Below, piece after piece: positions 1 to 64,000 of a stretch of 64,000 nucleotides of DNA (position 1 is the stretch's first letter; each line of letters opens with the position of its first letter). Position numbers and translations under genes: made by a program. The DNA comes from Roseibium sp. TrichSKD4 (GTDB taxonomy: Bacteria > Pseudomonadota > Alphaproteobacteria > Rhizobiales > Stappiaceae). The notes below the pieces were generated by a model that saw only the letters and a program-made list of their open reading frames with translations, did not search any database and was not told where the DNA came from. Location: positions 441,225 through 505,224 of the forward strand of contig NZ_GL476311.1 in the NCBI RefSeq assembly GCF_000148725.1, given 5' to 3'.

Positions 1-666
1 GATTTCTCCGGATCGCACACGGATGGTTCGGTCGCATTGGTCTGCAAGCGCCGGGTCATGGGTGACGAGCACAAGCGTTGTCTTCCGCTCTCTTTGGACA
101 GAAAACATCAAATCAACGATTTGCGCGCCGGTTGTCTCATCAAGGTTTCCGGTTGGCTCATCCGCGATCAGGATCTTGGGTTCCACAACGAGCGCGCGGG
201 CAACGGCCACCCGTTGCTGTTCGCCCCCAGACATTTGGGCCGGGTAGTGGTGAAGGCGATGGCCGAGACCGACGGCCTCAAGTTCTGCTTCGGCTTTTTC
301 GAACGCATCAGATCGTCCGGCCAGTTCCAAGGGAACTGCAACGTTTTCAAGTGCGGTCATGTTTGGAACGAGATGGAAGGACTGAAAGATAATTCCGACA
401 TTTTGACCACGGAATTGGGCAAGGGCATCTTCGGATAAGGGGCCAAGTTCAGAACCTGCCACATGAACGCTGCCTTCATCCGCTCGTTCCAGTCCGGCCA
501 TGACCATCAACAGGGTCGACTTTCCGGACCCGGAGGGGCCGACAAGACCAACAGATTGTCCTGCTTCAATGTCGAGCGTCACGCCCTTTAAGATGTGGAC
601 CCGCCCCGCGCCGTCTCCGAGTGTCAAATGCACATCCTTGAGCGCGATTGCCGGTTCGTTCGCCAT
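1..666 (-). CDS. ybbA: ABC transporter ATP-binding protein, YbbA/LolD type (3' end outside window)
   Basis: ATPase subunit of a MacB/LolD-type ABC transporter of the inner membrane. The ATG lies at 666-664 and 222 codons are read to the window edge without a stop, so the C-terminus is missing. Walker A GPSGSGKST is at residues 43-51, the signature MSGGEQQR at about 145-152, Walker B ILIADEP at 165-171 and the switch His in LVTHD near 203. It is divergent from tesA, 110 bp away, the same arrangement as ybbA/tesA in E. coli, where the large permease gene ybbP follows; here that gene would lie beyond position 1. The substrate is unknown and the symbol rests on the neighbourhood plus the fold. 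Confidence 0.88.
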   Translation of the reverse strand, partial: MANEPAIALKDVHLTLGDGAGRVHILKGVTLDIEAGQSVGLVGPSGSGKSTLLMVMAGLERADEGSVHVAGSELGPLSEDALAQFRGQNVGIIFQSFHLVPNMTALENVAVPLELAGRSDAFEKAEAELEAVGLGHRLHHYPAQMSGGEQQRVAVARALVVEPKILIADEPTGNLDETTGAQIVDLMFSVQRERKTTLVLVTHDPALADQCDRTIRVRSGEI

Positions 667-776
667 ATTCCAACCTGTAAAATTTCCAAACGTGAACTTT
701 GATGGTTGCTTATGCCACCAACTGCCACGATATGGTGCCATAATCAGGGCTTTCCAGACCGATTGAGAACAATAAA
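667..776. promoter_or_regulatory. Divergent promoter region ybbA/tesA
   Basis: This 110 bp stretch separates two divergent starts and must hold both promoters. I see no clear operator, and no strong Shine-Dalgarno precedes tesA. Confidence 0.4.
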
Positions 777-1406
777 ATGTATCGATTTGTAATCGCTTTC
801 ATCGCAGCCATTTTGCTTCCTGTCGCAGCGGTAGCAAAAGATGAGCCTCTTCAAGTGGTTGTGCTTGGAGACAGCCTGTCTGCCGGCTATCAATTGCCTC
901 CCGAAGAGGCGTTTCCCGCCCAACTTCAAAAAGCGCTGAGAGATCGTGGGCATGCAGTGACTGTGGTCAATGCGGGCGTGTCGGGAGATACGAGCTCGGG
1001 CGGACTGTCGCGATTGGACTGGTCAGTAGGGGCCAAGGCTAGTGCTGTGATCCTGGAATTGGGCGCAAATGATGCCTTGCGGGGTATTTCGCCAGAGGTA
1101 ACGCGAAAGAATATTGATGCCATGGTCAACCGCTTATCGGAGCGCGGTGTGGACGTTCTAGTGGCTGGAATGTTGGCCCCACGCAATCTTGGCGACGAGT
1201 ATGCGGCGGCATTTGATCCAATTTTTGCCGATGTTGCCGAGGCGCATGGGGCGCTTCATTATCCTTTTTTTCTGGAAGGGGTTGCTCTTGATCCGAAGCT
1301 GAACCTTGCTGATGGAATGCATCCGAATGGAGAGGGTGTTTCCGTGATTGTTTCAAATATGCTACCGGTTGTCGAAGAGTTACTGGCCCGCGCTGCTGCG
1401 CGATAA
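777..1406 (+). CDS. tesA: Arylesterase / acyl-CoA thioesterase I, SGNH hydrolase
   Basis: Secreted multifunctional lysophospholipase/thioesterase/arylesterase of the SGNH (GDSL) family, 209 aa. An N-terminal signal peptide (hydrophobic residues 4-18, cleavage after AVA near 20) points to the periplasm. Block I is VVLGDSLSAGY with the nucleophile Ser33, block II has Gly70, block III is GAND at 96-99, and block V DGMHPN supplies Asp179 and His182. The length equals E. coli TesA. The start is the only ATG ahead of the signal peptide. It is followed 46 bp later by the aldo/keto reductase and may be cotranscribed with it. Confidence 0.93.
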   Translation: MYRFVIAFIAAILLPVAAVAKDEPLQVVVLGDSLSAGYQLPPEEAFPAQLQKALRDRGHAVTVVNAGVSGDTSSGGLSRLDWSVGAKASAVILELGANDALRGISPEVTRKNIDAMVNRLSERGVDVLVAGMLAPRNLGDEYAAAFDPIFADVAEAHGALHYPFFLEGVALDPKLNLADGMHPNGEGVSVIVSNMLPVVEELLARAAAR

Positions 1407-1452
1407 TGCGCTTTCCTGCCAATCCGTTTCAAACTTCCAAAAGGACTGCCTG

Positions 1453-2505
1453 ATGGACTATCGCCGTCTCGGACGAACCGACCTTGATGTGAGCAGCATC
1501 TGTCTGGGGACAATGACCTATGGCGAGCAGAATACCGAAAAGGAAGGCCATGCCCAGATGGACGTTTCCGTCGGTCATGGTGTGAATTTTTTTGATACGG
1601 CCGAGCTTTATCCGATCATGCCAAACCGGGAAACGCAAGGGCGGACCGAGCGAATCATTGGCAGCTGGTTCAAGGCTCGCGGCAATCGCGACAAGATTGT
1701 TCTGGCGACCAAGGTGGTTGGGCGCACGGAAATGGACTGGTTTCGCGAAGATGGCTCATTGGGGCGTCTGACCCGCAATCAAATTGAAGAAGCCGTAAAT
1801 CGCAGTCTGAAGAACCTGCAGACTGACTATATCGACCTCTACCAGCTTCATTGGCCGGACCGAAATGTTTCAGGGTTTGGCTCCAACCTGACCCGCTGGG
1901 CCGATGTCGATCCGGCAGAGGATGAAAACTCTATCGAGAGCACCTTGGAAGTGCTGCAGGATTTAGTGAAGGCTGGGAAAATTCGCCATGTCGGTCTTTC
2001 CAACGAAAGCGCTTGGGGCACAATGCGCTATGTCGCAGCTGCCGAGCGCTATGGATTGCCTCGTGTGGTGTCCATTCAAAATGCCTACTCGCTGCTGAAC
2101 CGTACCTTTGAAGTTAATCTGGCGGAAATCGCTTTGCGTGAAAATGTTGGCCTTTTGGCTTATTCAGCACTTGCTCAGGGGTATTTGACCGGAAAATACA
2201 AGGACGGTGCGCGCCCAGCGGGTGCGCGTAAGACTTTGTTTGACCGACTGCAACGCTATGAAAAGCCGGGTGCGGCTGAGGCAATCAATGACTATCTGGA
2301 AATTGCAAAGGGAGCGGGGCTTGATCCGTCGCAGATGGCCATTTCTTTTGCTCTGTCAAAGAGCTTCATGACGTCCGTGATCATCGGGGCGACGAGCCAG
2401 AAGCAGCTTGTCGCCGATCTCGAGGCCGTTGATGTGAAACTGGATGCGGATGTTCTGGAGAAGATTGACCTGGTGCATCAAATGCGTGGAAACCCGTCTC
2501 CTTGA
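1453..2505 (+). CDS. tas: NADP(H)-dependent aldo/keto reductase, Tas type
   Basis: A 350 aa soluble oxidoreductase of the AKR superfamily that reduces aldehydes or ketones with NADPH. It follows E. coli Tas along its whole length: LGTMTYGEQN near 18-27, the catalytic Asp/Tyr in FDTAELYP near 46-53, Lys in VLATKV, the HWP motif near 132, and the cofactor-binding tail VIIGATSQKQL. The ATG at 1453 was preferred to an upstream in-frame codon at 1348 because homology begins at MDYRRLGRTDL. Its physiological substrate is not known; E. coli Tas was isolated as a suppressor of tyrosine auxotrophy. Confidence 0.9.
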   Translation: MDYRRLGRTDLDVSSICLGTMTYGEQNTEKEGHAQMDVSVGHGVNFFDTAELYPIMPNRETQGRTERIIGSWFKARGNRDKIVLATKVVGRTEMDWFREDGSLGRLTRNQIEEAVNRSLKNLQTDYIDLYQLHWPDRNVSGFGSNLTRWADVDPAEDENSIESTLEVLQDLVKAGKIRHVGLSNESAWGTMRYVAAAERYGLPRVVSIQNAYSLLNRTFEVNLAEIALRENVGLLAYSALAQGYLTGKYKDGARPAGARKTLFDRLQRYEKPGAAEAINDYLEIAKGAGLDPSQMAISFALSKSFMTSVIIGATSQKQLVADLEAVDVKLDADVLEKIDLVHQMRGNPSP

Positions 2506-2745
2506 GGCGGGTCTTGTGTTGGAGAAAGCGTGTTGAGCGCCGATTTGTCTCAGGCGCAAAATACGAGTGAACTTCGAGAATCAGCTGGCTTAGAAATAGG
2601 GCAGCTGATCTGACGCTTTTCACACAAGCAGTGCATTACGGTTGTGGGAAAAGCCTTATAAATTCAAAGAAATACGTTTTGGACTTGCGCTTTGTCTGAA
2701 GTTGATTCCTCATAGAGTTATCAGCGACTGGCGGAGGAGTGTCCG

Positions 2746-3282
2746 ATGCCGAGATTGTTTACAGGTCTTGAGATCCCGGCTCAAACGGGTCTCATGCTCT
2801 CCATGCTCCGGGGCGGTCTCAGGGGCGCGCGCTGGATTGATCCCGAAAACTATCACATTACCTTGCGCTTCATCGGGGATATCGATGATCGCACGGCTGA
2901 TGAAGTGGCCAACGCGCTGGAAAAAATCCGACGTGCTCCCATCGAAATCTGCCTTGATGGTCTTGGGTCTTTTGGAAATGGCAAACCTCATGCTGTCTGG
3001 GCAAGGGTCAACCCCAGCCCTGAGCTGAAAGAGTTGCAGGCTGAACAAGAGCGTATTTTGCAGCGGCTGCATTTACCGCCAGAGCGCCGAAAGTACACGC
3101 CTCATGTAACGGTTGCCCGTTGTCGTACCTCGACAAACGAAGATGTTGCCAAGTGGCTGTCTGAACGCGGAGGTTTCGAGGCGCCTCCCTTTTTGGCTGG
3201 TCGGTTTGTATTGTTTTCGGCCAAGGCGAGTGTGGGAGGTGGTCCATATCTCGTTGAAGAAGCGTATCCGCTTGCGGCTTGA
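2746..3282 (+). CDS. thpR: RNA 2',3'-cyclic phosphodiesterase (LigT/ThpR)
   Basis: A 178 aa 2H phosphoesterase that opens 2',3'-cyclic phosphates on RNA ends and is also linked to tRNA splicing-type ligation. Both HxTx motifs are present: HITL in YHITLRFIGD near residue 43 and HVTV in YTPHVTVARC near 121. GGAGGAG ends 8 bases before the ATG. The preceding 240 bp after the aldo/keto reductase gene has no gene. It appears to be a single-gene unit. Confidence 0.9.
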   Translation: MPRLFTGLEIPAQTGLMLSMLRGGLRGARWIDPENYHITLRFIGDIDDRTADEVANALEKIRRAPIEICLDGLGSFGNGKPHAVWARVNPSPELKELQAEQERILQRLHLPPERRKYTPHVTVARCRTSTNEDVAKWLSERGGFEAPPFLAGRFVLFSAKASVGGGPYLVEEAYPLAA

Positions 3283-3489
3283 TGAATATGTCGGTGTTAT
3301 TAGTGCCTATGTATGTAGTTGTAATGTAAAAACTAATCGTACTATTTCTCGATTTCTCATAAATTCATTGTCGTTATTGCTTGGTAAAAATAGTTATATT
3401 TGGGTTCAATTTTTAATTATCGAATTCGCTCCAGTTTTCGAAAACGCTTCTGAATGGGAAGGCGTGATTGGCGAATATGGAGCGAAGCC

Positions 3490-5367
3490 TTGAACAGTGT
3501 TATTTCAAAAACCCCCATAGCCGTGCGTGTCGGTGCAATTTCCATTTTGGCTCTGCTCTCGATTTTTACATTGGCAGCGGCCTATCTCTTCAGTGCGACG
3601 ATTGTTGATCGGGAAATCGAGCGTCAGGTTTCTTACACGACTATGAACGAGCTTGCGTCTGAAGCGTATTCTCATGCTGTTGAAATGCGGCGCACCAGCA
3701 AATCGTTTTTGTTAATCCGCGATAGAGAATTGCTTGATGCGTATCATCAGCATGTAGAAAGCGCCAAAACGCGCCTTTCTGAGTTGGCCACGCAGCCTGG
3801 CATCCAGTTAATTGAAAAAGACGTCACGGTCGTTCGTGAAGGTTTGGACGCTCACGCAGCGGTGTTCCAAGAGTTGACGGATGCGAATTTGACCATGGGC
3901 CTTACCGAGAAAGAAGGGCTGCGCGGTTCCCTTCGTTCAGCGGTTCATGCTGTCGAGAAACAATTGAATGAAGCCAATTTGGAAAACCTGACCATCAAGA
4001 TGCTGATGATGCGCCGGCACGAAAAAGACTTCATGTTGCGGGGAGATGCGAAATATGTTGGCCGGGTCGATAAACGTCGTTCTGAATTTGACGAATTGTT
4101 GAGGATCTCTTCCCTTTCAACCGCTGACAAACAAAAAATTACCAGTTTGATGGATGCCTATCAAAAAGGTTTTCAGAACTACGCCAAACTTGCGCAGGAC
4201 ATTCACGCAGAAGTATCGGCCCTCAATGCCACGTTTGAGGGGATTGTTCCCAGTTTTGAGCATATCCAACAGGTCGCCTACGAAGGTAAACGAGCAGCCC
4301 AACAGAACGTCGTCGAAACACAGGCGTTTTCCGGAAAATTGTTTTTGTTTGTCGCGGGTTTGTCAGCAGTTATCGCGTTGTTGGCAGCCTGGTGGATCGG
4401 GCGAAGTATAACGCGGCCGGTTCGATCACTCACCGATACGATGAGCAAGTTGGCCGATGGTGTGCTGGACATTGAGGTGCCTTATGCAAAGACAGGTAGC
4501 GAGATCGGTGCAATTGCGCGTGCAATTCAGGTATTCCAGAAAAATGCCTTGAGAACCAGTCAGCTGGAAGCTGAACAAAAAGAACAAGAAGCCAGAGCTG
4601 CAGATGAAAAGCGGGAGCTCATGGACAAGATTGCAGGGCAGTTTGAGGAAACGGTCTGCTCCCTTGTTTCCAGTGTCAGTGGATCGGCGGGTAAACTCGT
4701 GAACGCGGCAGAGTCGTTGTCGTCAGCAACAGGTACCACGGCGAACCGCGCTGAGGCAGCCTCAGAGGCCTCGATTGCGACCAGTGATAATGTGCAACAG
4801 CTATCTGATGCCGCTGAGCAGATGACTGCGTCCATCAACCAGATTAGCGGGCAGGTAAACGTTGCCTCTCGCTCTTCCGAGCAGGTTTCGGAAGAAGTCG
4901 AAACCGCTTCACGGCAAATGGACAATTTGGCTGAAATTGTTGGAACGATTGGCGAAGTTGTCTCGATGATTTCCGACATTGCCGAACAAACCAACCTGCT
5001 CGCACTCAATGCGACCATTGAATCTGCTCGTGCAGGAGAGGCTGGCAAAGGGTTCGCGGTTGTTGCTGCAGAGGTCAAGGCTCTGTCTCATGAAACAGCA
5101 AAGGCAACCGAAAGCATCAGTGGCTTGATCAAGCAAATTCAAGATGAAACGTCGACTGCGGTCGGATCAATGAACCGTATCGATGAAGTCGTCGGTGGAT
5201 TGAAGGCAACCTCGAATACAATTGCGGAGCAAATGCGCGAGCAGGAAGAAAGCACTCGTTCAGTTGCTCAAAACGTTCAGGAAGCGGTAAGCGGGACGTC
5301 AAGCGTTTCGGACAGTGTGGCGGTTCTACAGACGGCGACCAGTGATGCTCGCGCAGCCTCTGAATAG
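3490..5367 (+). CDS. Methyl-accepting chemotaxis protein, interrupted by a late in-frame TAG
   Basis: Transmembrane chemoreceptor. It has an N-terminal TM near residues 15-36, a helical periplasmic domain of about 240 residues of helical-bimodular appearance (SKSFLLIRD and [10 protein letters not shown] motifs), a second TM near 280-300, a HAMP domain and the MCP signalling hairpin, with its tip [19 protein letters not shown] near 499-517. The start is most likely TTG at 3490, with GGAG at 3479-3482; an ATG at 3454 is the alternative. The frame closes at TAG 5365-5367, but reading on gives 29 further residues ending in ERFLEQIRAA, the usual C-terminus of this class, up to TAA at 5455-5457. 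The product is thus 29 residues short, or the gene is damaged, or the base is an error. Confidence 0.85.
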
Positions 5368-5453
5368 GTCATGGTGACAGCTGATGAATTGTCACGGCAA
5401 TCCGAGACGATGAAGACAGAAGTTGAGCGGTTCCTGGAGCAAATCCGGGCGGC

Positions 5454-6650
5454 CTAAACGAATTTCTGACCTGGAAGCAGTGTCTCATAGACATCCAGTG
5501 TTTTCCGGGTCATGGCCTTTACCGAAAAGTTCTTTTGAATATGGGCGCGGGCACGATCAACAAGTGCGTCGCGCTCTTCGTTTGCAAGGTCCAAAATATG
5601 ACGCATGGCTTTCGCCAGCGCTTCTGCATCTCCTGCGCGAATATGCCAACCGGTTCTTTCGTTGTCTGGAACAACGGGCGGGGCCAGAACGGTTTCTGGA
5701 ACCGCACCCAGCTTAGAAACGATCACAGGCACACCAGCTGCCTGCGCTTCCACGGCAGCCCGTCCAAAAGCTTCCGGGGCAGTTGAGGCAACGACAGAGA
5801 GCGCTCCAAGCGCAAGCGCTGCCGGAACATCTGAGCAGTGCCCTACCAGGCGCACTTGGTCGTTCACGTTCAGCTCATCAATCCGTGTTTTCAGGCTCGC
5901 AAGATATCCCTCGCGGCCTTGCGCGTCTCCCGCCAATACAGCGATGGGTACTGTCATGCCTTCTTGTTTCAGCTGGCCCATGGCTTCGATGATCACCATC
6001 TGCCCCTTCCAGCTTGTCAGCCGGGCCAGATTGATGATGAGCGGTCGGTCGTTTGGAAGATCCCAGCTTGCCCTTAGGGCCTGAAGACGTTCACTCGACA
6101 CTGAAGCCGGGTCGAGCGCGGTAAGGTCAGACCCGCGATGAACTGTGACAATGCGCGATTTGCTGTTCGGATGGCGCTCGGCAATCAGGTTGGCCGTGTA
6201 GTGGGAGTTAGCGATCACCTTGTCACCGCGTGCCATCACCGAATTATAAAACGCCTTGAGGCGTGTCTTTTGATTGTAGAAGCCGTGATATGTCGTCACA
6301 AAAGGAATGTTGGTACGCCGGGCTGCCCAGAGGGCTGACCATGCTGGTGCGCGGCTTCTTGCATGGACAAGCTGAACATTATTGTCCCGAATGATACGAG
6401 CCAAGCGACCCGCATTATGCCAAATGGTCAGCGGATTCTTGGATTTGACCGGCAAATTGATGTGCCGGGCACCTGCCTTTTCCAGTTCGGCGACCATGCG
6501 TCCGCCCTGGCTGACAACCAGAGCGGTTCCGCCACCATCCACGATCGCCTTTGCCACATCCAATGTGGTTTGCTCCGCTCCCCCGGTTTCAAGATCCGGG
6601 ATCACTTGCAGGATTGTTGGGCCATGCGTTTCAATTGGTTTTGAAGACAC
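5454..6650 (-). CDS. GT4-family glycosyltransferase
   Basis: Cytosolic or membrane-peripheral retaining glycosyltransferase, 398 aa from the GTG at 6650. It has two Rossmann domains. The N-terminal domain has GGAEQTTLD near 17-25 and a HARSRAPAW acceptor loop. The C-terminal domain has the donor-site motif EAFGRAAVEAQAAGVPVIVS with the E-x7-E arrangement of GT4 enzymes. The GTG start is chosen because homology begins at QVIPDLETGGAE; an in-frame ATG at 6725 would place the gene in the promoter of the divergent hydrolase. The donor and acceptor sugars cannot be told. Its stop overlaps the ancestral stop of the convergent chemoreceptor. Confidence 0.85.
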   Translation of the reverse strand: MSSKPIETHGPTILQVIPDLETGGAEQTTLDVAKAIVDGGGTALVVSQGGRMVAELEKAGARHINLPVKSKNPLTIWHNAGRLARIIRDNNVQLVHARSRAPAWSALWAARRTNIPFVTTYHGFYNQKTRLKAFYNSVMARGDKVIANSHYTANLIAERHPNSKSRIVTVHRGSDLTALDPASVSSERLQALRASWDLPNDRPLIINLARLTSWKGQMVIIEAMGQLKQEGMTVPIAVLAGDAQGREGYLASLKTRIDELNVNDQVRLVGHCSDVPAALALGALSVVASTAPEAFGRAAVEAQAAGVPVIVSKLGAVPETVLAPPVVPDNERTGWHIRAGDAEALAKAMRHILDLANEERDALVDRARAHIQKNFSVKAMTRKTLDVYETLLPGQKFV

Positions 6651-6745
6651 TACAGAGACTTCTTTTTTGAACCGGGTTATGCCATTTGGAGCAGGTGTCG
6701 GTCGTTCGCACCGCCAAATGCGCATATTCTGGGGAGAGCCATAGT

Positions 6746-7531
6746 ATGACCAGCGCTGAACCGCAATTCCAGACTGTTGGATCAGGGGCGGCTGCGCGCC
6801 AGATCGCAGTGCGTTCAGAACATGCTGACACTGCCAAGACTGGGCTTTTCTGGCTCTCAGGTTTCAAGTCGGACATGTCCGGGTCCAAAGCTGTCGCTGT
6901 TGCCAATTGGGCGCGCGTGAAGGGGTATTCAGTTACACGGTTCGACTATTCCGGGCATGGAATGTCCGGTGGGGACTTTGAAGAAGCTTGCCTGTCGGAT
7001 TGGTTGGAAGAAACGCAGGCTGTGTTTGATGCCTGCTGTGGTGACAACACGATTGTGATCGGTTCTTCCATGGGAGGATGGCTGGCCATGCTCTTGGCAC
7101 TTGCCCGCAAAGACAGCCGCAAGATCAAAGGTCTGGTGTTGATCGCACCTGCTGCAGATTTCACCGAAGAGCTTATGTGGAAACACCGGTTTACCGATGA
7201 AATACGCAAGACAATCATGGAAACTGGGCGGTTTGAGCAACCTTCCGCTTATTCCGATGATCCTTATGTCATCACGCGAAAGCTGATTGAGGATGGACGC
7301 AACCACCTTATTTTGAACCGGTCCTTGCAGACGGGGTGCCCTGTGGCGATCCTGCAAGGAGCAAAGGATCCTGACGTGCCATGGCAGCATTCACAGCGAC
7401 TGGTCGAAGCCTTGCCGCTGGATAATGTGACCTTCACGATCGTACCAGATGGGGACCATCGGCTTTCCTGGCCAGAGGATATTGACCTGCTACTGTGCAC
7501 AATTGACCGAATGATTTCTCACAGACCCTAA
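6746..7531 (+). CDS. Alpha/beta hydrolase (serine carboxylesterase-like)
   Basis: A 261 aa alpha/beta-hydrolase-fold enzyme resembling the ABHD10/YqiA-like carboxylesterases. The nucleophile elbow is GSSMGGW (Ser near 112), the acid is likely Asp in QGAKDPDVP near 212, and the histidine is in DGDHRLS near 239. The oxyanion region GHGMSGG is near 70. GGGGAG at 6731-6736 precedes the ATG at 6746, which decides against an upstream in-frame start at 6686. The substrate is unknown. It is divergent from the glycosyltransferase, and its 3' end overlaps the convergent glycosylase gene by 4 bases. Confidence 0.85.
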   Translation: MTSAEPQFQTVGSGAAARQIAVRSEHADTAKTGLFWLSGFKSDMSGSKAVAVANWARVKGYSVTRFDYSGHGMSGGDFEEACLSDWLEETQAVFDACCGDNTIVIGSSMGGWLAMLLALARKDSRKIKGLVLIAPAADFTEELMWKHRFTDEIRKTIMETGRFEQPSAYSDDPYVITRKLIEDGRNHLILNRSLQTGCPVAILQGAKDPDVPWQHSQRLVEALPLDNVTFTIVPDGDHRLSWPEDIDLLLCTIDRMISHRP

Positions 7532-8169
7532 AGCGGCATTGTGGCCTTGCCATTTTTTTGGGTCTTGTACCAGGCCCACAAAACACGTGCGGCGACAGAG
7601 CGCCATGGCGCCCATTGGCTGGCCAGTGCATCCATTTCCTTCACACCTGGCCGGTCTGGCAGACCAAATGCATCGCGTGCTGCCGTTTGAAGGGCAAGGT
7701 CCCCGCCAGGAAAGATGTCAGGATGGCCCGCGCAAAAGAGCAGGAAAATGTCTGCAGTCCAGCGTCCAATCCCCTTGATGGCACACAGGCGCTTGTGCGC
7801 GTCTTCAGCGGGGGCGGCTGCTAGGGCCGCCAGATCGAGACCTCGACGACATTCTTCGGTTATGGCTCTGAGTGTGCGAATTTTTGGCATGGACAGGCCA
7901 GCCGATTTCAAGACCTCGTCGGGTGTGTTGTCGATTTCTTTTGCCGTCAGCGGAGACACGGCTGCTTCCAGTCGTTGAAAGATAGCGGCTGCCGCTGCAA
8001 CCGAGACAAGCTGTCCGGTGACAATCTGCGCCAATCCGGCAAAATCAGGCGGACGGCGACGTAGGGGGATGTTTCCCGCGCTTTCCATGACCGGCCTCAG
8101 TTTTGGATCCAGGCCCCGCAACTCGGCCATGGCAAAGGAAATGTCTTCAAGGCTGGAGATGATCTGCAT
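7528..8169 (-). CDS. DNA-3-methyladenine glycosylase II (AlkA family, HhH-GPD)
   Basis: Base-excision repair glycosylase of 213 aa that removes alkylated purines from DNA. The helix-hairpin-helix is LCAIKGIGRWTADIFL near residues 128-143 and the catalytic aspartate lies in the GPD-type loop PGGDLALQ near 155. The N-terminal AlkA TBP-like domain is absent, so this is the short form common in alphaproteobacteria. It is convergent with the hydrolase and divergent from gluQ, with 71 bp between their starts. Confidence 0.88.
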   Translation of the reverse strand: MQIISSLEDISFAMAELRGLDPKLRPVMESAGNIPLRRRPPDFAGLAQIVTGQLVSVAAAAAIFQRLEAAVSPLTAKEIDNTPDEVLKSAGLSMPKIRTLRAITEECRRGLDLAALAAAPAEDAHKRLCAIKGIGRWTADIFLLFCAGHPDIFPGGDLALQTAARDAFGLPDRPGVKEMDALASQWAPWRSVAARVLWAWYKTQKNGKATMPL

Positions 8170-8240
8170 GGGTTGATGTCTGGATCTCGACTGACGCCAA
8201 TTTCTTGCGCCTCAGGGTTTTCTTGCGTATCCGGTTTGGC

Positions 8241-9140
8241 ATGAGCACTCAGCCTTCCCCGATTTTTCGCTTTGCTCCGTCTCCTAACGGGCATCTGCAT
8301 TTGGGTCACGCCCTTTCTGCCCTATTGAACGCCAGAGCCGCAGAGCTGCTCGGAGGAAAAGCGCTCCTGCGCATCGAGAATATTGACCTCGCCCGCTGCA
8401 CTCCGGTTCTTGAACAGGAGATGCTTGAGGATCTTGAGTGGCTCGGATACCCGCTGGACACTCCCGTATTGCGCCAAAGTGAACGGTTTGAGGCCTATCA
8501 GACAGCGCTTGGCAAGCTGGAGGCGCTAGGGCTGGTCTATCGGGCCACCTTAACCCGGGCAGAGATCAAGCGTTTTGTTGAAGAACAAGAGGTGCTCGGT
8601 CAGAGGTGGCCGCGCGATCCGGATGGTGCACCACTCTATCCGGGTGACAGAATTGTTCTCAGTGAAGATGAGTTGAATGCCCGGTTGATTGGGGATGCAC
8701 CCTACGCCCTGCGTCTCAACATGAAAGCCGCACTGGAGCAGGTGAACCAGCCGCTAAGTTGGCAGGAGGCGGGACCGGAAGGACCTTCGCTAACCGAAAC
8801 GCCAACACCTATTGCCGCTTCTCCAGAGGACTGGGGTGACATTATTTTGACCCGCAAGGACACGCCCACCAGCTATCACCTGTCCGTCGTTGTGGATGAT
8901 GCAGCGCAAGGAATAACGGATGTTCTTCGTGGTACGGACCTTTATCAGGCAACGTCTGTCCATCGGCTGCTACAGGTTTTGTTGGATCTGCCAGAGCCAG
9001 TGTATCGCCATCATCGGCTAGTTTTGGATGAAGATGGGCAAAAGCTCTCCAAGTCGTCACAATCGACTAGTCTGCGCGCGCTACGCCATGCCGGGTGGAC
9101 GCGAGCTGCGGTTTTGGAGCGTATCGGTTTAGAACGGTGA
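8241..9140 (+). CDS. gluQ: Glutamyl-Q tRNA(Asp) synthetase
   Basis: A 299 aa truncated glutamyl-tRNA synthetase paralogue that attaches glutamate to queuosine at position 34 of tRNA(Asp). It keeps the class I signatures, HIGH as HLGH near residue 19 and KMSKS as KLSKS near 273, but lacks the anticodon-binding domain. The three zinc cysteines of the E. coli enzyme are absent: the region after LGLVYRATLTRAE has none. This fits the zinc-less alphaproteobacterial form. The ATG at 8241 was chosen because the catalytic core begins at IFRFAPSPNG. The substrate modification is made through the queCDEF pathway 4 kb downstream. Confidence 0.92.
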   Translation: MSTQPSPIFRFAPSPNGHLHLGHALSALLNARAAELLGGKALLRIENIDLARCTPVLEQEMLEDLEWLGYPLDTPVLRQSERFEAYQTALGKLEALGLVYRATLTRAEIKRFVEEQEVLGQRWPRDPDGAPLYPGDRIVLSEDELNARLIGDAPYALRLNMKAALEQVNQPLSWQEAGPEGPSLTETPTPIAASPEDWGDIILTRKDTPTSYHLSVVVDDAAQGITDVLRGTDLYQATSVHRLLQVLLDLPEPVYRHHRLVLDEDGQKLSKSSQSTSLRALRHAGWTRAAVLERIGLER

Positions 9141-9159
9141 GACTTTTGCTGTGGCACGC

Positions 9160-10128
9160 CTATAGCGCTGCGCGCCAGAGCTCCAGTGCATAGACCCACA
9201 GACCGCATGTCAGAACAGCTGCCGCCGTGGTGACTGTAATGGCATTGGTGGACATGGCGTGGCCGGTTCCGAATTTGTTGGCGAATATGAAAGCGTTGAC
9301 ACCTGTAGGACATGCGGCGGTCAACGTGGCAACACACGTCCAAAGTGGCGGCAACTGGATGACATAGGCACCAAGCACAAAGACGCTTGCCGGCATCACC
9401 AGCATTTTCACTACGCTCAAGCACAGACCGGGCACAAGATTGCCGCGCAGGCCGTAAAGCACCATGCTCATGCCAAGAGAGAGCAACGCAACGGGCAGAG
9501 CCGTTGCGGCGATCCGGTCAAGAACATCTGCAAAAATGCCTGTGACAGGGAGGCCAGACATTCGCCACAAGACCGAAGAAACGATGGCAATGGCGAGCGG
9601 ATTGGTGGCAAGGCTCTTGCCGATTGTCCGCAATTGGTCTTTGAGCTGGGCAGGGGAAGCATTGTTGTCTGTAGCTGCTGCACGCTCCATCAAGATGGCA
9701 GCAACAATCGTCATGATCGGTAAGTGAACTGAAATGATGACCAGGAGGGCCGCCAATCCGTCGTCACCATAGACCTGCGCGACCAGCGGAATGCCGACCA
9801 TAACCGTGTTGGCAAAGCCAGCTGAAATTCCGCCGATGACACCAGCGCGGGCCTCGCGGCCAAACCCTTTGCGAATGATCACTGTGCCGAGGGTCCAAGC
9901 AACCAGAATGCCGCTAAAATAAGTCGCCCAAAGCGCCCAGGGAGAATGTCCACCAAGGCTGACTCCAGACAGGGTTTTGAAGATCAGGACAGGAATGGCG
10001 ATGACATAAACATATTGCCCGAGCGCTTCGCCTGCTGATCTGGATAAAAGCTCGAAACGAGCCACTCCATACCCAATGCCAATAAGGATGAAGACAGGCA
10101 AGGTGATGGACAAAATGGCGTTCAGCAT
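9160..10128 (-). CDS. AEC family auxin-efflux-carrier-like transporter
   Basis: An inner-membrane carrier of 322 aa with about ten hydrophobic segments in two repeats, matching the bacterial AEC family (Mem_trans). The unwound-helix regions near GFANTVMVGIPL (about 105-116) and TAACPTGVNAFIFA (about 278-291) are typical of the fold. Members export malate, malonate or other organic anions, but the substrate cannot be inferred here. It stands alone between convergent gluQ and the divergent histidine kinase. Confidence 0.85.
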   Translation of the reverse strand: MLNAILSITLPVFILIGIGYGVARFELLSRSAGEALGQYVYVIAIPVLIFKTLSGVSLGGHSPWALWATYFSGILVAWTLGTVIIRKGFGREARAGVIGGISAGFANTVMVGIPLVAQVYGDDGLAALLVIISVHLPIMTIVAAILMERAAATDNNASPAQLKDQLRTIGKSLATNPLAIAIVSSVLWRMSGLPVTGIFADVLDRIAATALPVALLSLGMSMVLYGLRGNLVPGLCLSVVKMLVMPASVFVLGAYVIQLPPLWTCVATLTAACPTGVNAFIFANKFGTGHAMSTNAITVTTAAAVLTCGLWVYALELWRAAL

Positions 10129-10276
10129 CTGGTTGGGTGTCCGGAAAACAGGAAATGCGTGGATTTATCGCAAGTTAGTCTTTTCCAACGGCCAACTGAA
10201 TTGTTTTTTTCGTGCCACTATGCGGTGATGATTGTCGAACGGCGTCGCCAAATTCAGGAGTGGATGCGAATACGAA

Positions 10277-11422
10277 ATGCCGGACCCTTCAGACGTTGAA
10301 AGCAAGCTCGCTCTTCTGGCGCATGATTTGCGCACGCCTTTAACGGCGATGCGCCTCACGGCTGATCTGATTGGAACCGAGGCTCTTTCCACCACTCAGC
10401 AGGATCACCTTCAGGTTTTAACCCGTGCGATTGACGCGCTCACACGGATGACAAGCGAATTGGTGGATGCTGCGGCCCGTGTGCAAATCGACCGGGATAC
10501 GAACCGGGTGTCCGTGAGTGACATTCTTCAGGATCAAGCAGATTTATTTCGGGCAGCCGCTCGGCAAAAAGGACTTGAGCTAAAGGCTGAGCTTGAAGAC
10601 ATGGGACCGGGTTGGCATGTGGAGCGCGCTGGCAACCTGTCGAGGGCTGTGGCCACGCTGTTGGACAATGCGATCAAGTATACCGAGCACGGCAGTGTTA
10701 CGCTTCGCGCAACGCCGTGTGTCAGCGGGGCAAATGTCAATCGCACTCTGTTTCAGATTTCTGTTCAGGATACCGGACCCGGGATTGATGATGGCGAAGC
10801 GGAACGGATATTCCGTGCATTTGAACGCGGGAGTGCTGGACAGAGCGGGGCAGCGGGAACCGGGCTTGGTCTTTGGGGGGCTTCCGATCTGCTCCGTGAG
10901 ATGGGCGGTGAACTTAGAGTTTTTCCCGGCGCTGATGGTGGCAGCCGATTTGTGATCACGCTGCCGGTTCAACGCGATATTGACCAATTGCCAGAGGGAG
11001 ATGCTGAGGAGACGGATCCTGCTCTAAAGGCGCTTCCGACCGGACCACTTTCTGCCCGGGTTCTGGTTGTTGATGACAATCATACGAACCGGCATCTATT
11101 GGCTGCCTTGCTTGAGTCTTTTGGTGTTACCTCCGTTGAGGCGAGTAGTGGAGAAGAGGCGTTTGGAATTCTGAAAACGGATCGTTTCGATGCTGTCTTG
11201 CTGGATTTGTATATGCCGGGCATGGATGGCACGGAGTGTGCCGAAGCGTGGCAATCCTCATTTGGCATCGACCTGCCTCCAATTGTCGCCGTGACAGCTG
11301 GTGTTGAAACTATTGATGCGGCTGAACTCAAAGCGGGCGGTATTCACGAGATTTTGGCCAAACCACTTTCTCCGGTTGAGCTTTATCGGGTGTTGTCGGA
11401 GGTTGCACCTGAACGCTCCTGA
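10277..11422 (+). CDS. Sensor-less hybrid histidine kinase/response regulator
   Basis: A 381 aa cytosolic signalling protein. HisKA starts almost at the N-terminus with the H-box LLAHDLRTPLTAMRL near residue 18. HATPase_c follows, with the N-box DNAIKYTEHGS, G1 DTGPGIDDGE and G2 GTGLGLWG. A receiver domain is joined directly: RVLVVDDNHTNR near 270, phosphoacceptor in LLDLYMPGMDG near 313, and the conserved Lys in ILAKPLS. There is no sensory, PAS or membrane domain, so the input must come from a partner. Domain order is like the C-terminal half of larger hybrid kinases. No response regulator gene is adjacent. Confidence 0.87.
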   Translation: MPDPSDVESKLALLAHDLRTPLTAMRLTADLIGTEALSTTQQDHLQVLTRAIDALTRMTSELVDAAARVQIDRDTNRVSVSDILQDQADLFRAAARQKGLELKAELEDMGPGWHVERAGNLSRAVATLLDNAIKYTEHGSVTLRATPCVSGANVNRTLFQISVQDTGPGIDDGEAERIFRAFERGSAGQSGAAGTGLGLWGASDLLREMGGELRVFPGADGGSRFVITLPVQRDIDQLPEGDAEETDPALKALPTGPLSARVLVVDDNHTNRHLLAALLESFGVTSVEASSGEEAFGILKTDRFDAVLLDLYMPGMDGTECAEAWQSSFGIDLPPIVAVTAGVETIDAAELKAGGIHEILAKPLSPVELYRVLSEVAPERS

Positions 11423-11480
11423 TTTGGTGAGAAACCCGATTGTCATGGTATTGAAAAATCCTTTGCGCTAAACAGCCGCC

Positions 11481-12338
11481 ATGAGTGAAGATCAGGCAAC
11501 CATCCGGCCGACGGAGCCATCCAGCCAAGACCCTTGGGCTTGGTTAAAACGCCACCCGATGTTGGCTCTGTGGGGCTATGTCATTTTGGTGTCAGCCGTC
11601 TTTCTTGTCTTTCCCAGGATCGATCTTTGGGTGAGCAGCCTGTTCTATTGGCAAGATGGCGGCTTTATCGCCGAACAAGACCCGTTTTTGCGCAAAGTGC
11701 GCCATCTGGGGCCGCATCTCGTCAAATGGATCGCTGTTGGAGCAGTCGGCGTTCTGCTTTTGAAAGTGCTTTTGCCCGGACACAGGCCATTGTTGCCGCT
11801 GCGCATTCCAACCTTCCTGATTTCTACGCTGATCCTTGGTCCGGGCGTGTTGGTCAACACCATCTTGAAGGACAATTGGGGGCGTCCCCGCCCACGGTCT
11901 GTCGAAGAGTTCGGTGGTGATCTGCCTCATCAACTGGTCTGGGTGCCGACGGACTACTGCGACAGGAATTGTTCCTTCGTCTCTGGTGAAGCATCAGCCA
12001 GCATCTGGCTGGTTGGAACGGCGTTGATTGTCCCGAAAACCTGGAGATTTGCGGTTCTGGTGTTCACCGTGCCGCTTTGTGTTGCGCTGTCTGCGAACCG
12101 AATTGCCTTTGGTGGTCATTTCTTTTCCGACACGCTGCTGTCATGGGGATTGACGCTTATCCTGATGTTGTCCATTCACTGGCTGCTCTACAAGGCACCG
12201 TTTCATCCAACAGACGCAAAATTTGATCTGGCCTTCACGCGATTTGGCCGGAGGCTCCACATCGCCCTCGGGCGGCTGATGCGCTGGCTTGGCCGATCCC
12301 TTTCCGCATTTTGGAAGAAATTTCAGGACCTGGCCTGA
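11481..12338 (+). CDS. Membrane phosphatase, PAP2 superfamily
   Basis: A 285 aa inner-membrane protein with about six hydrophobic helices and the PAP2 active site facing the periplasm. Motif C1 is KDNWGRPRPRS near 131-141, C2 is SFVSGEAS near 170-177 and C3 is ANRIAFGGHFFSD near 210-222. The C2 histidine of the usual PSGH is replaced by glutamate, as in a subgroup of LpxE/LpxT-like alphaproteobacterial proteins I recall. Candidate substrates are lipid A, undecaprenyl pyrophosphate or phosphatidylglycerophosphate. It overlaps the convergent small membrane protein gene by 16 bp. Confidence 0.85.
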   Translation: MSEDQATIRPTEPSSQDPWAWLKRHPMLALWGYVILVSAVFLVFPRIDLWVSSLFYWQDGGFIAEQDPFLRKVRHLGPHLVKWIAVGAVGVLLLKVLLPGHRPLLPLRIPTFLISTLILGPGVLVNTILKDNWGRPRPRSVEEFGGDLPHQLVWVPTDYCDRNCSFVSGEASASIWLVGTALIVPKTWRFAVLVFTVPLCVALSANRIAFGGHFFSDTLLSWGLTLILMLSIHWLLYKAPFHPTDAKFDLAFTRFGRRLHIALGRLMRWLGRSLSAFWKKFQDLA

Positions 12339-12649
12339 TTGTTTGATCGCCTCTTAAGGTGACGGCGAATAACGGTCGTTTTTTGATCGTGGTTGCTGCG
12401 TGGACGGGTGCGTTTCAGGATGCGGGCGAGTTTTGTAGGTGCCCTGTTTTCCAGCCAAAGGAATGCCGAATTCAGCCGGTGCTCGCTCTTGCGCTGCTTG
12501 CGCACAAGACGTGCCGCGGCCCGGCTGGTCGCGATGATCAAAATGGCCCCTAACGCCAAGAGGGGCACGCCGGTTGGAATGGGCAGCAGGACCGTTGCCA
12601 ACCCCAAGGTGATCAGGACGGCAGCCAGCGCCCAAAGAACGAGTTTCAT
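12323..12649 (-). CDS. Small membrane protein (PGPGW-like)
   Basis: A 108 aa protein with two closely spaced N-terminal hydrophobic segments (about residues 3-22 and 28-42) joined by PIPTGVPL, then a highly basic soluble tail rich in Arg and Lys. This resembles the small transmembrane PGPGW family, whose function is not known. The tail runs 16 bp into the end of the convergent PAP2 gene. It has no obvious operon partner. Confidence 0.65.
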   Translation of the reverse strand: MKLVLWALAAVLITLGLATVLLPIPTGVPLLALGAILIIATSRAAARLVRKQRKSEHRLNSAFLWLENRAPTKLARILKRTRPRSNHDQKTTVIRRHLKRRSNNQARS

Positions 12650-12736
12650 GAAGAGCGCCTTCCTTCAAAACGCTCTCCATTAACGTGCTTTTCGAGACAG
12701 TTTTATGAAGCCGGTTCCCTTTGGGAAGCGAGTGGA

Positions 12737-13204
12737 TCAACCACGTCCACGATAAGGGGCGACGCCTTGCTCGGGGATCCAGACACCTTCCGGGGCCGGG
12801 CCGGTCTGGTAGAAGACGTCGATCGGAATGCCGCCGCGCGGATACCAGTAGCCGCCGATCCGAAGCCACTGGGGATCCAGAAGGTCTACGAGCCGTTTCC
12901 CGATGGAAACCGTGCAATCCTCGTGAAAGGCTCCGTGATTTCGGAAGGAGCCGAGAAACAGTTTCAGCGACTTGCTCTCCACCAGAAAATCACGTGGGAC
13001 ATAGTCGATCACCAGATGTGCAAAATCCGGAGCGCTTGTGATCGGGCAAAGCGAGGTGAATTCCGGTGCGACGAACCGCACCATATAACCGGTCCCGGCT
13101 TGCGGGTTTGGGACTTTTTCAAGAACTGCGTCTTCCGGGCGCCGGGGGAGTTCAGTTGATGTGCCCAGCTGGGTGAGGTTCTCATAAATGGTTTTGTCGC
13201 TCAT
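12737..13204 (-). CDS. queF: NADPH-dependent 7-cyano-7-deazaguanine reductase
   Basis: Reduces the preQ0 nitrile to preQ1, four electrons from two NADPH, in queuosine biosynthesis. This is the 155 aa unimodular T-fold type. The catalytic Cys53 and Asp60 lie in [14 protein letters not shown], the QueF signature ESKSLKLFL is at 76-84 and the substrate His-Glu is at 94-95. It is last in the queCDEF operon, starting 3 bases after the queE stop. Its presence shows the cell makes preQ1 itself, matching gluQ and the preQ1-type riboswitch. Confidence 0.95.
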
Positions 13205-13207
13205 GGG

Positions 13208-13951
13208 TCAAACTCCGCGAAGGTTGCCCCAGATCAGCACATGCAGCTGAGGCAGAAGGGTTGCTGAATACCAGCGGTCAGACATCGTGCGCTCTACGAG
13301 CCAGCGCATACGGTCCATAATGCCGCTCATGTCGATGTCCGCATCTTCGGTATCGGGCGGCGGCGGCGTGTGGTTGACCGGCTGCAGATAAACGGGCAGA
13401 GCTGGATGGCGGGTGGAAATCTGACGTGCAAAGGCATAGTCAGCTTCATCCATCACGGCGAATTTCAGCGCGATCTGGGTAGCGACACCACCTGCCGAGA
13501 CACAGGCATCGAGAGCAGCCAAATCCGTTTTCATTCCACTGGATGGTGGCTTGGGGCTGAGGGTTAGAACATCCAGCTCGGCAAACCAGTCCTTGACGAC
13601 GCTGCCTTGTGTTTCCAATGCAAATGCATAGCCTTTCGCTTTGCCAAGTGTGATCAAGGAGGCAAGCGGCTGGATCGCTGGATTGCCGCCGGAGAGAGAA
13701 ACCGTCAGCGGGATGCCGCCGGACAGTTCTTCCACTTTTGTAAATATCTCTGCAGCCGACATCGGCGTCCAGTCGTGGCGATATTCGGCGTCAACCGCAT
13801 GGAGTGTGTCGCACCACGAGCAGCGATAGTCGCAGCCTCCGGTACGAACGAAAACGGTCGGTTTGCCAACCAGCGCGCCTTCGCCCTGAATGGTCGGGCC
13901 AAAAATTTCACTGATCCGGATCGACTTTTCTGATTGGTGTCCGTCAGCCAT
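13208..13951 (-). CDS. queE: 7-carboxy-7-deazaguanine synthase
   Basis: Radical SAM enzyme of 247 aa that converts 6-carboxy-5,6,7,8-tetrahydropterin to 7-carboxy-7-deazaguanine. The cluster motif is CDYRCSWC with Cys40, Cys44 and Cys47. [18 protein letters not shown] upstream is the typical substrate-pocket start, and SLSGGNPAI follows. The ATG at 13951 overlaps the queD stop by 8 bases; longer upstream readings run through queD and are discarded. Confidence 0.95.
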
Positions 13952-14318
13952 GGGTGCATCGCATCGGGCGGTATTCCGCACATGTTTTCGGGGTCTCGCG
14001 GACGCGGACAGCCACCACTTCCGGCCAGCGGGCCTTGCACCAGTCATGAAAGTGCTGGGCCATCCGCTCTGCCGTTACGCCATCATCGCCGAGAATATCG
14101 TTGAGGTGCAGGTGGTCCAGCGTGTCATCGATATAGCTCTTGAAAGCTCCGAGCTCTCGGTAGTCACGCACAAAACCGACGCTGTCGAGCTCTTCAGAGG
14201 CAAGTTCCACCTCAACGACGTAATTGTGTCCGTGCAGGCGGGCACACGGATGGTCTTCCGGCAAACCGAACAACTGATGGGATGCGGAGAAATGAAACTC
14301 CTTCCAGATCCTAAACAT
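13944..14318 (-). CDS. queD: 6-carboxy-5,6,7,8-tetrahydropterin synthase
   Basis: A 124 aa T-fold enzyme that turns dihydroneopterin triphosphate into 6-carboxytetrahydropterin. The zinc ligands are His14 (SASH), His29 and His31 (LHGHNY), and the catalytic cysteine is Cys25 in [10 protein letters not shown]. The ATG at 14318 overlaps the queC stop by 8 bases, the same coupling as at queD/queE, which supports this start over longer in-frame readings. Confidence 0.95.
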
Positions 14319-15000
14319 TGCAGGTCTCCTTCCAGAAGTCCGGGTCTTCATAAGGTGTCGGATCGGGAACCTGGGCCAGATGAAAGGCTTCGCGACGTTC
14401 CACGCATGTGCCGCAGCGCCCGCAATGAAGGTTCTCGCCCTTGTAGCAAGACCAGCTTGTGCGGTGGTCGACGCCCAGCCTCGCGCTTTCAGCGGCAATG
14501 TCCCCCTTGGAGAGATGGACAAAGGGCGTGTAGAGCCGGATGTCGTTCATCCCCTCCAGCGCATGACGCTGCATGGTTTCAAAGGCCTCTACGAAACCGG
14601 GGCGGCAATCGGGATAAATGAAGTGATCCCCGCCATGGACCGCAGCAGCAACTGCATTAGCGCCGCGAGCCGCCGCAATCCCGAAGGCAATTGTTAGCAT
14701 GATGGCATTGCGGTTCGGCACCACGGTGATTTTCATGGTGTCTTCCGCATAGTGGCCGTCAGGCACATCAATATCGTCGGTCAAGGCTGACCCGCTCAGC
14801 TTGGCGCCGATACCGGAGATGTCGATAAGGATGTGTTCAACGCCAAGGTCGTCGGCGCATTGTTTCGCGCAGTCCAGCTCCTTCCGATGGCGCTGGCCAT
14901 AGTCGAAGGAGAGGAGAGCGATGAGTTGGTTTTCCCTCTGCACCTTGTGCGCAAGGGTGACGGAATCCATTCCGCCGGAACAGACAACGAGTGTTTTCAA
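14311..15000 (-). CDS. queC: 7-cyano-7-deazaguanine synthase
   Basis: A 229 aa ATP-dependent ligase that makes preQ0 from 7-carboxy-7-deazaguanine and ammonia. The PP-loop SGGMDS is at residues 8-13, and a C-terminal zinc knuckle C-x7-C-x2-C-x2-C lies in CYKGENLHCGRCGTC. The start codon is TTG at 15000-14998. Its Shine-Dalgarno AAGGG at 15013-15009 is the tail of a predicted preQ1-I aptamer, so preQ1 is expected to repress translation of the whole operon. First gene of queC-queD-queE-queF. Confidence 0.94.
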   Translation of the reverse strand: MKTLVVCSGGMDSVTLAHKVQRENQLIALLSFDYGQRHRKELDCAKQCADDLGVEHILIDISGIGAKLSGSALTDDIDVPDGHYAEDTMKITVVPNRNAIMLTIAFGIAAARGANAVAAAVHGGDHFIYPDCRPGFVEAFETMQRHALEGMNDIRLYTPFVHLSKGDIAAESARLGVDHRTSWSCYKGENLHCGRCGTCVERREAFHLAQVPDPTPYEDPDFWKETCNV

Positions 15001-15008
15001 GTTTTTGA

Positions 15009-15046
15009 CCCTTGTTTTGGCTAGAACCGGGTAGGCTGCGACCGGT
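15009..15046 (-). promoter_or_regulatory. Predicted preQ1-I riboswitch (translational)
   Basis: Read on the minus strand, 15046-15042 (ACCGG) pairs with 15030-15026 (CCGGU) to form P1. The loop between them is UCGCAGCCUAC and the 3' tail ends CAAAACAAGGG. The UCGCAG loop start and the AAAACAAGGG tail match the Thermoanaerobacter tengcongensis preQ1-I aptamer, in which the tail's AAGGG is both a pseudoknot strand and the Shine-Dalgarno. Here AAGGG sits 8 bases before the queC TTG. The match was recalled and aligned by eye, not by a covariance search. Confidence 0.8.
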
Positions 15047-15211
15047 TTCCGCTGGATGGCGGACGGAGGTTTTCTAAAGATCAGTCCTCAAAATGCAATT
15101 GAAATCTCTACTGACCGTCAGTTCTGACAATGCTTTGAACCAAACTGCTCTTGCCAATTCCGCCTTTCCCGCACTAACACAAGGCAAAACACTGGCTGCC
15201 GGGAGCATGTT

Positions 15212-15862
15212 CTGGAACTCATTGCTGAAAACCTGACCGTTGATCGGGGAGATCGACGTGTGTTCGAGGGATTGTCGTTTTCGCTGGAGGGCGGCGTGGC
15301 GCTTGTGGTGACCGGTCCAAACGGAGTGGGCAAGTCCTCGCTCCTGCGCACCTTGGCCGGGCTTGTTGCGTTGGCTGAAGGGCATTTGACTCTATCGGGC
15401 GGCGTTGATGACCACACGCCATATGAGCACGCGCATTATTTCGGCCATCAGGATGCAGTCAAACCGGCTTTGAGCGTTTTGGAAAATCTGGTGTTCTGGC
15501 AAGACTTTTCCGATGCTGCTGTTCCTCACGGTTTTGCTGGCGACGGTATGTCGCCTCATGAGGCGCTGGAATTGCTGGGCATCGGTCACACAGCCCGACT
15601 GCCTGCTGCCTACTTGTCTGCTGGGCAAAAACGCCGCCTCTCCTTGTCCCGCCTTTTGGTCACGCCTCGCCCGATCTGGTTGATGGATGAACCAACTTCG
15701 GCGCTTGATACGGCATCAGAGCAAACATTGCTTGATCTTATGAATGGTCACTTGGCGAAGGGCGGGATGATCGTGACAGCGACTCATACGCCACTGGCAC
15801 TCACCCCTATGCGCAAACTCCACTTGGAGACAGCGCAGGCTGGCGAGGGAGAGGCGGTATGA
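15212..15862 (+). CDS. ccmA: Heme exporter ATP-binding protein CcmA (CTG start)
   Basis: ATPase of the CcmABCD complex that releases holo-CcmE during cytochrome c maturation. Walker A GPNGVGKSS, signature LSAGQKRRL and Walker B IWLMDEPTSALD are present. The conserved N-terminus ELIAENLTVDRGDRRVF lies upstream of the first in-frame GTG (15260), and no ATG, GTG or TTG is in frame back to the TGA at 15125. The best start is CTG at 15212, with GGGAG at 15201-15205 six bases before it. A nearby ATG at 15207 is out of frame, so a one-base error is the alternative. The end overlaps ccmB by ATGA. Confidence 0.88.
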   Translation: MELIAENLTVDRGDRRVFEGLSFSLEGGVALVVTGPNGVGKSSLLRTLAGLVALAEGHLTLSGGVDDHTPYEHAHYFGHQDAVKPALSVLENLVFWQDFSDAAVPHGFAGDGMSPHEALELLGIGHTARLPAAYLSAGQKRRLSLSRLLVTPRPIWLMDEPTSALDTASEQTLLDLMNGHLAKGGMIVTATHTPLALTPMRKLHLETAQAGEGEAV

Positions 15863-16530
15863 CCGGTTGGGCCAAAGCGCTATTTCTGCGTGAGCTGCGC
15901 ATTGCCGTCCGGATCGGGGGGAGTGGTGTCGTTGGTGTTCTGTTTTTCCTTGCCGTGGTCACCGTTATTCCCTTTGGCGTTGGGCCAGACCTGAACCTCT
16001 TGGCGCGAATTGGACCTGCGTTTTTGTGGATCGGTGCTTTGCTCGCCACTCTTTTAGGGCTGGATCGACTGTTTCAGGCTGATCGGGAAGACGGCGCTCT
16101 GGATCTTATCTTAATGTCCGGGCGTTCACTGGAACTGGTTGTGCTGGTCAAGTGTTTGGCGCATTGGATGGCAACGGGCCTTCCCCTTGTTCTTGCAGCT
16201 CCCGTGCTTGCAATCTTCCTTAACCTTGAGCCACTTGCCATCGGCGCTGTGACATTGACGCTTCTTGTCGGCACACCAGCTTTGACGCTCATTGGGGCGA
16301 TTGGGGCATCCTTGACGGTAACATTGCGGCGCGGAGGTCTGCTCATGGCTGTTCTCGTCGTGCCGCTTGCCATCCCGGTTCTGATTTTCGGGGTCAGCTC
16401 GGCAGATGCGGCCATTCATGATCCGGTACCGTTTATGACGCCGTTTTTGATCATGTGCGCCTTGTCGCTGATTGCAGCTGTTGTGGGGCCATTGGCATCC
16501 GCAGTGGCCCTACGTTTTGCGGCTGATTAG
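15859..16530 (+). CDS. ccmB: Heme exporter membrane protein CcmB
   Basis: A 223 aa inner-membrane subunit of the CcmABCD complex, with about six hydrophobic helices beginning near residue 22. The start ATG overlaps the ccmA stop by 4 bases, implying translational coupling. The N-terminal amphipathic stretch WAKALFLRELRIAVRIG and the DGALDLILMSGRSL loop near 80-93 are typical of CcmB. A 147 bp gap then separates it from ccmC. Confidence 0.93.
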   Translation: MTGWAKALFLRELRIAVRIGGSGVVGVLFFLAVVTVIPFGVGPDLNLLARIGPAFLWIGALLATLLGLDRLFQADREDGALDLILMSGRSLELVVLVKCLAHWMATGLPLVLAAPVLAIFLNLEPLAIGAVTLTLLVGTPALTLIGAIGASLTVTLRRGGLLMAVLVVPLAIPVLIFGVSSADAAIHDPVPFMTPFLIMCALSLIAAVVGPLASAVALRFAAD

Positions 16531-16677
16531 GTTTTAAACCCTACGTTTCTTGGCGATCTATCGAAATCATCACGCGAAATTATTGCCTTGTGAATGCAAG
16601 ATCGGGTAGGCGCTCAGGTTAACGATGCGACGTTGATGTCCATTGAATGACATCCAAGCGTGGATTAGAACAATTCT

Positions 16678-17445
16678 ATGGCAATTTGGGACTACGCAAA
16701 TCCGACACGCTTCATGCGCCTGGCAGATCGCATTCTGCCGTGGCTCATTGGTATATGCGTGATCGCGTTCGCCATTGGGCTCTACAAGAGCTTTTTCATG
16801 GCACCGGAAGACTATCAGCAAGGGGACACAGTCCGGATCATGTTCATTCATGTTCCTGCGGCCTGGCTTGCTATGATGTGTTATTCGGTCATGGCACTTT
16901 CCTCAATTGGGACACTGGTTTGGAAGCATCCGTTGGCGGATGTCTCGGCCAAATGCGCGGCGCTAATTGGAGCTGCCTTCACCTTCATCTCGTTGGTGAC
17001 AGGATCGCTCTGGGGTAAGCCGATGTGGGGAACTTATTGGGTGTGGGATGCGCGCCTGACCTCCGTGTTGGTGCTGTTCATCATGTATTTGGGGCTCATG
17101 GCGCTCTGGCGGACCATGGAAGACCCGATCAAAGCAGGCAAAGCCGCGGCCGTTCTGACCCTTGTCGGGGCGTTGAACCTTCCGATCATCAAGTTCTCGG
17201 TTGACTGGTGGAACACCTTGCATCAGCCAGCCAGCGTCATGCGGCTGGATGGTCCGACCATTCATCCCGATATGCTGGTCCCGCTGCTTGTCATGGCGTT
17301 TGCGTTCAGCGTGCTCTTTTTCGTGCTCCATTTGCGGGCTATGCAAAATGAGGTGCTGCGCCGCCGCGTGCGGACCATGCGCCAGAAGGCGGCTGCAAGC
17401 GCGCGGCCAGCTGCTGCCACAGCAACCACCCAACCGGCGGAGTAA
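16678..17445 (+). CDS. ccmC: Heme-binding membrane protein CcmC
   Basis: A 255 aa inner-membrane protein with six TM helices that presents heme to CcmE. The WWD domain GKPMWGTYWVWDARLTS is near residues 113-129, and axial histidines lie in MFIHVPAAW near 58 and in the LHQPASV loop near 182. An Ala/Arg-rich tail of about 25 residues follows the last helix. It begins a tight run with ccmD (6 bp gap). Confidence 0.94.
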   Translation: MAIWDYANPTRFMRLADRILPWLIGICVIAFAIGLYKSFFMAPEDYQQGDTVRIMFIHVPAAWLAMMCYSVMALSSIGTLVWKHPLADVSAKCAALIGAAFTFISLVTGSLWGKPMWGTYWVWDARLTSVLVLFIMYLGLMALWRTMEDPIKAGKAAAVLTLVGALNLPIIKFSVDWWNTLHQPASVMRLDGPTIHPDMLVPLLVMAFAFSVLFFVLHLRAMQNEVLRRRVRTMRQKAAASARPAAATATTQPAE

Positions 17446-17451
17446 GCGGAC

Positions 17452-17634
17452 ATGGATCCTTTCGACCTCGGCCCCCACGCCGGTTTCATCATTGCCTGCT
17501 ATTTCATCACCATTTCTGTGGTTGCCGGACTGATTGCCTGGGTGGTTTTGGACCGCCGTCAGTTGAACAAGGCTCTGAATGAGCTGGAAGAGCAGGGCAT
17601 TAAGCGCGCCAGAGGCAATCAAGCACAGTCATGA
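17452..17634 (+). CDS. ccmD: Heme exporter protein CcmD
   Basis: A 60 aa single-span membrane protein (hydrophobic residues about 9-31) with a charged cytoplasmic helix ending LEEQGIKRARG. It stabilises CcmC-CcmE in the heme-release complex. It is placed between ccmC and ccmG as in other alphaproteobacteria; its stop overlaps the ccmG start by ATGA. Confidence 0.9.
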   Translation: MDPFDLGPHAGFIIACYFITISVVAGLIAWVVLDRRQLNKALNELEEQGIKRARGNQAQS

Positions 17635-18290
17635 GTGAGCAATCAGAGCAGAATCCGGCCGAGCAAGACCCTGCTGAGCAGCTGTCTTCCGCGTCCAAAC
17701 CGCAACGACGCCGGATCCCGATTCTGGTTCTGCTTCCGGTCATTATTTTTGCCGCTTTGGCTGCGCTGTTCCTGTTTCAGCTGACCATGGGCAATGATCC
17801 GAGCAAGATTCCGTCGGTTCTGATTGGGCGGCCTGCGCCTGATGCATCTCTTCCTGCTGTTGAGGGACTGGCACCTGAAGGTGTTCAGCTGGAGGGATTT
17901 TCCAAGGCTGACATGATCGGGAAAGTGTCCATCGTGAACGTCTTTGCATCCTGGTGTGGCCCTTGTCGTCGGGAACATCCTCTTCTCGAAGAGCTTGCAA
18001 AGCAGGATGGGTTCCAGATGATCGGGATCAACTACAAGGACAAGCCGGAAAACGCTCGCCGGTTTTTAGGCAGTCTCGGCAATCCCTACGACAGGGTTGG
18101 CTCTGATCCAAACGGCCGCGCCGCGATTGATTGGGGTGTTTACGGCATTCCTGAAACGTTCATTGTCGATGCGACGGGAACGATCCGCTACAAATATATC
18201 GGCCCGCTGAGCCCGACCAGCTATCGCGACGAATTTCTGCCGCAGCTTGAGGTCATCTTGCAGACACCAAACGGCCCGCAATCGAATTGA
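17631..18290 (+). CDS. ccmG: Thiol:disulfide interchange protein CcmG/DsbE
   Basis: A 219 aa membrane-anchored periplasmic thioredoxin that keeps apocytochrome cysteines reduced. It has an N-terminal charged leader of about 26 residues, a TM anchor near 28-46 and the active site ASWCGPCRREHP near 105-116. The cis-Pro lies in YGIPETFIVD. The genes ccmE, ccmF and ccmH are not in this window, so the maturation system is split between loci. Confidence 0.93.
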   Translation: MSEQSEQNPAEQDPAEQLSSASKPQRRRIPILVLLPVIIFAALAALFLFQLTMGNDPSKIPSVLIGRPAPDASLPAVEGLAPEGVQLEGFSKADMIGKVSIVNVFASWCGPCRREHPLLEELAKQDGFQMIGINYKDKPENARRFLGSLGNPYDRVGSDPNGRAAIDWGVYGIPETFIVDATGTIRYKYIGPLSPTSYRDEFLPQLEVILQTPNGPQSN

Positions 18291-18396
18291 ATTGCAATCA
18301 CAAACAGGTGTGATTGGCTTCCGTCACCTCCTCGTTACTCGCACTTGAAGGGGCAGTTGCCTATGTTCTTCGCAGATTGATGCGGAACATAGAGCC

Positions 18397-19173
18397 ATGA
18401 CCTTGAGATATGCGACACTTCGAAATCTGCTTTTTGCCGGGGTATGCGCTGCGGCAACGTTTGGTAGCCCGCTGATGACATCGTCTGCCTCTGGCACTGA
18501 GCCTCGCGTCGTGGCTGAGCTTTTCACCAGCCAAGGGTGTTCGTCCTGCCCGCCTGCTGACCGTTTGCTGCACGATTTGGCGAAAGACAGTTCCATTTTG
18601 CCGCTGACTATGGCGGTCGACTATTGGGATTACCTCGGTTGGCCGGACACGCTGGCCAGCAGTGCACATTCGGATCGCCAGCGTTCCTATGCGGTCAAAC
18701 GGGGTGACCGATCCGTTTATACACCTCAATTGGTGGTCAATGGTCTGAGCCACGTTGTTGGCAGCCGCCGAAACGATGTGGTTCAGGCGTTGAAAACAGC
18801 TCCGGCCTTCACCGCGAAGGTTGCCATGAGCCGGTCCGACATGGCGCTTGAGGTCATCATTGACGGCGCGCTTCCATCGGGTGCGGACAAGGCCAATGTC
18901 TATTTTCTTCGCGTGAGTTCTGCCGAAGAGGTGGAGATCCGCCGCGGTGAAAATGCTGGCCGGACCATCACCTATCGAAACGTCGTTCGGAGCCTGCAGC
19001 CGATAGGCGTTTGGACCGGGGAGCCTGCCAAGATCCGCTTGCCGAAATCGGAAATGCGCAAGGGCGCAAATGACAAATGCGCGATCCTTGTACAGGTCGA
19101 TACTGACGATGGTCCCGGCGAAATTATCGGGGCAAACATCATGAATCTGCAGATGGCTTCAGCCGCCCAATAG
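18397..19173 (+). CDS. DUF1223 thioredoxin-like secreted protein
   Basis: A 258 aa protein with a signal peptide (residues 1 to about 32, ASG end) and a DUF1223 domain of thioredoxin-like fold. ELFTSQGCSSCPPAD carries Cys48 and Cys51, and YWDYLGWPD and RSVYTPQLVVNG are family signatures. The family's role is unknown; the exported CxxC and adjacency to the ccm genes suggest redox or metal handling, which is inference only. It stands 106 bp after ccmG and may be a separate unit. Confidence 0.85.
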   Translation: MTLRYATLRNLLFAGVCAAATFGSPLMTSSASGTEPRVVAELFTSQGCSSCPPADRLLHDLAKDSSILPLTMAVDYWDYLGWPDTLASSAHSDRQRSYAVKRGDRSVYTPQLVVNGLSHVVGSRRNDVVQALKTAPAFTAKVAMSRSDMALEVIIDGALPSGADKANVYFLRVSSAEEVEIRRGENAGRTITYRNVVRSLQPIGVWTGEPAKIRLPKSEMRKGANDKCAILVQVDTDDGPGEIIGANIMNLQMASAAQ

Positions 19174-19284
19174 TTTCTGATTTTTGGGAAGGAGCCGGGC
19201 AAATTGATCCCGGCCCCTTGCCTTCACCCTCAAACCTGCTACCCAAGTGCGCGAACCTGACCGACGTTTAACGGAGTTCGCTGC

Positions 19285-20172
19285 ATGAACCTGAGATTGC
19301 AGATCGCCTTAGCCAGCATTGGCGTTGGTGTGTTGGTTCTTGCGCTCAAGTTTGCAGCTTATTGGCTGACAGGTTCCGTTGCTCTTTATTCGGATGCATT
19401 GGAAACCACGGTCAACATTGCGTCCTCGCTGGCAACGGTTTTCGCGGTTTGGTTTTCCTCAAAGCCAGCTGATTCCAACCATCCTTATGGTCATGACAAG
19501 GCAGAGTATTTCGCTGCCGTTCTCGTGGGCGTCATGATTGTTCTGGCTGCAATTTCCATTTTTGCAGCTGCCTGGCAGGGCTATGTCTCAAACGCACCCG
19601 TCACATGGTCGCCGGTCGGGCTTGGTGTGAACGTGCTGGCTGCTGCTATTAACGGTGGCTGGGCCTGGTTCTTGATCAAGTATGGGCGTAGCCACAAGTC
19701 TCCCGCCCTTGTTGCAGACGGCAAACATTTATCTTCCGATGTCATCACCTCTCTCGGTGTTCTGGTAGGGGTCATTTTGGTGTTTGTCACCGGGTGGCAG
19801 GTTCTCGATTCCCTTTTGGCGGCTTGTGTTGGCATTGCGGTGCTCTGGACCGGGTGGGAGGTGATGAAGGAATCTGTCAGTGGTTTGATGGATGAAGCAG
19901 CTTCAGCCGATGTGCTTCAGACGATCCGGGATCTGATTTCCGAACATGGGGAAGGAGCGCTGGAAGCGCATGATCTTTTGACCCGAATTGCCGGGCGCTC
20001 CACCTTTGTTGAGTTTCATCTGGTTGTGCCGGGGGCAATGTCTGTTGAAAAGGCGCATGCGATCTGCGACCGGATCGAAGAGGCCATTCAGGAAGATATT
20101 CCCGGTGCTCGCGTTACCATTCATGTTGAGCCGGAGCATAAAGCCAAACACTCGGGGATTGTGGTTCTGTGA
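19285..20172 (+). CDS. Cation diffusion facilitator (FieF/CDF family)
   Basis: A 295 aa inner-membrane divalent-cation/proton antiporter. TM2 carries YSDALETTVN, with the metal-site Asp near 38 and Glu near 41; TM5 has the HxxxD pair in DGKHLSSDV near 148-154. A C-terminal ferredoxin-like domain contains FVEFHLVVPGAMSVEKAH. The TM2 position usually His or Asp in zinc/iron exporters cannot be used here to fix specificity. Its stop overlaps the GTG of the ABC permease gene, so both are translated together. Confidence 0.9.
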   Translation: MNLRLQIALASIGVGVLVLALKFAAYWLTGSVALYSDALETTVNIASSLATVFAVWFSSKPADSNHPYGHDKAEYFAAVLVGVMIVLAAISIFAAAWQGYVSNAPVTWSPVGLGVNVLAAAINGGWAWFLIKYGRSHKSPALVADGKHLSSDVITSLGVLVGVILVFVTGWQVLDSLLAACVGIAVLWTGWEVMKESVSGLMDEAASADVLQTIRDLISEHGEGALEAHDLLTRIAGRSTFVEFHLVVPGAMSVEKAHAICDRIEEAIQEDIPGARVTIHVEPEHKAKHSGIVVL

Positions 20173-21002
20173 GCGTGCAGCGCGCCACTTTGCGGCAGGT
20201 CTTTGATCATCTGATTTTGTTGATCGGGTCGGTCCTTATGTGTGGACCCATGGTGGCGCTGCTTTTAACAACCACACATCCAGCTGGCTCTTTGCCCCGC
20301 GGAGGCCTGACCTTGTTACCCGGTGAGGCCGGACTACAGAACTATTCCGGTTTGATTGATACCGCCCTCGGGGCAAGCGGAGAGGCGACTGTTTTACTTC
20401 TGGCGTGGAATTCCTTCGTTCTGGGGGCCGGATTTGCGGCCTTGAAGGTACTCCTGTCATTGATGGCGGCATACGCGTTGACCTATTTTCGCGTTCGCTG
20501 TGCCCCACTGATTTTCGCCGTTTTGCTGCTGTCCATCATGCTGCCGCTCGAATCTCGTTTCCTGCCAACATATGGTGTGGTGGCATCGCTTGAACTGACA
20601 AATACCCATTCCGGTATGATCCTGCCCTTGCTTGCGACAGGCATTGGCACATTCTTTTTCGTGCAGTATCTCAAGACCGTTCCGGAAACGCTGGTTGAGG
20701 CTGCCCGCATGGATGGCGCCGGACCGATCCGGTATTTCATCGACATTTTGGTGCCCATGTCGATGCCAATGATGGGTGCGCTTTTTATTGTCGCTTTTGT
20801 GACTGGCTGGAACCAGTATCTATGGCCGGTGCTGATTGCCTCGGATGAAACACGCTATACGCTGGTGCGGGGCCTACAGTTTTTTGGCCCTTCCAGTCTG
20901 ACAGGCATGATGCTGGCCTGCCTGTCCGTTCTTCCTCCCGCTCTTTTGGTCATCTTGTTCCAGCGCCAAGTTGTGAAAGGTCTTTTTGATGGCAGCCACT
21001 AA
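20169..21002 (+). CDS. Orphan ABC permease, UgpE/MalG-like
   Basis: A 277 aa inner-membrane permease of the carbohydrate-uptake (CUT1) class with six TM segments. The EAA loop ETLVEAARMDGAGPIRYF is near 176-193, and SAYALTYFR-type and WNQYLWPVLI regions follow UgpE of the glycerol-3-phosphate importer. The start is GTG, overlapping the upstream CDF stop. No ugpA, ugpB or ugpC partner is nearby, so it must work with subunits encoded elsewhere or be a remnant. The next ORF, a HAD hydrolase, overlaps its end by 14 bp. Confidence 0.8.
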   Translation: MSVQRATLRQVFDHLILLIGSVLMCGPMVALLLTTTHPAGSLPRGGLTLLPGEAGLQNYSGLIDTALGASGEATVLLLAWNSFVLGAGFAALKVLLSLMAAYALTYFRVRCAPLIFAVLLLSIMLPLESRFLPTYGVVASLELTNTHSGMILPLLATGIGTFFFVQYLKTVPETLVEAARMDGAGPIRYFIDILVPMSMPMMGALFIVAFVTGWNQYLWPVLIASDETRYTLVRGLQFFGPSSLTGMMLACLSVLPPALLVILFQRQVVKGLFDGSH

Positions 21003-21669
21003 GCCGGACTTCGCGGCGATTGTTTTCGACTGCGACGGAGTAATGGTCGATTCTGAAGCGATTTATGTCGAGGTGGAAATGCGGCGATTGGCGGATATTG
21101 GTCTCGCCTACGCGGTAAGTGATTATTAACAGCGCTTTAACGGCCTAAGGCCAGACGATTTCGTGTCAGAGGTTGCGGTGGAATATGCCAAGCTCGGCAA
21201 AGGGTCTTTGCCCGAGGCGTTTGGTCCAGATCTTGCCGCTGAAGTCTATGAGCGGATGGAGACAGAACTTCAGCCAATTGCAGGTATTCATGATCTTCTG
21301 GATCAGGTCACTGGTCCAAGGGCGGTTGCCTCGTCCAGCGCAGCTCACCGGCTGGTTCGCAAGTTGGAAATGACTGGTCTTTCCAAATATTTCGATGAGC
21401 ACGTCTATTCGGGTGATTTTGTCGAAAACGGAAAGCCTGCCCCCGATTTATTTCTGTATTCCGCCGAGAAATTATCCGTTGATCCTGCCGAGTGTCTGGT
21501 GATCGAGGACAGTGCCAATGGCGTTCTGGCGGGAATAGCTGCCGGAATGACAACATGGGGCTTTATCGGCGGCGGGCATGCGACCTCAGAGCTGGGTGAG
21601 CGGTTGAAAGACGCAGGCGCGGAGCGTGTTTTTGAAAGCCATGCGGAGATTGCCGTAGCTTTGCGGTAA
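20989..21669 (+). pseudogene. HAD-IA phosphatase interrupted by TAA at codon 47
   Basis: Read from the ATG at 20989 this is a phosphoglycolate phosphatase/beta-phosphoglucomutase-like HAD hydrolase: motif I FDCDGVMVDSE, then a cap, motif II SSSAAHR, motif III GKPAPDLFLY and motif IV VIEDSANGVLAG. Codon 47 at 21127-21129 is TAA, between SDY and QRFNGL, where the family has a residue such as Tyr. The frame is otherwise open for 227 codons. A single base change (TAT or TAC to TAA) explains it. Restart at GTG 21163 would lack motif I and be inactive. Confidence 0.85.
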
Positions 21670-21688
21670 CTCTCCGATTGGCCGGGAC

Positions 21689-22714
21689 TTATCCTCTTGC
21701 GTCGGCGAAGGACACGAGCCGCTTGGAATTTTCATCCCACAGGTGCAGCCGGGCAGTGGAGATGCTTTCGGAAATCGTTAGCCGATTGCTGTGAGCCAGT
21801 TCTTCATGATCGCGCAGGACTTCCGGCAGACGGTAGAACGGAATTCGGCTGCACAGGTGATGGACATGGTGGATGCCGATATTGGCTGACAGCCATTGCA
21901 GGGCTGGCGGCAGAATGTAGTGAGAGCTGCCTTTCAGGGCCGCTTCATGCAGTTGCCAGTCTTCTTCCTGTTCCCAGTGCGTGGTTTCGAACTGATGTTG
22001 CACATAGAAGAGCCAGACACCGGCTGTTGCCGCAAACAGGGTGGTTGGCAGGAAGATAAAGACAAGAGGCATCCAGCCGCCGAGCAGGTAGATAGCGGTT
22101 AATCCGGCAATGATAGCGAGATTGGTGACCATCGCGCTGATCCAGTAAATCGCATGATTGGTCAGCCCGAGCGGTAGACGGTATTCCAGTAAGAAAATGT
22201 AACCCGGTCCAAGGCCGAACAGCACCAATGGATGGCGATAAAGACGGTAGAGAAACCTCTTGAGCGGGGACCGCGCCTGATACTCGGCAACTGTCAAGGT
22301 GTTGATGTCCCCCAGACCGCGTCGGTCCAGATTTCCTGCCGCGCCGTGATGAATGGCATGCGCGCGTTTCCACACGTCGTATGGCGTGAGTGTCAAAACG
22401 CCGAGTGCACGTCCAACCCAGTCACTCAAAACCTTGTTTTTGAAGAAGGCTCCGTGGCCACAATCATGTTGGATGGCAAAGAGCCGCAACAAGAAACCGG
22501 CATTGACCACTGAAATGGCAACACTGATCCACGGACTGACTGAAAGCGCGGCCCATGCCAGGGCCCAAAGCCCGAGAAAGGCGCCGAGTGTGATCGCCAG
22601 CTCCCACGTGCTGCGCAAGGGGTTCGGTTCCCGATAGGCCGACAGGATCTTCACCCAATCCCGGGGATCACGGGTTTCGGTGGTGTTGAGAGTCGAGCCA
22701 ACTGTGTCGAGCAT
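21689..22714 (-). CDS. Membrane fatty acid desaturase
   Basis: A 341 aa di-iron membrane desaturase of the DesA/FADS type. The three histidine boxes are HDCGH near 87-91, HAIHH near 123-127 and HHVHH near 284-288, with four hydrophobic helices. The position of the boxes suits a delta-12-like acyl-lipid desaturase. Electron donors are not encoded nearby. It is a single gene, with its start facing the 215 bp gap before the amt stop. Confidence 0.9.
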   Translation of the reverse strand: MLDTVGSTLNTTETRDPRDWVKILSAYREPNPLRSTWELAITLGAFLGLWALAWAALSVSPWISVAISVVNAGFLLRLFAIQHDCGHGAFFKNKVLSDWVGRALGVLTLTPYDVWKRAHAIHHGAAGNLDRRGLGDINTLTVAEYQARSPLKRFLYRLYRHPLVLFGLGPGYIFLLEYRLPLGLTNHAIYWISAMVTNLAIIAGLTAIYLLGGWMPLVFIFLPTTLFAATAGVWLFYVQHQFETTHWEQEEDWQLHEAALKGSSHYILPPALQWLSANIGIHHVHHLCSRIPFYRLPEVLRDHEELAHSNRLTISESISTARLHLWDENSKRLVSFADARG

Positions 22715-22929
22715 ATTTTCGAATTACCGTCAGTTTTAGCGGACTTCGAAGACACCATGCCCTTGCCGCAGCCTGTAACGACTTAATATTATTGAGTGCT
22801 TTAGCAAATATAGCTTAAAGACGCACCAACGAATTCTGATTAATTAAGCTATTAATGCTGATTTTGAGGCATTTGTGATGCTGAAATCAACCAGAATTCG
22901 GTTTCGTTACAGACTTCTGTTGTCGAGTT
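22715..22929. promoter_or_regulatory. Gap holding the desaturase promoter
   Basis: AT-rich stretch of 215 bp between the desaturase start and the amt stop. GAATTCTG at 22831-22838 is repeated inverted as CAGAATTC at 22892-22899, and ATGCTGA occurs twice between them. I see no gene and no clear terminator for amt. Confidence 0.35.
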
Positions 22930-24153
22930 CTACCGTCCCAAGAGGTCTTGTTCCGGGGTGGAGCTGATCTTGTGGATGGCAAGGTCTGCGCCCATGAACT
23001 CCTCTTCTTCTGTGAGGCGGAGGCCAAGCATGGTCTTCAGCGCACCGTAGACGGCGTAACCAACGGCGAAGGCGTAGACGATCCCCACTCCCGTGCCGAT
23101 GATCTGGGCCATGAGGGAGACGCCACCGAGGCCTCCCATGGCTTCCTGACCGAAGACGCCTGCAGCAATGGCACCCCATGCGCCGCAGATGCCGTGGAGC
23201 GGCCAAACGCCGAGAACATCATCGATCTTGAGGCGGTTTTGGCAGATTTCGAAGCCCTTGATGAAGATTGCCCCGGCTACGCCGCCGACAATAAGGCTGC
23301 CAATTGGATGCATAATGTCAGAGCCTGCGCAGACCGCGACCAGTCCGGCGAGCGCCCCGTTGTGCACGAAGCCGGGGTCGTTTTTCCCGACCACGAGAGC
23401 GGCCAGAATACCGCCAACCATGGCCATCAGCGAGTTGATGGCCACCAGCCCGGAGGCTGATTCAAGCGAGGCGGCTGTCATGACATTAAAGCCGAACCAG
23501 CCCACGCAGAGCATCCACGACCCCATGGCAAGCCATGGAAGGGAAGAGGGCGGAATGCCAATTGGTTGGCCTTGCTTGTTGTAGCGGCCCTTGCGCGCAC
23601 CCAGAAGCAAGACCGCAGCAAGAGCAATCCAGCCGCCAACGCCATGAACCACGATAGAGCCTGCGAAGTCGTGGAACCCCGCGCCAAACGTGCTTTCGAG
23701 CATGGCTTGGAAGCCAAAATTGCCGTTCCAGATCAGACCTTCAAACAGCGGATAGGCGATGCCGACAAGCGCCACTGTTGCCAGACATTGCGGCAGGAAC
23801 TTCATGCGCTCTGCAATGCCGCCGGAGATAATCGCGGGAATGGCCGCTGCAAAGGTGGTCAGGAAGAAGAATTTGACGAGGGTCAGGCCCTGCAACTCGA
23901 AACCTTCCCCGCCGCCGGACAGTGTGGCCGCATTGACGAAGAATGTTGTCCCATAAGCAACCGCATAGCCAACGAAGAAATAGGCGACGGTCGATAAGGC
24001 GAAATCGACCAGAATCTTCACCAGCGCGTTGACCTGGTTTTTCTGGCGAACGGTACCGACCTCCAGAAAGGCAAAGCCACCGTGCATGGCGAACACCAGA
24101 ATGGCGCCGACCAGAACAAAAAAGACGTCTCCGCCCACGGACGTATCAGACAT
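22930..24153 (-). CDS. amt: Ammonium transporter (Amt), stand-alone copy
   Basis: A 407 aa inner-membrane ammonium channel with eleven predicted TM helices and no signal peptide. FAFLEVGTVRQKNQ near residue 27, the FAGSIVVHGVGGW motif with the first pore histidine near 164-176, and DDVLGVWPLHGICGAWG with the second near 310 are typical. It differs markedly from the glnK-linked copy. A sigma-54-like element lies 56-71 bp upstream of the ATG, suggesting nitrogen control. Confidence 0.93.
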   Translation of the reverse strand: MSDTSVGGDVFFVLVGAILVFAMHGGFAFLEVGTVRQKNQVNALVKILVDFALSTVAYFFVGYAVAYGTTFFVNAATLSGGGEGFELQGLTLVKFFFLTTFAAAIPAIISGGIAERMKFLPQCLATVALVGIAYPLFEGLIWNGNFGFQAMLESTFGAGFHDFAGSIVVHGVGGWIALAAVLLLGARKGRYNKQGQPIGIPPSSLPWLAMGSWMLCVGWFGFNVMTAASLESASGLVAINSLMAMVGGILAALVVGKNDPGFVHNGALAGLVAVCAGSDIMHPIGSLIVGGVAGAIFIKGFEICQNRLKIDDVLGVWPLHGICGAWGAIAAGVFGQEAMGGLGGVSLMAQIIGTGVGIVYAFAVGYAVYGALKTMLGLRLTEEEEFMGADLAIHKISSTPEQDLLGR

Positions 24154-24432
24154 TCAAACCGCTCCCCCAAATTTGCCCAGTTTGCAGGCATGTGTTGGCA
24201 AGCGCTTAATCAAACTGCATGCCAAATTGGCAGAGGTTTGAAATCATGTCGGTTTTTCCGGTGTGTCTAAGAGCCTGATGTCGGAGTGTTCATGAAACGG
24301 GCAGAAATCGACCTATGAATGAAATTTCCGCCTACTTTTTCATCAAATGGGCGGAAATTAGCTTTGTGCGGAGTATATCTTGATAGATGATTTATACTTT
24401 TCTATTGAAATTATTGACGAATATGGATTGCA
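24154..24432 (-). promoter_or_regulatory. Upstream region of amt with sigma-54-like promoter and inverted repeat
   Basis: No gene is seen. On the minus strand TGGCATGCAGTTTGAT (24224-24209) has GG and GA with the 10-base spacing of a -24/-12 element, though the -12 GC is GA. Farther up, ATTTCCGCC at 24324-24332 and GGCGGAAAT at 24350-24358 form a 9 bp perfect inverted repeat with a 17-base centre, and GGGCAGAAAT at 24299-24308 is a related half-site. These could be activator sites for NtrC or another regulator. Confidence 0.5.
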
Positions 24433-24463
24433 CAAAAAATGCCCAGGGCAATGCCCCGGGCAG
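24433..24463 (-). terminator. Rho-independent terminator of glnK-amt
   Basis: On the minus strand a 9 bp stem GCCCGGGGC/GCCCTGGGC (24461-24453 with 24449-24441, one G-U pair) with a 3-base loop is followed by A and six T at 24439-24434. It lies 50-80 bp after the amt stop. Confidence 0.85.
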
Positions 24464-24510
24464 AAGTTGCAGCGCAGGCTCCTACGCTGAGCGGATGTTT
24501 GAACCGGGTC

Positions 24511-25836
24511 TTAGTAGCGCTGCGACCCTGTTCCGAATTCCGGGTAGGCTTCAATGCCGATTTCGACCTTGTCCAGACCCAGTGCTTCTTCTTCGGCGCT
24601 GACCCGAATGCCCATTGTGGACTTCAGGATGAACCAGAACACGGTGCTGGCGATCAAAGTGAACGCGCCGTAGGCAACGATGCCGGTCAGTTGCACGCCA
24701 TAAGATGCGTCAGAGTTGGACAGCGGAACGATCAAGGTGCCCCAGATGCCGGCAACAAGGTGAACCGGGATTGCGCCAACCACATCATCGATCTTCAGCT
24801 TGTCGAGCAGCGGAACAACAAACACCACGATGGCACCACCAACGCCGCCGATGAGGACGGACTGGAAGACGCTCGGTGCCAGCGGTTCAGCTGTGATGGA
24901 GACGAGACCAGCCAATGCGCCGTTGAGGGCCATGGTCACATCAACCTTCTTGTACATGATTTGCGTCAGGATAATTGTGACGACCACACCGGCGGCTGCT
25001 GCCATGTTGGTGTTGGCGAAGATGCGGGAGATGTCGGAAACGTCGCCAATTGTGCCCATGGCAAGCTGAGATGCGCCGTTGAAGCCGAACCAGCCGAGCC
25101 ACAGGATGAAGGTGCCGAGCGTTGCCAGCGGCATAGAGGAGCCTGGAAGCGGGGTCACCTGACCATCCGGTCCGAATTTGCCTGTGCGTGCGCCGAGGAT
25201 GATTGCGCCAGACAGAGCGGCCCAGCCACCGACGGAGTGAACGAGCGTAGAGCCTGCGAAGTCGGCAAAGCCCATTTCGGAGAGCCAGCCTGCGCCCCAC
25301 TGCCAAGAGCCGGCGATCGGGTAAATGAAGCCAGTCAGGACAATCGTGAAGATCAGGAACGGCCACAGCTTGATGCGCTCGGCCAAGGTGCCGGAGACGA
25401 TTGAAGCTGTGGTTGCGCAGAACACCATCTGGAAGAGCCAGTCGGAGGCCGTGGAGTAGCCGGTGTCGAGCGCGTCGCCGCCAACCGGGTCGAAGCTGTA
25501 TGGGCCGAGGGAGCCGATGAAGCCGCCGTCAACGCCGGTGTACATCAGGTTGTAGCCGGTGATCCAGAACATCAGACCCGCAATGGAATAGAGCGAGATG
25601 TTCTTCAGGCATTGCATGGAGACGTTTTTGGTGCGGACAAGGCCCGCTTCCAGCATGGCAAAGCCAGCTGCCATCCACATGACCAGGAAGCCGCCGATGA
25701 GGAACAGCAGCGTGTTGAAGATGTACTGCACTTCCGGGGAAACTGCCGGGGCTGCGTCTTGCGCCATGGCCGGGCCTGCCATCAGTGCGAGGGAGGTGAG
25801 CAGTGCTGCACCCTTTATGGTCCGTTTGATCAACAT
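24511..25836 (-). CDS. amtB: Ammonium transporter AmtB, glnK-linked
   Basis: A 441 aa ammonium channel with a cleavable signal peptide (about residues 1-26, AMAQ end) and eleven TM helices, as for AmtB. FAMLEAGLVRTKNV, FAGSTLVHSVGGW and DDVVGAIPVHLVAGIWG contain the phenylalanine gate region and the twin pore histidines. The start is ATG 25836 with GGTGAG 8 bases upstream, 17 bp after the glnK stop; an in-frame TTG at 25857 is less likely. Its partner GlnK blocks the pore when the cell is nitrogen-replete. Confidence 0.95.
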   Translation of the reverse strand: MLIKRTIKGAALLTSLALMAGPAMAQDAAPAVSPEVQYIFNTLLFLIGGFLVMWMAAGFAMLEAGLVRTKNVSMQCLKNISLYSIAGLMFWITGYNLMYTGVDGGFIGSLGPYSFDPVGGDALDTGYSTASDWLFQMVFCATTASIVSGTLAERIKLWPFLIFTIVLTGFIYPIAGSWQWGAGWLSEMGFADFAGSTLVHSVGGWAALSGAIILGARTGKFGPDGQVTPLPGSSMPLATLGTFILWLGWFGFNGASQLAMGTIGDVSDISRIFANTNMAAAAGVVVTIILTQIMYKKVDVTMALNGALAGLVSITAEPLAPSVFQSVLIGGVGGAIVVFVVPLLDKLKIDDVVGAIPVHLVAGIWGTLIVPLSNSDASYGVQLTGIVAYGAFTLIASTVFWFILKSTMGIRVSAEEEALGLDKVEIGIEAYPEFGTGSQRY

Positions 25837-25853
25837 TGGGGGTCTCACCTTTC

Positions 25854-26273
<420 letters not shown>

Positions 26274-26299
26274 TCAGCGGTTCGGTTCGCCACCTTCCT

Positions 26300-26315
26300 T
26301 TCAAGTGGCGTGCCA
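26300..26315 (-). promoter_or_regulatory. Sigma-54-like promoter of glnK-amtB
   Basis: Minus-strand TGGCACGCCACTTGAA matches the -24 element TGGCACG exactly, and carries TTGAA where TTGCA/T is usual. The predicted start lies near 26288, about 95 nt before the glnK ATG. NtrC/sigma-54 control of glnK-amtB is established in proteobacteria. Confidence 0.65.
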
Positions 26316-26336
26316 AGTTGGAATGGAGGAGCGAAA

Positions 26337-26356
26337 TCCCGCAGAAATCTGCGGGA
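26337..26356. repeat. 8 bp inverted repeat upstream of the glnK promoter
   Basis: TCCCGCAG (26337-26344), AAAT, CTGCGGGA (26349-26356) is a perfect palindrome with a 4-base centre, 22 bp upstream of the -24 box. It could be a regulator site or a weak terminator for the upstream DUF924 gene, whose transcript runs the same way. Confidence 0.5.
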
Positions 26357-26402
26357 ATTGCCAATGTTTGATGAAGTGCGCGTCGGATAGTCAGTTACAG
26401 AA

Positions 26403-26460
26403 ATGACTAATTATTGTGCAATAAATCGTATTGCGCTGCACAATGACTAATAATTGTGCA
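26403..26460. repeat. Direct and inverted repeats, probable activator sites of glnK-amtB
   Basis: ATGACTAATTATTGTGCA (26403-26420) recurs 40 bp later as ATGACTAATAATTGTGCA (26443-26460). TGCACAAT (26437-26444) and ATTGTGCA (26453-26460) form a perfect inverted repeat with an 8-base centre, and GTGCAATA-AATCG-TATTGCGC (26417-26437) is an almost perfect 8-5-8 palindrome. The array lies about 90-145 bp upstream of the sigma-54 box, the usual distance for an enhancer. Spacing does not match the classical NtrC site. Confidence 0.55.
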
Positions 26461-26469
26461 GGTAAAAAA

Positions 26470-27021
26470 TCAGGCAGAAAACCCTCCGTCCGCCAGATAC
26501 GCTTCTTCTTCCGGGGTCGACGTGCGGCCCAATACCTTGTTCCTGTGCGGAAAACGGCCAAAGCGGCGGATCGCGTCCATATGAATGAGGGCGTAGAGAT
26601 AAAACTCCTGATGACCGAGGCGCCGAGCCAGGTCGACGCATTTCTCCTGCAAGGCCATGTCTTCAGCGTGTTCAAACGGCAAATAGAAGAATGAGCGCAC
26701 ATCTTTTGGAAACGCGCGGTCAAAGCCTTTTTCGATGGCCAGTTCTGCCAGCTTCTGCGCTTTTGGATCGCCCTCAAAGGCGCGCGGTGACCCGCGGAAA
26801 ATGTTGCGTGGAAACTGGTCAAGCAACAGGATCAGGGCAAACATGCTGGTCGGCTCATTGGCCCAAGCATCCAGCTCGCCTTTGAGCGCCTGTTCGATAC
26901 GCTCGGCAAACCGGGTTTGGCATTCCTTGTCGAACTTGTCGTTCTTGGTAAACCACTTTGAAGGGCCGGCGCTCCACCAGAAATCCAGAATATCGAGTGC
27001 AGAAGGCAGTGAATGAGCCAT
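26470..27021 (-). CDS. DUF924 family protein
   Basis: A 183 aa all-alpha, TPR-like soluble protein of the DUF924 family. Signatures are DILDFWWSAGPSKWFTKN near the start, LILLLDQFPRNIFRGSPRAF near 65-84, and FFYLPFEHAED. The start is ATG 27021 because homology begins at ILDFWW; longer in-frame readings add low-complexity sequence. The biochemical function is unknown. It is divergent from the TusA-like gene. Confidence 0.82.
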   Translation of the reverse strand: MAHSLPSALDILDFWWSAGPSKWFTKNDKFDKECQTRFAERIEQALKGELDAWANEPTSMFALILLLDQFPRNIFRGSPRAFEGDPKAQKLAELAIEKGFDRAFPKDVRSFFYLPFEHAEDMALQEKCVDLARRLGHQEFYLYALIHMDAIRRFGRFPHRNKVLGRTSTPEEEAYLADGGFSA

Positions 27022-27116
27022 GACGAGACCTTGACCTGAGGGTGTTTCGTTTCCAATTCTCTCCTTAGAGTGGGCTGCCGCCAAAGCTGTTTCAATAGAC
27101 TGAGGACATTTCCCCC

Positions 27117-27350
27117 GTGAGCGTGACGAAAACACTCGATCTCAAAGGTCTGAAATGTCCATTGCCGGTTTTGAAAACCCGCAAGGCGCTGACAACATTG
27201 CAACCGGGCGACCGGCTTGAAGTACTGACGACAGACCCGATGGCGGCCATCGATATTCCGCATTTTTGCAATGAGGCCGGGCATCACCTCATTGAAAGCT
27301 CGACCAGCGATACGGAAGGCACGTTTCTTTTAGAAAAAGGTGACCGCTGA
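27117..27350 (+). CDS. TusA-like sulfur-carrier protein
   Basis: A 77 aa SirA/TusA-family protein (two-layer alpha/beta). The signature LKGLKCPLPVLKTRKAL has the persulfide cysteine near residue 13 and the CPxP motif. The start is GTG at 27117, 95 bp from the divergent DUF924 start. TusA relays sulfur for tRNA thiolation or molybdenum cofactor, but paralogues are common, so the partner is uncertain. Confidence 0.85.
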   Translation: MSVTKTLDLKGLKCPLPVLKTRKALTTLQPGDRLEVLTTDPMAAIDIPHFCNEAGHHLIESSTSDTEGTFLLEKGDR

Positions 27351-27372
27351 CAAATCTGCGAAAACCCGACTG

Positions 27373-27678
27373 TTACGCGCCCTTTACCTCCGCTTCCAGC
27401 CGGTCCATTTCCTGTGCCAGCTTAAAGTCCAGCTCGCTCAAGCCGCCCACATCATGGGTGGCCAGTGTGACCTCGACCGTACGATAGACATTGAACCATT
27501 CCGGATGGTGGTTGAGGCTTTCTGCGACCGGCGCAACCCGGCTCATGAAGTCAAAGGCTGCCAGAAAGTTCTTGAACTGAAACGTCTTTGATATGGCCTC
27601 GCGCGCGTCATGGCGCGCCCAGTCCGGCACATTCTCCTGCTGTTTGGTGATTTCGTCTGCCGACAACCGGTCCACCAT
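27373..27678 (-). CDS. phhB: 4a-hydroxytetrahydrobiopterin dehydratase
   Basis: A 101 aa pterin-4a-carbinolamine dehydratase that regenerates the cofactor of phenylalanine hydroxylase. The motif NHHPEWFNVYRTVEVTLATH near residues 56-75 carries the active-site histidines. ATG 27678 is chosen; the frame stays open another 128 codons upstream, but that part shows no homology to the family. phhA is not in the window. Confidence 0.9.
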   Translation of the reverse strand: MVDRLSADEITKQQENVPDWARHDAREAISKTFQFKNFLAAFDFMSRVAPVAESLNHHPEWFNVYRTVEVTLATHDVGGLSELDFKLAQEMDRLEAEVKGA

Positions 27679-28220
27679 GTGGCTCTCTCCCGTTTCAAGT
27701 GATTGTTTACCCGATAAGATGGGCGTTTGGCAGGATATGTCGAGTGGGGCAGCAGGTGAAGCGCCGCAAGGAGGGCCTCCGGCGTTTTGGCTGCTGTCCC
27801 CTTGAAAACCCAAGGGAGTGGCAAGACGCGAAGGCGTTGCCCGCGCGTTGCAAAAAACAATGTTCGGCTCGGCCTTCACGCCTTGCCCGGGTTGTTTCTC
27901 ATGGTGTCCCGACCCGATCCATTGAACAGACATTTGGGTTTTCTTCAAAACCCCCGCAACATGCCCTTCATGGCCGCGTTCTCCCCGCGGGTCTGCGGTT
28001 CCCGCGATCAACACCACCGGACCTGACAGAAGAGCTTCGTTACCTCTCTTCCCCAGCCCCACCCGGCCTGCCCCGCCTCAAAGGTCGGTCCTTCAAGGGC
28101 CCTTGCGAGCAGGCACACGCTCTATATGGGATCAAATTCCTATCTGCGCATAAGTTTTTTGAAGGCGCAAAAAGGTGAGTGTTTTCAAGGAGAGGGGGGT
28201 GCGGGGTGGAGGATAAGGTG
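27679..28220. other. 542 bp without a recognisable gene
   Basis: Between phhB and the AT-rich pair I find no convincing coding sequence. It holds several GC-rich open frames, none with a good ribosome site, and an inverted-repeat-like GGCGTTGCCC/CGCCTTGCCC neighbourhood around 27830-27890 that could be an intergenic repeat element. Composition shifts from GC-rich to AT-rich near 28.2 kb, so the left edge of an insertion probably lies here. Confidence 0.5.
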
Positions 28221-28349
28221 ATGAGAAGTTGCAAAACAACGATGCCGGCTTTGGAATACGAAAGTCAGATAAACGAATTGATTGAATTTAATAAAACTGC
28301 AATTTACAGAAGGTGTATTGTGTATGGTAAATTTAGGCGTTGGTCATGA
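28221..28349 (+). CDS. 42-residue ORF coupled to the nuclease-like gene
   Basis: A small ORF starting ATG at 28221 with a strong Shine-Dalgarno GGAGG at 28208-28212, 8 bases upstream, and ending TGA at 28347-28349 inside the ATGA that starts the next gene. The peptide begins MRSCKTTMPALEYESQ, has an acidic helix-like middle and a basic, aromatic tail ending KFRRWS. It shares the AT-rich composition of the downstream gene. No homology is recognised. It may be a partner protein or a translational leader for the larger product. Confidence 0.6.
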   Translation: MRSCKTTMPALEYESQINELIEFNKTAIYRRCIVYGKFRRWS

Positions 28350-30289
28350 AGAGATATAAAAGTTATATAGATAAAAGTGATATTTTCACTAAAATAAAAA
28401 ACAGGGAAATTCATCACCCTACTAATTCAGTATTTGATCCAGAGTTGTTGGCGAAAGTAGTTTTGGAAAATCCAGACCTATCTATTCGTGATTCATGCCT
28501 TTTTCAGTTGGCTTTGGTGGTTTTTTCAGAGCTCAAGGTTGCTCGTGAAAAGTTAAGTGTTATTCAAAAGTCTCTTGCTTTGGCGGATGCCGTTGATTTC
28601 AGTCTAGCGTTAGTAAATTTCCAGTGTGTAAATGTCATTAAGGATTGCGAAAAGCAACTCAGATTATTGCCTAAAGACAAACCAATTGATTTGGCGAAAT
28701 TTAATGATGCTCATGTCCGAAATATTGGAGGCCAAGTTGTAAATATCGATGAAGCTGCTGAAGGGCTTGCCGATAATTTGCCGCAATTGGTTTTTCATTT
28801 AGCGTCTAATTGTCAAGCAAAAGACATGTGCGGTCGCGATCAAGTGCTTGCACAGTCTCGGTATATTCAAGCCTACGCTTCTATTGAGAAAGCGTTGTCC
28901 GAGATATGGAATATGGGATTGTGGGAGGGGTACTCATTAGGGGCTGATGGAAATCAGTTCATTCTTAAGCCTTGTGATGTTGATTTTACTGCGCAATGGG
29001 ATATTTGGCGGAAAAGAGATCAGTTGGTTTTAATGAGTAATCGCAATTTGGATTACGGGGACGCGGTCGCGGACGACGCTGAGGTTCCGTCGCCTCCAAT
29101 TCTAGCGAAGACAGTGATCAGGATAGATCAAAAATCAGGAAAGAAAGCAGAGTATCGGTTAGGACGGCCGGTGTCGTCTAGAGAGCATGTCGATTTTGTA
29201 AGTTATTTAGAATCTAGCTACCTTTCGGTTTTTCTCGATGAACCCCTTAATCTTCAAGGTGGCAAGTTGACATTTATGGACCTTGTAAAAGCTTTTTTGA
29301 TTGTACGCGATTTCACTAAGCTGAAGTCAAAAGCAATCGGAGGGGAGTTTAGTAGTTGGGTAGATGTTAGGCGAAATCTTATTTGTTTAGATGTTCAAAG
29401 ACATAAAAATATATTTTGTATTTGCCTTAATATTAGTAGATCCGAATCAGAGACTTTAATTAATATATTGAGCTCTGATATTGTCAAGGGAGATGATTTA
29501 TTTGCGAAAAATATTTGGGGTGCTCCATTAATAAAAATCGGCAGCGACTCTTTGTTACGAATTGCACTTCCGTCTGTAATAAATCCCAATCCAGTCTATG
29601 TTTTTGAAAATTGGCTCAGAGTTACAAACGCGATTGATAAGAAAGGGAAGTCAAAGGGGCGGACGTTTGAGGCCTTTGTTAAGGAAATGGCAAAAGATCT
29701 GGGTTCAAAAAACCGCCATTTTAGTGACTTTTCTGTATTCGATACATCCCAGAAAGACGGGGAGGAAATTGATTTAGTGATTGCTGTTGGCAATTTGATA
29801 ATTGTTTGTGAGGTTAAATGCTTTGTGGGGCCATATAGTTCTCAAGAAAAATATAATAGAAATAGAAAGCTCGTTGAAGCTACTGAGCAGGTTGAAAGAA
29901 AAAGAATTTGGCTTAAAAAAAATATTTCAAAATATACTGATTTCGAAAACGATCAAAATTTAAAGTTTTACTCGTTGGTGGTGCTCAATGACGCGTTCGG
30001 TTGCGGCCAGATGGCAGGTCACACGACCATTGTAGATTTGAATTGGTTTAAAACCGTTCTTTCTTCAAATGCGGTTGTGACGCAGGGAAGGTATGAAAGG
30101 CAGCTTGGAAAGTCGTTTTCCACGGTCGAAATATATGGAAGTTGTGAAGATTTTGAACAAAGGGTAGGTGAAATTATGGCAGAACCTCCTATGCTCAAAA
30201 TGATTAAAAAAGAAATTCGGTCATTAGATCGAAAGTTCCCATTGAGCTATGGCGGGAATTTAATTATCCGCCAACCGGTTGTGTCATGA
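28346..30289 (+). CDS. Unknown protein with PD-(D/E)xK nuclease-like C-terminus
   Basis: A 647 aa protein I do not recognise by name. The N-terminal 430 residues resemble nothing familiar, apart from two helical regions. The C-terminal part looks like an Mrr/NERD-type restriction endonuclease fold: GRTFEAFVKEM with a Glu near 443, then GEEIDLVIAVGN with Asp near 475, EVKC with Glu 489 and Lys 491, and a helix with Gln (EATEQVERKR) near 514. These would be the E, D, ExK and Q positions of the active site. The gene is clearly richer in A and T than its neighbours, suggesting recent transfer. It starts in the ATGA overlap with the 42-residue ORF. A defence or DNA-processing role is inference. 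Confidence 0.75.
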   Translation: MKRYKSYIDKSDIFTKIKNREIHHPTNSVFDPELLAKVVLENPDLSIRDSCLFQLALVVFSELKVAREKLSVIQKSLALADAVDFSLALVNFQCVNVIKDCEKQLRLLPKDKPIDLAKFNDAHVRNIGGQVVNIDEAAEGLADNLPQLVFHLASNCQAKDMCGRDQVLAQSRYIQAYASIEKALSEIWNMGLWEGYSLGADGNQFILKPCDVDFTAQWDIWRKRDQLVLMSNRNLDYGDAVADDAEVPSPPILAKTVIRIDQKSGKKAEYRLGRPVSSREHVDFVSYLESSYLSVFLDEPLNLQGGKLTFMDLVKAFLIVRDFTKLKSKAIGGEFSSWVDVRRNLICLDVQRHKNIFCICLNISRSESETLINILSSDIVKGDDLFAKNIWGAPLIKIGSDSLLRIALPSVINPNPVYVFENWLRVTNAIDKKGKSKGRTFEAFVKEMAKDLGSKNRHFSDFSVFDTSQKDGEEIDLVIAVGNLIIVCEVKCFVGPYSSQEKYNRNRKLVEATEQVERKRIWLKKNISKYTDFENDQNLKFYSLVVLNDAFGCGQMAGHTTIVDLNWFKTVLSSNAVVTQGRYERQLGKSFSTVEIYGSCEDFEQRVGEIMAEPPMLKMIKKEIRSLDRKFPLSYGGNLIIRQPVVS

Positions 30290-30377
30290 CCAGAGGAAAT
30301 AAGCTGAATTAAACTTTCAATTACTAGGCAGGCACCTCTCGGCGCCCGCTCTTGTTCTTCTCAAAATTCCAAAAACC

Positions 30378-33053
30378 TCACCCTGCCACGAGGTTTCTCA
30401 GCACGTAGTGCAGGATGCCGCCGGCTTTGATGTATTCCAGTTCGTCTTCAGTATCGACGCGGCAGAGGCATTCGATGGTTTTGGTTGAGCCGTCCGCATA
30501 GGTGACTTCAACATTCATTATCTGGCGTGGCTGGATGTCGGCGATGCCCTTGATGGTGACGCGTTCGGTGCCCTCAATGCCATGGGACTGCCAGCTTTCG
30601 CCATCCTTGAAGGTGAGCGGGATGACGCCCATGCCGACGAGGTTAGAGCGGTGGATGCGTTCAAAGGACTGGGCGATGACGGCGCGCACGCCCAAGAGCT
30701 TCGTGCCCTTGGCTGCCCAGTCACGCGAGGAACCGGTGCCGTATTCCTTGCCGGCAAAGACGACCAGCGGCGTGCCTTCGGCCTGATATTCCATGCAGGC
30801 ATCAAAAATCCACTTTTTCTCGCCGTCCTTCATGGTGACGCCGCCTTCCACGCCCGGAACCATCTGGTTCTTGATGCGGATATTGGCGAAGGTGCCGCGC
30901 ATCATGACCTGGTGGTTGCCGCGCCGTGCGCCATAGGAGTTGAAGTCCTTTTGCACCACCTGATGTTCGGCAAGATAGGTGCCTGCCGGGCTGTCGGCCT
31001 TGATGTTGCCTGCCGGGGAAATGTGGTCGGTGGTGATCGAGTCCAGAAACAGGCCCATGACCGCCGCATTTTCAATGTCCGTGAGCGGCGTCGGCTCCAT
31101 GGTCATGCCCTCGAAATAGGGCGGGTTCTGGACGTAAGTTGACGAGACCGGCCAATTGTAGGTCAGGCCACCTTCGACCTTGATCTGTTGCCATTTTTCA
31201 TCGCCCTTGAAGACGTCGCCATAACGGGTGCGGAACATCTCTTCGGTGATGGAGGAGCGAATGAGGCTGGTGATCTCGTCCGCCGTTGGCCAGATGTCTT
31301 TCAGATAAACCGGATTGCCGTCGTTGTCCGTACCAAGCGCATCTTCGGTGATGTTGATGTTGAGGTTTCCGGCGAGCGCATAGGCGACCACCAGCGGCGG
31401 AGAGGCGAGGTAGTTGGCGCGCACATCCGGGTTGACGCGACCTTCAAAGTTCCGGTTGCCGGAAAGAACCGAGCAGGCGATCAGGTCATTGTCGTTAATC
31501 GCCTTGGAAATGGCGGGGTCCAGCGGGCCGGAATTGCCGATACAGGTGGTGCAGCCATAGCCTGCCAGCGTGAAGCCCAGCGCGTCGAGATCATCCTGAA
31601 CGCCTGCCTTTTCCAGATAGTCGGTGACGACCTGCGAGCCGGGGGCCAGTGAGGTTTTGACCCATGGCTTGACCGAAAGCCCCTTAGCCAGCGCGTTTCT
31701 GGCCAAAAGACCGGCACCGATCAGAACCGACGGGTTGGAGGTGTTGGTGCAGGAGGTGATGGCAGCAATCACCACATCGCCATTGCCGAGATCATGCTCC
31801 TTACCCTCAACGGAAACCCGCTTGGCAAGTTCCCCCGCCTTCTTGAACTCGGTTTCCATGGTCTTGGCAAAACCGGTCGCTGCCTCCGCCAGGTCGATGC
31901 GGTCTTGCGGGCGTTTCGGGCCGGAAATGGACGGAACGACCGTGGAAATGTCGAGTTCCAGAGTGTCGGTGAACTCCGGCTCTTCATTGCCTGAGCGGTA
32001 CATGCCCTGTGCCTTGGCATAGGCTTCCACAAGAGCGACGCGGTCCTTGTCGCGGCCAGTGGCGTCCAGATATTTTAAGGTGTCGCTATCAACGGGGAAG
32101 AAGCCGCAGGTCGCGCCATATTCAGGGGCCATGTTGGCGATGGTGGCTTCATCTTCCAGGCTGAGATTGTCGAGGCCGGGGCCGTAAAACTCAACAAATT
32201 TGCCGACCACACCCTTTTGGCGCAGCATTTCAACAACGCGCAGCACAAGGTCGGTGGCGGTGATGCCTTCGTTCAGCTTGCCGGTTAGCCTGAAGCCGAT
32301 GACCTCGGGGATGAGCATGGATATCGGTTGGCCGAGCATGGCCGCTTCCGCCTCAATGCCGCCAACACCCCAGCCGAGAACCGCAAGGCCATTGACCATG
32401 GTTGTGTGGCTGTCGGTGCCAACCAGCGTGTCCAGATAGGCAATGGTTTCGCCGTTTTCTTCTTTCGTCCAGACCGTTTGGGCGAGATATTCCAGATTGA
32501 CCTGATGGCAAATGCCCGTTCCGGGAGGAACAGCGCTGAAATTGTCAAAGGCTGACTGGCCCCAGCGCAAGAACTCATAACGCTCCTGATTGCGCTCATA
32601 TTCCTTGTCGACGTTCTTCTTGAATGCGTCCTGCGTACCGAAATAGTCGATCATCACCGAGTGGTCGATGACGAGGTCAACGGGCACCTGCGGGTTTACC
32701 TTCTTCGGATCGCCGCCGAGTTTAACCGCCGCATCGCGCATGGCAGCCAGATCAACTACTGCCGGAACGCCGGTGAAATCCTGCATCAAGACGCGGGCCG
32801 GGCGATAGGCGATCTCGTGGGTGGAGGTTTTTGTCTTCAGCCACGCGGCACAGGCGATGATGTCGTCCTTCGTGACCGTCCGCCCGTCTTCAAAGCGCAG
32901 AAGGTTTTCCAGCACCACTTTCAGGGATGTGGGAAGTTTGGATACGCCCTCAAGGCCGTTCTTCTCAGCTTCGGGAATGGAAAAATAGGTGTAGCTCTTG
33001 TCCCCAACGGTGAGGGTTTGTTTGCAGTTGAAGCTGTTAAGAGACTGGGTCAC
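30378..33053 (-). CDS. acnA: Aconitate hydratase A
   Basis: An 891 aa [4Fe-4S] enzyme that interconverts citrate and isocitrate in the TCA cycle; the A type also acts as an iron-responsive RNA-binding protein in some bacteria. Cluster cysteines lie in AAITSCTNTSNPSV near 437 and YGCTTCIGNSG near 503, and the substrate serine is in GTGSSRDWAAKG near 785. The probable start is GTG at 33053, with GAGGAG about 10 bases upstream. A second aconitase, acnB, lies 3.4 kb away on the other strand. Confidence 0.94.
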   Translation of the reverse strand: MTQSLNSFNCKQTLTVGDKSYTYFSIPEAEKNGLEGVSKLPTSLKVVLENLLRFEDGRTVTKDDIIACAAWLKTKTSTHEIAYRPARVLMQDFTGVPAVVDLAAMRDAAVKLGGDPKKVNPQVPVDLVIDHSVMIDYFGTQDAFKKNVDKEYERNQERYEFLRWGQSAFDNFSAVPPGTGICHQVNLEYLAQTVWTKEENGETIAYLDTLVGTDSHTTMVNGLAVLGWGVGGIEAEAAMLGQPISMLIPEVIGFRLTGKLNEGITATDLVLRVVEMLRQKGVVGKFVEFYGPGLDNLSLEDEATIANMAPEYGATCGFFPVDSDTLKYLDATGRDKDRVALVEAYAKAQGMYRSGNEEPEFTDTLELDISTVVPSISGPKRPQDRIDLAEAATGFAKTMETEFKKAGELAKRVSVEGKEHDLGNGDVVIAAITSCTNTSNPSVLIGAGLLARNALAKGLSVKPWVKTSLAPGSQVVTDYLEKAGVQDDLDALGFTLAGYGCTTCIGNSGPLDPAISKAINDNDLIACSVLSGNRNFEGRVNPDVRANYLASPPLVVAYALAGNLNINITEDALGTDNDGNPVYLKDIWPTADEITSLIRSSITEEMFRTRYGDVFKGDEKWQQIKVEGGLTYNWPVSSTYVQNPPYFEGMTMEPTPLTDIENAAVMGLFLDSITTDHISPAGNIKADSPAGTYLAEHQVVQKDFNSYGARRGNHQVMMRGTFANIRIKNQMVPGVEGGVTMKDGEKKWIFDACMEYQAEGTPLVVFAGKEYGTGSSRDWAAKGTKLLGVRAVIAQSFERIHRSNLVGMGVIPLTFKDGESWQSHGIEGTERVTIKGIADIQPRQIMNVEVTYADGSTKTIECLCRVDTEDELEYIKAGGILHYVLRNLVAG

Positions 33054-33337
33054 GGCGCGTGATCTCCTCAAGGTTCCTTGGTTGCCGGGTGTGAAGGGCG
33101 CCGGCTGCCTGGGTCATCAAAAAATCTCTGGGTGCACCGTGTGGTTTGGTGCTGAAAACCGGCCCGCTGACGGAGCTTACATCCATATGGGTTGTCTGTT
33201 GCCATGCGCCAGTGGTGCGTGGCAAATCACGGAGCGTTTATCCGCTTATGTCATAGCGAATTTGGCCCGCAATCTCCAGCAGGTGACGCAGAGAGTTGCT
33301 AACCGGCAACGCAGTCAATGGATGGTGTTGGAAGCCC

Positions 33338-34102
33338 TCAGCCGCGCCAGCCGGGGTCTTCTGTGTCCAGAACGGATTTGAGATAGTCAAAATGCCGGTC
33401 GCCTTGCCCGAGATAGGCTTTCCAGCCATCTGCCGTGTTCTGGGCGACTTCATCGGACAGGACGTTCAGCGCCTGACCGGTTGAGCGGGCAAGGATCAGG
33501 GTTTGGGCCGCGCGCTCAAAATAATAAAGGTCCTCAAAAGCCTCTGCCACGGTGTTTCCGGCAATGGTGACACCGTGATTGGCCATCAGCAGAACTGAAT
33601 TTGTGCCAAAGGCGCGCGCAAGATGCGCGCCTTCCTCGTTTGTGTCGGAAATGCCGCCAAATTCCAGATCATAGCCAATGCGGCCAAAGAAGCGGGCTGT
33701 GTTGTTGTCGATGGGAAGAAGTTTCGGGTCTTTTAGGCAGGCGAGCGCCGTAGCGTAAGGCGAATGACAGTGCAGCAGCACGCGCGCTTGCGGCAATTCG
33801 CGGTGCAGGGTGGCATGCACGGCCCATGCGGAGGGGTCGGGTGCGTCCGGGCGCTCCATAACGGTTGGATCATCTGCGTCCAGTACCTGAAGATCATCCG
33901 GGGTGATGGTGGCAAAATGTTGCCAGCGCGGATTGATCAAAAAAGTGCGCCCATCATCTGACACTGCCGCGCTGAAATGATTGGCAACCGACTCGCTCCA
34001 GCCAAAGCGATGGCACAGGCGAAAGGCAGCTGCCAGATCTTCGCGAAGCTGGGGTGTATCGCCGCTTGTTGCGGTCGGGTGGGGATGCGCAGCAATGTTC
34101 AT
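33338..34102 (-). CDS. Class II aldolase/adducin-domain protein
   Basis: A 254 aa zinc-dependent class II aldolase-fold enzyme. The metal histidines lie in LLHCHSPYA near 110-118 and MANHGV near 170-175, and Glu in the SDTNEEGAH loop near 153 is probably catalytic. Family members split sugar phosphates or decarboxylate, but the substrate cannot be assigned. The start overlaps the dioxygenase stop by 4 bases, so the two act in one pathway. Confidence 0.87.
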   Translation of the reverse strand: MNIAAHPHPTATSGDTPQLREDLAAAFRLCHRFGWSESVANHFSAAVSDDGRTFLINPRWQHFATITPDDLQVLDADDPTVMERPDAPDPSAWAVHATLHRELPQARVLLHCHSPYATALACLKDPKLLPIDNNTARFFGRIGYDLEFGGISDTNEEGAHLARAFGTNSVLLMANHGVTIAGNTVAEAFEDLYYFERAAQTLILARSTGQALNVLSDEVAQNTADGWKAYLGQGDRHFDYLKSVLDTEDPGWRG

Positions 34103-35241
34103 GCCTTGAACCGTCCTTCTGACACCAGCGCCCGATAAGTGGAGCGCATTTCTGCCCGGTCGGCATAGGTGCCGCGCAAATAGCGGTCACCGCTGGTGGC
34201 GCTGTAGGCCGCCCGGCCATGCACGATCCGGTGATTGTCAAAGACGATACATTCTCCCGCGTGAAGGGTGAAGCGCATGATGTATTTGTCGTCCTGCAGC
34301 AGTTTTCCAAAACTGCAGAAAGCCGGATACCACGTGTCCAGAAGTTCCTGTGGCAGGTCGATCAAGTCCAGCATGTGCTGGCTGATGGTCAGGCCTTCCA
34401 CCTCGCCATGCTGATCTAGCTCGATGATGCGTTGATAGGAGCGCATGTCGTAGCCGTCATGCTCGCAATAAAACGGCACATCGGTCTCTGCCAGAATGCG
34501 GAAACCCTCCGGGTCAAGGGTGCGAAAGTCATTGGCTGCGGCAACGCCATCACCGAATAGATTACGTCCCCCTTCCACGGAGTTGGCCCGCATGTGAAGG
34601 AACTGGACGCCGGGGGCATGTTCTTCTGCCGGGGTGTCGGTGTGTAATTCCAGCGCAGACGCGGTGTAGGCCGTGTTGGTGGGGTTGATGTGGGTGCGTA
34701 CATCAAAATAAAGGCCGAAGAAGGTTGGGCGCACCTGTCCCATCAATTGCACCAGATCGGTCAATGCCTGATCCGTGTCCGGCATGTCATCGACAATGCT
34801 GACGCCTTCGACAATGACGGCCTCCAGCCAGCGGCGCAGCGCCTCCTTGTTGGAGGAGAGTTCTGAAAAGGAAAATCGGGCCACATCTGGATAATGGTCG
34901 CCGTACCACGCCTTGCGGGGCAGGTCTGCCGGGTCCGGACGACGCTTACCTTCTGCGTAGGTTTCCAGCCACGCCAATGACATGCGGGTTGTGTGGTCTT
35001 CTTCGGCCCAGTTGATCACCAGATGGCCGTCTTCAATCTGGGCGCTGGCCGCTCTGGGTGGCTGATCAAGATGAAAGATGTCAAAGGAGCGTTCGCGGGT
35101 CACGGAACTGAAGCTGGAGGGGCAATTATCGCGTAACCAGAAGTAGTTGAAGTATTTTGTGCCCGATGCCAGTGGCACGCTCAATCCCGTATCGCTAAGG
35201 CTGATCTCGGCAAATCCAGCCGCTGGATGCATGATGTTCAT
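34099..35241 (-). CDS. 2-oxoglutarate/Fe(II) dioxygenase, gamma-butyrobetaine hydroxylase-like
   Basis: A 380 aa dioxygenase of the TauD/GBBH family. An N-terminal DUF971-like domain of about 100 residues has YFWLRDNCP but lacks the full zinc cysteine set. The catalytic domain has the facial triad HTD (ELHTDTPAEEH near 200) and the distal His in FDNHRIVHGR near 345, with the 2-oxoglutarate Arg nearby. The ATG at 35241, with GGGAG about 7 bases upstream, is preferred over an in-frame ATG at 35304. Gamma-butyrobetaine, trimethyllysine or another betaine is a possible substrate. Confidence 0.85.
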   Translation of the reverse strand: MNIMHPAAGFAEISLSDTGLSVPLASGTKYFNYFWLRDNCPSSFSSVTRERSFDIFHLDQPPRAASAQIEDGHLVINWAEEDHTTRMSLAWLETYAEGKRRPDPADLPRKAWYGDHYPDVARFSFSELSSNKEALRRWLEAVIVEGVSIVDDMPDTDQALTDLVQLMGQVRPTFFGLYFDVRTHINPTNTAYTASALELHTDTPAEEHAPGVQFLHMRANSVEGGRNLFGDGVAAANDFRTLDPEGFRILAETDVPFYCEHDGYDMRSYQRIIELDQHGEVEGLTISQHMLDLIDLPQELLDTWYPAFCSFGKLLQDDKYIMRFTLHAGECIVFDNHRIVHGRAAYSATSGDRYLRGTYADRAEMRSTYRALVSEGRFKA

Positions 35242-35359
35242 CAGAAAGCTCCCAATGCATTTTCTAACGCTAGGGAAGCGTATTTGGCGAAGCGAAAAAA
35301 GCACGATAATACTATCGCTATGTTAAGTCATAGGTTTACTTATTTCTGTCGGGGTGCTC
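35242..35359. promoter_or_regulatory. Divergent control region with a palindrome, dioxygenase/LysR
   Basis: CGATA (35304-35308), ATAC, TATCG (35313-35317) is a perfect 5 bp inverted repeat with a 4-base centre, between the divergent dioxygenase and LysR genes. LysR proteins usually bind such a site to control both promoters. Confidence 0.5.
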
Positions 35360-36283
35360 ATGGATCGGCTGCCACCGCTTCGCCTTTTGATTATCTTTGA
35401 TGCCGTTCAGCGGCTTGGCTCCATGCAACGGGCTGCGTCCGAACTGAACGTGACCCGGCCTGCGGTTTCTCAGGCCATTCGGGCGCTGGAAGATTATGTC
35501 GGCGTTCAGCTGGTGGATCGGAGTGTCAAACCGGCTGCAGCAACAGAAGCTGGGGAGCGGCTTGCTTTTGCCACCCGGCGCGGGTTGGAACAGATTTCTG
35601 AAGCGATAGATGATATTCGCCAGACAATTGGACTGGCAGAACGGCAGGTGACCGTCTGCTGTACGCTTGGCATGGCTACCTATTGGCTGATGCCGCGTCT
35701 TGCCGGGTTTTATGCCGCTTATCCGGATATCATGGTCAATGTACAGGCGCCGCCCTCTGACCTGCCGGTTATGTCTGCAGGCATTGATGTGGCGCTGCGT
35801 TACAGCGCCAAGCCTTGGAAGGACGGGGCCACGGAACGCCTGTTTTCTGAAAGTGTGTGCCCGGTTGCAAGCCCAAAGGTTATGGCAGACCTTGTCGAGA
35901 CACCGGATCTTTTAAGCCGTGTGACACTCAATCACGTGCGTGTGCCCGAGCGATATGGCTGGGCGGGGTGGCGCGATTACTTGAAGGCGCGTGGGTTGCC
36001 CCGGTCGCAAAGAACAGGGCAGGTGTTTGACAATTACATTCAGGCCGTTCAAGCCACGCTGGATGGCCGAGGTGTGATGCTGGGTTGGCGGTCCATCACA
36101 TCTGCGCTGGTGGATGAGGGTCGGTTGGTGGCCTTGCCGGGCGGGGTTCATGATTTTGGCACCGCATATTGGGCGACTTGTGCACCGGAAAGCGAACATA
36201 AGCCCGCGGCGCAGGCTTTCATGATATGGGTTCAGAACGCTGCCCTTCAGACCCGAGATGCCCCATCCGCCCCGCTGCCGTGA
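35360..36283 (+). CDS. LysR-family transcriptional regulator
   Basis: A 307 aa LTTR. The winged HTH is near 8-65, with recognition helix NVTRPAVSQAIRALEDYVG and the motif QLVDRSVKPAAATEAG, followed by a periplasmic-binding-like effector domain. Layout and length resemble GcvA-type LTTRs. ATG 35360 is preferred over the GTG at 35354. Its divergent position from the dioxygenase/aldolase pair makes it the likely local regulator. Confidence 0.88.
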   Translation: MDRLPPLRLLIIFDAVQRLGSMQRAASELNVTRPAVSQAIRALEDYVGVQLVDRSVKPAAATEAGERLAFATRRGLEQISEAIDDIRQTIGLAERQVTVCCTLGMATYWLMPRLAGFYAAYPDIMVNVQAPPSDLPVMSAGIDVALRYSAKPWKDGATERLFSESVCPVASPKVMADLVETPDLLSRVTLNHVRVPERYGWAGWRDYLKARGLPRSQRTGQVFDNYIQAVQATLDGRGVMLGWRSITSALVDEGRLVALPGGVHDFGTAYWATCAPESEHKPAAQAFMIWVQNAALQTRDAPSAPLP

Positions 36284-36447
36284 TTGAGGGGAATTAATGG
36301 TTCATCAATTGGTCGAAGGATATTGCATACCGTTGTATACTGAATTAGAAGAGCAGCCAGCAAGCTTACGCCCGGCTCGTCTGTGTGTCCTGCGAGCCGT
36401 CGGTTAAGCTCAAAAAAGATCAACATCCAATCGCCGGGATCATCATC

Positions 36448-39240
36448 ATGAGCTTGTATCAAGACTATCTGAAAGAGATCGAAACCCGAAAAACACAAGG
36501 GTTGAGCCCCAAGCCAATTGATGACGGTGCGCTCATCAAGGAGATTGTCGCTCAGATCAAGGATGCGGGCAACGAACACCGCGCAGATTCCCTCAAATAT
36601 TTCATCTACAACACACTGCCGGGCACAACCAGTGCGGCGGGTGAAAAGGCCAAGTTCCTGAAAGAGATCATTCTCGGCCAGTTCGTTGTTGAGGAAATCA
36701 CTCCAGACTTTGCCTTTGAGCTTCTGTCTCACATGAAGGGTGGCCCGTCTGTTGAAGTGCTTTTGGATCTGGCGCTGGGCGATGATGCAGCGATTGCCAA
36801 GCAGGCTGCTGACGTTCTGAAGACGCAGGTTTTCTTGTACGACGCCGACACAGACCGCCTGAAAGAGGCTTTCAAGGCTGGTAATGCGATTGCCAAGGAC
36901 ATTCTGGAAAGCTACGCAAAGGCAGAGTTCTTCACCAAGCTTCCGGATCTGGATGAAGAGATCAAGGTCGTTACCTACATTGCTGCGGAAGGCGATATCT
37001 CCACTGACCTTCTGTCCCCGGGCAATCAGGCGCACTCGCGTGCCGACCGTGAGCTGCACGGCAAGTGCATGATTTCCGAAGCCGCACAAAAGGAAATCGA
37101 AGCGCTGAAGCTTCAGCATCCGGACAAGCGCGTGATGCTGATTGCCGAAAAGGGTACCATGGGCGTTGGTTCGTCCCGCATGTCCGGCGTCAACAACGTG
37201 GCGCTGTGGACCGGCAAACAGGCCAGCCCTTATGTGCCGTTCGTCAACTTTGCGCCAATCGTTGCGGGTACCAACGGCATTTCGCCGATCTTCCTGACTA
37301 CCGTTGGTGTGACCGGCGGGATTGGCCTTGATCTGAAAAACTGGGTCAAGAAACTGGATGAAGACGGCAAGCCGATCCTGAACAATGATGGCAACCCGGT
37401 TCTGGAGCAGAAATACTCCGTGGAAACCGGTACTGTTTTGACCATCAACACCAAGTCTCACAAGCTCTTCAACGATGCCGGTGACGAAGAGCTGGTTGAC
37501 ATTTCGTCTTCCTTCACACCGCAGAAGATGGAGTTCATGAAGGCGGGTAGCTCCTACGCAATTGTTTTCGGCAAGAAGCTGCAGACGCTGGCTGCCGAAA
37601 CGCTTGGTATTGAGGCGCCGCAGGTGTTTGCACCGTCCCGCGAAATCTCCCATGACGGTCAGGGCCTCACCGCTGTTGAAAAGATCTTCAACAAGAACGC
37701 TGTTGGCGTTACTCCGGGCAAGACCCTTCATGCAGGCTCCGACGTGCGCGTTCGCGTCAACATCGTGGGCTCGCAGGACACCACCGGCCTGATGACGTCT
37801 CAGGAGCTGGAAGCGATGGCCGCAACGGTGATTTCACCGCTCGTGGATGGCGCTTACCAGTCCGGCTGTCACACAGCGTCGGTTTGGGATCTGAAGGCAC
37901 AGGCCAACACGCCGCGCCTGATGGCATTCATGCACAAGTTCGGCCTCATCACAGGTCGTGACCCGAAAGATGTCTATCATCCGATGACAGACGTCATTCA
38001 CAAGGTGCTCAATGACATCACCGTAGATGACTGGGATGTCATCATCGGCGGCGACAGCCACACCCGCATGTCCAAGGGCGTTGCCTTTGGTGCTGACTCC
38101 GGCACCGTGGCGCTGGCTCTTGCAACCGGTGAAGTCTCCATGCCGATCCCTGAAAGCGTGAAGGTCACCTTCAAGGGCTCCATGAAGGACCACATGGACT
38201 TCCGTGATGTGGTGCATGCCACACAGGCTCAGATGCTGGCTCAGCATGGCGATAACATTTTCCAGGGCCGCGTGATTGAAGTTCATATTGGTACACTGCT
38301 GGCGGATCAGGCCTTCACCTTCACTGACTGGACGGCAGAGATGAAGGCAAAAGCCTCCATCTGTATCTCCAACGACGAGACATTGATCGGGTCTTTGGAG
38401 CTGGCCAAGCACCGCATCCAGATCATGATCGACAAGGGTATGGATAATGATGCTGGCGTCCTTCAGGGCCTGATCGACAAGGCGAACAAGCGCATTGCCG
38501 AAATCCAGTCTGGTGAAAAACCGGCTCTGACCCCGGACAACAATGCCAAGTACTTTGCCGAAGTTGTTGTTGATCTGGACCAGATCGACGAGCCGATGAT
38601 CGCTGATCCGGACGTCAACAATGCAGACGTTTCCAAGCGCTACACCCACGACACCATCCGTCCTGTCTCTTACTATAATGCGGAGAAGAAGGTGGATCTT
38701 GGCTTTGTGGGCTCCTGCATGGTGCACAAGGGCGATGTGAAGATCGTGGCGCAAATGCTGCGCAACCTTGAAAAGGAAACCGGCAAGGTGGAATTCAAGG
38801 CTCCGCTTGTTGTGGCAGCTCCGACCTACAACATCGTCGATGAGTTGAAGGAAGAGGGCGACTGGGAAATCCTCCAGAAGTACTCCGGCTTTGAGTTTAA
38901 CGACAATGCGCCGAAGACCACAGCTCGCACCGAGTACGAGAATATTCTCTATCTGGAGCGTCCGGGCTGTAACCTTTGCATGGGCAACCAGGAAAAGGCC
39001 GCCAAGGGCGACACGGTTCTGGCAACCTCCACCCGCCTCTTCCAGGGCCGCGTTGTGGCGGATTCTGAAACCAAGAAGGGTGAGTCCCTGCTGGCCTCCA
39101 CGCCGGTCGTGGTTCTCTCTGCCATTCTTGGCCGGACCCCGACACTGGATGAGTACAAGCAGGCGGTTGAAGGCATCAACCTGACCAAGTTTGCCCCGCC
39201 GCTGCAAAAGCCGCTCGACGCAAAGTCCGTCCACTTCTAA
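36448..39240 (+). CDS. acnB: Aconitate hydratase B / 2-methylisocitrate dehydratase
   Basis: A 930 aa B-type aconitase, with an N-terminal HEAT-like domain (about 1-155), a swivel domain (160-380) and the [4Fe-4S] core. GSSRMSGVNNVALW and SPGNQAHSRADRELHGKCM are AcnB swivel motifs; cluster cysteines include those of LERPGCNLCMGNQEKA near 845-860. It is longer than the 865 aa E. coli enzyme, as in many alphaproteobacteria. Codon use is strongly biased, suggesting high expression. AcnB is the main TCA enzyme and also serves the 2-methylcitrate cycle. Confidence 0.94.
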   Translation: MSLYQDYLKEIETRKTQGLSPKPIDDGALIKEIVAQIKDAGNEHRADSLKYFIYNTLPGTTSAAGEKAKFLKEIILGQFVVEEITPDFAFELLSHMKGGPSVEVLLDLALGDDAAIAKQAADVLKTQVFLYDADTDRLKEAFKAGNAIAKDILESYAKAEFFTKLPDLDEEIKVVTYIAAEGDISTDLLSPGNQAHSRADRELHGKCMISEAAQKEIEALKLQHPDKRVMLIAEKGTMGVGSSRMSGVNNVALWTGKQASPYVPFVNFAPIVAGTNGISPIFLTTVGVTGGIGLDLKNWVKKLDEDGKPILNNDGNPVLEQKYSVETGTVLTINTKSHKLFNDAGDEELVDISSSFTPQKMEFMKAGSSYAIVFGKKLQTLAAETLGIEAPQVFAPSREISHDGQGLTAVEKIFNKNAVGVTPGKTLHAGSDVRVRVNIVGSQDTTGLMTSQELEAMAATVISPLVDGAYQSGCHTASVWDLKAQANTPRLMAFMHKFGLITGRDPKDVYHPMTDVIHKVLNDITVDDWDVIIGGDSHTRMSKGVAFGADSGTVALALATGEVSMPIPESVKVTFKGSMKDHMDFRDVVHATQAQMLAQHGDNIFQGRVIEVHIGTLLADQAFTFTDWTAEMKAKASICISNDETLIGSLELAKHRIQIMIDKGMDNDAGVLQGLIDKANKRIAEIQSGEKPALTPDNNAKYFAEVVVDLDQIDEPMIADPDVNNADVSKRYTHDTIRPVSYYNAEKKVDLGFVGSCMVHKGDVKIVAQMLRNLEKETGKVEFKAPLVVAAPTYNIVDELKEEGDWEILQKYSGFEFNDNAPKTTARTEYENILYLERPGCNLCMGNQEKAAKGDTVLATSTRLFQGRVVADSETKKGESLLASTPVVVLSAILGRTPTLDEYKQAVEGINLTKFAPPLQKPLDAKSVHF

Positions 39241-39265
39241 GAGCGGGCAAGGTTCTGAATTCAAA

Positions 39266-39294
39266 GGCCGCTGAGGGTTCTCAGCGGCCTTTTT
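39266..39294 (+). terminator. Terminator of acnB
   Basis: A perfect 10 bp stem, GGCCGCTGAG (39266-39275) with CTCAGCGGCC (39280-39289), a GGTT loop and a run of five T. It begins 26 bp after the acnB stop. Confidence 0.93.
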
Positions 39295-39410
39295 GTTGAG
39301 ATTTTGGATGACAGGTTTCCCGGAAAAATCCAGCGGTTTCGCTAGTGAATTCGCCTGATCGAACGGCGCGTCCCTTCTGTAACTTGATCCAACTCGCGGA
39401 TAAGAAAATA

Positions 39411-39425
39411 TGAGTATTTAGTTCA
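39411..39425 (+). promoter_or_regulatory. IRO box (RirA-type iron site)
   Basis: TGA-N9-TCA (39411-39425), 73 bp upstream of the first siderophore permease ATG. TGA-N9-TCA is the core of the IRO motif bound by RirA in Rhizobiales and Rhodobacterales, which fits iron-repressed uptake. The surrounding bases are AT-rich. Confidence 0.6.
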
Positions 39426-39498
39426 ACAAATATTCAATATATAGGTATTTCAATCATCTGGCAGGTTTTCCTGCCCGCATCTATCCTTATTGGTCCCC

Positions 39499-40536
39499 AT
39501 GTCTATATCCGAATTGCCTGCGCCCATCCGGGTTTCGCGGGAAGGGCAGGTTTTCGCTGTCTTCAGTCTTCTTTTGTGTGTTGGTGCTGCGTTAAGTCTG
39601 GCCTATGGCGGGACAGAGATTTCGCTTGCCAAGCTTTGGTCCGCTGCAACGTGGGAGGGTGGTCGGTTTGAAACCATCGTCCTTTGGAAGTTGCGTATCC
39701 CGCGCACATTTGTGGCTTTGCTAGCAGGCGGTGCCTTGGGCCTTGCAGGCCTCATCATGCAGACCGTCTTGCGCAATCCTCTGGCGTCTCCTGAATTGAC
39801 AGGAGTGACCATGGGCGGCGCGCTGGCCGTGGTCGCCACAATCGTGTTTCTGCCCTGGGTCGGGATCATCTATCACGCGTGGGTGGCGTTGCTCGGCGGC
39901 TTAGTTGCAGGTGGTCTGGTGATATCCATTTCGCTCAACAAACAGGCAGGCAGTCTTGGTCTGATCCTGGCCGGGGTCGCCATTTCATCCCTATGTGCCG
40001 CAGGGATCATGATAATCCTCACGGGCATCGCGCCGGCATCACAGCCAGCCTATCTTTGGTTGATCGGATCGATGGCTGGGCGGGGTGCTTTACACCTGCA
40101 GACGATGTTGCCCTGTATCGTTCTCGGGCTTGCCATAACAGTAATTGCCCACCGGCCGCTTGCATTGCTGAGACTTGGAGATGAGGCTGCGCAAGCAGCG
40201 GGCGTCAACATTCCACTTTGGCGAACGGCTCTGCTCTTTGCAGCGCTCAGTCTCACAGCTGGGGTGGTCGCCGTTGCAGGTCCGGTTGCCTTTGTTGGAT
40301 TGATCGCGCCGCACCTAGCCCGATTTGCCCTGAAATCGCACCAAGGGCTGCTGATTGCTGCGCCATTGCTCGGAAGTGTTTTGATGGTGTTCGCGGACCT
40401 CCTGGCCAAAACCGTCGCAACGCCACGCGAAGTTCCCCTCGGCCTGTTTTTGTCCTTGATCGGTGCCCCGATCCTCATCCACTTGATCCGCTCTTCAAGT
40501 GCCTTCTCGTCTCCAACATCAGGAGCCATAGAATGA
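39499..40536 (+). CDS. Siderophore ABC transporter permease (FecCD family) 1
   Basis: A 345 aa inner-membrane permease of the BtuC/FecCD class with about nine to ten TM helices. LRIPRTFVALLAGGALGLAG near 65-84 and NPLASPELTGVTMGG are the usual entry motifs; GPVAFVGLIAPHLAR near 262-276 is the ATPase-coupling loop. It starts at ATG 39499 downstream of an IRO box. Its stop overlaps the start of the second permease by 4 bases. Confidence 0.9.
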   Translation: MSISELPAPIRVSREGQVFAVFSLLLCVGAALSLAYGGTEISLAKLWSAATWEGGRFETIVLWKLRIPRTFVALLAGGALGLAGLIMQTVLRNPLASPELTGVTMGGALAVVATIVFLPWVGIIYHAWVALLGGLVAGGLVISISLNKQAGSLGLILAGVAISSLCAAGIMIILTGIAPASQPAYLWLIGSMAGRGALHLQTMLPCIVLGLAITVIAHRPLALLRLGDEAAQAAGVNIPLWRTALLFAALSLTAGVVAVAGPVAFVGLIAPHLARFALKSHQGLLIAAPLLGSVLMVFADLLAKTVATPREVPLGLFLSLIGAPILIHLIRSSSAFSSPTSGAIE

Positions 40537-41564
40537 GGCTCATCAACTTGATTGCTGTTCTGGTCGCAGCGCTTCTACTGGTCATTGTGGTTGGTCTTGG
40601 ATGGGGAGCAATATCAATCGACTTTGCAGGGCTGGTGGCTGGTGTCGATAGCCCTGATCAGCACATCTTTTGGAATATCAGGCTGCCACGGGTCGTGCTG
40701 GCGATCATCATCGGTATCCATTTTGCCGCTTCCGGTGCCATTCTTCAGACGGTCACCCGCAATGCTCTCGCAGACCCCGGTATTCTCGGCATTTCCGGCG
40801 GCGAAATCCTGTTCATGACCGCTCTTGTCCTGTTTGATGTGATATTCGTCACATTGCAGATCAGCGACTACCAGCTTCCCCTTGAGTATCTCCCATTCGC
40901 GGCGTTGCTTGGCGGGATTTGCGGTGCGGCACTGGTGTTCCTTTTGTCCTGGAATAACGGGATTTCACCCAAACGCTTCATCCTGATTGGCGTTGCTGTT
41001 GGCAGCATGTGCCAAGCGATTGCCATGGGCTTGGTGTTTGGTTGGGGGCCTACCAAAACTGAACTGCTGTGGATCTGGATTTCCGGCAGTCTCTATGGTG
41101 CCACATGGGACGCAATCGCGTTTTTGTTGCCCTGGACAATCCTAGCCACCCTAGGCTTGGTCTTGTGCTTCCGCAAACTCGCCATGTTGCGACTGGATGA
41201 TGACAGTGGATCTGCGCGCGGTGTTTCCGTTCAGCGCTGGAGACTAGTCTGCTTGCTGATTGCTTGTCTTTACGCCGGGACGGCAGTGGGTGTTGTCGGC
41301 CCAGTCGGTTTCATCGGGCTCGTTGTCCCTCATCTGGCGCGCCGTGTCGTGCGGGATGATCTCCGACTTCAGTTCATTGCTGTGTTCTTTATTGGTGCCA
41401 TCCTGACGGTCGGAGCCGACGTGTTTGGCCGTACCGCCTTTGCGCCAGCTGAAATTCCGGTCGGTGTCCTCACATCGCTCATCGGTGCTCCCTTCCTATT
41501 CTTCCTGCTGTTCCCAGTTCGTCTGTTTTCAATGCCAAAGGTCTTGTCCCATGTCCGACGTTAA
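40533..41564 (+). CDS. Siderophore ABC transporter permease (FecCD family) 2
   Basis: A 343 aa second permease of the pair, with the same fold. RLPRVVLAIIIGIHFAASGA, NALADPGILGISGGE and GPVGFIGLVVPHLARR are the FecCD signatures. ATG 40533 overlaps the preceding stop; longer in-frame readings from 40218 run through the first permease gene. The end overlaps the ATPase gene by 14 bases. Confidence 0.9.
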   Translation: MRLINLIAVLVAALLLVIVVGLGWGAISIDFAGLVAGVDSPDQHIFWNIRLPRVVLAIIIGIHFAASGAILQTVTRNALADPGILGISGGEILFMTALVLFDVIFVTLQISDYQLPLEYLPFAALLGGICGAALVFLLSWNNGISPKRFILIGVAVGSMCQAIAMGLVFGWGPTKTELLWIWISGSLYGATWDAIAFLLPWTILATLGLVLCFRKLAMLRLDDDSGSARGVSVQRWRLVCLLIACLYAGTAVGVVGPVGFIGLVVPHLARRVVRDDLRLQFIAVFFIGAILTVGADVFGRTAFAPAEIPVGVLTSLIGAPFLFFLLFPVRLFSMPKVLSHVRR

Positions 41565-42330
41565 ACTGACCAACTTTTCCATGGGCTATGACCGCCGTCT
41601 CTTGTTTGATGACGTTTGTCTGGATGTACCTGCCGGTCGATTGACTGCGTTGATCGGACCGAATGGCTCTGGCAAAAGCAGTCTACTGCGGGCCATGTGT
41701 GGGCTTCAGGCTGCAAGTTCGGGGTCCGTTCAGCTCAAGGGCAGGGAGGTCAGCACCTATCGTGCATCGGATCTTGCCAAAGTGCGGGCCTTCATGCCGC
41801 AGCACACCATCACACCCGAAGCCATGACGGCGAAACAGCTCGTTGGTTGTGGTCGTTATGCCTATCAGGGCCTTTTTGGCGCCGTGTCCAGAGAGGACAA
41901 AGAGGCAATTGATTGGGCTATGGAAGTCTGCGGCGTTGCCATTTTTAAATCCAAGCAGCTTCAGGACCTATCGGGTGGCGAGCGGCAGCGGGTCTGGCTC
42001 GCAAGTGCGCTTGCTCAAAAGGCCCCGATCCTGATGCTCGACGAGCCGTGCTCCTATCTTGATATCAGCTATCAGATCGACCTGATGGAGTTGTTGAGGG
42101 ACCTCGTTGATTCCGAACAACTGACCGTCATTCTGTCGTCGCATGATCTCAATCACGCGGCCCAGTTTGCAGACAATCTCATTGCGCTGAAATCCGGCCG
42201 CGTCCAATCCACGGGTGACGTAGCTGATGCGCTGACCGGTGATCTGGTTCGAGACCTGTTCAATGTCCGAACAGAGTTTCAGACCAGCGCCGTTTCCGGA
42301 AAATCATTCTGCATGTTCCACGCAGTTTGA
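41551..42330 (+). CDS. Siderophore ABC transporter ATPase (FecE/FepC type)
   Basis: A 259 aa ATPase that powers iron-siderophore import. Walker A GPNGSGKSSLL near 34-44, signature LSGGERQRVWLA near 137-148 and Walker B ILMLDEPCSYLD near 158-169 are intact. The start ATG lies within the end of the second permease gene. Third in the permease-permease-ATPase-binding protein order. Confidence 0.92.
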   Translation: MSDVKLTNFSMGYDRRLLFDDVCLDVPAGRLTALIGPNGSGKSSLLRAMCGLQAASSGSVQLKGREVSTYRASDLAKVRAFMPQHTITPEAMTAKQLVGCGRYAYQGLFGAVSREDKEAIDWAMEVCGVAIFKSKQLQDLSGGERQRVWLASALAQKAPILMLDEPCSYLDISYQIDLMELLRDLVDSEQLTVILSSHDLNHAAQFADNLIALKSGRVQSTGDVADALTGDLVRDLFNVRTEFQTSAVSGKSFCMFHAV

Positions 42331-42390
42331 TCCAATAGCAGACCAGCCGCCGCCATCTGCGTCTTCGACCTAAAATGACAGGTATTTCAA

Positions 42391-43353
42391 ATGATGAAAC
42401 ACGTATTGCCCGTGTTGGGACTATCCGTGCTGCTGACAGCCCCCGTTGCAGTGCAGGCTGAACCTCTTACCATTATGGATGAGAGCGGTGCTGTCGTGAC
42501 CGTGCCGAAACAGGCTGATCGAATTGCAGCCGTTTCTCTGTTCGGCGCTGATCTGGCCGTCGCATTGGACGAGGAAGTGGTTGCGACCACCTACCTCACA
42601 AAAGATACGGTTCCGGCATTTCTTGAGGCTGAGTTGAAAGACGTGCCAAAGCTTGGCAGCCGGTCCGCGGCCAATCTCGAAGTGCTGGCTCAGCAAAAGC
42701 CAGACCTGATCATCGCGCTTCGCCGGTACACAGAAGGGTGGTCTGACGAATTCAACGCAATTGCGCCTTATCTTGCTGTGCACACTGAAAGCTTCAACGA
42801 AAGCTTGTCCGCTGTCGCGCTGGCAAGTTACATGATGGGGCGTCAGGAAGACGGTCTGTCTTTGAACGATCAATTCCTGTACGACATCGACGCGATTGCG
42901 GAAAAAGTTCCTCAGGAAAAAGACAAGAAGACCTTCTTGTTCCTGTGGGGTTCAGGCACATCGCCATGGGCCTATTATGATGACTACGCAACTGTCTCCA
43001 TCATGAACGCCCTTGGTGTTCGTAACCCGCTGGGCAGCAACCCAACCCCGCATGATCGCAACAACTTTGCGTTTGAAATGAATCTCGAAAAAATGATCGA
43101 AATCGATCCTGATTTCATCGTGGTTTATGACCGGGGTCCAGAACAGCCGTTCCTGACCAATCCGATTTGGGAAGAACTCAAAGCCGTCAAGAACAACAAG
43201 GTGTTCTTCGTGAAGGATCACTGGATGGCTTCTCATGGCCCGATCGCGCGTCAGGTGGTGCTGCGCGAAGCGGCTCACATGTTCTATCCTGAGATCTTTG
43301 AAGAAGTGTCCTTCGATGCGGTCAAGGCTCACGTCAAACAGGCGTGGCAGTAA
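42391..43353 (+). CDS. Siderophore ABC transporter periplasmic binding protein
   Basis: A 320 aa type III (FecB/FhuD-fold) binding protein. The signal peptide spans residues 1 to about 24, ending VQAEP. The long backbone helix and the paired domains with KLGSRSAANLEVLAQQKPDLI and EIDPDFIVVYDRG resemble catecholate binding proteins such as YclQ/FatB. It is the last gene of the iron-uptake operon; the ligand is not determined. Confidence 0.88.
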   Translation: MMKHVLPVLGLSVLLTAPVAVQAEPLTIMDESGAVVTVPKQADRIAAVSLFGADLAVALDEEVVATTYLTKDTVPAFLEAELKDVPKLGSRSAANLEVLAQQKPDLIIALRRYTEGWSDEFNAIAPYLAVHTESFNESLSAVALASYMMGRQEDGLSLNDQFLYDIDAIAEKVPQEKDKKTFLFLWGSGTSPWAYYDDYATVSIMNALGVRNPLGSNPTPHDRNNFAFEMNLEKMIEIDPDFIVVYDRGPEQPFLTNPIWEELKAVKNNKVFFVKDHWMASHGPIARQVVLREAAHMFYPEIFEEVSFDAVKAHVKQAWQ

Positions 43354-43363
43354 ACCAAAATGA

Positions 43364-43392
43364 GGTCAGCGCTTGCCAAACAGACGCTGACC
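43364..43392 (+). terminator. Probable terminator of the siderophore operon
   Basis: GGTCAGCG (43364-43371) and CGCTGACC (43385-43392) form an 8 bp stem with a 13-base loop, 11 bp after the binding-protein stop, followed by CTAATTAAGTTTT. The T run is poor, so termination may be weak. Confidence 0.5.
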
Positions 43393-43427
43393 CTAATTAA
43401 GTTTTGCCGAGCTCCGGCGGCCCGGAT

Positions 43428-44048
43428 TTATATGATGGGCAGCATAACGTTTGTTTTGTAGGCGCTGCGTTCAGCGAGCCGTTTCCACCAGGCTTCCAAA
43501 TTGGGAAGGCTTGGGCGCTCAAACTCCATGTTGTGCCAACGATAGGCGGAGCAACCGACAGGAATGTCAGCCATGCTGATGTTGTCGCCCAAGACATAAG
43601 AGCGATCTGTCAGATGGTTCTCCAGCATCTGCCAGAAATTGGCGCATGTCTTGATTGCGGTTTGGATGGCGTCGTGGTCTTGCTCTTCTTTTTGGGTGCG
43701 GACCAATTGCCAGAAAAGCGTTGTCATGGGTGGGTGCAGCTGGGTGAGATACCAGTCCATCCATTGGCTGGTATGACCATGAAGTTTGGCCGTTTCCGGC
43801 TGCCAATTCTGTTTTCCATACTGGTCACAGAGATAACGGACAATGGCATTGGATTCCCACAGTACATAGTCTCCGTCGATCAGGGTCGGGATGCGCCCAT
43901 TCGGGTTTTTGGCCAGATAATCTGCAGTTCCATTGCCACCAAATGCGCCGCCGATATCCTGCCGTTCCACTTGCAGGCCCAGTTCAGCTGCGCACCACAT
44001 GACTTTTTGAACATTGACCGAATTTGGGCGTCCGAGCACCTGAATCAT
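43428..44048 (-). CDS. Glutathione S-transferase
   Basis: A 206 aa GST with an N-terminal thioredoxin-like domain. RPNSVNVQKVMW carries the candidate catalytic Ser/Asn near 9-12, IPTL the cis-Pro near 54, and ESNAIVRYL the gamma-glutamyl-binding Glu-Ser near 66-67. An all-helical C-terminal domain follows. It resembles the theta/beta-like GSTs of alphaproteobacteria. Substrate and role are unknown; it faces the acyl-CoA synthetase gene. Confidence 0.87.
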   Translation of the reverse strand: MIQVLGRPNSVNVQKVMWCAAELGLQVERQDIGGAFGGNGTADYLAKNPNGRIPTLIDGDYVLWESNAIVRYLCDQYGKQNWQPETAKLHGHTSQWMDWYLTQLHPPMTTLFWQLVRTQKEEQDHDAIQTAIKTCANFWQMLENHLTDRSYVLGDNISMADIPVGCSAYRWHNMEFERPSLPNLEAWWKRLAERSAYKTNVMLPII

Positions 44049-44290
44049 TTAAGGATCACTTTTCGCAGAAGAAATGGGGAATGGTGTCGTCCTTATCCCG
44101 GTTGAAGCGACTTTTCAAAGGCCAATTTCTGATTGCGTGATGTGTATGGTCATCGCTGCCCATTCGGGAGAAACAGAAGCGCGGCAGGCTTTCGCTTGGT
44201 GCAAGCGACAATGTCCATTCGTTCTATTGCGCTGCAACAGGGTGGGGGATAGGGTCCGGGTCTTGTTTTTTGTAGAGAGCTGAGTGATTG

Positions 44291-45913
44291 ATGCTGCAGG
44301 TTGCTGATAGCATTGCGAAAATTCGGTCGAGTTTTTCCTGGTCGATCCCGGAGCGCTATAACATTGCGGCCAGCGTCAGTGACCGGTGGGCGCAGGAAGA
44401 CCCGCAGCGTCTTGCTATTCGCCACGTCCATGAAGATGGCGCAGCCGAGGTCTGGTCTCATCTTGAGCTGAACCGGGCAGCCAACCGGTTTGCCAATGTT
44501 TTGAAGGCGCATGGCGTACAAGTGACGGACCGGGTTGGCATCTTGTTGCCGCAAAGCCCGCGTGTCGCGATCTGTCATATCGGCATATACAAATGCGGCG
44601 GGGTCGCCGTGTCTCTGGCCAGCCTGTTTGGGCTGGAAGCGCTGAAATATCGCCTCTTGGATGCGGGTGTGAAGGTGCTTGTGACCGATGCCGCCGGGCT
44701 GGAAAAGCTGTCTCAGGTGCAGGACGCCTTGCCGGGGCTAGAACAGGTGATCTCTGTCGACGGACGGGGAGCTGGAGTTTTCGGGTTCGACGATCTGATG
44801 GCCTCTGCCAGAGACACGTTTGAAACGGTGCTATCTTCACCGCATGATCCGGCCTTGATGATCTACACTTCGGGCACAACCGGCCAACCCAAGGGCGTTT
44901 TGCACGGTCACCGGGTGCTACTTGGGCATATGCCGGGGATTGAGCTTTCGCAGAATTTTTTAGGGCAAGAGGGTGACCGGCTCTGGACGCCTGCCGATTG
45001 GGCTTGGGCGGGCGGATTGCTCAATGCCCTGTTTCCTGCACTTCATCTGGGTGTTCCGGTGGTGTCTTTCGGGTTTCGCAAATTTGATCCTGAACGGGCG
45101 TTTCAGCTGTTGCGCGATGAAGGGGTGCGCAATGCCTTTGTTCCACCAACGGCGCTGAAAATCCTGCGTTCTGCCGCTTCTGACAGCGTGATCCGGGGTC
45201 TTCACCTGCGCTCAGTCGGCTCTGCCGGGGAAGCGCTGGGCCGGGAGACTTTTGACTGGTTTCACGATGCGTTCGGCTTTTCGGTCAACGAGTTTTACGG
45301 CCAGACAGAATGCAATGCAGTTTTGGGCTCCAGTGCGGCAGCAGGCATTTCGCGCTCAGGGGCCATTGGCATGGCCATTCCTGGTCATACCGTTGCGATT
45401 GTTGATGCCGAGGGCAACGAGCTGCCGCCCGAAACGCAAGGCCAAATTGCCATCAAGCGACCGGACCCGGTGATGTTTCTGGAATATTGGAACAAGCCGG
45501 AGGCAACACAGGAAAAGTTTGTCGGCGACTGGATGCTGACCGGGGATCAGGGCGTTCAGGATGCAGATGGCTATGTGCATTTTGTCGGGCGGGATGATGA
45601 CATTATTACCTCTGCCAGCTATCGGATTGGCCCCGGCGAGATTGAAGACTGTCTTTTGATGCATCCGGCGGTGGCCTTGTCGGCTGCCGTTGGTAAGCCA
45701 GACCCGCTCAGAACCGAGATCGTCAAGGCCTATGTGGTCTTGAATGAAGAGTATCAGGACAGCCCTGAACTTGCCGATGAGATTAGCCGTTTTGTTCGCG
45801 GGCGGTTGTCTGCGCATGAATATCCGCGCGAAATTGAGTTTGTGTCTGAGTTGCCTTTGACAACAACAGGTAAGGTGATCCGACGTCAATTGCGCGAAAA
45901 GGCGAGAGCTTAA
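44291..45913 (+). CDS. Acyl-CoA synthetase (ANL superfamily, medium-chain-like)
   Basis: A 540 aa adenylate-forming enzyme that activates a carboxylate with ATP and CoA. The P-loop is YTSGTTGQPKGVLHGH near 188-203, A5 is NEFYGQTECN near 335, and the catalytic lysine is in LTTTGKVIRRQLRE near 525. Overall layout is that of acetyl/medium-chain acyl-CoA synthetases. The start is ATG 44291. It is divergent from the GST and convergent with the acetyltransferase gene. Confidence 0.9.
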   Translation: MLQVADSIAKIRSSFSWSIPERYNIAASVSDRWAQEDPQRLAIRHVHEDGAAEVWSHLELNRAANRFANVLKAHGVQVTDRVGILLPQSPRVAICHIGIYKCGGVAVSLASLFGLEALKYRLLDAGVKVLVTDAAGLEKLSQVQDALPGLEQVISVDGRGAGVFGFDDLMASARDTFETVLSSPHDPALMIYTSGTTGQPKGVLHGHRVLLGHMPGIELSQNFLGQEGDRLWTPADWAWAGGLLNALFPALHLGVPVVSFGFRKFDPERAFQLLRDEGVRNAFVPPTALKILRSAASDSVIRGLHLRSVGSAGEALGRETFDWFHDAFGFSVNEFYGQTECNAVLGSSAAAGISRSGAIGMAIPGHTVAIVDAEGNELPPETQGQIAIKRPDPVMFLEYWNKPEATQEKFVGDWMLTGDQGVQDADGYVHFVGRDDDIITSASYRIGPGEIEDCLLMHPAVALSAAVGKPDPLRTEIVKAYVVLNEEYQDSPELADEISRFVRGRLSAHEYPREIEFVSELPLTTTGKVIRRQLREKARA

Positions 45914-45933
45914 AGCCGTTTGACCTTTTGATC

Positions 45934-47073
45934 TTATCTCGAGCGCTTGAGCAGCTTCCGGGCAAAGCTCTTGGCGGTTTGTTCCAGATCTGTGTCGGTT
46001 TGGGCGGCAGACAGGAGCAGGCGTCCGGCGGTGGATTTGGCCAGCAGCAGCGTCGCAGTGCGGATCCTGCCCCGCCAAAGAGGCTCGATCATTGCATGGC
46101 CGGGAACCGCGAGCGAATCAGCTGCCCAAATGTCCGGGTCCTTGAGGTTGGCCTGCATTGTGTAGAGCGCCAATTGGCCCCCGGGCGAATAACGGGCATA
46201 GGCCTCGTCATAGGCGATCTTCCAGGAAAAGATCGTATGCCCTTCGCGAAATAAGACCAGTATGGCAATCGGCCTTCCGGCGACGGTTAAACGGTCAATC
46301 CGCACTCCATTTGTCAGCGCGCGCGCTGTTATCATTTCCTGCGAAAAGGCATGTGTTGCGGGGGTAGAGGCAAGCGCGGTGCCTTCCTTGCCCTTCCAGC
46401 CAGCTGCTTCAAGCTTCAGAAAGACATCAAAGGCGGCAATCGCCTCTTGTCCTGTCAGGCTGTCGAACTGGACCTCACCTTCGTCGCTGAGGCGGCGCAG
46501 CAGGCGTTTGAATTCTTTGCGTCTCTTGCCGCTGTAACTTTCGGCAAATTGTTCTTCGCCCTTGACCCCATGGCTGTGTCCAGCGCGATTTGCCTCGTGC
46601 GCCAGTTTCCAGTTCCAGCCGCTCTCAATTGTCAAAAGCTGGGCGGCAATGGTTGTGTCCATCGGCAAATAGGGGATCGCAATCAGGGGGGAGCCGGTTT
46701 CCTTTGCCGCAAGTTCCAGAAACAGGGTGATTGCGGATTTGGGCGTGTAACTGACGAGCAATGGGGTGCCAAGCGGGGCGTATTCGGTTGTCCATATCGT
46801 GGCCGCTGGAACGGCAAAGCCAAGTCGCCGACTGCCAACGGGAGCTGCAATCAGCCATTCGCCGGTTTGGGTGTGCCGGACAACAATCAGTTTGACCGGG
46901 TCTGAGGTCATGTTTTTCAAAAAGGGAACAAGGAACTCAGGCCTGAAAAACGGGTTCGCATCGCTGGCTGTTTCGGCAAGTTGTCGCCAAGCGGGAATGT
47001 CGATGTTTGAGGCCAATGGATCCAGCACCAGGGCTTCAAGTGTGTCTGCCGTCTGGGTGTCCAGATGCGTCAT
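45934..47073 (-). CDS. CelD/BcsL-like GNAT acetyltransferase
   Basis: A 379 aa protein of the CelD/FemAB-like GNAT fold (Acetyltransf_6 type). A first half covers about 1-170, and the core has YSGKRRKEFKRLLRRLSDEG near 180-199 and RPIAILVLFREGHTIFSWKI near 268-287. Such proteins sit in exopolysaccharide or cellulose gene clusters and probably acylate sugars. It overlaps the flippase gene stop by 4 bases (ATGA), so the two are one operon. Confidence 0.82.
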   Translation of the reverse strand: MTHLDTQTADTLEALVLDPLASNIDIPAWRQLAETASDANPFFRPEFLVPFLKNMTSDPVKLIVVRHTQTGEWLIAAPVGSRRLGFAVPAATIWTTEYAPLGTPLLVSYTPKSAITLFLELAAKETGSPLIAIPYLPMDTTIAAQLLTIESGWNWKLAHEANRAGHSHGVKGEEQFAESYSGKRRKEFKRLLRRLSDEGEVQFDSLTGQEAIAAFDVFLKLEAAGWKGKEGTALASTPATHAFSQEMITARALTNGVRIDRLTVAGRPIAILVLFREGHTIFSWKIAYDEAYARYSPGGQLALYTMQANLKDPDIWAADSLAVPGHAMIEPLWRGRIRTATLLLAKSTAGRLLLSAAQTDTDLEQTAKSFARKLLKRSR

Positions 47074-48485
47074 GCCTTGCCGGGTCTGTTCAAAAGAATG
47101 GGAAGAATGAAAGTATGCACTTTGAATCTCTGATAAACTGAAATGGACAGGAAAGCGGCCTCAAATGTGATGGCCAAACTTGTGGCAAGGGCAGCGCCCA
47201 TAAGCCCGAGCCATGGGATCAAGATAATGTTGAGAAGGATATTTAGACAGAAGGTTGTACCGTAGATCAAGGCTGATCTTTGCTGGTATCCGGACATGGA
47301 CAAAAGCGCATCTGCCGGGCCAACGGAGGCGCGGGCCAAAACGCCGATCATCAATATGGCGACCAGAACATAGCCATCTTCAAACTCTGGTCCAAACAAT
47401 GCCAGTAGGAAGGGGGTAATTAAAAGCAGGCCGCACCCACCTGCCAGTGACGGCCAGAAGGTCCATTGGGAAGCCTGCCGGATATAGGCTGCAAGGCCGT
47501 CTGTGTCGCCGGAATGTACGAACCCGGAAAACCGGTGGGCTGAAGCAGCCCGCACGGCAAAATAGACAAAATGCACCAGAGCGAGGGTTTTCGAGGCGGC
47601 GAAATACACTGCAACATCTTCCGGCGGGTGCCAGAAGCTGACCATGATCGTGTCTGCGCTGGTGATCAGCTGCATGAAGCCTTCGACCAGCAGCATGGGC
47701 ATGGAAACGAGGATCCACGTTTTGAGCTGCATCCTGCGGGGGGCCTTGGGAACCTCCGGTTTCAGGCGTTTTTTCACCTGCCTATATTGCAAGGCCGCGA
47801 TGAGGCCAGTTGCCAGAACTGCTGCAATGACTGCCGTTTTGGCTGTGGCCGGTTCTCCGAACAAGGTGAGAAGGGCAAGCAGGGTCAAGATGGCAAGGGG
47901 GCGCCAGATATAGGTTGGCTGCATGGCCAACATGGTCCAGTCGTGGCTGCGGGCAATGCCATCCTGAACGGCGCCAAAGGCAAACAGGGGGATGGCCAGA
48001 AGGATAATGGCCATGGGCTCGACGTAGTAGCTTGCCACCAGTCCTGGAACCGCCAGAATGGCCACGATGCCAACAAGGCTGAGCACAGAAGCAAGGAGAA
48101 CGGCTACAAGTTTGCTGGTCGTCAAAAACCCGCGTAAGTGCCCCCAGTCCTTGCTTTGGCGATATTGTGGAATGAAGCGGCTGACCGACGTTGAAAAGCC
48201 GCCGCAGGCCATGACACCAAGAACAACAACCCACGTCCACGCCAATGAAAAAATGCCGTATTCATGGGCGCCCATCCAGCGGGCCAGTAGAATTTGGGAG
48301 AGGAAGGCAAGCGCCGCGCCAGCAACACGCACGAAAAAGGTTTTGATGGCCATGCGCCCGGCTGCAGATGCTTCCTGGCTCTGCTTTCCCAACAGCTCTT
48401 TCAGCCCGTTAACAAACGGGGTGAAGAGGGGCCTTGCCAGCACATTTTGAAGGCGCTGAGCCCAAAAGCCATCGATTGAACGCAC
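47070..48485 (-). CDS. Polysaccharide flippase, MATE/Wzx-like
   Basis: A 471 aa inner-membrane protein with about fourteen hydrophobic helices of the MOP/PST superfamily that exports lipid-linked sugars. The N-terminal VRVAGAALAFLSQILLARWM (from residue 52) is a typical first TM. It likely starts at GTG 48485, giving a 44-residue soluble leader; the in-frame ATG before AIKTFFVRV is an alternative. Coupled with the acetyltransferase it suggests an envelope or capsule polysaccharide unit, incomplete here. Confidence 0.87.
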   Translation of the reverse strand: MRSIDGFWAQRLQNVLARPLFTPFVNGLKELLGKQSQEASAAGRMAIKTFFVRVAGAALAFLSQILLARWMGAHEYGIFSLAWTWVVVLGVMACGGFSTSVSRFIPQYRQSKDWGHLRGFLTTSKLVAVLLASVLSLVGIVAILAVPGLVASYYVEPMAIILLAIPLFAFGAVQDGIARSHDWTMLAMQPTYIWRPLAILTLLALLTLFGEPATAKTAVIAAVLATGLIAALQYRQVKKRLKPEVPKAPRRMQLKTWILVSMPMLLVEGFMQLITSADTIMVSFWHPPEDVAVYFAASKTLALVHFVYFAVRAASAHRFSGFVHSGDTDGLAAYIRQASQWTFWPSLAGGCGLLLITPFLLALFGPEFEDGYVLVAILMIGVLARASVGPADALLSMSGYQQRSALIYGTTFCLNILLNIILIPWLGLMGAALATSLAITFEAAFLSISVYQRFKVHTFILPILLNRPGKA

Positions 48486-48669
48486 GTCGAGGTCCCAAAA
48501 CCTTTGTTCTTCTCTGCGTATTTATGACATGTCACTCTTAAGAATTTACCTGCAAGCGCGTTTTGTCCGGGCATGGCGATCACAGGTGTGTGAGCCTAAT
48601 GGTTTTGCCGGTTTTGCACGGAGTGGTCAGATGCCTCTTGACTCTGACGGCGAAGTTCGGAATCAATAA

Positions 48670-48684
48670 GAACAAATAGAGAAC
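48670..48684 (+). promoter_or_regulatory. LexA (SOS) box of imuA-imuB-dnaE2
   Basis: GAAC-N7-GAAC (48670-48673 and 48681-48684) is the alphaproteobacterial LexA site. It ends 4 bases before the annotated imuA ATG, so LexA would block transcription of the cassette until DNA damage. Confidence 0.82.
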
Positions 48685-48688
48685 ATTT

Positions 48689-49648
48689 ATGCTGATTGGA
48701 GCTGACGTGCACCAGACTTCCCCAAAAGGGGCTCATCAGCGTGACCGACTTGCTGAACTGCGCCGCCGCATTGCGGATCTTGAGGGTCGCCTCCCCTTGG
48801 ATGCACAGTTGGCCCCGGCCCCTGTTTCTGCCGCCGCAAAACAGGGGCCGGCCTCTTTGGGAGACGGGCAAGGGATACCGGACGGGACACGAGATCATGT
48901 GCCTCTAAGGCTGCGCCTTGATCTGCCGGTTTTGGACGCGGTGTTTCAGAGGGAAGGTCTGCGTCTGGACAGCCTCCATGAGGTGGTGGGCCGTGAAAGC
49001 CGGGATTGTGGGGCCGTGTCCGGGTTTGCCCTTGCGCTTCTGGCCCGGGTGATGCGGGCCCGCTCCGGGGCCGTGCTTTGGGTTTCGAGCCCGCAAGCGG
49101 GCCGCGAAAACGGGCGGCTTTACGGTCCGGGATTGCAGCAGTTTGGTATTGATCCGGCACGTCTGATTGTCGTGTTTCCCCGCCGTATGGAAGAGCTTTT
49201 GTGGGGGCTGGAAGAAGGGGCGAGGTGCTCTGGCCTGTGCGCTGTTTTTGGCGAGGTGCAGGGCGTCAGTCGTGCGCTTGATCTGACGGCCACCCGCCGG
49301 CTTTTGCTGCGGGCACAAACAAGCCGGGTGCCGGTGATCTTGATGCGCAACGGTGTTGCCGATGAACCGACAGCGGCCCTGACGCGATGGTGTGTGACAC
49401 CGCACACCTCAAGGCCGCCTGATCTGGAGCACCGGGGACCGCATGAGGCGGTTGGACGCTCTGGCTGGAGAGTAACGTTGACACGCAACCGGGATGGTCG
49501 TCCGGGCAATGCATGTGTGGAATGGAACCATGAGACGGGACAATTTGATGCGCCAGCGCGTTCTCTCGCTCTGGTTTCCGGATCTGCCGGTGGACAGGAT
49601 CTTGCGCCGGTTGAACGCGGCCGCACCGCACAAGGCTGGGGACGTTGA
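48689..49648 (+). CDS. imuA: Mutasome protein ImuA
   Basis: A 319 aa RecA-like protein of the ImuA (SulA2) family that joins ImuB and DnaE2 in SOS translesion synthesis. It has DLPVLDAVFQREGLRLDSLH, LWVSSPQAG and FGEVQGVSRALDLTATRRLLLR, but no Walker A. The annotated start is ATG 48689, very close to the LexA box; a downstream start is possible. Its end overlaps imuB by about 100 bases. Confidence 0.88.
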   Translation: MLIGADVHQTSPKGAHQRDRLAELRRRIADLEGRLPLDAQLAPAPVSAAAKQGPASLGDGQGIPDGTRDHVPLRLRLDLPVLDAVFQREGLRLDSLHEVVGRESRDCGAVSGFALALLARVMRARSGAVLWVSSPQAGRENGRLYGPGLQQFGIDPARLIVVFPRRMEELLWGLEEGARCSGLCAVFGEVQGVSRALDLTATRRLLLRAQTSRVPVILMRNGVADEPTAALTRWCVTPHTSRPPDLEHRGPHEAVGRSGWRVTLTRNRDGRPGNACVEWNHETGQFDAPARSLALVSGSAGGQDLAPVERGRTAQGWGR

Positions 49649-51203
49649 GCCGCCCTTTGCCGTTGCCAGCCGAACAGGCAATGTCCATCGGCTTGTTTCG
49701 CTCAACCGAACGGCGCGTGCACTTGGCCTGAAGCGGCAAGACAATCTGGCGGATGCCAGAGCACGTGTCCCGCACCTTCTTGTCGAAGATGTCGCACCTT
49801 CCCAAGACGCCGCCCTGTTGGAGCGTCTGGCAGACTGGTGTGACCGGTATACGCCGCTCGTGGCGCTTGACGGGACAGATGGTCTGCTTCTGGACATTAC
49901 CGGCTGCGCACATCTGTTTGACGGGGAAGAGGCTCTTCTGGTTGATGCGCTTAGCCGTTTGAAACAGCAGGGTTTTGTCGTTCAAGGCGCTGTGGCCGAC
50001 ACTCCGGTTGCCGCGTTTGCCGTCGCTCGTTTTGGAGAGGGGCGCTGCGTGGCAAGTGGCGCGGAACGTGCAGCCCTTTCTCCTTTGCCGATTGAGGCGC
50101 TGCGGGTGGACGTGGATGTGGTGCGGGCCTTAAACCGGGTCGGTCTGCCGACAATCGGAGCGCTTTTGGATCGGCCGCGTGCACCTCTTGCCAATCGATT
50201 TGGTCTGGAGTTGGTGCGCCGTCTTGATCTGGCGCTGGGTCATGAAAAGGAACCGATTTCCCCGCGTTTTGCAGCCCCTCTTGTGGTGGCCGAGCGGCGG
50301 TTTTTTGAACCTATCGGGCTTGTGGAAGATGTCGAGGCTGTTGTCTTTTCTCTGGCCGGTCAGGTGCGAGAGGCGTTGGAACGACGCTGCGAAGGGGGGC
50401 GAGCCTTTGAGCTGGCTCTGTTTCGTGTCGATGGGGCGGTGCAACGTGTCGTGGTGGGCACCAGTCGCCCTTTAAGGGATGCCAAACGGATCAAGGCGTT
50501 GTTTGCCGAAAAACTGAAGGTGGATGAAAGCGTTCTGGATGCCGGATATGGCTATGACCTGATCCGGCTGGCTGTGGTGGAGGCGCAGGAAGCAACCGGG
50601 CAACAACTGGTTTTGAGTGAAGAGGGCGCTGCGCAGGCGGACGCTGATCTAAGCGGCCTGATTGACCGGCTTGGCGCGCGGCTTGGCCTCGACAGGATTA
50701 CCCGGCTTTTGCCGATGGATCGTCATTTGCCCGAACGACAGACAGAGTTCGTACCTGCTGCGCTGGTGCGCGAGGATGCGGTGTCCTGGGTCGGATTTGG
50801 CGGGGCTGATTTCGGGTTGGGCAGATCAGAACATGAGACGTCTCCTTCGCTTGAAGCAGCTTGGCAGGAATTGCCTTTAGAGCTTCCGCTTGAACGGCCT
50901 TTGCGGCTCATTGATCCGGCGGAGCCTGTCGACGCGGTGGCGATGGTGCCGGATGGTCCGCCCTTGCGGTTTCGCTGGCGGCGGGTTCTTTACAAAGTGG
51001 TCCGCTCAGAAGGGCCAGAGCGGATTGCTCCGCCGTGGTGGGCTGGAAACATCGACGCGGATGTGAGCGGGGAACGCGCGACCACGCGCGACTATTTCCG
51101 CATTGAAGACGAGGATGGCCGCCGCTTCTGGCTGTATCGCGAGGGCCTTTATGCTCGCGAGACAACGACCCCGCGCTGGTATTTGCAAGGGGTGTTTGCA
51201 TGA
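49548..51203 (+). CDS. imuB: Y-family polymerase-like ImuB
   Basis: A 551 aa Y-family polymerase-like protein lacking the polymerase catalytic carboxylates, serving as a hub for DnaE2 and the beta clamp. QRVLSLWFPDLPVDRILRR starts the domain, DGTDGLLLDITGCAHLFDGE is near 100-120, and the C-terminus RWYLQGVFA is typical. Starts at ATG 49548 (GGGA upstream) or 49530 are both possible. The stop overlaps the dnaE2 start by 4 bases. Confidence 0.9.
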   Translation: MRQRVLSLWFPDLPVDRILRRLNAAAPHKAGDVEPPFAVASRTGNVHRLVSLNRTARALGLKRQDNLADARARVPHLLVEDVAPSQDAALLERLADWCDRYTPLVALDGTDGLLLDITGCAHLFDGEEALLVDALSRLKQQGFVVQGAVADTPVAAFAVARFGEGRCVASGAERAALSPLPIEALRVDVDVVRALNRVGLPTIGALLDRPRAPLANRFGLELVRRLDLALGHEKEPISPRFAAPLVVAERRFFEPIGLVEDVEAVVFSLAGQVREALERRCEGGRAFELALFRVDGAVQRVVVGTSRPLRDAKRIKALFAEKLKVDESVLDAGYGYDLIRLAVVEAQEATGQQLVLSEEGAAQADADLSGLIDRLGARLGLDRITRLLPMDRHLPERQTEFVPAALVREDAVSWVGFGGADFGLGRSEHETSPSLEAAWQELPLELPLERPLRLIDPAEPVDAVAMVPDGPPLRFRWRRVLYKVVRSEGPERIAPPWWAGNIDADVSGERATTRDYFRIEDEDGRRFWLYREGLYARETTTPRWYLQGVFA

Positions 51204-54200
51204 TGGCCCCCGGCCAACAGTCCGGCCTTTTACGCTCAAGGTTCAGGGCTGATTCTGGGTTTGCCGAACTGTGTGCGGCCAGTAATTTCTCGTTTTTGCA
51301 TGGGGCCTCGCATCCGGAAGAACTGGCGATGAGGGCGGCAGATCTCGGGCTGAAAGCGCTCGCGATATGCGACCGCAATTCTGTGGCAGGGGTCGTGCGG
51401 GCGCATATGGCGGCCAAGGAGGCGGGCCTTCGCTTTGTACCCGGCTGTCGCCTGGGGTTTCTGGATGGCACGCCGGATCTTCTGGTCTGGCCAAAGCATC
51501 GGCAGGGGTATGGCCGTTTGAGTCGGCTCTTAACCATTGGCAACCGGCGAGCGGAAAAGGGCTGCTGCCATCTGTTGCCCGACGACCTGACCCATCTGGA
51601 CCAAGGCTCCGTGACGGCGCTGGTTTTGCCCCCCGGCTTGCCGTCTCCAGATGAGATGATCGCCGATTTGCAGGGGTTGAAAGCGGTTTTGGGATCGGAC
51701 TTGCGGCTTGCGGTTTCCTTGTCCAAGGGGCCAGCAGACCGGCGGCGTCTGGATTTAGCAGTGAGACTGGCGCAGCTGTCTGATGTGAAACTTCTGGCGA
51801 CCAATGATGTTCTTTATCATGTGCTGGAGCGGCGCCCCTTGCAGGATGTTTTGACCTGCATCCGCCTGCATGAGCGGTTGGAAACGGCGGGGCGCCAGCT
51901 GGAGGCCAATGCCGAGCGCTACTTGAAAGACGCCGAAGACATGGCCCGGCTTTTCGATGGGGCCGAAGATGCCCTCTACGAAAGTCTCCGGATTTTGGAA
52001 GAGCTCAGCTTTTCGCTGGATGATCTGGCCTATGAATATCCCGAAGAACCATGTGGCGACAGCGCGTCTCCGCAAGCCGAGCTGGAGCGATTGGCTGAAG
52101 AGGGCGCAAAGCGGCGGTATCCGAACGGTGTGCCGGACAAGGTTACAAAAGCGATCAATCATGAGCTGAAACTGGTCGCAGAACTGGATTACGCGCCGTA
52201 TTTTCTCACCGTTTATGACATTGTCCGCTTTGCGCGCAGTCGGGGTATCCTGTGTCAGGGGCGCGGGTCGGCGGCCAATTCCGTTGTCTGTTTTTGCCTC
52301 GGGATCACCGAGGTAGACCCGGCCCGTGCAGATCTTTTGTTTGAGCGCTTCATCTCGCCGGAACGCCGGGAGTCGCCGGATATTGACGTCGATTTTGAGC
52401 ATGAGCGGCGCGAAGAGGTCATCCAGTATATCTATGAAAAATACGGGCGGGAGCGGTCCGGCCTTGCTGCAACGGTGATTACCTATCGAACCCGCTCGGC
52501 CTTGCGGGAGGTGGGCAAGGTGTTTGGACTTTCCGAAGATGCAATCGGGGCCTTGTCCGGCACAATCTGGGGGCACTCCAGTTCCGAAGCCAGCGAGGGG
52601 CAGGTGGTTGAGGCCGGGATGGACCCGAAAGACCCCATGCTGGGGCAAATGATGGAGCTGGTGGACACGCTGATCGGGTTTCCGCGCCATTTGTCCCAGC
52701 ATGTGGGCGGATTTGTCATCACCAAGGGGCGGCTGGATGAGGTGGTGCCAATTCAAAATGCGGCGATGGAAGACCGGACGGTCATTGAATGGGACAAGGA
52801 TGATCTGGACGCGCTGGGCATCCTGAAGATCGATATTCTGGCGCTTGGCATGCTGTCGGCTATCCGCAAGGCGCTGGATATGCTGTCTGAAAATTATGGC
52901 TGTGATTATACGGTGGCGACCATTCCTCCAGAGGAGCCGGAAGTCTATGACATGCTGTGCCGGGCCGATTCCATCGGCGTGTTTCAGGTGGAAAGCCGGG
53001 CGCAAATGACCATGTTGCCGCGCCTGAAGCCGCAGGCCTTTTATGATCTGGTCATTGAAGTTGCCATTGTCCGGCCCGGCCCTATTCAGGGCGATATGGT
53101 GCATCCTTATTTGCGCCGCCGGCAGGGGCTGGAAAAGGTCACCTATCCCAGCCGCGAGCTGGAAGAGGTGCTGGGCAAGACCATGGGAGTGCCGCTGTTT
53201 CAGGAACAGGCGATGAAGATTGCCATTGTTGCAGCCGGGTTCACACCGGGCGAAGCGGATCGCCTGCGCCGGGCCATGGCCACGTTCCGGCGCGTTGGTA
53301 CCATAGGCACGTTTCAGACCAAGATGATCGAGGGCATGGCGAAAAACGGCTATGATCGGGACTTTGCTGAGCGGTGCTTTCGTCAGATCGAAGGTTTTGG
53401 TGAATATGGATTTCCGGAAAGCCATGCGGCCAGTTTTGCGCTTCTGGTTTATGCGTCCTCCTGGATCAAGGCGCGTTACCCAGATGTGTTTTGCGCTGCG
53501 CTTTTAAATTCCCAGCCCATGGGCTTTTACGCCCCGGCGCAGCTGGTGCGCGATGCCCGCGAGCATGGCGTTGAGGTGCGTGAGGTTGATATCAACATGT
53601 CTGATTGGGATGCCGGTTTAGAGCCGGGTAATTGCGCAGCAGACCGCCTCCATCGCAAGCATGCCGACATGCGCGGTACCATCCAGTCCAACAAGGCGGT
53701 TCGGCTTGGCTTTCGTTCCATAAAGGGTGTTCGACAAGATGACATGGAAATTTTGGTGGCCATGCGCGGGGAGGGGTATGATTCCGTGCGCGATCTGTGG
53801 CTGCGCACCGGGCTTGGCCGTCCTGTCATCATGCGCTTGGCCGAGGCGGACGCCTTTCGCTCTCTCGGGTTGGATCGGCGAACAGCCCTTTGGGCGGCGC
53901 AAGGTCTGGAGCGTGGCAAGGTGCAGGACCGACTGCCTTTGTTTGATACGGCAGATGCCGGGGACCTGCGCCCGGAGCCGAATGCAGACTTGCCGTCCAT
54001 GCCGCCGGGCGCGCATGTAATGGCTGATTATCAGACCCTCAGTCTGTCTCTTAAAGCCCATCCGGTTGCCTTTGCCCGGCCTGCCCTGCAGCGCCAGCGT
54101 GTGGTGCCTTGCATGGAGTTGGATCGTTTACGGTCAGGGTGCCATGTAACTGTCGCCGGTCTTGTTCTCGTCCGCCAAAGGCCGGGATCGGCCAAAGGCG

Positions 54201-54607
54201 TGATTTTTGTCACGCTCGAAGATGAAGGCGGGATCGCCAATGTGATTGTCTGGCCGAAGGTGTTTGAAACCTACCGTCTTCTCGTTCTGGGCGCGAGGTT
54301 TTTGAAGGTGCGTGGGCGCTTGCAGTCAGAAGCAGATGTTATTCATGTGGTGGCTGATCATGTGGAAGATGTAACGCCGCTGCTGGCCCACTTGAACGAT
54401 CTTTCTCTGCATGGCGAGGGTGTGGCAGACGCAGCTCTTGCCCGCGCGGATGAAGTGAAACGCCCGGTGGTCGAGCTTTCCGAAAAGATCAAACCGGCCG
54501 GTCGTCTCGTCCGCTTGGTCAAGGATGTCCCGGAACTCAGGCAAGATGTCGCCCAACTAAAACCGGAAAAACTCAAAGCGCTCCCCGGTGGGCGAAATTT
54601 CCATTGA
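51200..54607 (+). CDS. dnaE2: Error-prone DNA polymerase DnaE2
   Basis: A 1135 aa C-family polymerase for SOS-induced mutagenic bypass. It has an N-terminal PHP domain (FAELCAASNFSFLHGASHP from about residue 21), then a palm with SPDIDVDFEHERR near 395, containing the catalytic aspartates, then fingers, tandem HhH and a C-terminal OB fold (CHVTVAGLVLVRQRPGSAKG near 980-1000). The length matches DnaE2 rather than DnaE1, and the imuA-imuB-dnaE2 arrangement confirms it. Confidence 0.95.
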   Translation: MMAPGQQSGLLRSRFRADSGFAELCAASNFSFLHGASHPEELAMRAADLGLKALAICDRNSVAGVVRAHMAAKEAGLRFVPGCRLGFLDGTPDLLVWPKHRQGYGRLSRLLTIGNRRAEKGCCHLLPDDLTHLDQGSVTALVLPPGLPSPDEMIADLQGLKAVLGSDLRLAVSLSKGPADRRRLDLAVRLAQLSDVKLLATNDVLYHVLERRPLQDVLTCIRLHERLETAGRQLEANAERYLKDAEDMARLFDGAEDALYESLRILEELSFSLDDLAYEYPEEPCGDSASPQAELERLAEEGAKRRYPNGVPDKVTKAINHELKLVAELDYAPYFLTVYDIVRFARSRGILCQGRGSAANSVVCFCLGITEVDPARADLLFERFISPERRESPDIDVDFEHERREEVIQYIYEKYGRERSGLAATVITYRTRSALREVGKVFGLSEDAIGALSGTIWGHSSSEASEGQVVEAGMDPKDPMLGQMMELVDTLIGFPRHLSQHVGGFVITKGRLDEVVPIQNAAMEDRTVIEWDKDDLDALGILKIDILALGMLSAIRKALDMLSENYGCDYTVATIPPEEPEVYDMLCRADSIGVFQVESRAQMTMLPRLKPQAFYDLVIEVAIVRPGPIQGDMVHPYLRRRQGLEKVTYPSRELEEVLGKTMGVPLFQEQAMKIAIVAAGFTPGEADRLRRAMATFRRVGTIGTFQTKMIEGMAKNGYDRDFAERCFRQIEGFGEYGFPESHAASFALLVYASSWIKARYPDVFCAALLNSQPMGFYAPAQLVRDAREHGVEVREVDINMSDWDAGLEPGNCAADRLHRKHADMRGTIQSNKAVRLGFRSIKGVRQDDMEILVAMRGEGYDSVRDLWLRTGLGRPVIMRLAEADAFRSLGLDRRTALWAAQGLERGKVQDRLPLFDTADAGDLRPEPNADLPSMPPGAHVMADYQTLSLSLKAHPVAFARPALQRQRVVPCMELDRLRSGCHVTVAGLVLVRQRPGSAKGVIFVTLEDEGGIANVIVWPKVFETYRLLVLGARFLKVRGRLQSEADVIHVVADHVEDVTPLLAHLNDLSLHGEGVADAALARADEVKRPVVELSEKIKPAGRLVRLVKDVPELRQDVAQLKPEKLKALPGGRNFH

Positions 54608-54629
54608 GCCAGTGCCCAAAGGAAATGCG

Positions 54630-55031
54630 CTATTCTTCCGGCAGCGCTTCGACATAATACCAGCGGCCCGATTTCTTGCGAAAATGGCTTAGTTCGCGGT
54701 GGGTTTTTAAGGCACCGCCTGCCAGATATTTTGCCTCAAAGAGAACCGTTCCATCTCGATCAGTTGGCTCGCCCCTTTCACATTTCATCACCGAAAGGCC
54801 CGTCCAGTGATTGTCCGCAGCCCATTTGGCGGTGGTTGCGAAATCAAATTCCGGCTGGAATTTTGGCCACAGCGTCTCCTTCAGATAGGAAATCTTGCCC
54901 TTTGCAAAGGCCGAGTAACGCGAGCGCATCAGTTGTTCAGCCGTTTGCGGCATGGCACTGCCAGTTAAAAACGGCTCGCAACACGCCCCAAAGGGCAGGC
55001 CGGATTTGCAGGGGCATGGAGAACTGGACAT
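54630..55031 (-). CDS. YchJ-like SEC-C motif protein
   Basis: A 133 aa UPF0225/YchJ family protein. The N-terminal zinc knuckle CPCKSGLPFGACCEP, at residues 6-20, resembles the SEC-C motif of SecA. The remainder, with RSRYSAFAKGKISYL and FEAKYLAGG, is the NTF2-like YchJ middle domain. Function is unknown. It converges on dnaE2 with a 22 bp gap. Confidence 0.88.
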   Translation of the reverse strand: MSSSPCPCKSGLPFGACCEPFLTGSAMPQTAEQLMRSRYSAFAKGKISYLKETLWPKFQPEFDFATTAKWAADNHWTGLSVMKCERGEPTDRDGTVLFEAKYLAGGALKTHRELSHFRKKSGRWYYVEALPEE

Positions 55032-55093
55032 GACGCATCAACCTTGTTTGGAAAAGATGCGGTAGCATGTCTGATATAATCTCAGCCAGAGCG

Positions 55094-55420
55094 TTATTTA
55101 AGTGAGCTGATATAGCGGGCCAAATCGCCGGTCTCAAAAGTCGTCAGATTCAGGTTTGGCATTTTGGGGTGGGGATCCATCAGGAACGTTTTCAGCTTGT
55201 CCTCTGACCAGCTGCCATCCTTGGCGAGATCATAAAAACTTGGAAGGCTGGCACCGGAAACCACCGCTTGATCCTCGGCGATGAGATGACATTCCGCACA
55301 CCATTGAAGAGCGAGTTTCTTGCCGTTGTTGGAGTCCGCAGCAAGCGCGGTGTGGGGTTGGAACAGGCTCCCTGCCAGAAGTGTCAGACACATGGCTGCA
55401 ATGGGACGCAAACTGTTCAT
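55094..55420 (-). CDS. Small c-type cytochrome
   Basis: A 108 aa periplasmic class I cytochrome c. The signal peptide spans residues 1 to about 27 (TALAA), the heme-binding CAECH is near 41-45 and the axial Met is in HPKMPNL near 85. It resembles small soluble cytochromes of proteobacteria. ATG 55420, ahead of the signal peptide, is chosen over an upstream in-frame start. Its maturation would use the ccm genes in this window. The electron partner is unknown. Confidence 0.85.
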   Translation of the reverse strand: MNSLRPIAAMCLTLLAGSLFQPHTALAADSNNGKKLALQWCAECHLIAEDQAVVSGASLPSFYDLAKDGSWSEDKLKTFLMDPHPKMPNLNLTTFETGDLARYISSLK

Positions 55421-55627
55421 ATCGCCTCTCCTCGATGGAAATCCTTGCCCGCGAAGCAAAGATCAATCCCGACAAGCTTAAGCGCCGGTTGCGGTAAATG
55501 AAATCCGCAATTCAACAGATATGCACAAACCCGCATATACCTTCTGGATATTGCCAGCGAGACACGCTTGAGCCACATTAGACCTGCAAAAATTTTCAAT
55601 ATGAAATGATAGAAAGAACGCAGGGTC

Positions 55628-57163
55628 ATGTTGTCACGACGCGCATTTTCAATTCGCTCGCTCTGTTTGGCTGGTGTTATCAGTCTCGCGCTGCCACTCA
55701 CCTCGAATGCTCAAACGGCGATTATCTCCGGAAAGGATCGTTTTCATCCAGTCGTGGCTGAAAACGGAATGGTGGCCAGCCAGGAAGCGGTGGCGACTGA
55801 AGTGGGCGTTGAGATTTTGCAAAAAGGCGGCAACGCCGTTGATGCAGCCATTGCGACCGGGTTTGCGCTGGCCGTGACCTTGCCGCGGGCCGGCAATCTC
55901 GGCGGTGGTGGGTTCATGATGATCCACCGCAGCGAAACCGGTGAAACGGATGCGCTCGACTACCGTGAAAAAGCGCCCGCTGGTGCCTTTCGGGACATGT
56001 TCTTGGGCGATGATGGTGAGCCGGACAAGGCCAAGTCGCGGTTCTCAGGTCTGGCCGTGGGTGTTCCGGGCACAGTGGCGGGTTTTGAGGCTGCTTTTGA
56101 AAAGCACGGCAGTGGCAATCTGACGTGGGCGGAGTTGGTTGACCCGGCGATCAAGCTTGCTGAAGACGGGATTGTGGTTACGCAAGATCTTTCTGCCTCC
56201 CTGATTGCCCGGCTCGAACGCCTTAGTAAGGATGAAGCGACAGCGAAGATTTTCTTCAAGCCGGGGCTGGTGCCGTATCAGCCCGGTGAAATCCTGAAAC
56301 AGCCGGACCTTGCCAACACCTTGCGCAAGATTGCCGAAAACGGCGCTGCCGGTTTTTATGCAGGCGAGGTTGCGGAGAAAATTGCAGCCAAGGTGCAGGT
56401 AACTGGCGGAAGCATGACGGTTGAGGATCTGGCCTCTTATGATGCGGTCTGGCGTGCCCCTGTATTTGGTGATTATCGAGGCCATCAGATTGCCTCCATG
56501 CCTCCCCCTTCATCTGGCGGAGCGCATATTGTTCAGATCCTGAATATTCTCGAAGGCTACCCGATCGGCGAATTCGGTCTCAATTCCGCAGACACCACGC
56601 ATTATTCCGTTGTCGACAAGGGCGGGAATGCGGTTTCCAACACCTACACGCTGAACTTCTCCTATGGTGCTGGCATGACGGCTGATGGCACCGGCGTGTT
56701 GTTGAACAATGAACTGGATGATTTTTCCGCAAAGCCGGGTGTGCCGAATGCCTATGGTTTGATCGGCGGGGATGCCAATGCGGTGGAGCCCAACAAGCGC
56801 CCGCTGTCTTCCATGAGCCCGACGTTGGTGTTCAAAGATGGCAAGGTGTTGCTGGTGACCGGGTCTCCGGGAGGCAGCCGGATCATTACGACCACGCTGC
56901 AAATCATCATGAATGTCATCGATCACCAGATGAACATTGCCGAGGCAAGTGCGGCCCCAAGGGTGCATCATCAATGGTATCCCGATGAAATTCGGATCGA
57001 GGAAGGGCTTTCACCTGACACGATCCGCCTTCTGGAAGCGCGCGGGCATACGCTTGCTGTGAAGAATGTGATGGGATCCACCCAGTCAATCATGCAAATT
57101 GACGGGGTTTTGGCCGGAGCATCCGACCCACGCCGGCGCGGGGCGCTGACGGCCGGGTATTAA
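55628..57163 (+). CDS. ggt: Gamma-glutamyltranspeptidase with an internal in-frame deletion
   Basis: A 511 aa protein clearly homologous to GGT (E. coli 580 aa). It has a signal peptide (residues 1-27), DYREKAPAGAF with the substrate Arg near 117, and the autoprocessing Thr at 323 in TTHYSVVDKGGNAVSNTYTL; DDFSAKPGVPN and GSPGGSRIITT follow. The text jumps from EFGLNSAD directly to TTHYSVVD, omitting about 68 residues that in E. coli lie just before the processing site (end of the large subunit). The frame is kept. The protein is expected to fold poorly or not to process, unless the block is dispensable. Confidence 0.85.
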   Translation: MLSRRAFSIRSLCLAGVISLALPLTSNAQTAIISGKDRFHPVVAENGMVASQEAVATEVGVEILQKGGNAVDAAIATGFALAVTLPRAGNLGGGGFMMIHRSETGETDALDYREKAPAGAFRDMFLGDDGEPDKAKSRFSGLAVGVPGTVAGFEAAFEKHGSGNLTWAELVDPAIKLAEDGIVVTQDLSASLIARLERLSKDEATAKIFFKPGLVPYQPGEILKQPDLANTLRKIAENGAAGFYAGEVAEKIAAKVQVTGGSMTVEDLASYDAVWRAPVFGDYRGHQIASMPPPSSGGAHIVQILNILEGYPIGEFGLNSADTTHYSVVDKGGNAVSNTYTLNFSYGAGMTADGTGVLLNNELDDFSAKPGVPNAYGLIGGDANAVEPNKRPLSSMSPTLVFKDGKVLLVTGSPGGSRIITTTLQIIMNVIDHQMNIAEASAAPRVHHQWYPDEIRIEEGLSPDTIRLLEARGHTLAVKNVMGSTQSIMQIDGVLAGASDPRRRGALTAGY

Positions 57164-57195
57164 ATCGCCCGTCCATTGCTGTCCCCACTTAAGGT

Positions 57196-57765
57196 CTATT
57201 TGTGGCCGTTCCGGTTTTCCATCGGGACGGCCTTTTCAACAAGCCACATGAAGCGCCGTGCAAGCGCGAGGGACATGTCATTTGAAAGCTCCGGCCAGAC
57301 AATTTGACTGCCGACGAATGCGGCATATTCGATCTGGGCTATTTCCATTGCAAGGTCTGGCGACAAGCCCTGCTGCAAGTAAAGGTTTGCAACAAAATCT
57401 GTACGTAGTTGATCTACCTCGCGTACGGTTTTCGCTGCGGTTTCATTGTTTTGGGCAAATTGGCGAATGGCGCGTTCGAGATCCTGATCCAGACCGGTGG
57501 CAAGGGCAGACAGGCAAAGTGCTTGATCTGATGCGGGTTGGCGAAGCGTCTCTTCGGCAACGTCTATCGTATTGCTTTTCTTCCAGCTTTCCATCAGCGC
57601 GCCAACAAAGGCGGCGTGGTCGGAAAAGTGATGATAGAACGAGCCTCTGGTTTTGCCGGAGACTTCGCATAGTGCTTCAATGCCTAAGCCACGGTTTCCA
57701 TTTCTGGCCAGCTGGGAAAGCCCAAGACGAAGCCAATCTTCTTTGCCAAAGCGCTTTTTTTTCAT
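57196..57765 (-). CDS. TetR-family regulator
   Basis: A 189 aa TetR/AcrR repressor. The HTH spans about 8-52, with recognition helix KTRGSFYHHFSDHAAFV, followed by a ligand-binding helical domain. ATG 57765 overlaps the preceding stop by one base (TGATG), so it is translated with the membrane protein gene. A palindrome upstream of that gene is the probable operator, giving autoregulation. Confidence 0.87.
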   Translation of the reverse strand: MKKKRFGKEDWLRLGLSQLARNGNRGLGIEALCEVSGKTRGSFYHHFSDHAAFVGALMESWKKSNTIDVAEETLRQPASDQALCLSALATGLDQDLERAIRQFAQNNETAAKTVREVDQLRTDFVANLYLQQGLSPDLAMEIAQIEYAAFVGSQIVWPELSNDMSLALARRFMWLVEKAVPMENRNGHK

Positions 57766-58136
57766 CAAGTAACCCCGCCGATAATCCCAAGAATAAGGAT
57801 CGGCAAAAACAGCCAGCCCTGAGGCATGTTCTTATAACTTTGACGGTTCCAAACAGGAAGAACTAGCCCGAACGCGCAAAAGGCGCCAGCCAATATCGTG
57901 GCAAACCAGGCGACATCAATGCTTGAGGGTTCAAGAGCTGCGAGGCCATACATGGTGCCAATCACGAAAAGAACGATTGTCACCAGATGCCAACAATAAT
58001 AGCTCACCAGTTTGGGCACGATTGCCAAGTCAGTTGATGCAAGCAGGGGGCGGGCGATCACCCGGCCGCCAGCAAATGTGTGTAGCAAGAAAACTGCCAA
58101 TGACAAAATGGCAGCAACAAGAAAATAGACGTTCAT
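57765..58136 (-). CDS. Four-helix membrane protein, TetR-linked
   Basis: A 123 aa inner-membrane protein with four hydrophobic segments (about 3-17, 41-61, 72-90 and 104-121) and no known catalytic residues. I do not recognise the family with confidence. GGAGG 8 bases before ATG 58136 decides the start over ATG 58148. It forms an operon with the TetR gene, and may be the membrane target or efflux partner of that regulator. Confidence 0.7.
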   Translation of the reverse strand: MNVYFLVAAILSLAVFLLHTFAGGRVIARPLLASTDLAIVPKLVSYYCWHLVTIVLFVIGTMYGLAALEPSSIDVAWFATILAGAFCAFGLVLPVWNRQSYKNMPQGWLFLPILILGIIGGVT

Positions 58137-58155
58137 TTCAGCCTCCATTACATAC

Positions 58156-58171
58156 CATACTTTTTAGTATG
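58156..58171. promoter_or_regulatory. Palindromic TetR operator candidate
   Basis: CATACT (58156-58161), TTTT, AGTATG (58166-58171): a perfect 6 bp inverted repeat 19 bp upstream of the TetR-operon ATG. Its size and place are typical of TetR-type operators. Confidence 0.65.
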
Positions 58172-58179
58172 TTTTTGAT

Positions 58180-58362
58180 ATGAATGCAAGAGCGGAGAGT
58201 TGTGGAATAGGTGAGGTTGGAAGTGAGGGAATTGTTTTGCTTACAATCCTCGTTGTTACGTCACTCGGTGTTCTATTAAGAAACCTGATTGGCCCTATGA
58301 ACTCACCAGAAGACATTGACAGGTTTAAAAAACGCATGATACCGCTATTCAAAGCGCTTTGA
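58180..58362 (+). CDS. Hypothetical 60-residue membrane peptide
   Basis: An ORF in the 243 bp gap between the TetR operon and thuA, with a single hydrophobic helix (LLTILVVTSLGVLLRNL, about 20-36) and a basic amphipathic tail ending PLFKAL. The ribosome site is poor. It could be chance reading in a promoter region. No homology is recognised. Confidence 0.3.
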   Translation: MNARAESCGIGEVGSEGIVLLTILVVTSLGVLLRNLIGPMNSPEDIDRFKKRMIPLFKAL

Positions 58363-58414
58363 ATGACGATTGTTCGAGGCGGCCTTCTGATCCTCAAATC
58401 CAATGAGACTAGCC

Positions 58415-59200
58415 ATGCCAATCAGAGCGGTTGTTTGGGGCGAAAACGTCCATGAGCAAAAAAACAAAATCGTTTCGGACCTTTATCCGAAGGGCATGCA
58501 TCAGTGCATTGCAGACGCCCTGAACGAAGATGAGGGGATTTCCGCCACAACCGCCACGCTGCAGGAGCCTGATCACGGCTTGAGTGAAGAGCGGCTGAAG
58601 GAAACCGATGTTTTGCTTTGGTGGGGGCACGCCGCTCACGGCGATGTTGAAGACCACGTTGTTGAGCGCGTTTGTGATGCAGTGTGGTCCGGCATGGGCG
58701 TGGTCTTTTTGCATTCGGCGCATTTTGCCAAGCCGTTCAAGCGGCTGATGGGCGCGCCGTGTAATTTGACCTGGCGTGAAGCAGGGGAAAAGGAACGGCT
58801 ATGGGTCACTAGCCGCAATCACCCGATCACCAACGGCATTTCCGACAGTTTCGAGCTGGAAATGGAGGAAATGTATGGCGAGCCATTTGGTGTGCCGGAG
58901 CCATTGGAGACCGTGTTCATCAGCTGGTTTGAAGGTGGTGAAGTGTTTCGCTCGGGCCTCACCTACAAGCGCGGGGCTGGCAACATCTTCTATTTCCGCC
59001 CGGGGCACGAGACCTACCCGACCTACTATAACGAAGATGTTCGCACCGTTATTCGCAACGGGGTGAAATGGGCGTTCAATCCGCAGGCGCGTGTTGAAGA
59101 CCCGAATGCAGCTCCGAATGTGCCGGTCGATCAAGCACCGGAAAAAATCGTTGAGCGTGGACCAAAACTCCATGCCGAAGGAGAAGAGGGCTACCGGTAG
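58415..59200 (+). CDS. thuA: ThuA-like trehalose utilisation protein
   Basis: A 261 aa protein of the ThuA family, with a class I glutamine amidotransferase-like fold. Motifs are VVWGENVHEQK near 6-16, LLWWGHAAHGD near 67-77, VVFLHSAHF near 95-103 and the terminal GHETYPTYYN. ThuA acts with ThuB, a Gfo/Idh enzyme, in trehalose or kojibiose catabolism in rhizobia, and such an enzyme follows 50 bp downstream. The exact sugar here is uncertain. Confidence 0.85.
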   Translation: MPIRAVVWGENVHEQKNKIVSDLYPKGMHQCIADALNEDEGISATTATLQEPDHGLSEERLKETDVLLWWGHAAHGDVEDHVVERVCDAVWSGMGVVFLHSAHFAKPFKRLMGAPCNLTWREAGEKERLWVTSRNHPITNGISDSFELEMEEMYGEPFGVPEPLETVFISWFEGGEVFRSGLTYKRGAGNIFYFRPGHETYPTYYNEDVRTVIRNGVKWAFNPQARVEDPNAAPNVPVDQAPEKIVERGPKLHAEGEEGYR

Positions 59201-59250
59201 CCCTGCGCTGCTGATTTCTCGCCCCCTCCCAGTCTCATCAGGAGCAAGCC

Positions 59251-60321
59251 ATGACATTTGACACACAACCCGTTCGGGTTCTCGTCCTTGGAACTGGCAA
59301 CATGGCCAAGGCGCACGTGGAAGCCTACAAGGCGATGGGCGGCGTTGAGCTGGTGGCAGCTGTTGACCGCCGCGCAGATGTGCTGGCGGCCTTCTGTCAG
59401 GAGCACAGCATTCCGAACGCCTTTGAAACGCTTGAGGCGGCGTTGGAGTGGGGCACGTTTGATGCGGTGTCCAATGTGACGCCGGACGGAGCGCACCATC
59501 CCACCACGCTGCCGCTTTTGGCCGCGGGCAAGCATGTCCTTTGCGAAAAACCTTTGGCCACCAATGCGGTAGACGCGCGGGAAATGGCGGACGCTGCCCG
59601 CAAAAGCGGTACAGTAGCCATGGTCAATCTCAGCTATCGGAACGTTGCTGTCTTGCAAAGGGCGGCTGAAATCGTGGCAGAGGGGCGCTTGGGTGCGCTT
59701 CGGCACTTTGAAGCGTCCTACCTTCAAAGCTGGCTGACCCAGCCCGCTTGGGGAGACTGGAAAACCGAGAGCCAATGGCTGTGGCGTTTGTCCAGCGCGC
59801 ATGGCTCAAAAGGCGTTTTGGGCGATGTTGGCATTCACATTCTCGACTACGCGACCTTTGTAGCCGGAAGTCCGGTGGAGGCGCTGTCAGCGCGGTTGAA
59901 AACCTTTCACAAGGCGGAAGGGGATCAGATCGGGGACTACCAACTCGATGCCAATGACAGCTTCACGCTTCAGGCTGAACTGCAAAATGGCGCGCTCGGC
60001 ACGGTCACCGCAACACGGTTTGCCTCTGGCCACTTGAACGACCTGCGCTTACGGCTTTATGGCGACAAAGGCGGGCTGGAAGTGCCGTTTGAAAAGGGGA
60101 CAGAACTTTTGCGGATTTGCGAAGGGGACGGGCTGACAACCGGAACCTGGCGCACGCTCGATGTTCCGCTGGTGGAAACCGTCTATCAGCGCTTCATCCG
60201 CGCCATTCGGGGCGAGGCGACCGCCAACCCCGATTTTGATCATGGTGCCCGCCTTCAAGCCGCGCTGGACCTTGCCGAACAATCTGATGCAGAAGGCGGA
60301 CGGTTTTTATCGCTCACCTAA
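59251..60321 (+). CDS. Gfo/Idh/MocA-family oxidoreductase, ThuB-like
   Basis: A 356 aa NAD(P)-dependent sugar dehydrogenase. The Rossmann motif is GTGNMAKAHVEAY near 11-23, and the conserved CEKPLATN near 93-100 carries the catalytic Lys; DVGIHILDY near 193-201 holds His of the Gfo/Idh active site. A C-terminal beta-sheet domain follows. Partner of the adjacent ThuA-like protein; followed by a terminator. Confidence 0.87.
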   Translation: MTFDTQPVRVLVLGTGNMAKAHVEAYKAMGGVELVAAVDRRADVLAAFCQEHSIPNAFETLEAALEWGTFDAVSNVTPDGAHHPTTLPLLAAGKHVLCEKPLATNAVDAREMADAARKSGTVAMVNLSYRNVAVLQRAAEIVAEGRLGALRHFEASYLQSWLTQPAWGDWKTESQWLWRLSSAHGSKGVLGDVGIHILDYATFVAGSPVEALSARLKTFHKAEGDQIGDYQLDANDSFTLQAELQNGALGTVTATRFASGHLNDLRLRLYGDKGGLEVPFEKGTELLRICEGDGLTTGTWRTLDVPLVETVYQRFIRAIRGEATANPDFDHGARLQAALDLAEQSDAEGGRFLSLT

Positions 60322-60356
60322 CGGCTCAATCAGGCAACACAACTTTTCCTCAAAAG

Positions 60357-60380
60357 GCCCGGTTCACGCCGGGCTTTTTT
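60357..60380 (+). terminator. Terminator of the thuA operon
   Basis: GCCCGG (60357-60362), TTCACG, CCGGGC (60369-60374), then six T. It starts 35 bp after the oxidoreductase stop. Confidence 0.85.
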
Positions 60381-60423
60381 GTTTGGGCTAGACTTGGCGT
60401 TTCGAGTATGGCCCCCAAAAACC

Positions 60424-60453
60424 AAAAAAGCCGACGATCTTGCGATCATCGGC
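60424..60453 (-). terminator. Terminator of tRNA-Gly
   Basis: On the minus strand a 10 bp stem (60453-60444 with 60439-60430, one G-U pair) with a 4-base loop is followed by six T (60429-60424), 21 bp after the tRNA end. Confidence 0.85.
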
Positions 60454-60474
60454 TTATGGCTCATTCGAGCGAAT

Positions 60475-60549
60475 TGGAGCGGGCGATGGGATTCGAACCC
60501 ACGACCCCAACCTTGGCAAGGTTGTGCTCTACCCCTGAGCTACACCCGC
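60475..60549 (-). tRNA. tRNA-Gly(GCC)
   Basis: Minus strand, 75 nt with encoded CCA. The acceptor GCGGGTG pairs with CGCCCGC (one G-U), the discriminator is U, the D arm is GCTCAGGGGTAGAGC, the anticodon loop is TTGCCAA on a CAACC/GGTTG stem, and the T arm has GTTCGAATC. Anticodon GCC. Confidence 0.97.
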
Positions 60550-60798
60550 ATATTGTTCCGAGGAGTTGGTTTGTGACCCCCTCCGTCGGTGAGGTGCGCA
60601 GTATATGAACCAACGCGCAGAAGATTGCAACAGGGAAATTACAAGAATTCAATTATGCCTAATTTTGGGGATTCCTTGTGGATGAATTGGTGCGTTTTGA
60701 CAGCCCCCAGAGCTGGTAAGGCCTGAAAATCCCTTGTGAAATCGCGCTGCCTTACGTTAAGGGTGGTGTCAGAAAAATGAATGCCAGAGGGGGGCGTC

Positions 60799-61332
60799 AT
60801 GCCTGAAGATCGTGCCGAACTGATGAATTTTTTTCAAAGCGAGGGGATTGAGGTCTCCACCGTGGATCATGAGCCGGTCTTCACCGTGGCTGAATCCGGG
60901 GACCTTCATGACCGCATTCCGGGCGGTCATACGAAAAACCTCTTTGTGAAAGACAAAAAGGGCCGCTTGTTTCTGGTGGTTCTGCTGCACGATGCCAATG
61001 TGGATTTGAAAAAGCTTCATCAGGTCGTCGGTGGTCAGGGTCGGGTATCCTTTGGCAATGCTGACCTTCTTATGGAGGCGCTCGGCGTTACGCCGGGATC
61101 GGTCACGCCGTTTTCCCTGATTAATGACCGGGACGCTCAGCGGGTCACGCCGGTCTTTGATGCCGCCATGATGGAACATGAGATCCTGAACTTCCACCCG
61201 CTCCTGAATGACGCGACAACGTCAATCAAGTCTGGAGATCTCCTGAATTTTGCAAAAGCCTGTGGTCATGAGCCTCAAGTTCTGGCAGTCAGCGATGAGG
61301 CTAAAGAAAAGGCGGGCGCATCCGATTTGTAA
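60799..61332 (+). CDS. YbaK/ProX-type aminoacyl-tRNA editing protein
   Basis: A 177 aa free-standing editing domain that hydrolyses mischarged tRNA, most likely Ala-tRNA(Pro) (ProXp-ala). HTKNLFVKDKKGRLFLVVLL holds the catalytic Lys near 50, and LGVTPGSVTPFSLIND near 95-110 is the family signature. ATG 60799 follows a strong GAGGGGGG; the in-frame ATG at 60781 has no such site. Confidence 0.87.
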   Translation: MPEDRAELMNFFQSEGIEVSTVDHEPVFTVAESGDLHDRIPGGHTKNLFVKDKKGRLFLVVLLHDANVDLKKLHQVVGGQGRVSFGNADLLMEALGVTPGSVTPFSLINDRDAQRVTPVFDAAMMEHEILNFHPLLNDATTSIKSGDLLNFAKACGHEPQVLAVSDEAKEKAGASDL

Positions 61333-61450
61333 AATTGGTGATGCAACGCCATGTTAGCCACGAGATTTGAATGAGGCGGTGTGTCGGGGTGGTTACTCTG
61401 GCGAGCGGTTTCATTGACGACTTTGGGCCCGATACAACGAGGCAGATGTG

Positions 61451-62443
61451 ATGAGCGCAGGCAATTTCTCCATGGGCGGCCAAATCGGCGGCGGATTCGG
61501 TGGCAGCCTTGGTGGGGGCGGCTATGGTGGCGGCAACGCTGGAGGCGGGTCAGGTGGCAATACTGGTGGCGGCGATGATCTGATCTTTGACGTGACCACG
61601 CAAACCTTCATGCAGGACGTGATGGAAGCGTCTCGCACGCAGCCGATTCTGGTTGATTTCTGGGCACCGTGGTGCGGGCCGTGCAAGCAGCTGACGCCGA
61701 TTATCGAAAATGCGGTGAAAGCGGCAGGCGGGGCTGTGAAGCTTGCCAAAATGAATATTGATGAAAACCCGGAAATTCCTGGCCAGATGGGTATTCAGTC
61801 CATTCCGGCGGTGATTGCGTTTAAGGACGGACAGCCCGTGGATGGGTTCATGGGCGCGCAGCCGGAAAGCCAGATCAAAGCGTTTATTGAAAAGCTGGGC
61901 GGCACGCCGGCGGTCAGCCAGGCAGAGCAGTTTATCGAGCAGGCTGAAGCCCTTTTGGCTGAGGAAAACTACCAAGATGCCGTGCAGCTCTTCGGAGCGG
62001 CCATGCAGATGGAGCCGGATAATGCGAAGGCCTTGGGTGGTCTGGCGCAGTGCATGATTGCGGCAGGTGAAATCGACCGAGCCAAGCAGGCGCTGGAGAT
62101 GGTGCCGGAAGACAAGCAGTCTGATCCGGCTTTTGTTGCGGCCAAAGCTGCGCTTGATCTGGCAGAACAGGCTGAGGACTTGGGCGATTTGGCCGAGCTT
62201 CAAAACCGGATTGCCAAGGATCCGTTGGATTTTCAGGCCCGGTTTGATCTGGCTGTTGGCCTCAATGCCAAGGGTGACAAGGAAGCGGCGGTAGATCAGC
62301 TGATTGAAATTGTTCGCCGGGATCGGGACTGGAACGAAGACGGTGCGCGCACCCAGCTGCTGCAGTTTTTTGAAGCCTGGGGCTTCAAGGATCCGGCCAG
62401 TGCTTATGGTCGCCGGAAATTGTCTTCCGTTCTGTTTGCTTGA
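61451..62443 (+). CDS. Thioredoxin-TPR protein, CnoX/YbbN-like, with Gly-rich leader
   Basis: A 330 aa protein. Residues 1-40 are almost entirely Gly, Ser and Asn; a thioredoxin domain has WAPWCGPCK near 71-79, and a C-terminal TPR-like region covers about 160-330. E. coli CnoX lacks an active CxxC, whereas here WCGPC is intact, as in the alphaproteobacterial branch. It likely acts as a chaperedoxin protecting proteins from oxidation. ATG 61451 is used; a GTG lies just upstream. Probably cotranscribed with the LON-domain gene. Confidence 0.87.
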   Translation: MSAGNFSMGGQIGGGFGGSLGGGGYGGGNAGGGSGGNTGGGDDLIFDVTTQTFMQDVMEASRTQPILVDFWAPWCGPCKQLTPIIENAVKAAGGAVKLAKMNIDENPEIPGQMGIQSIPAVIAFKDGQPVDGFMGAQPESQIKAFIEKLGGTPAVSQAEQFIEQAEALLAEENYQDAVQLFGAAMQMEPDNAKALGGLAQCMIAAGEIDRAKQALEMVPEDKQSDPAFVAAKAALDLAEQAEDLGDLAELQNRIAKDPLDFQARFDLAVGLNAKGDKEAAVDQLIEIVRRDRDWNEDGARTQLLQFFEAWGFKDPASAYGRRKLSSVLFA

Positions 62444-62542
62444 CCCGAACACTTCAGGACACACATAGAGGGGACGATACGTTAAAGCCGATCTTGGTGT
62501 AGACTATCGTCCACCATGTGTATCTATGGGAGAGACGCGAAT

Positions 62543-63223
62543 ATGCAGGCAGGGAACGCAATTTATGAAACCATCGCGGACTTGCCGCCGCTCATTCCTG
62601 TCTTTCCCTTGTCCGGAGCCCTTTTGCTGCCGCGCACTCAGTTACCGCTGAACATTTTCGAGCCGCGCTACATTGACATGATCGACCATGCTCTCTCAGG
62701 CAACCGCTTGATCGGCATGGTGCAGCCATCTCCCGATCTGGAGCTGAATGATCCGGACTTGCCGATCCTTGCAGATGTGGGCTGCGTTGGCCGCCTGACC
62801 TCGTTTCAGGAAACCGGTGATGGTCGCTATCTGATCACGCTGCAGGGTGTCACCCGGTTTGCTGTGGGCGAAGAACTGGATACCTACACCTCGTTCCGTC
62901 AGGTAGAGTGCGATTTCGCGCCCTTTGCTCACGACCTCCAGTCAGGTGTCGGCGAAGAAGATGTTGACAGAGCGGGTCTCTTGAAAACCTTACGCGATTA
63001 TCTGGATGCCAACGATCTTGAGGCGGATTGGGACAGCGTTTCGGAAGCGGAAACGGAAGTTCTCGTCAATGCGCTGTGTATGATGAGCCCTTATGGCGCT
63101 CAGGAAAAACAGGCTCTTCTGGAAGCAAAAGACCTCAGAACGCGCTCGGAAACCTTGATCGCGATCACGGAAATGGATATGGCCCGCTCCCAGAACGGGG
63201 ACGGCGGGACCACCCTGCAGTAA
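62543..63223 (+). CDS. LON substrate-binding domain protein
   Basis: A 226 aa soluble protein consisting of the Lon N-terminal (LON/PUA-like) domain: IPVFPLSGALLLPRTQLPLN and FEPRYIDMID near 15-50, then GCVGRLTSFQETGDGRYLI. It has no protease or ATPase part. ATG 62543 has GGGAGAG upstream; the in-frame ATG at 62516 is less likely. Family function is unclear, but it often sits beside cnoX as here. Confidence 0.85.
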   Translation: MQAGNAIYETIADLPPLIPVFPLSGALLLPRTQLPLNIFEPRYIDMIDHALSGNRLIGMVQPSPDLELNDPDLPILADVGCVGRLTSFQETGDGRYLITLQGVTRFAVGEELDTYTSFRQVECDFAPFAHDLQSGVGEEDVDRAGLLKTLRDYLDANDLEADWDSVSEAETEVLVNALCMMSPYGAQEKQALLEAKDLRTRSETLIAITEMDMARSQNGDGGTTLQ

Positions 63224-63265
63224 ACGGTGCCACTGTAAACGCGGCTCCAGTAACACGAGACACTC

Positions 63266-63481
63266 ATGACCGACGACAGCACTCAAACTGAAACTGAGGA
63301 CACACCGCGCAAGCTGGACCGCAAGTTGCTGGAGTTGCTCGTGTGCCCGGTGACCAAGACGACCCTGCACTATGATGCAGAGGGGCAGGAACTGGTGTCA
63401 CGAGCGGCCAAACTGGCCTATCCGATCCGCAATGGCATTCCGATCATGCTGCCGGAAGAAGCGCGGGCGCTGGACGAATAA
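63266..63481 (+). CDS. Trm112/YcaR-like zinc-ribbon protein
   Basis: A 71 aa protein of the Trm112 (UPF0434) family: [17 protein letters not shown] near 20-36 and [19 protein letters not shown] near 48-66. The bacterial members keep only one of the zinc cysteines. It may assist methyltransferases, but the role in bacteria is unproven. Confidence 0.87.
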
Positions 63482-63484
63482 AAA

Positions 63485-63505
63485 AAGCCGGGCTCAGCCC
63501 GGCTT
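63485..63505. terminator. Bidirectional terminator between trm112 and yggT
   Basis: AAGCCGGGC (63485-63493), TCA, GCCCGGCTT (63497-63505). T-rich tracts flank it on both strands: seven T on the minus strand (63486-63480) and six T at 63511-63516 on the plus strand. It can stop both convergent genes. Confidence 0.85.
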
Positions 63506-63526
63506 AATTGTTTTTTGGAACGGTGA

Positions 63527-63817
63527 TTAAAACACATTCGGATAAATGTACCGGATGATCACGTTCTGCAGGAAGAAGATCCCCAACAGCAGAACGATGG
63601 GCGACAGATCAATTCCGCCGAGATTGGGCATGACCCGCCGGATCGGTCTCAATGCCGGTTCGGTCAGATTGTAAAGCGTCTGGCCGATGGTGGAGATAAT
63701 CTGATTGCTGGAATTGATGATATTAAACGCATAGAGCCAGGAAAAAATGGCGCTTGCGATAATCACATAGACATAGAGGTTGAGCACCAACAAGACGACG
63801 TCAAGAACTGCGCGCAT
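63527..63817 (-). CDS. YggT family membrane protein
   Basis: A 96 aa inner-membrane protein with two hydrophobic segments (about 4-26 and 72-90) joined by the conserved loop [27 protein letters not shown]. YggT proteins are linked to cell division and osmotic or potassium homeostasis, with no enzyme activity known. The sequence upstream, 63818-64000, has no gene that I can support. Confidence 0.9.
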
Positions 63818-64000
63818 GAAGCACCATCCATTTGATAGAAACTGATTATCATCTCATGTAGCGGTCCTGCACGCCCCCTGCAAGGCGGCAGGCCTGCTCT
63901 CAGCTATTTTATCGCAAGCGGAGTTGCAAAGTTTGCGGTGCGGAAATACAACAACCCGAAGAATTGTTGGCCGGAATTTGGTTTGTCACATCGAGATTAA

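Follow-up and report, generated by a model that had tools for sequence, protein, structure and literature searches.

Organization of the locus

The window, i.e., the whole stretch of 64,000 nucleotides that was analysed, carries on its forward strand an AT-rich block with an intact open reading frame (ORF) of 647 codons (28346–30289). It is directly preceded by an ORF of 42 codons (28221–28349), whose TGA stop overlaps the ATG of the longer ORF in the sequence ATGA and whose own ATG follows 8 bases after a GGAGG motif (28208–28212). The insert is flanked on one side by a putative phhB, a gene which we take to be such from its name in the initial annotation, and on the right side by a gene presumed, as in that annotation, to code for aconitase; the product of the latter matches aconitase-type genes in 247 of the 289 alphaproteobacterial genomes drawn. 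The features are listed below, with residue conservation given for an alignment of ten rows (the window protein and nine independent relatives).

28208..28212 (+): GGAGG, a strong Shine-Dalgarno-like site in a G-rich tract
28221..28349 (+): ORF of 42 codons with ATGA overlap with the nuclease start; probably a translated leader, or chance
28346..30289 (+): gene for the 647-residue protein, comprising an unrecognised N-terminal region (ca. 1–420), a predicted PD-(D/E)xK domain (ca. 437–564), and a beta-rich C-terminal extension (565–647)
29654..29986 (+): match to NERD (Pfam), residues 437–547, 28.9 bits against a cut-off of 22.1
29669..29671 (+): codon of E442, the same in 10/10 aligned rows, window included
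29771..29773 (+): codon of D476, the same in 10/10 rows
29810..29818 (+): E489-V-K491 (ExK motif), E in 10/10 rows, K in 8/10, R in L044 and L045
29888..29890 (+): codon of Q515, located on the long helix that follows ExK, the same in 10/10 rows

The G+C content of the 647-codon ORF is 0.390 (GC3 0.359), the lowest among the 50 long ORFs of the window, the second-lowest being 0.507. The mean for this set, composed of long, largely non-overlapping ORFs and including the nuclease ORF itself, is 0.559 (sd 0.034) for G+C and 0.602 (sd 0.070) for GC3, which places the nuclease ORF 5 sd under the mean G+C. Along the DNA the value drops from ca. 0.6 to ca. 0.39 between 28000 and 28350, and goes back up after ca. 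30300. The AT-rich coding block pointed out in the initial annotation is thus confirmed, as are the coordinates of both ORFs, the spacing of GGAGG, and the ATGA overlap. The nuclease gene is foreign-looking and is proposed to have been acquired horizontally. Scans for promoters and terminators gave no sites above those in shuffled sequences. The ten window genes scanned, together with the aconitase gene, are of housekeeping type or have no match, which counts against a role of the locus in defence.

The predicted C-terminal nuclease domain

Residues 437–547 of the window protein match the Pfam NERD model (PF08378) above its curated cut-off, and the assignment to nucleases is therefore better than chance; a DUF4143 match at residues 432–491 is under its Pfam cut-off (E 0.0012). 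The initial annotation had noted E, D, ExK, and Q residues in the order of such a nuclease, and these correspond to E442, D476, E489-x-K491, and Q515. Except for K491, replaced by R in two rows, all of them are identical throughout the alignment, and W423, N456, K519, and D564 are likewise invariant in 10/10 rows. The active site is kept (K491 in 8/10 rows) despite a mean pairwise identity of 33% in residues 421–560. The two members with R in place of K491 may be impaired.

With only four sequences as input, the AlphaFold model of the whole protein is of low overall quality (mean pLDDT 52.9), but 11 of the 14 ten-residue blocks across residues 441–580 score at least 70. Residues 408–647 modelled alone gave a mean pLDDT of 78.8 and pTM of 0.74. 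The order of elements in this C-terminal model is a helix, three strands, a long helix, and a strand (H28-48, E55-58, E70-74, E77-84, H92-122, and E133-140 in the model numbering), as in PD-(D/E)xK folds. The features of the superfamily are thus present, namely the alpha-beta-beta-beta-alpha-beta core in the model and the E, D, ExK, and Q residues at core positions, and the PD-(D/E)xK fold that had been suggested from the residues is also predicted by the model.

A Foldseek search against solved structures gave no match at E <0.001 (the best had E 7.4e-3 and TM 0.32/0.40). Most of the best 50 of its 502 matches are, as we take them to be, PD-(D/E)xK enzymes: the BspD6I subunits, McrC, VC1899, Can2, Cdn1, Hjc, and XisH. 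Against viral models a single match, named PD-(D/E)XK nuclease, passes E 0.001 (5.2e-4). Moreover, the profile built from the ten rows matches the DUF1887 protein 8bao (E 2.9e-4); the match lies in the nuclease segment and brings D and ExK into register. Taken as a prediction from models and profiles, the C-terminal domain is a PD-(D/E)xK (NERD-like) nuclease.

The N-terminal region and catalogue searches

The N-terminal ca. 420 residues match no catalogued family, and family searches bear out the earlier remark that the first 420–430 residues are not recognisable. In the whole-protein model 42 of the 44 ten-residue blocks of residues 1–440 are under pLDDT 60; the region appears mostly helical in this low-confidence model, which is too poor to interpret, and a reading of the N-terminal fold from it was dropped.

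NCBIfam gives no match for the window protein, and PHROGs a single one (E 0.2). In PADLOC it gives weak matches to MkoA (E 0.001) and PDC-S27 (E 0.003), both in the nuclease part, and a weak match of 30 residues to HEC-06 (E 0.026), while CARF4-PDDEXK is matched weakly by two of the nine relatives, both gamma rows. All nine relatives miss the NERD cut-off (the best score is 14 bits), and the family as a whole is therefore NERD-like only. No Pfam or PADLOC model spans any of the ten rows from end to end. Those named records of plasmids and of E. coli that were examined call it a hypothetical protein, searches of the open-licence literature listed no paper naming this nuclease family in its title or abstract opening, and four member accessions return no paper there. 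Tools based on Pfam, PADLOC, NCBIfam, and PHROGs would probably miss the family, including the copy located in an annotated E. coli defence island.

Distribution and phylogeny of the family

The family to which the relatives belong has no name; it is rare and patchily distributed among Alpha- and Gammaproteobacteria. In 72,556 plasmid records, tblastn picked up relatives of nearly full length on two plasmids of Rhizobium and a partial match on one of Alteromonas, and two nuclease peptide patterns run against the species-genome collection gave 178 pattern hits and three relatives (Rhizobium, Martelella, and Sphingomonas). A further copy, on a Klebsiella plasmid, led to 3 of 5426 E. coli genomes that carry a gene 99.8–100% identical to this copy. 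Among 385 genomes drawn from the class of the Rhizobium genome the only strong match was that genome itself; 394 genomes drawn from its family gave two strong matches, both already known (five at E 0.001), and 347 drawn from the family of the Sphingomonas genome gave three, two of them new (five at E 0.001), the additional matches at E 0.001 in both families being partial. Two strong matches came from 249 genomes of the phylum, one of them new (G1355), and one from 258 genomes of the class of G1355, again G1355 itself. Weak partial matches in three, two, and two genomes (the Rhizobium-family, Sphingomonas-family, and phylum draws, respectively, one being counted twice) were not taken as members; of the three such matches scanned (L037–L039), one passes DUF234, one is below the cut-off, and one is unmatched.

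Nine independent loci besides the window were retained, near-identical copies being counted once, so that the alignment contains neither the E. coli copies nor the second plasmid of Rhizobium, which are duplicates. The ORFs are 647–690 residues long when L004 and L036, with mechanically assigned starts giving 733 and 768 residues, are set to a later ATG (679 and 661 residues, respectively). A frameshifted N-terminal extension was considered and is out: the conserved HP motif lies at residues 18–27 in 6/9 relatives and at 24 in the window protein, and sits further in only in relatives with a long mechanically assigned start. Identity to the window protein is 23–25% for the relatives from Alphaproteobacteria and 14–17% for those from Gammaproteobacteria, and the mean pairwise identity in the ten rows is 22% in residues 1–420 and 24% in residues 561–647, against the higher value given above for the nuclease part. 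In the tree the seven alpha rows are split from the three gamma rows with a support of 100/99; the window protein groups with the alpha rows, where its long branch (2.47 changes per column) has a tentative position.

A viral origin was considered and rejected, as no relative was among the 11, 86, 32, and 84 pattern matches obtained when viral contigs were scanned four times. A tblastn search of 50,697 phage records with three members found none, and the DNA of the insert region shows no likeness to plasmids.

Genetic surroundings of the relatives

Signs of mobility or of a link to defence are seen at six of the nine independent loci, weakly so at one of the six, and the other three look ordinary or unclear. 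Type I restriction genes lie upstream of the family gene in the E. coli island, and a gene for a phosphorothioated-DNA endonuclease lies upstream of it on the Klebsiella plasmid; the part of the E. coli/Klebsiella island downstream of the family gene contains CbtA/YeeU, RadC, antirestriction, and SIR2 genes. In Martelella, tRNA-Leu (6047–6133), an integrase gene (6386–7591), and the family gene (7983–10010) follow in succession, and over this stretch G+C dips from ca. 0.60 to ca. 0.50. Group II introns are found near the copies on the Rhizobium plasmids, AbiEii ca. 450 bases downstream of the family gene on the Alteromonas plasmid (L003), and a Schlafen AlbA_2 protein with an IS110 transposase near the gene in Sphingomonas (L006). 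The weakly linked locus (L036/G816) has tRNA-Ser upstream, at a distance of 2.4–2.7 kb, and an IrrE-like protein at 3.4 kb downstream. The ordinary or unclear surroundings are those of L004, L035, and L044. The neighbours comprise a dehydrogenase and regulators in Rhizobium L004, a permease, an oxidoreductase, and unknowns in G951, and a pyocin-like gene 1.5 kb away and a phytochrome kinase in G1355. When ten neighbours were run in PADLOC, matches were obtained for AbiEii (L003), for the Schlafen-like protein (L006, to a pAgo model), and for a subtilase (L006), and seven gave none.

The family gene has a G+C content well under that of its locus in some relatives, the exceptions being L006 and L035 (2/9). 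According to the initial annotation, homologues in ordinary chromosomal surroundings of GC-rich composition would speak against a defence cassette, and here the outcome is mixed, since several relatives reside on plasmids, in an integrase island, or in a defence island, while some are in ordinary or GC-rich surroundings. The link of the family to defence islands and mobile elements, as seen in these nine loci, is suggestive only.

History of the insertion site

In all seven alphaproteobacterial loci fetched, the aconitase gene is located between homologues of the window genes at 15260–18290, presumably those of cytochrome c maturation, and of the gene at 18397–19173. In the window these two segments adjoin (15260–19173), and the aconitase gene is found ca. 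11 kb away, beside the insert. It is displaced in comparison with 7/7 loci, and thus the right edge of the insert lies at a rearranged gene. A clean empty site was not found among the 289 and 40 genomes drawn, where the nearest aconitases are 73–74% identical. Flanking repeats were considered as scars of insertion and set aside, being only weak (74–76% over 25–27 bases) or short. The sole tRNA gene in the window is located at 60475–60549.

Proposed function and alternative explanations

The preferred reading, to which we would give a probability of about one half, is that the gene codes for a stand-alone anti-phage or anti-plasmid nuclease, acquired horizontally as a single gene and equipped with an N-terminal sensor. 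The N-terminal ca. 420 residues would sense invasion or bind the target nucleic acid; they would restrain and then release the C-terminal metal-dependent PD-(D/E)xK nuclease (E442, D476, E489, K491, and Q515), and the freed nuclease would cut the nucleic acid of the invader or of the host. We infer this role from the nuclease prediction and the surroundings of the relatives. Points against it are the weakness of the PADLOC matches, the scores of all nine relatives under the NERD cut-off, the Foldseek E values for solved structures, the three ordinary or unclear loci, the two relatives whose G+C content does not fall under that of the locus, and the low pLDDT of the N-terminal model. New triggers of bacterial immunity are found among nuclease effectors that are encoded by one gene and whose sensing part is not recognised.

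An explanation that is unlikely, but deserves consideration, is a nuclease of mobile elements engaged in DNA processing, i.e., in the maintenance, repair, or recombination of a plasmid or integrative element, and carried as cargo with no immune role. It is in accord with the location of several relatives on plasmids or beside an integrase gene, and NERD itself was reportedly introduced as a DNA-processing-related domain, to go by the title of a 2004 paper by Grynberg and Godzik. Nevertheless, the annotated neighbours share no single replication or transfer module, and defence genes are densely packed in the annotated enterobacterial island.

It is improbable that the protein is a Can2-like effector, in which binding of a nucleotide messenger at the N-terminal region would switch on the nuclease. 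The DUF1887 profile match, the Foldseek matches to VC1899, Can2, and Cdn1, and the weak CARF4-PDDEXK matches in PADLOC of two gamma rows would fit such an effector, but the profile match is confined to the nuclease part, helices prevail in the low-confidence model of the N-terminal region, Pfam gives no CARF family match, and the annotated neighbourhoods list no CRISPR or cyclase gene.

There is a similarly small chance that the gene is merely in passage, decaying or neutral in a host in which selection for it has been lost. The long branch of the window protein, the AT-rich composition of the gene, and its position next to a rearranged gene are all compatible with this, whereas 647 codons have stayed open and all five catalytic residues are intact.

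The short upstream open reading frame

In the initial annotation the 42-codon ORF and the nuclease gene were regarded as a two-gene cassette with a small partner, reminiscent of a toxin–antitoxin system. That interpretation was rejected, as the peptide is not kept and is not coding-like, and the conserved unit is one gene. When the peptide was compared with 1 kb upstream plus 400 bases of the nine independent relatives, the only same-strand likeness was one of five residues (L004); L006 gave the best match overall, 31 residues long (E 0.024) but on the opposite strand. There is no match to the peptide on plasmids at E 1, nor in Pfam, PADLOC, NCBIfam, or PHROGs. The codon positions of the ORF are not coding-like (GC1 0.26, GC2 0.43, and GC3 0.36), and its own frame scores under both other forward frames, with the codon use of either the host or the nuclease gene. 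In-frame upstream starts would lengthen it to 43, 47, or 56 codons, and among 20,000 random first-order sequences 6.9% contain no stop over 42 codons of a given frame. Hence an antitoxin for the nuclease is a very improbable identity of the 42-residue protein, even with the strong ribosome site, the ATGA overlap, and the presence of other toxin–antitoxin genes near some relatives, given the lack of any same-strand likeness above five residues upstream of 9/9 relatives, of coding character, and of plasmid matches.

The ribosome site of this ORF is strong. Shine-Dalgarno pairing before it is −9.3 kcal/mol, in comparison with −2.8 at the nuclease ATG, and it exceeds that of 18 of the 19 gene starts sampled. 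Pairing of −8 or stronger is reached at 1.5% of 1000 random positions in the window and at 3.3% of 300 positions taken within the nuclease gene; as the surrounding tract is rich in G, the site may be due to chance. RNA structure at both starts is not above that of shuffled sequences.

In the relatives, each in-frame start that precedes the HP motif was taken as a candidate, and upstream ORFs with pairing of −6 or stronger were sought within 30 bases of it. L044 has an unrelated ORF of 25 codons in a TGATG overlap with a plausible start (pairing −8.4), and in L001 an unrelated ORF of 115 codons ends one base before the ATG (−6.9). An ORF of 103 codons in L036 lies near less likely starts (−7.2), and the other six of the nine relatives have no such coupled short ORF. 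It follows that coupling to a short upstream ORF may recur (2/9 relatives, with unrelated sequences), while the partner protein does not.

The contrast between the strong site at the small ORF and the weak one at the nuclease ATG, together with the short ORFs in 2/9 relatives, favours a leader, and, as far as the sequence can tell, the 42-codon ORF is probably a translated, ribosome-loading leader rather than an antitoxin. A ribosome would load before the leader at 28221 and restart at the overlapping ATG, and such a restart would limit or couple nuclease synthesis. More tentatively than the defence role as such, we suggest that these proteins may constitute an uncatalogued single-protein defence family of Proteobacteria, composed of a large new N-terminal sensor and a NERD/DUF1887-like PD-(D/E)xK nuclease, residing on plasmids and integrative elements, with synthesis in this host metered via the leader ORF that overlaps the nuclease start.

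Comparison with known systems

Mokosh type I and Nhi-like systems combine a helicase domain with NERD. Their inclusion among defence systems with this domain is documented in PMC10952713. The window protein shares with NERD proteins (PF08378) the match of residues 437–547 above the cut-off, and differs from Mokosh type I and Nhi-like systems in having no helicase match at E 1. In PglW of Pgl/BREX, as described in PMC4365076, an N-terminal NERD precedes the kinase domains, whereas in the window protein NERD is C-terminal and no kinase is matched. The position of the domain behind 420 unrecognised residues sets the window protein apart from NERD systems. As to PDC-S27 and MkoA of PADLOC, only ca. 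90–105 residues are matched, at one end of the models of 474 and 1607 positions, and 0/9 relatives match either at E 0.1.

Can2 and other DUF1887 proteins combine CARF with a PD-(D/E)xK nuclease and belong to type III CRISPR. Can2, a DUF1887 protein, is a CARF–nuclease fusion with DNase and RNase activity, activated by cA4, according to PMC7969007. The likeness to this group lies in the nuclease part, as seen in the profile match to 8bao and the Foldseek matches to VC1899, Can2, and Cdn1, and in the order of the parts, with the regulator first and the nuclease last; the N-terminal region of the window protein is longer and mostly helical (in the low-confidence model), and 10/10 rows have no CARF match in Pfam.

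Shedu (SduA), of the SduA/DUF4263 family, is encoded by a single gene and has a variable N-terminal region followed by a C-terminal PD-(D/E)xK nuclease. By this description its layout is the same as that of the window protein; 10/10 rows have no Pfam or PADLOC match to SduA/DUF4263, and a distant kinship of the folds is possible. The overall design, a regulatory region and a PD-(D/E)xK nuclease in one chain, is known already, and the family represents a variation on it.

Genomic context of the nuclease gene and its relatives

The aconitase gene that adjoins the AT-rich insert is rearranged in the window relative to the related loci, in all seven of which (7/7 compared) it is found between the homologues of window segments 15260-18290 and 18397-19173. 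In the window these two segments are mutually adjacent, with no aconitase gene between them, and the gene lies about 11 kb away from 15260-19173:

30378-33065, aconitase, next to the AT-rich insert

One member of the nuclease family is located in an enterobacterial island, at two loci:

L046 15001-17034, family member of E. coli
L045 6837-8870, family member of a Klebsiella plasmid

The island comprises the same family member and downstream genes common to both loci, but its upstream side differs: the E. coli locus has genes of a type I restriction system there, and the Klebsiella plasmid has a gene for a phosphorothioated-DNA endonuclease. In the Klebsiella plasmid copy, as well as in the relative at L044 7089-9161, the lysine of the ExK motif is replaced by arginine, although the E, D, and Q of the catalytic site are retained.

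Other genes of the window

57258-57866, ORF of 202 codons, GC 0.507, GC3 0.426
49494-54607, impB/mucB-type polymerase gene (PF00817) and DNA polymerase III alpha-type gene

The GC content of the 202-codon ORF is the second lowest among the 50 long ORFs of the window. A Pfam scan of its product gave no match, an ORF on the opposite strand overlaps it, and it may be spurious. In the polymerase pair, the alpha-type gene directly follows the PF00817 gene with a 4-base overlap; we take the pair to be, probably, an imuB-dnaE2 mutasome cassette.
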